Source: a virus. Taken from it: a DNA stretch of 21,044 bases. The translations under genes and the position numbers were made by a program. How positions within the stretch are numbered: the first letter of the stretch is position 1; every line of letters begins with the position of its first letter. Of the stretch, positions 1 to 21,044 are shown in pieces. The notes beneath the pieces were generated by a model. It did no database searches. It saw only the letters and a list, made by a program, of their open reading frames with translations, and was not told the DNA's origin. The stretch is from the IMG/VR virus record IMGVR_UViG_3300020202_000224, positions 1 to 21,044 of that record. One strand, given 5' to 3'.

Positions 1-8
1 TGAGCGAG

Positions 9-392
9 ATGCGGCGGAAGCACGCGCCGGGGACAATTGGGAAAACGCAAGCGGCCTCAATGCGTGAAGCGTGGAAAAAATCCAATCCAAAATTGCAACG
101 GTCCATCGCGCACATCGCCAAGCTCAATACTGCGGAGTCGCACGCGAAGATGGCGGCTACTGCGTTGGGACGTGGCCAGCGGCATTGGAGCGCGCGTGAA
201 TTTACGTTGATTGACCCTGACGGAAATCACCACGCCGGACGCAATGTGCAGCTGTTCGTGCGCGAACACGCAGAGCTATTCTTGCCTGACGATCTGGCTG
301 AACGCCCTGGCAAGACGTGTCGCGCAGCCCGAGGATTGAGAGATGTGTTGCGCGGCAAAAACGACTCGTGGAAGGGGTGGACGCGCAAATGA
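9..392 (+). CDS. NUMOD-like, homing-endonuclease-associated DNA-binding protein (possibly 5' partial)
   Basis: The 127-residue product resembles DNA-recognition parts of phage homing endonucleases. Residues about 10-50 are a basic, lysine/alanine-rich segment like NUMOD3 repeats. After that comes HWSAREFTLIDPDG, then NVQLFVREHAELF, and near the end a GL-x-SWKGWT pattern, a signature I recognise from phage HNH-linked proteins (family knowledge, not searched). No HNH or GIY-YIG catalytic motif is present, so it is either a free-standing binding module or the C-terminal half of a gene starting left of the window. The frame stays open to base 3, so the start at 9 is not certain. Its stop overlaps the next ATG by ATGA, which suggests coupled translation with the gene at 389. 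Confidence 0.6.
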   Translation: MRRKHAPGTIGKTQAASMREAWKKSNPKLQRSIAHIAKLNTAESHAKMAATALGRGQRHWSAREFTLIDPDGNHHAGRNVQLFVREHAELFLPDDLAERPGKTCRAARGLRDVLRGKNDSWKGWTRK

Positions 393-925
393 CTCAACTT
401 CACCTCCAATCCATCGCGCGCGACGTGCAACACCGGTTGCTGGCGTCGGCGGAGTGGCCTCCGGCGCGGGCGTTGGTCGATGCTTGGTTCGCTCTCGTGA
501 CGTGGCACGAGGCGGGCGAGCATGTCTATCGACTGCGGACGCGGACGCCTCCAATCGATCCTGAGTTGATCCTGGCAACGGCGCCGGTGGCGCGGGCGGG
601 TGTCCTGTATGTAGCGCGCCGAGACTGGTGGATGCTGCTGGCGCGCGTGGAATCGGGGCGGTGCTATCCAGTCGCGCGGGACGATGCGCGGCCGCCGCTG
701 GCGTCGCGCGATCCGTTGCTCGTCTATTTGACTGAGGTCGATGTCGGCAGCGAGAGCGGATATTTTAACCTCCGCGAGCAGCCAACGCCGCGGGCGTTGC
801 GCCTGCGGGCTGGGACTGTGTCCCAGGAATTAGTTGAGCGGCGAATGGAGCGCGAGGAGGTCGGGACGGCGGCGGTGCGAGTGGCGCAGTGTTTGCCGTG
901 GTTTTTTGCTTCGAAAAAAATATGA
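389..925 (+). CDS. Hypothetical protein, G+C-rich, unknown function
   Basis: I do not recognise this 178-residue protein. The ATG at 389 is chosen because it overlaps the upstream stop as ATGA. A longer reading from 317 would lie inside the upstream gene. The product is rich in arginine and alanine with several tryptophans (WFALVTWHEAG, RRDWWMLLARV) and shows no signal peptide, membrane helix or catalytic motif that I can name. Its stop again overlaps the next ATG as ATGA at 922, so it is in a coupled three-gene set. The region is visibly richer in G+C than the structural genes, consistent with a different origin. The protein-like amino-acid sequence and double overlap support a real gene, but the function is open. 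Confidence 0.65.
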   Translation: MTQLHLQSIARDVQHRLLASAEWPPARALVDAWFALVTWHEAGEHVYRLRTRTPPIDPELILATAPVARAGVLYVARRDWWMLLARVESGRCYPVARDDARPPLASRDPLLVYLTEVDVGSESGYFNLREQPTPRALRLRAGTVSQELVERRMEREEVGTAAVRVAQCLPWFFASKKI

Positions 926-1119
926 GCACAAAGAAAAATCCGGCCGCTGTGGCCCTTGGACAGCTCGGCGGAAGAGCAGGCAAGGGAAAGGCCAAAGCGC
1001 GGACCAGCGAACAGGCGAGAGCCGCAGCGTTGACGCGGTGGAGGAAAGCGAAAAATAAAGCTCAATTGCACGGCTTGCGCGACCGAAAGCCTGATTCTAA
1101 ACAGCGCGGTGTTTTGTAG
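922..1119 (+). CDS. Small basic protein with ALGQLGGRAGKGKA and ARAAALTRWRKA motifs
   Basis: This is a 65-residue, strongly basic protein. The ATG at 922 overlaps the upstream TGA (ATGA); an earlier ATG at 889 lies deep inside that gene and is less likely. The pattern AAVALGQLGGRAGKGKA followed by ARAAALTRWRKAK resembles a widespread group of short phage and plasmid proteins with a conserved A-L-G-x-L-G-G start and an A-R-x-A-A-x-x-R-W helix. Their role is not established; nucleic-acid binding is an inference from the charge. The TAG stop shares its last base with a possible GTG at 1119 of the next gene. Confidence 0.6.
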   Translation: MSTKKNPAAVALGQLGGRAGKGKAKARTSEQARAAALTRWRKAKNKAQLHGLRDRKPDSKQRGVL

Positions 1120-1157
1120 TGGACAGGATTCGACGGGAGCGCGACAAATGCGATGTT

Positions 1158-1784
1158 ATGAAGCCGCTTCTAATTTTCGGGGCCGGGGGGCATGGTAGAG
1201 CTGTTATTGGTGCGGCCATCGAGAGCGGGCTTAAACCCGATTTAATCTCGGACGATCATTCGGATGCAAAGTCGATGCTTGGATTTCCGCTTCTTTCGAG
1301 CGATGACGTGCGGTCACTAGGTGCGTTTCGGTTTGTGGTTGCCATTGGAACCTCGTCCATCCGCCGCGCAAAATTCGACTGGCTCGTTTCACTTGGTGGA
1401 GAACCGGAGACGATAATCCACCCTCGAGCGAGCGTTTCACCATTTGCGTGCGTAGGAAAAGGATCGGTCATTTTCTCGCTCGCTCACTTGGACCCATGCG
1501 TGGAAGTTGGAGAAAACTGTATATTGAACGTCGCTGCCCATATTGGTCACGATTCGATCATTGAAGAAGATTGCCACATTTCAGCCAATACGGTTCTCGG
1601 CGGCGGTTGCATAATCAAACGAGGCGCAACAATCAATCTTGGAGCAATCGTGAACGTGGGCGTAACAATCGGCGAATACTCAGAATTGGCTATGGGAGCG
1701 CTGGTGTCAAAAGATGTTCCACCACATTATCGCGCCATCAGTCCGCATAAGAAAGAGGCCATCCTCTTACCAATTGTCGCATAA
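1158..1784 (+). CDS. NeuD/PglD-family sugar O- or N-acyltransferase (left-handed beta-helix)
   Basis: The 208-residue product has the two-part layout of NeuD/PglD acyltransferases. An N-terminal nucleotide-sugar-binding Rossmann-like part starts with LLIFGAGGHGRAVI (residues 4-17). A C-terminal hexapeptide-repeat left-handed beta-helix runs from about residue 85 to 186. The IGHDSII segment contains His131, in the position expected for the catalytic base, and the end (ALVSKDVPPHYRAISPHKKE) is typical of the family. Such enzymes transfer acetyl groups from acetyl-CoA to sialic acids or bacillosamine-type sugars on surface polysaccharides or glycoproteins. ATG 1158 puts the Rossmann motif at the family-typical position. 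A GTG at 1119, overlapping the upstream TAG, is an alternative adding 13 residues. It converges on the tail fibre gene; serotype conversion is a possible role, but only by inference. Confidence 0.85.
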   Translation: MKPLLIFGAGGHGRAVIGAAIESGLKPDLISDDHSDAKSMLGFPLLSSDDVRSLGAFRFVVAIGTSSIRRAKFDWLVSLGGEPETIIHPRASVSPFACVGKGSVIFSLAHLDPCVEVGENCILNVAAHIGHDSIIEEDCHISANTVLGGGCIIKRGATINLGAIVNVGVTIGEYSELAMGALVSKDVPPHYRAISPHKKEAILLPIVA

Positions 1785-1812
1785 AAAACCCGAAGGATTC
1801 CCAGCCTTCGGG
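1783..1812 (-). terminator. Intrinsic terminator of the leftward late genes
   Basis: Read on the minus strand, CCCGAAGG (1812-1805), an 8-base loop and CCTTCGGG (1796-1789) form a perfect 8-bp G+C-rich stem, followed at once by TTTTTT (1788-1783). It lies 45 bases beyond the stop of the tail fibre gene. The T-run on this strand overlaps the TAA of the convergent acyltransferase gene. On the plus strand the stem is not followed by a T-run, so termination in that direction should be weaker. Confidence 0.88.
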
Positions 1813-1856
1813 CGCGTCTGCTTAATTGCAGCCGTTTCGCGGTTCGGGCGAAATTT

Positions 1857-4800
1857 TCAGAAGCTGCCTGTAATGTAGTATTGGGTTCCGTTCGACTGGA
1901 ACTGACGGCCCGCCCACTGAGTCGAGATCGCGATTGACACGAAGCTGTCCATATTGGCGCCGCCGCTGACTTGGACGGTAACGTTGTTGGCAGTGGCGTC
2001 GATTTTCTTGACGATAAACACGCCTCCGTTCGGAGAGGAGAACGCAGAAGCGGGAGCCAATAGCGTGATCGTGATCGCGCCCCCGGACGCATCGGCGAGA
2101 ATGGTGTGATCAGTGTCGGTCGTCGTGTAGTTGCCGGTCTTCGTGACAATTCCGAAGCGCGCGCCTGCGCTCGCGATCGTTCCGTCTGCTCCGTCCGCCT
2201 TCTGGATTTCAACCGTGGCGCCATCGCGGGCGACGGCAGGGAACGACGAGGACGTCCCGCCCAGGTTGAGACGCGTGAAATTGTTCACGGCGTTGTTGAA
2301 GAGTTCGAACACTCCATCCGCGGACGATTGAATGCGAGAGCGAGAACCCCAGCGAATGCTCCCGAGGTTCTGCGCGTTGATGTTGCCGTTTCCGGTGGAG
2401 AGTTCGCCGCCGGCATTAACCGCGCCTACGGTTGTCAGGACTCCGGCGCTCGAGTAGGTCATGACGTTCGCGTTTGTTGCGCCGTTGACCCACGGGACCA
2501 AATACCATGTTGCGCTCGCGGCACTTGTGCCCTGCACAGCGAGCACAAAGTCGTCAAAGCCGACTTCTTGGCTGGCGGCCGTCGCGTTGGATTTCCAGGC
2601 TTGTGCGCGGCGGCGAATGACGGGCGAATGATTCTGATTGCCGTTGCTCGCCGTTGCGGGGTTGTTCAACAGAAGGCCAGAAGCCGGCAGTGTGTTGGCC
2701 GTCGTCGTCGAATCGTAGACGGCCACCTGGTTCGTCGCTGCGAAAAAGTTAAAGTTCGTTTTGGTCACGTAATTTGTCAGCGTGGCATCGGACTGATACG
2801 GAACCGCTCCGGTTGAGCCGGTACCGGAAGTGTTTATCATCGTGCCAGCAACTCCCCCGCCACCCCCGCCGTCATCTTCCCAGGTGATGGTCCCGCCCGT
2901 GTTCCACTTCGGCACCTGCCCGTTGCTCGGCGTGTCGCTCGCAAGTACACCGACCGCGTAAGTGTTCGCGGTGCCGTCGTAGATTTGCAGCGCGCCGCGG
3001 CCAGAGGCCCACGCGTTATTGTCTCCTGCGATTTCCCCGAACGCGTCCGTGGTTGGGGATGCACCATTCGGAATTTGCAGTGAGCCGCTGAAAATCGCGT
3101 CTACCTTCGGTGCGTAGTCAGACAACTCTGTCTGAACATAGGCCGTGGTGGCGACGCTCGTGTCGTTGTCATCTGCTGCTGGAGTCGCCGCCGTCGCCGC
3201 GCCCAATGCTGGCGTGACGAATGTTGGCGACGTGACGCGCGCGACGTTCCCGCTGCCGGACGTGGCGACCCATTTTTCGACCATTCCGCCGCTATCAATT
3301 TCTTTGACCTGCCCAGCTGTGCCGATGTAGCGGCCGGTGATATTTATGTCGCCGTTCATTTTCGCCACGACTTGTCCATCCGTTAGTTCAGTCGCGCCCG
3401 TCGTCGTGAAGCTGCCTCCTTCAATGAAAGTCTTTGAGCTATTGGTAGAGACGACAAAATACGTTGCGGCATGGTCGAAATAGTGATTGCTGATTCTCGT
3501 TGAGAGAACGTTGTTAAGGTGAAACGAATTCGTCGCGTAAAGCGTGCTGCTGAAATCGTTCGCCGTTTGCCCCGCGACAACTTCAAACAATTTCGAATCC
3601 TTTACGTAAACATTGTTCACGCAACCGTTGGCTTCGTGATAGACGCCATCGAAATAAATCCATGATGTGATGTTCTCGAACGCCATTGCATTTGTGATAT
3701 TGAGCGAGGCTTGACCAGCGTTCTGCCATGTTCCGCCGATGAATTTCAATGCCCCCATACCCTCGTTATTTATCGCGAGGACGTTCTGATCGTTCTGATT
3801 GGCGTCGATGTTCACTTCTAGATCGATGACGCTGTTTGTGATCAATAGAGCGAATGCCGGATGAAGCGCGGACCCGCCGTAATTGGTTGCGTTGCGATTC
3901 TGAAATGCGAATCCTCGAATGATTTTTCCGCTTTGAACTGCGTCAGTGTTCGATCCTGCTTCGATATAGTATCCAGCTCCGTTAAAGAAAGCAGCCGTAG
4001 TGTCTTCGAGAATGAATCTATTGCAGCCAGGGCGAACTCTAAACCCATACAGGTCAAAAACAGAGTTTCCCGCTGTCGTTTTTGCGCTTCCAACCGCCAT
4101 CCCTCGAACGTGCTGCCCAGAGGAGTCCTCTGGAAATGTAATAAGTCCCACACTCGAAGATGTTCCAGAATATAGAATTTCCACTCCGTAGGCATAAACT
4201 TGAGCCCCGGTCGGCACATCAATAGCGCGAGCCGATCTATAGCTTCCAGGCAGCATTCGACGTGGCGTCTCCAATCCTGCCGGAACCGAATCAAAAAATG
4301 CTTCAAGCTTTTGCCCGTCGTCATCACCGGAATTATCGATGGAAACATTCCACCAGTTTGCCCACACCTCTTTTGTGCGTGTGATTGGAGACCCGACGGC
4401 CAGCGCCGGAAACAAAATGTTCGTTGTGGAAGAGCCGCAAAGCGAAATGTCGAAATGGTAAGAGGGGCCTGCTTGAATTTCGCCGTGCAGGATAAGGCCG
4501 ATGGTCGATGATCCAGGCTGTAGAATCGCCCCGCGCTGCAATTCAAGCGTGACGCCAAGAGGCAAAGTAAAGTTCGTGTTGAATCGAAAAGTTCCGGCTG
4601 GGACAATGATATGAGAGAGAAAGTTGGTCGCTCGCGAAAACGCCGCGTCATCGCTGTTTCCGTCGCTGGCGATAGCGCCATAATCCGTCACGAATCCGCG
4701 AGGCCGGATGCCTTCAGACTCGACGTAATAATTTGATCCGTCCGATTTGTAGGTCTCGGTGTGCCATTGAATTGACAGCGTTCGCGTCCCGCCATTGATC

Positions 4801-5579
4801 GTACCGCTCGCTGATTGAACCGTGACGGCATTCGTTGTGGAATCGACTTTGACAACAACGAATTCAAGAGCCCTCGACGATGACGTCGCGGATGCGGGTG
4901 CGAGAAGTGTGATGGTTATGGCGCCACCACTCGCATCGGCCAATATGGTTTTGTCCAAAGCGGTCGTTGTATAGTTCCCCATTTTTGTGGTTGTGCCGCT
5001 CGCGATTCCTTTACTCCAGACAGCAGTCTCGTAATACCCCGTGCGAAAGCCCAAGCCGGATGTCCCAAGATCGTATTGGTTTCCCGTGCCTGGAACAATG
5101 GCCCCTGTCGTCATCCGGAACCGCGTGCTTCCCCCCAAGTCGTACCGCAACGTATCCAATCCCGCGAAATGAATTCCTGTATCGGTGTCGCCGCTTGAAT
5201 TGATGTTTGTCACCGAAAGCGTTTTTGTCGCCGAATCAAATTGCAGATCAACCGACGCTCCAAGGGCGCCGTTGTTATTGAATTGAATTTGTTTGTTGGA
5301 GCCGGCGGGAGTTGGGGTAACCGATCCCGGTGAAACCCAAAGCCAGCGGCCGGCCCCGGCAATATTGTTTGGTTTGAAAACTGTGCTCGTGTTGGTTGCG
5401 TCCGTCGAGGATGAGTCATACCGGAACGGCCCGAGACCGTTCGTCAAAAAAACAAATTCATGGACGGGCGGAGCCGTGACTTTTACCAGCGTGGCTGCAT
5501 CGGGATAATGCGGGGTCAGACGCGAGTTCTGCGCAATCGCCGAGACGCAAACAAAAATAAAGAGCAGGATGTTTTTCAT
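1857..5579 (-). CDS. Large tail fibre/tailspike with signal peptide and pectate-lyase-like middle
   Basis: A 1240-residue modular protein. Residues 1-17 look like a Sec signal (K2, a hydrophobic stretch, AIAQ end), unusual for a virion part. Residues about 20-85 match the tailspike head-binding-like module ending in GAGRWLW. Residues 95-130 contain a fibre-shaft motif (KQIQFNNNGALG). Residues 199-288 are the first copy of a domain repeated at 1147-1240. Residues 293-345 (VTDYGAIASDGNSDDAAF) begin a pectate-lyase-type beta-helix running to about 750, possibly a polysaccharide depolymerase. Residues 782-822 carry the fibre motif TSPTFVTPALG...VATTAYV; a glycine hinge lies at 904-909; the C-terminal part includes FTRLNLGGTSSSFPAVARDG, known from other fibres. 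The ATG overlaps the upstream stop (ATGA), and the terminator follows. Enzyme activity is unproven. Confidence 0.85.
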   Translation of the reverse strand: MKNILLFIFVCVSAIAQNSRLTPHYPDAATLVKVTAPPVHEFVFLTNGLGPFRYDSSSTDATNTSTVFKPNNIAGAGRWLWVSPGSVTPTPAGSNKQIQFNNNGALGASVDLQFDSATKTLSVTNINSSGDTDTGIHFAGLDTLRYDLGGSTRFRMTTGAIVPGTGNQYDLGTSGLGFRTGYYETAVWSKGIASGTTTKMGNYTTTALDKTILADASGGAITITLLAPASATSSSRALEFVVVKVDSTTNAVTVQSASGTINGGTRTLSIQWHTETYKSDGSNYYVESEGIRPRGFVTDYGAIASDGNSDDAAFSRATNFLSHIIVPAGTFRFNTNFTLPLGVTLELQRGAILQPGSSTIGLILHGEIQAGPSYHFDISLCGSSTTNILFPALAVGSPITRTKEVWANWWNVSIDNSGDDDGQKLEAFFDSVPAGLETPRRMLPGSYRSARAIDVPTGAQVYAYGVEILYSGTSSSVGLITFPEDSSGQHVRGMAVGSAKTTAGNSVFDLYGFRVRPGCNRFILEDTTAAFFNGAGYYIEAGSNTDAVQSGKIIRGFAFQNRNATNYGGSALHPAFALLITNSVIDLEVNIDANQNDQNVLAINNEGMGALKFIGGTWQNAGQASLNITNAMAFENITSWIYFDGVYHEANGCVNNVYVKDSKLFEVVAGQTANDFSSTLYATNSFHLNNVLSTRISNHYFDHAATYFVVSTNSSKTFIEGGSFTTTGATELTDGQVVAKMNGDINITGRYIGTAGQVKEIDSGGMVEKWVATSGSGNVARVTSPTFVTPALGAATAATPAADDNDTSVATTAYVQTELSDYAPKVDAIFSGSLQIPNGASPTTDAFGEIAGDNNAWASGRGALQIYDGTANTYAVGVLASDTPSNGQVPKWNTGGTITWEDDGGGGGGVAGTMINTSGTGSTGAVPYQSDATLTNYVTKTNFNFFAATNQVAVYDSTTTANTLPASGLLLNNPATASNGNQNHSPVIRRRAQAWKSNATAASQEVGFDDFVLAVQGTSAASATWYLVPWVNGATNANVMTYSSAGVLTTVGAVNAGGELSTGNGNINAQNLGSIRWGSRSRIQSSADGVFELFNNAVNNFTRLNLGGTSSSFPAVARDGATVEIQKADGADGTIASAGARFGIVTKTGNYTTTDTDHTILADASGGAITITLLAPASAFSSPNGGVFIVKKIDATANNVTVQVSGGANMDSFVSIAISTQWAGRQFQSNGTQYYITGSF
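1860..2141 (-). repeat. Tail fibre duplicated domain, copy 2 (C-terminal)
   Basis: This encodes residues 1147-1240 of the fibre: KTGNYTTT, then ILADASGGAITITLLAPASA, then a valine-rich strand (IVKKIDAT) and the end SNGTQYYITGSF. It is clearly homologous to the copy at 4716-4985. Protein identity is high at the start, while the DNA has diverged, so the duplication is not recent. Confidence 0.85.
4716..4985 (-). repeat. Tail fibre duplicated domain, copy 1 (N-terminal third)
   Basis: This encodes residues 199-288 of the fibre: KMGNYTTT, then the same ILADASGGAITITLLAPASA, followed by VVVKVDSTTNAVTVQ and DGSNYYVES. It precedes the beta-helix, whereas copy 2 closes the protein. This suggests a module placed at domain boundaries, perhaps for trimer packing (inference). 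Confidence 0.85.
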
Positions 5580-5779
5580 CGATCAGGTTGGTAAGCTGGG
5601 TCCGAGACGCGGGCGGTAAGCGCGGCCTGAAACTGCATCTCCAAATCTGGCGTCCACTCCCCAGACTGCTGTGCTGCAGTGCGAATTTCTCGGACCCATT
5701 CGATCAGATGCTGGACCCCAACTTTGACAGTTGGAATGAGCGCGACGACTTGAGGGATTAGAGCGAGAGCGGCGGTCAT
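5576..5779 (-). CDS. Small hypothetical protein between lipoprotein and tail fibre
   Basis: This 67-residue product is of unknown function. Residues 2-25 (TAALALIPQVVALIPTVKVGVQHL) are hydrophobic to amphipathic, followed by a polar helix-like half with EWVREIRTAAQQ. The hydrophobic part is interrupted by prolines, so it is probably not a clean transmembrane helix. Both ends overlap neighbours by ATGA (5777-5779 with the lipoprotein stop, 5576-5579 with the tail fibre start). This argues for a real, translationally coupled gene. Association with the membrane or with the fibre is possible but not shown. Confidence 0.65.
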   Translation of the reverse strand: MTAALALIPQVVALIPTVKVGVQHLIEWVREIRTAAQQSGEWTPDLEMQFQAALTARVSDPAYQPDR

Positions 5780-6189
5780 GGAGCATTGGGTTTAGCGGTT
5801 TGAGAGTAGAGTTGAGAAACGTGCGCGGCGGTCGCCTGGAGCATGGAAACCGCAGTCGCCAGTTCGTTTGAATCCGCGCGCTGGTCTTTGTAACGGTGGC
5901 GAAGATTATCAATGCGCCGAATCAGACAGATCGCCCGGGGAATTTGATTTGTGCCATCGCTGCAATCTGGCTCACGTAGCCATTCGCAGAAGGAGTGAAA
6001 TGCGGGCGCGTTGGTGCGGAAGAAATCGCGGTTGGCGTGGTCGATGTTCAGGACCAGATCAAACGTTGAGAGCGCCGCCCGTTCAGCCTGTTCAGCGCGA
6101 ACGATCAGCGGATCGGCCCCTTTTTGGAGTGGAGCGCAGGCGACAAGCGCGCCGACAACGAGAGTGAGCAAAAACCCGAATGGCTTCAT
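5776..6189 (-). CDS. Small lipoprotein of the late operon
   Basis: The 137-residue product starts MKPFGFLLTLVVGALVAC, a lipoprotein signal peptide with lipobox LVAC and acylated Cys18. The remainder is mostly helical and polar, with AEQAERAALSTFDLVLNIDHANR, a pair of cysteines around SFCEWLREPDC, and a helix-rich end. Similar short lipoproteins with a FD-x-L-x-x-x-x-NR pattern occur in phage late regions. Their job is not known to me; an outer-membrane spanin-like or superinfection role is conceivable. The ATG at 6189 overlaps the upstream TGA (ATGA) and places the signal peptide at the N-terminus, so longer readings in this frame are rejected. The stop overlaps the next start by ATGA. Confidence 0.75.
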   Translation of the reverse strand: MKPFGFLLTLVVGALVACAPLQKGADPLIVRAEQAERAALSTFDLVLNIDHANRDFFRTNAPAFHSFCEWLREPDCSDGTNQIPRAICLIRRIDNLRHRYKDQRADSNELATAVSMLQATAAHVSQLYSQTAKPNAP

Positions 6190-6449
6190 TGTGGCGTTTG
6201 GGTTTTCGGCTTCTCTTTCTGCGCGAAGTAGAACGCGCAGACAGTGACGCAAAGCGTGTAAAGCGGCTCCTTAACGTCGATCCTGCCGAGCGACATGGCG
6301 CAGACGGTGACAATGACGATGATCGCCAGCCACGCGCGGATGCTGATGTTCGCGAAGGACGATTCGTGCTTTCGGTTTTCGGACTCGAGAGCCTGAGCCA
6401 CGGCACGCGCGGCATCGGGTCTAGAGATGATTTCAGTTTGTTCGGTCAT
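6186..6449 (-). CDS. Holin-like membrane protein with two transmembrane segments
   Basis: The 87-residue product has a polar N-terminus (about 35 residues) and two hydrophobic segments: about 38-56 (IRAWLAIIVIVTVCAMSLG) and about 61-77 (PLYTLCVTVCAFYFAQ). It ends in a charged tail KEKPKTQTPQ. Size, two helices and basic tail fit a class II-like holin, and the position among membrane-linked late genes agrees. No endolysin lies in the window to confirm a lysis cassette, so a different phage membrane role remains possible. It begins 3 bases after the gene at 6453-6647 and overlaps the lipoprotein gene by ATGA. Only a distant AGAAGG precedes its ATG. Confidence 0.65.
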   Translation of the reverse strand: MTEQTEIISRPDAARAVAQALESENRKHESSFANISIRAWLAIIVIVTVCAMSLGRIDVKEPLYTLCVTVCAFYFAQKEKPKTQTPQ

Positions 6450-6452
6450 AGG

Positions 6453-6647
6453 TCAATCGCCCTTCTTTCTTGTTTTGCGATAGGTCAAAAAGATCGTGCA
6501 CGCGATGGAAACGACACTCAGGCAGATCGACGCCACCGCTTGCGCATCCGACAATGTGATCACACCAATCGTCACTGCATTGGGGGCATTAATCTGAAAA
6601 CAATCACGAATGATACTGACCGCCCCGGGGGTTATGTGTGGTTGCAT
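6453..6647 (-). CDS. Small single-pass membrane protein
   Basis: This is a 64-residue product read from ATG 6647, five bases after the stop of the preceding gene. Longer readings of this frame lie inside that gene. The N-terminal half is polar (ITPGAVSIIRDCFQINAPN). Residues about 33-57 (DAQAVASICLSVVSIACTIFLTY) form one likely transmembrane helix, followed by RKTRKKGD. The positive-inside rule predicts the C-terminus in the cytoplasm. There is no recognisable ribosome-binding site, so translation probably depends on coupling. A holin or antiholin partner of the next gene is plausible; the function is not established. Confidence 0.6.
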   Translation of the reverse strand: MQPHITPGAVSIIRDCFQINAPNAVTIGVITLSDAQAVASICLSVVSIACTIFLTYRKTRKKGD

Positions 6648-6651
6648 GGTT

Positions 6652-7167
6652 TTAGAAAATTCGAACCCATAGCTTTCCGAGTCCAGCGGTTGAGTAATCA
6701 CTCGGCCGGACATACCGAACGCCATCATCTGCCTCAGAACTGGTTGCCCATTTAAAAACTGCGTAAGCGACGCTTCCCGTTCCGTCGTCAACAGCGAGAA
6801 CGTCTGCTTTGAAGTTGGTCGAAAGCGATGGATAGGCGCGAAGGTCAGCCAATGTTTCGGCTTGGATGATGATCCTTGTGTTTAGGGCTGAGGCCGCCGC
6901 CATGAGCGTTGAAAGGTCATACGTCCCCGATCCTGTTGGGACGGTGAACGTCTTCGATTTTCGGCCATTGATGATTATGCGCGTGCGCCCTGGAGCGAGA
7001 CGGAAGCCTGCAGGCAGCGATCCGTTTGAATCGGTTGGCACTTCCGTCAGGGCCGGGCCGACAACAAACGAGCCCCCGGAAACTGGAGCATCAAGGTTTT
7101 CGAATTGGACCGCGCCGATGTAGAGGTTTTCGGCCTCGTCTTTGACTGTGCCAGTAATGGTCGGCAT
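6652..7167 (-). CDS. Tail-associated protein with a tailspike head-binding-like C-terminus
   Basis: The 171-residue product has two parts. Residues 1-90 (GTVKDEAENLYIGAVQFENL ... FRLAPGRTRIIINGRKSKTF) look like an immunoglobulin-like or carboxypeptidase-regulatory-like beta sandwich. Residues about 105-171 begin LADLRAYPSL, contain VFKWATSSEADDGVRYVRPS and end GLGKLWVRIF. They match the module that sits at the start of many tailspikes (LRAL ... F-x-W-x-x-x-S-x-x-x-D-D-G ... G-R-W-x-R). The same module seems to open the large fibre at 1857-5579, so this protein may be an adaptor or a short spike on the same tail tip (inference). The start abuts one of the two 22-base repeat gaps and has no clear ribosome-binding site. 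Confidence 0.6.
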   Translation of the reverse strand: MPTITGTVKDEAENLYIGAVQFENLDAPVSGGSFVVGPALTEVPTDSNGSLPAGFRLAPGRTRIIINGRKSKTFTVPTGSGTYDLSTLMAAASALNTRIIIQAETLADLRAYPSLSTNFKADVLAVDDGTGSVAYAVFKWATSSEADDGVRYVRPSDYSTAGLGKLWVRIF

Positions 7168-7202
7168 TCACGGTATGCCTACACCATTTGAAAGGCGTTC
7201 CG

Positions 7203-7224
7203 CTAGAGAGTCGCGCAGGACATT
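7203..7224 (-). repeat. 22-base intergenic repeat, copy B (after glycine-rich tail gene)
   Basis: This is identical over 22 bases to 18136-18157 (core on the minus strand GTCCTGCGCGACTCTC). It starts 6 bases after the TAG of the gene at 7231-8358 and lies in the 63-base gap 7168-7230. Read past the TAG in the same frame, the gap encodes RANVLRDSLAERLSNGVGIP and stops at TGA 7168-7170, directly before the ATG at 7167. In another frame it encodes the six-codon MSCATL-stop. No promoter-like boxes are visible. Confidence 0.9.
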
Positions 7225-7230
7225 CGCGCG

Positions 7231-8358
7231 CTAGTATTCAAGCGCAATTCGCCCGTCTGCACCCGTTCCCGCGCTTGATCCACTATCGGTTCCACCGCCG
7301 CCACCGCCGGGAACAATTCCATTTGTGCCTGCAGCTCCAGCCTTGCGCCCGCCGGGTCCTCCGTTTGGAGACGCCCCGCCTTCCGAGCCGTGGGCATAGT
7401 CGCCTCCATTCTGACCAGTAATCGACCATGATCCTCCGCCAGCGCCGCCAGCGCCGCCCGTAGTCGATGTTGCAGCTGCCCCGCCGTTGCAGGTTATGAG
7501 AGCGCCGAATGATGTGTCGCCCCCAGCGGCTCCTATGGCGCCTCCTGCGCCAATCGTCACGGTGTAGGCCGTTCCAGGGACAACATCGGTCAGCACCTCT
7601 CCGAATCCACCCCCACCTCCGCCCGCGCCATTCGAAGCGCCGCTTCCGAAGCCACCGCCGCCAGCGCCCCACGCACGAACCCTGAGGCGATGAACGCCGG
7701 CAGGGACCGTCCAAGTTGTGCTCGCGCTGATGATTTCCAAGACGGGGATCGTTGTCTGCCTTAATCGCACCTGGAGGTTATCAAACCAAGTGGAGCCCGC
7801 CGTAGTGCTTGCTGTGTGGCAACCTGTAATTCGGAGCTTGGCGTAACGCGCATCACTCGGCGGCGTCGCAAAGTTCGCCATGGCCGTCCATGAAGTTGGA
7901 TTACTGGTCGAATTGTAAAGGCTAGTGGATGGCGTTGCCGATGCTGTCTGATCGGCTTTATACCAATAAAGTTCAACGCGATTCGAAACGCCCGCTGCCG
8001 AGGCTTTCAGCTCCCAAAGAACTTCAACTTGTCGATTCGGCGAGACGGCGAAGAAATCGTTTGAATGAAGAAATCCGCCGCCGTTGCTTGCGCCTCCTGG
8101 CGAAGTGAATTTCGCCGACTTGGCGCCATGACGCTGATCAGTGCTGTCGAGTGTAAATGATCCGCCAGTAAACAGCGTCAACGTCCAACTGTCGGGCGTG
8201 CCGTCCCCGTCGCCGTCATCTTCGAAAGAACCGTTAGCGATCAGCGCGCTCGTGCTGGCCTGGCTAAACAGATAGGTCAAGTTGTCGATGATCGCATCGA
8301 TCAAAGACTTCTTCGTTGCCGCGCCTTGAGTCGGTTTAGTGATTGTTGTCCATGCCAT
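7231..8358 (-). CDS. Glycine-rich tail tip protein with carbohydrate-binding-like domain
   Basis: A 375-residue product with three parts. Residues 1-40 are a short N-terminal segment, probably for tail attachment. Residues 41-198 (ANGSFEDDGDG ... HGAKSAKF ... WFDNLQVR) have the hallmarks of a CBM4/9-like jelly-roll carbohydrate-binding domain. Residues 206-230 (SASTTWTVPAGVHRLRVRAW) lead into a glycine-rich region (GAGGGG, GGGGGG, GGAGGAGGG) ending GADGRIALEY. Such glycine-rich domains form polyglycine-type receptor-binding tips in phage adhesins. The most likely role is host-surface recognition. The predicted end GRIALEY is typical of the family, so the TAG at 7231 appears genuine. The gene follows the tail hub gene by 3 bases. 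Its low-complexity DNA creates long but meaningless overlapping frames. Confidence 0.8.
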   Translation of the reverse strand: MAWTTITKPTQGAATKKSLIDAIIDNLTYLFSQASTSALIANGSFEDDGDGDGTPDSWTLTLFTGGSFTLDSTDQRHGAKSAKFTSPGGASNGGGFLHSNDFFAVSPNRQVEVLWELKASAAGVSNRVELYWYKADQTASATPSTSLYNSTSNPTSWTAMANFATPPSDARYAKLRITGCHTASTTAGSTWFDNLQVRLRQTTIPVLEIISASTTWTVPAGVHRLRVRAWGAGGGGFGSGASNGAGGGGGGFGEVLTDVVPGTAYTVTIGAGGAIGAAGGDTSFGALITCNGGAAATSTTGGAGGAGGGSWSITGQNGGDYAHGSEGGASPNGGPGGRKAGAAGTNGIVPGGGGGGTDSGSSAGTGADGRIALEY

Positions 8359-8361
8359 AGG

Positions 8362-10215
8362 TCACCAGTGTCGAGAGTTCTTAAAGCTTTTTGAATCGGT
8401 CGAAACAGCAAGATCATCGTCGCCGTGGTGATAGCCCGCGGTTTGATCCGCCGTTCGCTTCTCAGCATCTGTCGCTGCCGGATTCCATGCAGATGTTGCA
8501 TCGGAAACCCAGAATCCGAATGAATCGCGCCAGCCGCGACGGTCTCCGCAAATCAATTGGATTCGGTTTTGGTCTAAGTCGTGACGCGCCTCCAAAACCT
8601 CCATAATCTCCGAGATGCCCCGAATATCGTAATCAACTTTGATCTGATCGCCTGGCTGCAAAAGAAATCCTGCCCAAGTGACGGCAAACCTGTAGCGTTT
8701 CAATGGGCGTCCTTCTGTCGTCAAAATCCGCTGTGCGTAGTGCGTCGCGTCGTTTGTGTCGAACAGCGGAACGGTCGTCTCCTTGATTAATTCCGACGCC
8801 GCGTTTGCAATGAACTGGTTTTCGGGAAGCGACGCCTCAACGTTTTGCGTCCAGCTTTCTGCGTAACGCTCGCCATACTTCACGTTGACGCTCGAAAACA
8901 TTTCGGAGGTGTCAACAGTAGTTTGGATCGGGCCGCCAACGATGTCTTCGTCGGTGAACGTTTTATCGACCGCCCCAATCACTTTCGGCTCGAAAACTTC
9001 ATAATGCCATTGACCCGAGGCATTGATGAAAAGGAAAGAGCCGGCAACATTATTGATCTTGGAAATGATCTCGCGCGCCTGGACTGACTGACCAATGTAG
9101 AGAGATGGCTTAAATGACGTTCGACGGATTCCGCCAACGAACGCGCCAACGTCGAGCGCATCAAACGCGGCGTCGAACGCAGCGGAGTTCAGGTTGGCTT
9201 CGCCGATGTAGGCGAGCAAATCTTCAACGATTTCCGAAGCGTTATACATCGGCAATCCATCGCCACTGCGCTTTCGCCCAATGACGTCTACGCATACGCT
9301 TTCGTTGTTCGCCCATGCGGCGCCAAGCGTAAACTCCGCGTTAGCCTCATCCTTCGAAGCGAAAGGAACAGCCGTCCACACATTGTTGGAAAGAATCCGC
9401 GCCTCTGTGATTTCATAAAGCGCATGGTCTGCGATCTTAAATCGCTTGGCGCTGGCATCGACGCATGTCGCCGGGACCGCATAGACGACGCCATAAAGGC
9501 GAGGAATCACCTTGCCGACGTTGACATCAGCAATGTTCGGATAATCCGTTCGGTTGAACGTCGAGAGTGGGATTTTGGTCGAGAGCGCCGCTTTCGGTTC
9601 GACCAGGGACATCTCGAAGCTGCTCACGCTCGCGCGCGTATCCTCAATTTTCCAAACGCCAAACTCTTCATAATCCGCGAAGGCCATCGTCGTTGTGGCC
9701 GTGTCGGCGCCCAGGAAGAACTGAGCGGTTTCCCAATGAAGCTCGTCAAGCTCATCGAAGAATCCGTCGTTATTGATAAGCGAGCAGTTGCCGGTTCCGA
9801 CCTGACTGACGCCGGAGAATCGCGGTTCTATTCGAAGCGAGAGCGCGGGAACACTGTCGAGTCGAGACTCGTAGTATCGATTGTCGACCGTTACCGCGTC
9901 CCCCTTGGAGAAATAAAACCTGCATCGACCGCGAAATGTGTCAGCGAAAAGATTCTGGCCAGTGTCGGCACGCACGTAAACGGTTCCATCGGTATCCTGA
10001 AACCAACCCGCCGCCGCAATTACGGCAGCAATGGACGCGCGGGCAGTCAATGCAGTTGATGCGTTGAAAATGACGGATTCAATTGTGTGCGCGCAGTGCG
10101 TTTTATAGGCGGCTCCCGAATGCAGAACCCACCCTTGCAAAAGAACGCTCCCGGTGATTTGCGCCAAATAACGCAATTTCACGGCGGGCAACGCCAATGC
10201 CTGAACGAGCGTCAT
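8362..10215 (-). CDS. Tail hub / central tail-tip protein
   Basis: This 617-residue product comes between a distal-tail-like gene and the receptor-binding genes, the usual place of the baseplate hub. Visible parts are an N-terminal domain (residues 1-130), then IEPRFSGVSQVGTGNCSLIN (about 127-148) and a middle part with YNASEIVEDLLAYIGEANLN and ISKINNVAGSFLFINASGQW. The C-terminal third (SSVNVKYGERY ... RFAVTWAGFLLQPGDQIKVDYD) matches hub-type proteins of siphoviruses that carry gp27/Tal-like folds. The last 60 residues are polar and probably flexible. No peptidase or lysozyme domain is seen. The ATG overlaps the upstream stop by ATGA. The role is inferred from order and fold-like motifs rather than direct family recognition. 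Confidence 0.7.
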   Translation of the reverse strand: MTLVQALALPAVKLRYLAQITGSVLLQGWVLHSGAAYKTHCAHTIESVIFNASTALTARASIAAVIAAAGWFQDTDGTVYVRADTGQNLFADTFRGRCRFYFSKGDAVTVDNRYYESRLDSVPALSLRIEPRFSGVSQVGTGNCSLINNDGFFDELDELHWETAQFFLGADTATTTMAFADYEEFGVWKIEDTRASVSSFEMSLVEPKAALSTKIPLSTFNRTDYPNIADVNVGKVIPRLYGVVYAVPATCVDASAKRFKIADHALYEITEARILSNNVWTAVPFASKDEANAEFTLGAAWANNESVCVDVIGRKRSGDGLPMYNASEIVEDLLAYIGEANLNSAAFDAAFDALDVGAFVGGIRRTSFKPSLYIGQSVQAREIISKINNVAGSFLFINASGQWHYEVFEPKVIGAVDKTFTDEDIVGGPIQTTVDTSEMFSSVNVKYGERYAESWTQNVEASLPENQFIANAASELIKETTVPLFDTNDATHYAQRILTTEGRPLKRYRFAVTWAGFLLQPGDQIKVDYDIRGISEIMEVLEARHDLDQNRIQLICGDRRGWRDSFGFWVSDATSAWNPAATDAEKRTADQTAGYHHGDDDLAVSTDSKSFKNSRHW

Positions 10216-10976
10216 AGCTGCTCTTTGGCCTCCAATTTGATTTGCCAGCCGAGCGTGGTTTCAACCATGCCGTCAGTGTCACGCGCGGGAAGCTTCTTCA
10301 ATCGGACATAAAACACCTCGCCACTTTCATCGGTGGCGTTTTCATCGGCCTGCAAAAAGAACGGCGTGTGCGCGCCGACTGTTTCGGTGAACGTCTTGAT
10401 GTCCGCAGCCTGAGCCGTGCTAACACCTGACGCGTCGAGCCGAATGTCGCGATATTGACTGCGCTGATTCGTGTAATCCTGGCCGCCTTCTGAAACTTGC
10501 GTTTGGCTGAGATCGATCGGACTGGACGAAAAGCCGTCCCAATCGGGCAGTCCAGTGAACGTGGTATAGGTCCCGAGAAAGATTCGCCCGATGTCGCGCG
10601 AGACGCCTGCGCTCGCCTTCGTAAATTTAATGCGCCAATAACGCGAAGACGTTGATGTGAACGTGAGCAACATGGGGCCGCTGGACCAGGTGAAAGTTCC
10701 GACAAGCACGTCGTTCGCCGCGAAGTTATCTGTGGATTTGCGCAACTGAATCGCCGAATCGCCAGCGGTCAAGGTGTGGGCGAAGATGATTGCCGCGGTT
10801 GCTGCCTGAGAACTTCCGAGATCGATGGTTATATATTCGTCGGCAACGCTCGTTCCGGTTCTCCAGACGCGCGATTTGTGAAAATGCGTGACGTTCGTTA
10901 CCGGCAGCGTCGAAACAGCGGACGATGCGCTGATTGCGCTATAAGCATCGGCGAGATTTGGATAGTAAATTCTCAT
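10212..10976 (-). CDS. Distal-tail-like protein with a galactose-binding-like N-terminal domain
   Basis: The 254-residue product follows the tape measure gene, where distal tail or minor tail proteins lie. Residues about 35-140 (SRVWRTGTSVADEYITIDLG ... IIFAHTL ... SRYWRIKF) look like a discoidin/F5-8C-type jelly roll. The C-terminal 100 residues (YRDIRLDASGVSTAQAADIK ... FYVRLKKLPARD ... WQIKLEAKEQL) are beta-rich and may form the ring that joins tail tube and hub. Carbohydrate binding is possible but unproven. It overlaps the tape measure stop by ATGA and the hub start by ATGA. Confidence 0.65.
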   Translation of the reverse strand: MRIYYPNLADAYSAISASSAVSTLPVTNVTHFHKSRVWRTGTSVADEYITIDLGSSQAATAAIIFAHTLTAGDSAIQLRKSTDNFAANDVLVGTFTWSSGPMLLTFTSTSSRYWRIKFTKASAGVSRDIGRIFLGTYTTFTGLPDWDGFSSSPIDLSQTQVSEGGQDYTNQRSQYRDIRLDASGVSTAQAADIKTFTETVGAHTPFFLQADENATDESGEVFYVRLKKLPARDTDGMVETTLGWQIKLEAKEQL

Positions 10977-12976
10977 ATAACCGAACTTGCCGAGATTATC
11001 AGGCGTCCATCGCGACTCAGCTTGCCGACGCCTTTTCCAAGGATTTCCCCGTCCAGGTAGATCGCGATGGAAGTCACGCCGGCGCCGCGTTCGTCCATGA
11101 ATTGCTGCAAGTCCTGATTTTGGTTTGGCGAAAGCACGCGCTCGCCACGTTGCAGAATGTAAGTGGATTCCTCTGGAACGTTTGTTAGGCCGCCATGCGC
11201 GATGCCCCCCACGGAACCCGCCATCGCAATGGCTGATCCCGCGACCGCATTAACGGCCATCAGCTTGGGGACTGCCGCTCCAGGTACAAGGGCGCCGCCG
11301 AATGTTGCTATCGCCGCAGCCGTCGCCGCCGGAGCCCACGCCGCCGCCAGCGCTGAAGCCGCGCCAACATTGGCCACAACTGCCGCCTTCATGATCCCAA
11401 GCCCGATAGCCGCGAACGCTTTTTCAAGGGCCCATGCGACCGCGCGTTGAGCGATGAAGTTCACAACCATGGCCACCATTTGCTTTCCAAGCGCCTTGAA
11501 CGCCTCGCCGGCCGATTGCGCGCCCATGATAATGGACGTGATGGCGTTGCCTATGCCTTGATACACAGCCATTCCAGCCTGCGCGATGTAGCTGAACGCG
11601 CCGCGGTGCGCTTCCTGGTAAAATGTCATGTAGGCAGAAAGGAATTGTTTCCGCTCGTCAAGACGCTGCAACTCCATTGCTTGCTCGGTTTGTTGCAACG
11701 CCATCAGTCTCGCGATCTGACCTTCAGCATACGCCTCGTCGATCAGCTCCCGCATGGTGGTATATTTCTGATGCAGTTGGGTGATTGCTTCTTCCTCGCC
11801 TTCCTTATTAACGAGAATGTCCCCGTTTGGCATTTGATGTTCGCCGAACTCCGGCGCGGTCGGACCAGCCGCCATCCGCTCCATGGCCTTGTTCCACGAA
11901 TCAGATGCCTCTTTCCCGATGTTCTCGACGCCCTCCTTGAAGACTTCGAATTCGCCCAACGTTGCCGCAACCCCCTCCTTGGCGATCATTTTTGCGTTCT
12001 CGAAATTGCCCTTTAGAAGTTCTTCGATCAGTGCGACGGTTTTACCCAGGCCGGTCCCGATCATTTCCCAGAAGGAAACAAACGTCGCGGCGATGTTGCC
12101 AATCGTTTTGCCGATTCCAACGAAGATGTCGCCTAGCGATTGAACAGTGACCGCGACCAGCTTCGAGACATAAGCCAAAACCTTCAGCGTATCGACAAGA
12201 GTTCCGGTGACGAACTCAATGGCGCTCGTGCGCTTGATCCACTCAACAAAAGATTTGAGCATTTCAGCCGACGCCGGCAGAAACTCCGCAACGACCATGT
12301 TGACGACGCCCTGAGCAATCTTCTTGAGCTTGGTCAGTTGATCGTTGAATTCGCTCGCCGCCTTCGCCGTTTTCGTTGAAATCACCTGCCCGAACATCAG
12401 CGCTTCTGCCTGGGTTTCCCTAATCGCCTGCGCTCCCTGATTCAAGAAGGGAATCAAATCCTGCCCGAGCTTGTCGCCAAAAAGCTTCGTGGCCATCGCG
12501 ACTTTTTCGGCGCCATCTTCCATGCTGGCGAATCGATCTGCGATATTCATCATCGCCTCACCCGCCGAAACAAGCTGGCCATCAGCGTCGCGAACAGACA
12601 GACCAAATTCGTGGAACATCGCCGCAGACTTGCTGCCCGTTTTTTCGCTGTCGTTTAGAAGCTGGGAAAGCTCTTTATAAGACTTCGTGAGCTTTTCAGC
12701 CTGGACATTCGCGAGTTCGCCGACATAAGCGAGCGCAGAGAATTGCTCGACGGTAGTGCCAGCCTTCTCCGCCATCTTCCCCTGTTCAGCCGCCAGATTG
12801 ATGGCCGCTTTGGACATGACGCCAAATGCCGTAACAAAAGTGGCGCCCAGCGTCAGAACGGCAGGCTTGATTTTATCGAGAGACTTCCCGAGATCGTTGA
12901 GGTTGCGAATTGGAGACGTGAAACCATCCTTAGTCTTATCGACCGCGCGCAGGACGATTTCTACAACGTTGGCCAT
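10973..12976 (-). CDS. Tail tape measure protein
   Basis: This 667-residue protein has the expected features of a tape measure protein. The N-terminal helix-rich start (VEIVLRAVDKTKDGFTSPIR) is followed by long coiled-coil stretches (AEKLTKSYKELSQLLNDSEK; LRMALQQTEQ-type heptads later). A strongly hydrophobic alanine/glycine-rich region lies near residues 490-590 (VVNFIAQRAVAWALEKAFAA ... AAAWAPAATAAAIATF). The end LQRGERVLSPNQNQDLQQFM is known from other tape measures. At the usual ratio of about 0.15 nm per residue the tail would be near 100 nm long (inference). It starts 6 bases after the chaperone frame stop and has no visible Shine-Dalgarno sequence. Confidence 0.9.
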   Translation of the reverse strand: MANVVEIVLRAVDKTKDGFTSPIRNLNDLGKSLDKIKPAVLTLGATFVTAFGVMSKAAINLAAEQGKMAEKAGTTVEQFSALAYVGELANVQAEKLTKSYKELSQLLNDSEKTGSKSAAMFHEFGLSVRDADGQLVSAGEAMMNIADRFASMEDGAEKVAMATKLFGDKLGQDLIPFLNQGAQAIRETQAEALMFGQVISTKTAKAASEFNDQLTKLKKIAQGVVNMVVAEFLPASAEMLKSFVEWIKRTSAIEFVTGTLVDTLKVLAYVSKLVAVTVQSLGDIFVGIGKTIGNIAATFVSFWEMIGTGLGKTVALIEELLKGNFENAKMIAKEGVAATLGEFEVFKEGVENIGKEASDSWNKAMERMAAGPTAPEFGEHQMPNGDILVNKEGEEEAITQLHQKYTTMRELIDEAYAEGQIARLMALQQTEQAMELQRLDERKQFLSAYMTFYQEAHRGAFSYIAQAGMAVYQGIGNAITSIIMGAQSAGEAFKALGKQMVAMVVNFIAQRAVAWALEKAFAAIGLGIMKAAVVANVGAASALAAAWAPAATAAAIATFGGALVPGAAVPKLMAVNAVAGSAIAMAGSVGGIAHGGLTNVPEESTYILQRGERVLSPNQNQDLQQFMDERGAGVTSIAIYLDGEILGKGVGKLSRDGRLIISASSVI

Positions 12977-12982
12977 GAATCG

Positions 12983-13195
12983 CTATTTCGCCATTCGCTT
13001 TTCCATCTCGATCCGGTCCGCTTCATTTCCAATCGAACGAATCTTGATGTTGAGCGATAAATCAAACGGACTTTGGTTCAGGAGTTCCGACGGCAGTTTG
13101 TGGTAGCTCTCCGCCAGGCGATGCAGCGCAATCGCCGTTTGCTTGCCCTCCGGACTGTTGAAGAAACGTCGCCGCCGCTTCAACGGCCTCCTTTG
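12983..13195 (-). CDS. Tail assembly chaperone, second frame (gpT-like), expressed by frameshift
   Basis: This frame is open from 13195 (after a TGA at 13196-13198) to its stop at 12983-12985, and it overlaps the end of the gpG-like gene by about 130 bases. Its sequence (ALHRLAESYHKLPSELLNQS, then PFDLSLNIKIRSIGNEADRI) is far more protein-like than the overlapping end of the upstream frame. It resembles the LA-x-x-Y-x-x-LP-S-E pattern of gpT-type extensions. It has no convincing start of its own. It should therefore be made as a C-terminal extension of the upstream product. The relation needs +1 (or -2), not the common -1. A fused protein would have about 190 residues. Confidence 0.75.
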   Translation of the reverse strand, partial: QRRPLKRRRRFFNSPEGKQTAIALHRLAESYHKLPSELLNQSPFDLSLNIKIRSIGNEADRIEMEKRMAK

Positions 13196-13559
13196 TCAGT
13201 CCTGAAAGTTCGTCAATGGCAGCAACAATCTCGTTTGCGTCCTGTTGCGCTAGATCGTCAATCGTAACCTCGTTCGACGCGCATTCATGAAACGGCTTTT
13301 TGACAATGGCCAGCCTCGTCCCGTCCGGATAGGTAATTGGCCCACAGCAATTAGTGAGCTTGATTTCCGCCAAGTGAACCATCGCCTCGATGGCCTTCGT
13401 TTCATCGATATCTTCCGATGATGGTGCGCGGCGCTTTGCCATCTTGGCAAACTGGATAAATAGCGGGGCCGCGCCATTGGCTATGAGATCGCGCTGGCTG
13501 AGGGGACGAATGACGCACGTCGCGCCAGATGAGAGTTTGATCTGCTTGCTCGTTTTCAT
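13062..13559 (-). CDS. Tail assembly chaperone, first frame (gpG-like)
   Basis: This 165-residue product sits between tail tube and tape measure, the standard place of gpG-like chaperones that hold the tape measure protein during tail assembly. The start KTSKQIKLSSGATCVIRPLS fits the family: a short beta part, a helical body with KAIEAMVHLAEIKLTNCCGP, and the acidic NEVTIDDLAQQDANEIVAAI. After residue 138 the 0-frame sequence becomes low in structure (ANGDCAASPGGELPQTAVGT), as expected past a frameshift site. The ATG overlaps the tail tube TAA by one base (TAATG). Confidence 0.8.
   Translation of the reverse strand: MKTSKQIKLSSGATCVIRPLSQRDLIANGAAPLFIQFAKMAKRRAPSSEDIDETKAIEAMVHLAEIKLTNCCGPITYPDGTRLAIVKKPFHECASNEVTIDDLAQQDANEIVAAIDELSGLTKEAVEAAATFLQQSGGQANGDCAASPGGELPQTAVGTPEPKSV
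13145..13166 (-). other. Candidate +1 frameshift sites between the two tail chaperone frames
   Basis: Within the overlap, two places would allow a +1 slip of the P-site tRNA. The first is TTT-C (13166-13163), where tRNA-Phe could move from UUU to UUC. The second is GGG-C (13148-13145), where tRNA-Gly could move from GGG to GGC. Neither can be preferred from sequence alone. No canonical -1 slippery heptamer is seen here. Confidence 0.35.
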
Positions 13560-14506
13560 TAAGCAACTGGTCCAGCGGTGTCATTGATCAGGACAATGTT
13601 GAATTCGTCGCCTTCGGTGGAAGATAAGTAACCCTCGAAACCGAGTTGAATGTGTATGGGTCCGGCGTCGGCAACCGTTGGATCGCCTTCTGTGAATTCG
13701 GCATTGGTCACCGTGATAACAATCGAGCTCGTGCCGCCGTCGGTCCACGTAAAGCCGATTCCGTAATTGTTTTGGTTTCGGAAATGGTTCAGCGCCGTGA
13801 GCGAATCAAATTCGAGCGTGATTTTTCCAGTGACAGAGCGCGCGCCCGCCGGGCCAAATCCCCGCCGTTTGTTGGAGCCAAGAACGTAGCGGTCGGTTGC
13901 CAGGTTGTTGTCGAGAATTAACTCATCCAAACTCTTGATGGTGGTGGCGACACCGTTTATCGCGCACGAGAAGTTGACCCAATCCCAGCCGACAAATGTT
14001 GCAAAAGTCGGGGTGGAGACAGACACGAGAGATGCGTCGCCCTCGCCGACAATCTCGAAAGTCGCATGTAAAAACGCGCCCGGCTCGTGCTTGAAAGTCA
14101 CCTTGGAGATTTGGCAGCCCTCGTAAAGAAAAGAAGATGTCGAACCGATGTTCGATGAATCGCGGTTCACTTCCACCGAAAGGCCGGTCGGAAGCGACCG
14201 CGCAAGCGTGAAAGTGTGCGTGTATGGCCCAGCCCCAGAGGTTGAAACCGCGCCAAGCGCATGCTTGAGCAGGGTCTCCATACCGTTGACCTGCATCTGC
14301 ATCTCAAATGAACCGCCAACGCTTTTCTTTTTCTGGCCTCGGCGGTTTTTCGAACGCCCACGCAGAGACGAACGCGCCTCGCGCCCCTGATCGAGCTTGA
14401 TGCTCTCGCTCAGGAATTCAAAAAACTTCGAACGCGCGACGGCAGTTCCGAATGTCGATTCGGCGCCTACACCGATCCATGAATTGTCTCCAAAACCTTG
14501 TGCCAT
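13559..14506 (-). CDS. Major tail tube protein
   Basis: The 315-residue product is beta-rich and opens DNSWIGVGAESTFGTAVARS, a start shared by many siphovirus tail tube proteins. Further motifs include a basic segment (RSSLRGRSKNRRGQKKK) followed by VGGSFEMQMQVNGMETLLKH and GAGPYTHTFTLARSLPTGLS. In the second half comes SVTGKITLEFDSLTALNHFR. It forms stacked rings of the tail tube, positioned before the chaperone genes as expected. It starts 3 bases after the small upstream gene. Assignment as tail tube is firm by motif and order; the exact family is not searched. Confidence 0.85.
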   Translation of the reverse strand: MAQGFGDNSWIGVGAESTFGTAVARSKFFEFLSESIKLDQGREARSSLRGRSKNRRGQKKKSVGGSFEMQMQVNGMETLLKHALGAVSTSGAGPYTHTFTLARSLPTGLSVEVNRDSSNIGSTSSFLYEGCQISKVTFKHEPGAFLHATFEIVGEGDASLVSVSTPTFATFVGWDWVNFSCAINGVATTIKSLDELILDNNLATDRYVLGSNKRRGFGPAGARSVTGKITLEFDSLTALNHFRNQNNYGIGFTWTDGGTSSIVITVTNAEFTEGDPTVADAGPIHIQLGFEGYLSSTEGDEFNIVLINDTAGPVA

Positions 14507-14509
14507 AAA

Positions 14510-14761
14510 TTATCCGTTCTCTTGTTCGTTAAGCGGCTCCACTTCAGCCGGAGTCGCTGGGTTCTCCGCTTTTGATTCAATAATTTTTTTGATGACGGGA
14601 GAGGTGTCCCAATCGCCAGGAGACTGGAGAGCAACAGCAACAGCAATTTCTTCCGGGACAGAGCAAATATTGTTGCGCGTGAAAGCATAGGAACGCCCGG
14701 AAATCGGGCATTGGATTACGCCGCTCGGGAGAGCGCCGACGTATTTAATTTCCGTAGTCAT
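14510..14761 (-). CDS. Small hypothetical protein between tail terminator and tail tube
   Basis: The 83-residue product reads KYVGALPSGVIQCPISGRSY then AFTRNNICSVPEEIAVAVAL, with a polar acidic end. Small phage proteins with a V-G-x-x-P-S-G then G-R-x-Y-x-F and V-P-x-E-I-A pattern occur near head or tail tube genes. Their role is unknown to me; a structural or chaperone function is an inference. The ATG overlaps the upstream stop (ATGA). Confidence 0.7.
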   Translation of the reverse strand: MTTEIKYVGALPSGVIQCPISGRSYAFTRNNICSVPEEIAVAVALQSPGDWDTSPVIKKIIESKAENPATPAEVEPLNEQENG

Positions 14762-15267
14762 TTCAAAACGTATGGATTGAGGGTTTCCGTGCGATAGCGA
14801 ATTCGAAAGGTAACCTGGGCGGCGCCGACAATTTTTCCGCCTTGCGACAGGTCCATTTGATCTACATCAGCAACCGTCCCGTTGCGCGCCAAAGCGCTTC
14901 CGGATTTTGTGGCAATTGGACCTGCGCTTATCGTTGTGTTTTCGTGCCAATAGCGATCAAGCCCAATGGCGCGAAAGATATCAGCGGTCGCTTTGCGAAG
15001 GTTTTCTGGCGTGGCATCTCCGCTTTTCCAGTGGTGTGTCGCCTTCAACGTCAGTTCATGATCTTCGCCGCTATTGCTTACAGCTGGCTCGGCCGTGTCC
15101 TTGGGGTCCGAAACATCGACTCCGCTTAAAAGCCGCTCCTGAATCGGAATCAAATTCCACTCGGTGACATTCTCCCCGATGTCCGTCTGGAATCCGTTGG
15201 CGGTCGTGATCGCAGCAAAGCGCGCGAGCACTGCGGTAATAATCCGTTGTCGAACAGAGTCAGGCAT
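14758..15267 (-). CDS. Tail terminator / minor tail protein (gpU- or gp10-like)
   Basis: The 169-residue product starts with a helix VRQRIITAVLARFAAITTAN followed by GFQTDIGENVTEW, a start shared by tail terminator proteins. The middle GEDHELTLKATHHWKS and TPENLRKATADIFRAIGLDR are also typical, and the end GKIVGAAQVTFRIRYRTETL forms the closing strand. It is thought to cap the tail tube and join it to the head. Order (after a FII-like protein, before tail tube) agrees. The start overlaps the previous stop as TGATG. Confidence 0.75.
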   Translation of the reverse strand: MPDSVRQRIITAVLARFAAITTANGFQTDIGENVTEWNLIPIQERLLSGVDVSDPKDTAEPAVSNSGEDHELTLKATHHWKSGDATPENLRKATADIFRAIGLDRYWHENTTISAGPIATKSGSALARNGTVADVDQMDLSQGGKIVGAAQVTFRIRYRTETLNPYVLK

Positions 15268-15608
15268 CAGTCTTCAGAGAGAAACAGAACAGCGGTATCC
15301 CCGTACCGAGCGCCTTTCGTGACGTTGTATGTGGAGCCGTCAATTTCGAGCGTCGGCTCGTCGTCGGCAACCTCCCCGGGGATTTCGCCATCTTCATTTT
15401 CAAGGTCTGCCGTTGCGCAAATCGCTACCGGCCCGGTATTGCCGACTTCGTGTTGGAATTGATCGAAGCCGTTGTAGTTTTCATCAAACACAACGTTGAT
15501 GGACTTTGAGGAGCCATCGAACGTTATGGTTGCCTCAACAGCGAAGTCAGACGCTCGGAGAAGGATATCCGAAACGTCCGACTTCAATCTGTCGGTTAGG
15601 TCGGACAC
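15267..15608 (-). CDS. Head-tail attachment protein (gpFII-like)
   Basis: The 113-residue product, read from GTG 15608, has a helix SDLTDRLKSDVSDILLRASD then beta-rich parts: AVEATITFDGSSKSINVVFD, VGNTGPVAICATADLEN, and near the end PTLEIDGSTYNVTKGARYGD with a final VLFLSED. This matches the small gpFII-type joining proteins (a P-V-x-x-C-x-x-D centre and an I-x-G-x-x-Y-x-V end). It lies between capsid genes and the tail terminator, as expected. No ATG start is available closer; the upstream stop is 3 bases away. Confidence 0.7.
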   Translation of the reverse strand: MSDLTDRLKSDVSDILLRASDFAVEATITFDGSSKSINVVFDENYNGFDQFQHEVGNTGPVAICATADLENEDGEIPGEVADDEPTLEIDGSTYNVTKGARYGDTAVLFLSED

Positions 15609-15611
15609 GGT

Positions 15612-16004
15612 TTAAGTCGTGGCTTTTTGACCGATGACGTGTTGCGACAACACGTAGGACGGCGACGTGCCTGCTACGGTGTCAACGAAGCGGATATACC
15701 GCTCACACAGGCGAACTTCGACATTGATGCCTTGCAGGCTGTCAGTGCCGCCGGTTCCGAGAACTTGCGTGAATGTCGCTCCAGTGACATCCGCCCAGCC
15801 GGTCGAACCGTCGGCGGATGTCTGGATTTTTGTGTCCAGCGTGTTATCGGCGTTGCCGGTTCCCTTGGCCGCATACAGCACAGCCATGATGCTTCCGAGG
15901 TATCCTCGAATATCGATGGCAGAGCCGTTTCGGCTTGCGGTGATTGTGGCCGGCTTGGCGCCCGCTATGAGCGTAAGCGTGTTTTTGATGTCGGTGAGGA
16001 TCAT
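15612..16004 (-). CDS. Capsid-adjacent hypothetical protein, possible decoration protein
   Basis: The 130-residue product is beta-rich: SAIDIRGYLGSIMAVLYAAK, then NTLDTKIQTSADGSTGWADV, and ERYIRFVDTVAGTSPSYVLS. Proteins with this layout (G-S-A-I-D, then a T-L-D-x-K-I-Q-x-S-x-D strand and RYIRFV) are common directly after major capsid genes, but I know no proven function. Head decoration or a connector part is plausible. It has the clearest ribosome-binding site of the window (AAAGGAG, 13013 bases left of nothing else like it upstream), consistent with high expression. Confidence 0.7.
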   Translation of the reverse strand: MILTDIKNTLTLIAGAKPATITASRNGSAIDIRGYLGSIMAVLYAAKGTGNADNTLDTKIQTSADGSTGWADVTGATFTQVLGTGGTDSLQGINVEVRLCERYIRFVDTVAGTSPSYVLSQHVIGQKATT

Positions 16005-16205
16005 TTACTTGGCTCCTTTCTTCGCCTCCAGAGCTTTGCGCTCTTCAACGAATTTCAGTTGTTCAGGTGTCGCCTTCGAAATTTCGACGGCCCGATTAGC
16101 GAGAAGAAGATTCGACGCGTTCGCGTTGTCGGCTTCAATCACTTGACCTTTAAAAACCGGATCGCCGGAAATAAAGGTGTCACTGATAATCAGGTATTTT
16201 TTCAT
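16005..16205 (-). CDS. Small hypothetical protein after the major capsid gene
   Basis: The 66-residue product read from ATG 16205 begins KKYLIISDTFISGDPVFKGQ then VIEADNANASNLLLANRAVE and ends in a lysine-rich helix. The pattern (short strand, G-x-x-V-x-x-G-x-V-I-E, N-A-S-N-L-L-x-A-N-R-A) is shared by many small proteins located right after phage capsid genes. No function is proven. A longer reading from 16262 would overlap the capsid gene and is rejected. It starts 4 bases after the capsid stop. Confidence 0.7.
   Translation of the reverse strand: MKKYLIISDTFISGDPVFKGQVIEADNANASNLLLANRAVEISKATPEQLKFVEERKALEAKKGAK
16013..16019 (-). promoter_or_regulatory. Strong ribosome-binding site for the 15612-16004 gene
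   Basis: AAAGGAG on the minus strand lies 8 bases before the ATG at 16004 and inside the end of the preceding gene. Most other genes of the series lack a match of this quality, so this gene may be made in higher amounts. Confidence 0.75.
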
Positions 16206-16209
16206 GTGA

Positions 16210-18099
16210 TTATTGCGCGCCAGAGTCGGTGGAAACAACGAATGAAGCCGGCTGGCGAACAATCGAATCCGTCAACAGGAACATGATCGCGCGGGAAATG
16301 CCGGTAGTCGCGTTCGTGTATGGATCGATTGTCACGTCAAGGCCGTCCCAATCCGCGAGGATCAAGTCGGACCAGTTGCCGAAAATCACCTTGTCGCTGG
16401 CAACTTGGTTTGTCGCGTTGAACGTGTATCCGTTGGCTTCGGACCCTTCCAACAATGTACGGCCCGTGCTGGAAAACTTCTCAACGGTCTTCCACTTGCC
16501 GCGAACCGCTGGCGTCGAGAGCCATGCAATGTTACCCATCAACGCGTTTGCCGTGTCCATTGCGGTTTCAAACGAAACCACCTTGGCCCATGTGGGGGCG
16601 GCGCCGAAAGTAACAGAGCCGATGCCGGTGGTATTTATGATGCCAAGAGGCCGGTCGCCACCGCCGCCGCTGAGCGCAGCCAGGTCTTTGGCGATGGCGA
16701 GAACCTGCATGAGGTCCTGGCGAACGAATGCTTCAACATCGATGCTCGCTTGCTTCAAAAGCTCGCGAGAATATTTCGTGAATGCGCCGAGCTTTTTCGG
16801 CGTCAACGCGATCTGTCCGAAAGACTGATCGGAAGCAGTGACCTCCTCAGTCTCGCCCAGCCAGTAAGCGGTCCCGCCGCCAGCTTGCTTCGGGATCACA
16901 ACGTTCCCGGAAAGACCTGAGAGCACGCGCGCGCCCATTCGAGCAACAAGCGTTTGATTACGCAGAAGCTCAATCATGCTTCCCATCAGGACTTCGGTGC
17001 CCACCAAGAATCCGCCAGCCGTCGCAGTGCCTGCGGTGAGCGTGCGCTGGTTGAACGCGCGCAACTGAAGCGCAAGCGCTTCGACCATGATCGAGTTGAG
17101 GTCTTTCGATTCGGCGAAGCTGCGGCTTGCAACATCGTGAGGAATGAAAAACCCGCGCGCCTCCTGCTTCGTGCGTTTGGCAACCGCGTCGGAGCATTCC
17201 TTCTCAAGGCCGGTCAATTCTTGGCCGCTTGCCCGCGCGTGCAAAGCGCGCACGATGGAATAGTTTCGAATGTCCTTTCGGCCCATGCCGATGTTCGGAT
17301 CGGCTTCAGCCTCTCCAAGTGGTTTCGCCTTGTAGCGCGTTTCGAGGATTTGGGTAACCAGCTTTTCCTGGTCCCAATCTTCAGCAAGCGCGCGTTCAGC
17401 GAGTTCGACGGATTTGTGTTGAACGCCAATCGCGCGGAAGGTTTTTGCTTTTTCAAGCATGGCTTTCCGTTCGGTGGCCCTAATTTCCTCAATTTTGACC
17501 GGAGGATCGGCGACTGCGGAGCCGCCGCCAGGGGCGGCATCAGCAACGTGCAGCAAACGTTGTTTGTTCATATCGGATTCGAGATTTGGTTTGTTACGCC
17601 CCACCCCGACGGTGTTGTCGGCTGGGATTGAAACGATGGAAATTTCGAGTGGCAGCCAGTCAGTGACGCGCGCGGTTACCACACCGCCCGAATCCTTGCT
17701 GGTTTCCACGTCTCGGATTTCGTAACCGACTGACACAAGCGTCCGGATTCCGTCCATGACGTCTTGGAAGATTTCCTGCCCGCGAGCGCTTTTGCTGAAG
17801 CGAACCACTGCGCGACCTTTTCTGTCTTTGGCGATTTCGCACGATTCCACTACGCCGACTTGATCGTCCGGATTGTGATTGACGAGAAGCGCCGCACGAT
17901 TTTTCAGGCGGGAGAGATCGCAGGCCTTATCATCATGAACGAGAACTTCGCGACCAAAATAGCGGTCAACTGGTTCCTCCGAAGAAAACGACAACGGAAC
18001 CGTGCGCTCCTCGGCGTTGATCGCGGATCGGTCCAACGCAAAATCACGCGTGAACTTTTTCCCGAATACTTGCTGACGAATGTTGAGACTATCGCTCAC
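16210..18099 (-). CDS. Fused HK97-type prohead protease and major capsid protein
   Basis: This 629-residue protein joins two functions. Residues about 15-170 form a U35-type prohead protease: LLVNHNPDDQVGVVE with His75, GIRTLVSVGYEI with Ser123, and WLPLEISIVSIPADNTVGVG (148-167). Residues about 200-310 resemble a delta/scaffold segment (helical, charged). Residues about 330-629 are an HK97-fold major capsid protein: TATAGGFLVGTEV, YWLGETEEVTASDQSFGQIA, LGAFTKYSRELLKQASIDVE, then GDRPLGIINTTGIG. The protease likely cuts itself and the scaffold away during head maturation. It starts with GTG 18099, lies 58 bases after the portal stop, and a 5-bp inverted repeat (CTGGC/GCCAG) just precedes the start. 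No separate protease or scaffold gene is present. Confidence 0.9.
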   Translation of the reverse strand: MSDSLNIRQQVFGKKFTRDFALDRSAINAEERTVPLSFSSEEPVDRYFGREVLVHDDKACDLSRLKNRAALLVNHNPDDQVGVVESCEIAKDRKGRAVVRFSKSARGQEIFQDVMDGIRTLVSVGYEIRDVETSKDSGGVVTARVTDWLPLEISIVSIPADNTVGVGRNKPNLESDMNKQRLLHVADAAPGGGSAVADPPVKIEEIRATERKAMLEKAKTFRAIGVQHKSVELAERALAEDWDQEKLVTQILETRYKAKPLGEAEADPNIGMGRKDIRNYSIVRALHARASGQELTGLEKECSDAVAKRTKQEARGFFIPHDVASRSFAESKDLNSIMVEALALQLRAFNQRTLTAGTATAGGFLVGTEVLMGSMIELLRNQTLVARMGARVLSGLSGNVVIPKQAGGGTAYWLGETEEVTASDQSFGQIALTPKKLGAFTKYSRELLKQASIDVEAFVRQDLMQVLAIAKDLAALSGGGGDRPLGIINTTGIGSVTFGAAPTWAKVVSFETAMDTANALMGNIAWLSTPAVRGKWKTVEKFSSTGRTLLEGSEANGYTFNATNQVASDKVIFGNWSDLILADWDGLDVTIDPYTNATTGISRAIMFLLTDSIVRQPASFVVSTDSGAQ

Positions 18100-18135
18100 C
18101 TGCTGGCAGAGATACGCCAGTACGATGGGAAAAAT

Positions 18136-18157
18136 CTAGAGAGTCGCGCAGGACATT
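18136..18157 (-). repeat. 22-base intergenic repeat, copy A (after portal gene)
   Basis: This is identical over 22 bases to 7203-7224. It begins immediately after the portal TAA (18158-18160) in the 58-base gap 18100-18157. Read past the TAA in the portal frame it encodes NVLRDSLDFSHRTGVSLPAG then ER and stops at TAG 18089-18091, 11 bases inside the next gene. In another frame it encodes MSCATL-stop. The rest of the gap shares no further similarity with copy B and holds a weak hairpin (CTGGC-8-GCCAG). Confidence 0.9.
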
Positions 18158-19888
18158 TTAAGGCGCAGGTTTTTCCGTGGGCGCTGCTTTTGTCGCAGGC
18201 TTCGGCGGTTCGTCCACCTGAAGCGTGATCGGACGCCGCGCCCCGCCATCCTCCTTCCATGCCTTAACGGCCTCTGGCGACATTGGCGGAAGGTTGAATT
18301 CGTAGCGGATTCGCTCCTCGTCCTTTTGTGTTGGCGTGAGTAATCCGGCACGACCCAACACCCCAACCACATCGGCCCGGTTTCTCGTTTTCTCCAGATC
18401 GAAATCAAGTTGATAATCGCGATCGTTTTTAACGTCACTCTCTTGCTGCGCGCGAACAGTATCTGGGTCTTTTCCTTGACGCGAAATGATTTCAGAGCGC
18501 GACGAGAACCCGGATGCGACAGATTCCTTTGCGGCTTTGACTTCTTTTTCTGGATCAACCCAAGGCCAACCTCGAGGGACAAATTTCGGCTGGTTGAACT
18601 TTTCGAATTTATCGACTGGCAGCGGCTTGCCATTGACTAGAATTGCCCCAACTAAAAGGGCCATCTTTAACCACTCCGAAAAAATCTTTTCCGCTACAAC
18701 TTCGATAAAATCGCGCTGGACCGCCATGAATGCGTCCTGCGATTCGAGAAATGCCGCGCGCAGGCTTGAGTAATTCACGCTCTCATAATCCCCGGCGAGT
18801 TGGTTGTAGTTTACCCCCGGCACCCCAGCAGCCATCGTCCGAACGCGCGCTTTGATGAAATAGGCGTAGAGCTCGTGCGGGTATTTGACGTCAAACTGCG
18901 TTACATCTATCCCGCGCGGCAGTTTAACCATTTGCCCAGGGGAAACCTCCATCATCGTGTTCCCGTCTTCATCTTCGCCATCACCGATGTAGTGCCCGTT
19001 GGCATCGGGTAGTTCTTTCATGAACCCAGCATTCGCCGCCCCAAACTGTGCCGCGGTCATAGCGGCTTCGTCGTAGGATTCAAGCATCCGCATACCCTTC
19101 ATCGGAGCATGAAACCAAGGCACGCCGCGCACTTCGTCATCTTCGCCAAGCGGCATGAATTTATGGATGATGTCAGCAGCGTCCACGCGCTCATGCTTCG
19201 TGAAAGTGGAAAACGAATCGTATGGGTTTTCCTTGCGAATGTAATACGCGACAACCCGGCCCCATGAATTTCGCTCGATGCCCATTCGGATTTTATTGCC
19301 GTTTGGGAGGTTGTTGTTCAACTCCTCGTCAACGCAATCCGGATTGAGCATTTGAAGCGCAAAGCTGAACTTGTTATCGAAGCCGCGCACCATTCTGATG
19401 AAGACTTCGCCAGCTTGCGGCTCGCACCGAGCGCATGTCCGCTGAACATGCCACCACGAGCGCGAGCCTTTGACTGTGCAATTTTCCATCTTGCCCCACT
19501 CGTTCCATGCATCCCTGATCGCGTCATTGGCGAGGATGTCAAGCGACTGATTACTGTCGCGCGCGAGAACGGTCAGGCTGAGTCCCTGCGCTCCGATAAC
19601 ATTGTCCTGGTGAAGCTGTATGATCTTCTTTGCGTATTCGTTATCGTCGACCAGTTGGCGACAGCGAGAACGCATTGCCTTTAGGCTTCGTTGAATTTTG
19701 TCGTTGCGTGTCGTTGTGCCTGGGGCCCAATCCGAAAGCAATCGCCCGGTCTGCGCTCCCGCGAAAGTTCTCGCCTTGCGCTTCGGCGGCTCCAGCGGCG
19801 CAGCCTGCGAAAATGTCACGCTGTGCGTAGCGCCGTAGCTGATGCTCATCGACAAATCGGGGCTTCTTTTTGATGGCCAAAGTTTCAT
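18158..19888 (-). CDS. Portal protein (lambda gpB-like)
   Basis: The 576-residue product fits the lambda-type portal family. Residues 73-105 read RSRCRQLVDDNEYAKKIIQL then HQDNVIGAQGLSL, the family's hallmark segment. Further on come DAWNEWGKMENC, a cysteine-rich stretch around QRTCARCEPQAGEVFIRMV, and LNPDCVDEELN. After that are DIIHKFMPLGEDDEVRGVPW and MAAGVPGVNYNQLAGDYESV, the typical C-terminal part of the family. It forms the dodecameric ring at the capsid vertex through which DNA passes and to which the terminase docks. The C-terminal 40 residues are proline-rich (PPKPATKAAPTEKPAP). It overlaps the gpW-like gene by ATGA. Confidence 0.92.
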   Translation of the reverse strand: MKLWPSKRSPDLSMSISYGATHSVTFSQAAPLEPPKRKARTFAGAQTGRLLSDWAPGTTTRNDKIQRSLKAMRSRCRQLVDDNEYAKKIIQLHQDNVIGAQGLSLTVLARDSNQSLDILANDAIRDAWNEWGKMENCTVKGSRSWWHVQRTCARCEPQAGEVFIRMVRGFDNKFSFALQMLNPDCVDEELNNNLPNGNKIRMGIERNSWGRVVAYYIRKENPYDSFSTFTKHERVDAADIIHKFMPLGEDDEVRGVPWFHAPMKGMRMLESYDEAAMTAAQFGAANAGFMKELPDANGHYIGDGEDEDGNTMMEVSPGQMVKLPRGIDVTQFDVKYPHELYAYFIKARVRTMAAGVPGVNYNQLAGDYESVNYSSLRAAFLESQDAFMAVQRDFIEVVAEKIFSEWLKMALLVGAILVNGKPLPVDKFEKFNQPKFVPRGWPWVDPEKEVKAAKESVASGFSSRSEIISRQGKDPDTVRAQQESDVKNDRDYQLDFDLEKTRNRADVVGVLGRAGLLTPTQKDEERIRYEFNLPPMSPEAVKAWKEDGGARRPITLQVDEPPKPATKAAPTEKPAP

Positions 19889-20469
19889 GTGTTTCGATTG
19901 AATCGCATCAAAACCCGATTCCCGGATGCACGCCCCTGCGCTATTCGCTCCGATGCTTCTTCCGTGCGAACCTCCGCACGCAACTTATCGCGCGCGATCA
20001 AAAGCTCCCCTGTGCTGGCAAATCGGATTCTCCGATTCGTGCCGCCAGCGGTCGAGATTTCGTACTCCTCCTCCTCGCGCGTGCATTTGCTCATCAGCGC
20101 ATTTTCGACCGCGGCCAAAAGTTTGCGGGCAGTGGACCGGAGATCAACACCGGAGGAATCAACTGCCGGGTTCCGCTTAACGGTGATGCGGCCTTCCCAG
20201 ACAGTGAACGATTCGCCGGAGAGCGCGACTCGCGCGAAAACGAAGTATTCACCTGGGGGATACGCTGCCGAATTTATTGCAGAGATCGTCGCCAGGAAAT
20301 CTGGCCCACTTGTTGTGCATGTGACAGTTTTTCGCGCGGTCTGACTTCGAAATTCGTAAGTAAGAACCCAACCATCAGCCGGCGAATAATCGCTAAGGCT
20401 TTTTGTCCACTTCACGGTGTCCCCGGCAATGAAGGCGCTCGGTTCGATACTTGGAATTTCTGCAGCCAT
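19885..20469 (-). CDS. gpW-like head-tail joining protein with extra N-terminal domain
   Basis: The 194-residue product lies between terminase and portal, the gpW position in lambda. The C-terminal part (about 107-194: RSTARKLLAAVENALMSK ... EYEISTAGGTNRRIRFASTG ... ELLIARDKLRAEVRTEE) matches the gpW pattern of a helix, a short hairpin and a second helix. Normal gpW proteins are about 70 residues. The first 100 residues (PSAFIAGDTVKWTKSLSDYS, GWVLTYEFRS, PPGEYFVFARVALSGESFTV) form a separate beta-rich domain known from other phage proteins of unknown role. It may decorate or stabilise the connector (inference). It starts one base into the terminase stop (TAATG). Confidence 0.72.
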   Translation of the reverse strand: MAAEIPSIEPSAFIAGDTVKWTKSLSDYSPADGWVLTYEFRSQTARKTVTCTTSGPDFLATISAINSAAYPPGEYFVFARVALSGESFTVWEGRITVKRNPAVDSSGVDLRSTARKLLAAVENALMSKCTREEEEYEISTAGGTNRRIRFASTGELLIARDKLRAEVRTEEASERIAQGRASGNRVLMRFNRNT

Positions 20470-21044
20470 TAGAACGCGGATCGCCGCCAGCCAGTATTTA
20501 TGCGCATCACAAGCGGCTGTTTTTTGGACTTCGGAATCTCTTTTTTCACTGGCGCATGAGTTTTTTCGGGCATCTCGCCTTCGGCGGTAGCCTCCGTCCG
20601 CAGGGTATAGTCGCGTGCTTTCGTTTCAAGGGGCTTGCGCAGGACATTTGCAACTGCTTTCCAGTCAGGGTTCAGGATTTTGATGGCGGCCAGGTTGTAG
20701 ACGTCGATATCCAACGGTTCGTTGCGTGCCCCCTGCGGGCAATGCCATTTCAGTTTCGTGACGCCTTTCGAATACTCTTTTCGCAATTCTTCTGCGGTCA
20801 GACCGGCAAAAAAGTTATCGTCAAATCCAAAGCCCTTCGGGAAATGCTGATACCCCGGTCCGGGGACTTCGATCTTGAGGCGGCCGTAGATCATGCCCTT
20901 GGCCGTATCTGTGCCCAGGCGATAGTATGGGCAGCGACGCTTCCCATTGTGCGAGAGCGAAGACACGACGGGCAGGCCGGCGACGTTCGAGCCCTTCACG
21001 GCATATATTCGGCGATGGAACCGCGGCTTGCAGTAGGCATAGAC
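20469..21044 (-). CDS. Terminase large subunit, C-terminal part (GpA-like), cut by the window edge
   Basis: This frame is open to the right end, so only the C-terminal 191 residues are visible; upstream of the GTG at 20999 it still reads YAYCKPRFHRRIYAVKG, so that codon is not the start. The segment contains the nuclease-domain parts of lambda GpA-type terminases: RRIYAVKGSN, YYRLGTDTAKGMIYGRLKIE, and KLKWHCPQGARNEPLDIDVY followed by NLAAIKIL, the family's N-E-x-L-D pattern with a metal-binding Asp. The lysine-rich end is variable. The enzyme packs DNA into the head and cuts it at cos or headful sites. A 13-base piece of the 22-base intergenic repeat occurs at 20637-20649 within it, in the same codon phase (ANVLR). 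Confidence 0.9.
   Translation of the reverse strand, partial: VYAYCKPRFHRRIYAVKGSNVAGLPVVSSLSHNGKRRCPYYRLGTDTAKGMIYGRLKIEVPGPGYQHFPKGFGFDDNFFAGLTAEELRKEYSKGVTKLKWHCPQGARNEPLDIDVYNLAAIKILNPDWKAVANVLRKPLETKARDYTLRTEATAEGEMPEKTHAPVKKEIPKSKKQPLVMRINTGWRRSAF

Follow-up and report, generated by a model that had tools for sequence, protein, structure and literature searches.

The exact 22-bp sequence AATGTCCTGCGCGACTCTCTAG occurs twice, in the same orientation, in the late gene series of an uncultured tailed phage, once in front of the major head protein (MCP) gene and once in front of the gene g15. We tentatively read it, with confidence slightly below even, as part of a two-copy cis-acting element that would restart expression of the MCP and of the cassette from g15 to lysis, most likely as an internal late promoter, or the site of an activator, followed by a leader. 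If functional, the element marks where the phage splits its late genes into units under separate control, and it provides a short sequence handle for finding the phage's regulator; by itself, the 22-mer element reveals no new mechanism.

Two gaps in the late gene series and the repeat within them

The window analysed here is the whole IMG/VR record IMGVR_UViG_3300020202_000224, 21,044 bases in length. It carries the late genes of a tailed phage, mainly on the minus strand, in the order TerL (partial), head-tail joining, portal, MCP/protease, small head and tail genes, tape measure, tail proteins, fibre, g15, a holin-like gene, small membrane and lipoprotein-like genes (labels assigned by eye) and a 1240-aa protein. 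Gaps were looked for at all junctions between the TerL fragment and the 1240-aa gene. The original prediction had stated that this series contains only two real gaps, and this was confirmed: two further apparent gaps proved to be filled, and the other junctions range from −4 to about +6 bases. The apparent gap at 16005–16209 is filled by a 66-aa gene (16005–16205), and that at 12977–13061 is covered by an ORF at 12983–13183. This ORF overlaps g10 (13062–13559) immediately ahead of the tape measure gene, where the G/GT chaperone frameshift pair is usually found, and judging by gene order it is probably the tail assembly chaperone's frameshift partner.

The first of the two gaps (18100–18157, minus strand, 58 nt) separates the portal and MCP genes, and the second (7168–7230, minus strand, 63 nt) separates the tail fibre gene and g15; each corresponds to one whole presumed element. 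The gene upstream of the first gap had been taken for the terminase. It instead encodes the portal protein (18158–19888, minus strand; phrog_21, E 2.3e-95), and the downstream gene encodes the major head protein with a protease domain (16210–18099, minus strand; phrog_617, E 4.8e-139). The second gap follows the tail fibre gene (7231–8358, minus strand; phrog_863 and PF21722), whose product has a glycine-rich C-terminal domain. The first gene past this gap, g15 (6652–7167, minus strand), encodes a 171-aa protein without a family match, which we call tail-type, and is followed by the gene for a 64-aa holin-like protein (6453–6647, minus strand) with weak matches only (PF23987, E 0.16; phrog_1350, E 0.19). 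The cassette starting at g15 likely ends in lysis genes. The 1240-aa protein (1857–5579, minus strand) has a signal-like N-terminal stretch and no family, and over a short part of its length (35% over 108 aa) it resembles a terminase-adjacent gene in L045. Beyond it, a PglD/NeuD-like hexapeptide acyltransferase gene (1119–1784) lies on the plus strand, convergent with the late genes. It could be a gene that the phage carries for sugar modification, or it could belong to host DNA next to a prophage.

Most of the late genes lack a Shine-Dalgarno-like sequence, and they overlap or adjoin one another, which suggests that they rely on coupled translation. The two gaps would therefore be the places where translational coupling breaks and an independent start is needed, and an element for a fresh start, of either transcription or translation, is what one would expect at both.

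Copy 1 of the repeat (18136–18157, minus strand) begins directly past the portal stop codon and ends 36 nt before the GTG start codon of the MCP gene. Copy 2 (7203–7224, minus strand) ends 35 nt before the ATG of g15 and lies 6 nt past the tail-fibre stop codon, so that the predicted placement right after the upstream stop codon holds for copy 1 but not for copy 2. Both copies are exact and lie on the minus (coding) strand. The view that a chance match is negligible was also borne out: allowing up to 3 mismatches gave 2 matches, where shuffles predicted 0.00. After this repeat, the longest exact direct repeat within the 21,044 bases measures 14 nt. The block is asymmetric and uninterrupted. 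A third copy was considered at 20627–20648 inside the TerL fragment, and was rejected because it has 5 mismatches, a score equalled by 6.5% of random 22-mers of the window. An assembly artefact is unlikely as the source of the repeat: at a chimeric join the overlap has the length of the final k-mer, which normally exceeds 22.

The repeat might in principle be coding, either by read-through of the stop codon (NVLRDSL... in both gaps) or as a 6-codon leader peptide, ATGTCCTGCGCGACTCTCTAG (MSCATL*). The frame of the upstream gene is indeed open across both gaps and ends beside the following start codon, and the mini-ORF fills the repeat except for its first A, the ends of the two coinciding. We give this reading almost no credence, since the two stop codons differ (TAA and TAG), the glycine-rich domain already closes the fibre, open frames this short often arise by chance, and the block shows no synonymous variation.

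Spacers, a possible hairpin and possible control at the RNA level

The sequences flanking the repeat in the two gaps had been described as otherwise unrelated. This was too strong, given the distances of 36 and 35 nt to the start codon, the motif TGGYGTA at an identical offset in both spacers and a stem possible in the same register. The spacers agree at 14 of 35 positions (P 0.03). Identity is 22/22 in the block but 13/33 in the aligned element outside it, which suggests selection on the block rather than a wholesale recent duplication. On the other hand, an exact block with diverged flanks could also result from a short, recent template switch or recombination by which 22 bp of one gap were copied into the other with no function, as neutral or selfish copying. 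The 6-bp direct repeat CTAGCG that flanks copy 2, and the lack of the 22-mer in all of the relatives examined, are in line with such an event. It would leave unexplained why both copies are on the same strand, occupy both of the only gaps, stand at near-equal distances from the start codon and are followed by a stem in the same register, and we consider it unlikely.

A 6-bp stem can be drawn in both spacers, pairing offsets 16–21 with 28–33 after the repeat. In gap 1 the possible hairpin CUGGCG-UAUCUC-UGCCAG (18103–18120, minus strand) ends 3 nt before the MCP GTG and is the most stable local fold. Its counterpart in gap 2, AUGGUG-UAGGCA-UACCGU (7170–7187, minus strand), ends 2 nt before the g15 ATG. 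The stem differs between the copies by two double-sided changes, C-G/A-U and C-G/U-A. In a test made post hoc, shuffled pairs gave a common-register stem of this length in 0.08% of cases and random genome pairs in 0.075%. In gap 2 the shared-register hairpin (−6.0 kcal/mol) competes with a stronger alternative fold (−12.3 kcal/mol). The folding energy of neither gap was significant against shuffles (z −1.06 and −1.25), and no Rfam covariance model matched in the window. For these reasons the hairpin at both gaps is only suggestive.

The constant start distance and the possible hairpin make control at the RNA level the strongest rival to the promoter reading. The 22 nt and the hairpin would then act in a polycistronic mRNA, with no promoter, and would set the expression of capsid and lysis genes as a translational operator, a re-initiation element or a site of mRNA processing. 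Such a role would account for the 35–36 nt between the 22-mer and the start codon and for a stem with compensatory changes that adjoins it, and it fits a genome in which most genes have no Shine-Dalgarno sequence and neither gap has a sigma-70-like promoter. In both copies, moreover, the GCGCG of the block has a possible pairing partner in an upstream GCGC (chance 9% each). The ordinary folding energies, the lack of an Rfam match and the stronger competing fold of gap 2 count against it, and an unbroken, invariant block of 22 nt is more typical of a site recognised as DNA. We regard RNA-level control as possible though rather unlikely. A two-part late control, in which a phage factor would use the 22-nt recognition block together with the start-codon hairpin to restart the capsid and lysis units amid Shine-Dalgarno-free coupled translation, seems quite unlikely.

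The repeat as a proposed late promoter or activator site

In the promoter reading, the presumed element is about 57 nt long and would have three parts: the 22-bp block, asymmetric and invariant; a variable spacer of 15 nt; and, next to the start codon, a segment with the possible hairpin. The block would be read as DNA, either as an internal late promoter or as the site of a phage-encoded late activator. Transcription may then restart just upstream of the MCP gene and of the cassette from g15 to lysis, and the new transcripts would have the other 35–36 nt as their leader. The exactness of the two copies, their shared strand, their location in the only two unfilled gaps, the distances of 36 and 35 nt to the start codons and the stem in a common register all argue for this reading. 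A capsid unit and a unit of tail-type, holin-like and small genes are often expressed separately by phages. The points against it are that only two copies exist, that the relatives have no homologous element and many of them no portal-MCP gap, and that the hairpin is not the most stable fold of gap 2 and its stem was tested post hoc.

No sigma-70-like pair of −35 and −10 hexamers with 16–18 nt spacing was found at either gap, nor is an AT-rich, −10-like sequence conserved at a fixed position. The repeat thus does not qualify as a sigma-70-type promoter, and its recognition would call for a factor of the phage or an alternative one. The late promoters of phages Mu and P2 offer a parallel: a few promoters placed before lysis and structural genes depend on a phage activator (C protein in Mu, Ogr in P2) that reads its own site. 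The two copies described here resemble them in number and location, but the Mu and P2 sites are dyad or bipartite with a host −10, whereas the present block is unbroken and non-dyad, with no evident −10.

A promoter of a single-subunit, T7-type phage RNA polymerase would be contiguous and exact, as T7 class III promoters are, and T7 has a class III-type promoter before its capsid gene. The segment CGACTCTCTA matches the −12 to −3 region of the T7 promoter (CGACTCACTA) at 9 of 10 positions. However, the upstream part is GC-rich, not AT-rich, and the expected G at +1 is not shared (T in copy 1, G in copy 2), so that the contiguous promoter of about 23 bp with a CACTATA-type core and G at +1 is not found here. 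A search of 15 related records for the polymerase family PF00940 gave no match, and the control was silent too. We judge this reading extremely unlikely.

In being confined to gaps, present in one orientation and placed next to start codons, the 22-mer fits the general kind of short, oriented, phage-specific intergenic repeats that act as cis-regulatory elements, and the units behind it would be regulated separately. In the halovirus HF2, intergenic gaps hold class I repeats (58 bp) and two class II repeats (29 bp), and these were shown to carry promoters, nine of nine cloned IRs having promoter activity (PMC8707807). The likeness is that both systems have near-identical short repeats confined to gaps, with class II also in two copies and none elsewhere in its genome. 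The HF2 repeats differ in having AT-rich promoter motifs, a position conserved throughout the genus and reporter tests (PMC8707807), whereas the present block is GC-rich, comes from one genome and is known from sequence alone.

The SAS and ESAS of cluster K mycobacteriophages are likewise short, asymmetric, mostly in one orientation and at a near-constant distance upstream of start codons; they are absent or rare in the host, and contain inverted repeats in part (ESAS) (PMC3203893). The SAS, however, are 13 bp long, typically 3–7 bp from the start codon, built around a ribosome-binding core and far more numerous, mostly at non-structural genes (PMC3203893). The present repeat has 22 bp, 35–36 nt to the start, no Shine-Dalgarno sequence and two copies at late genes, and neither the 13-bp GGGATAGGAGCCC nor a Shine-Dalgarno core 3–7 bp before the start was found, so that the specific SAS definition fails as the sigma-70 one does.

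A further parallel is given by the stoperators of cluster A phages, which are asymmetric, phage-specific repressor sites, mostly in one orientation relative to transcription (PMC6550527). By analogy, a phage repressor might block transcription at the late-gene gaps in the prophage state, and the 22-mer is short, asymmetric, in one orientation and located in gaps. Stoperators are 13 bp long and occur in many copies, with repressor and lysogeny demonstrated (PMC6550527), while the present 22-nt repeat has only two copies in 21 kb, and no repressor or integrase gene was seen in the window, which is half a genome. We therefore consider a stoperator-like operator highly unlikely.

Searches in relatives, host genomes and databases

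The original prediction had proposed searching for the 22-mer in this genome, in related phages and in hosts. There was no further copy in the window. As an exact 18-mer, it was absent from all other IMG/VR viral contigs. The 16-mers from its two ends gave 1 and 7 matches, one copy per contig each, which we took as chance; the single match (L109) lies in a stretch that looks coding by eye, and the seven lie inside long open frames on the opposite strand. In the first 26 relative loci nothing was found within 5 mismatches, and the whole records of these 26 relatives contained no match at up to 3 mismatches in 18. A covariance model gave no hit below E 0.3 over 1.29 Mb except its two training copies (this was model R2; R1 was set aside because its alignment gapped the stem). 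The gap DNA had only chance-level matches in 50,697 phage records. Closer relatives were sought by the portal, tape measure and g15 proteins and none was found; the best MCP relatives are about 50–52% identical, too distant to apply strictly the refutation that the original prediction had tied to absence from close relatives. The portal-MCP gap is missing in many relatives, and the gaps of others hold unrelated content. One of them, L048 (MCP 48%), has a gap with some likeness to copy 1 (GACTCT-TA, GGCGTAT), which was not significant (P 0.02–0.035, with about 37 junctions compared). This portal-MCP gap (L048, 3483–3547) contains TTGACA and a strong hairpin (UGACUCU...AGAGUCA) that ends 2 nt before the MCP start codon.

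The sole relative of the MCP in the genome collection is on a Verrucomicrobiota contig (36%). None of 388 Verrucomicrobiota genomes carried the 22-mer when 1 mismatch in 18 was allowed, and the idea of a dispersed host repeat was dropped on this result, the host of the phage itself not being established. A positive control, the gap repeat of the related phage L016, was found in 9 of 59 Verrucomicrobiota genomes. Among the explanations first offered, a regulatory or RNA-level element is best supported, whereas a scar of a homing or mobile element has no support, because no convincing homing gene, no further copy in the window and none in the 388 genomes was found. The gene on the plus strand at 9–392, which had been called NUMOD-type, had no Pfam match, and its HNH endonuclease match in PHROGs was sub-threshold (E 0.06).

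Other repeats that recur within the same record were seen in the gaps around the MCP gene of L016 (20038, 9425), L003 (5464, 7781) and L054 (5964, 6588). That of L016, ATCCGCAGATTACGCAGATT, is the dispersed repeat of Verrucomicrobiota genomes used as the control above, and host-type intergenic repeats thus occur in related phage genomes.
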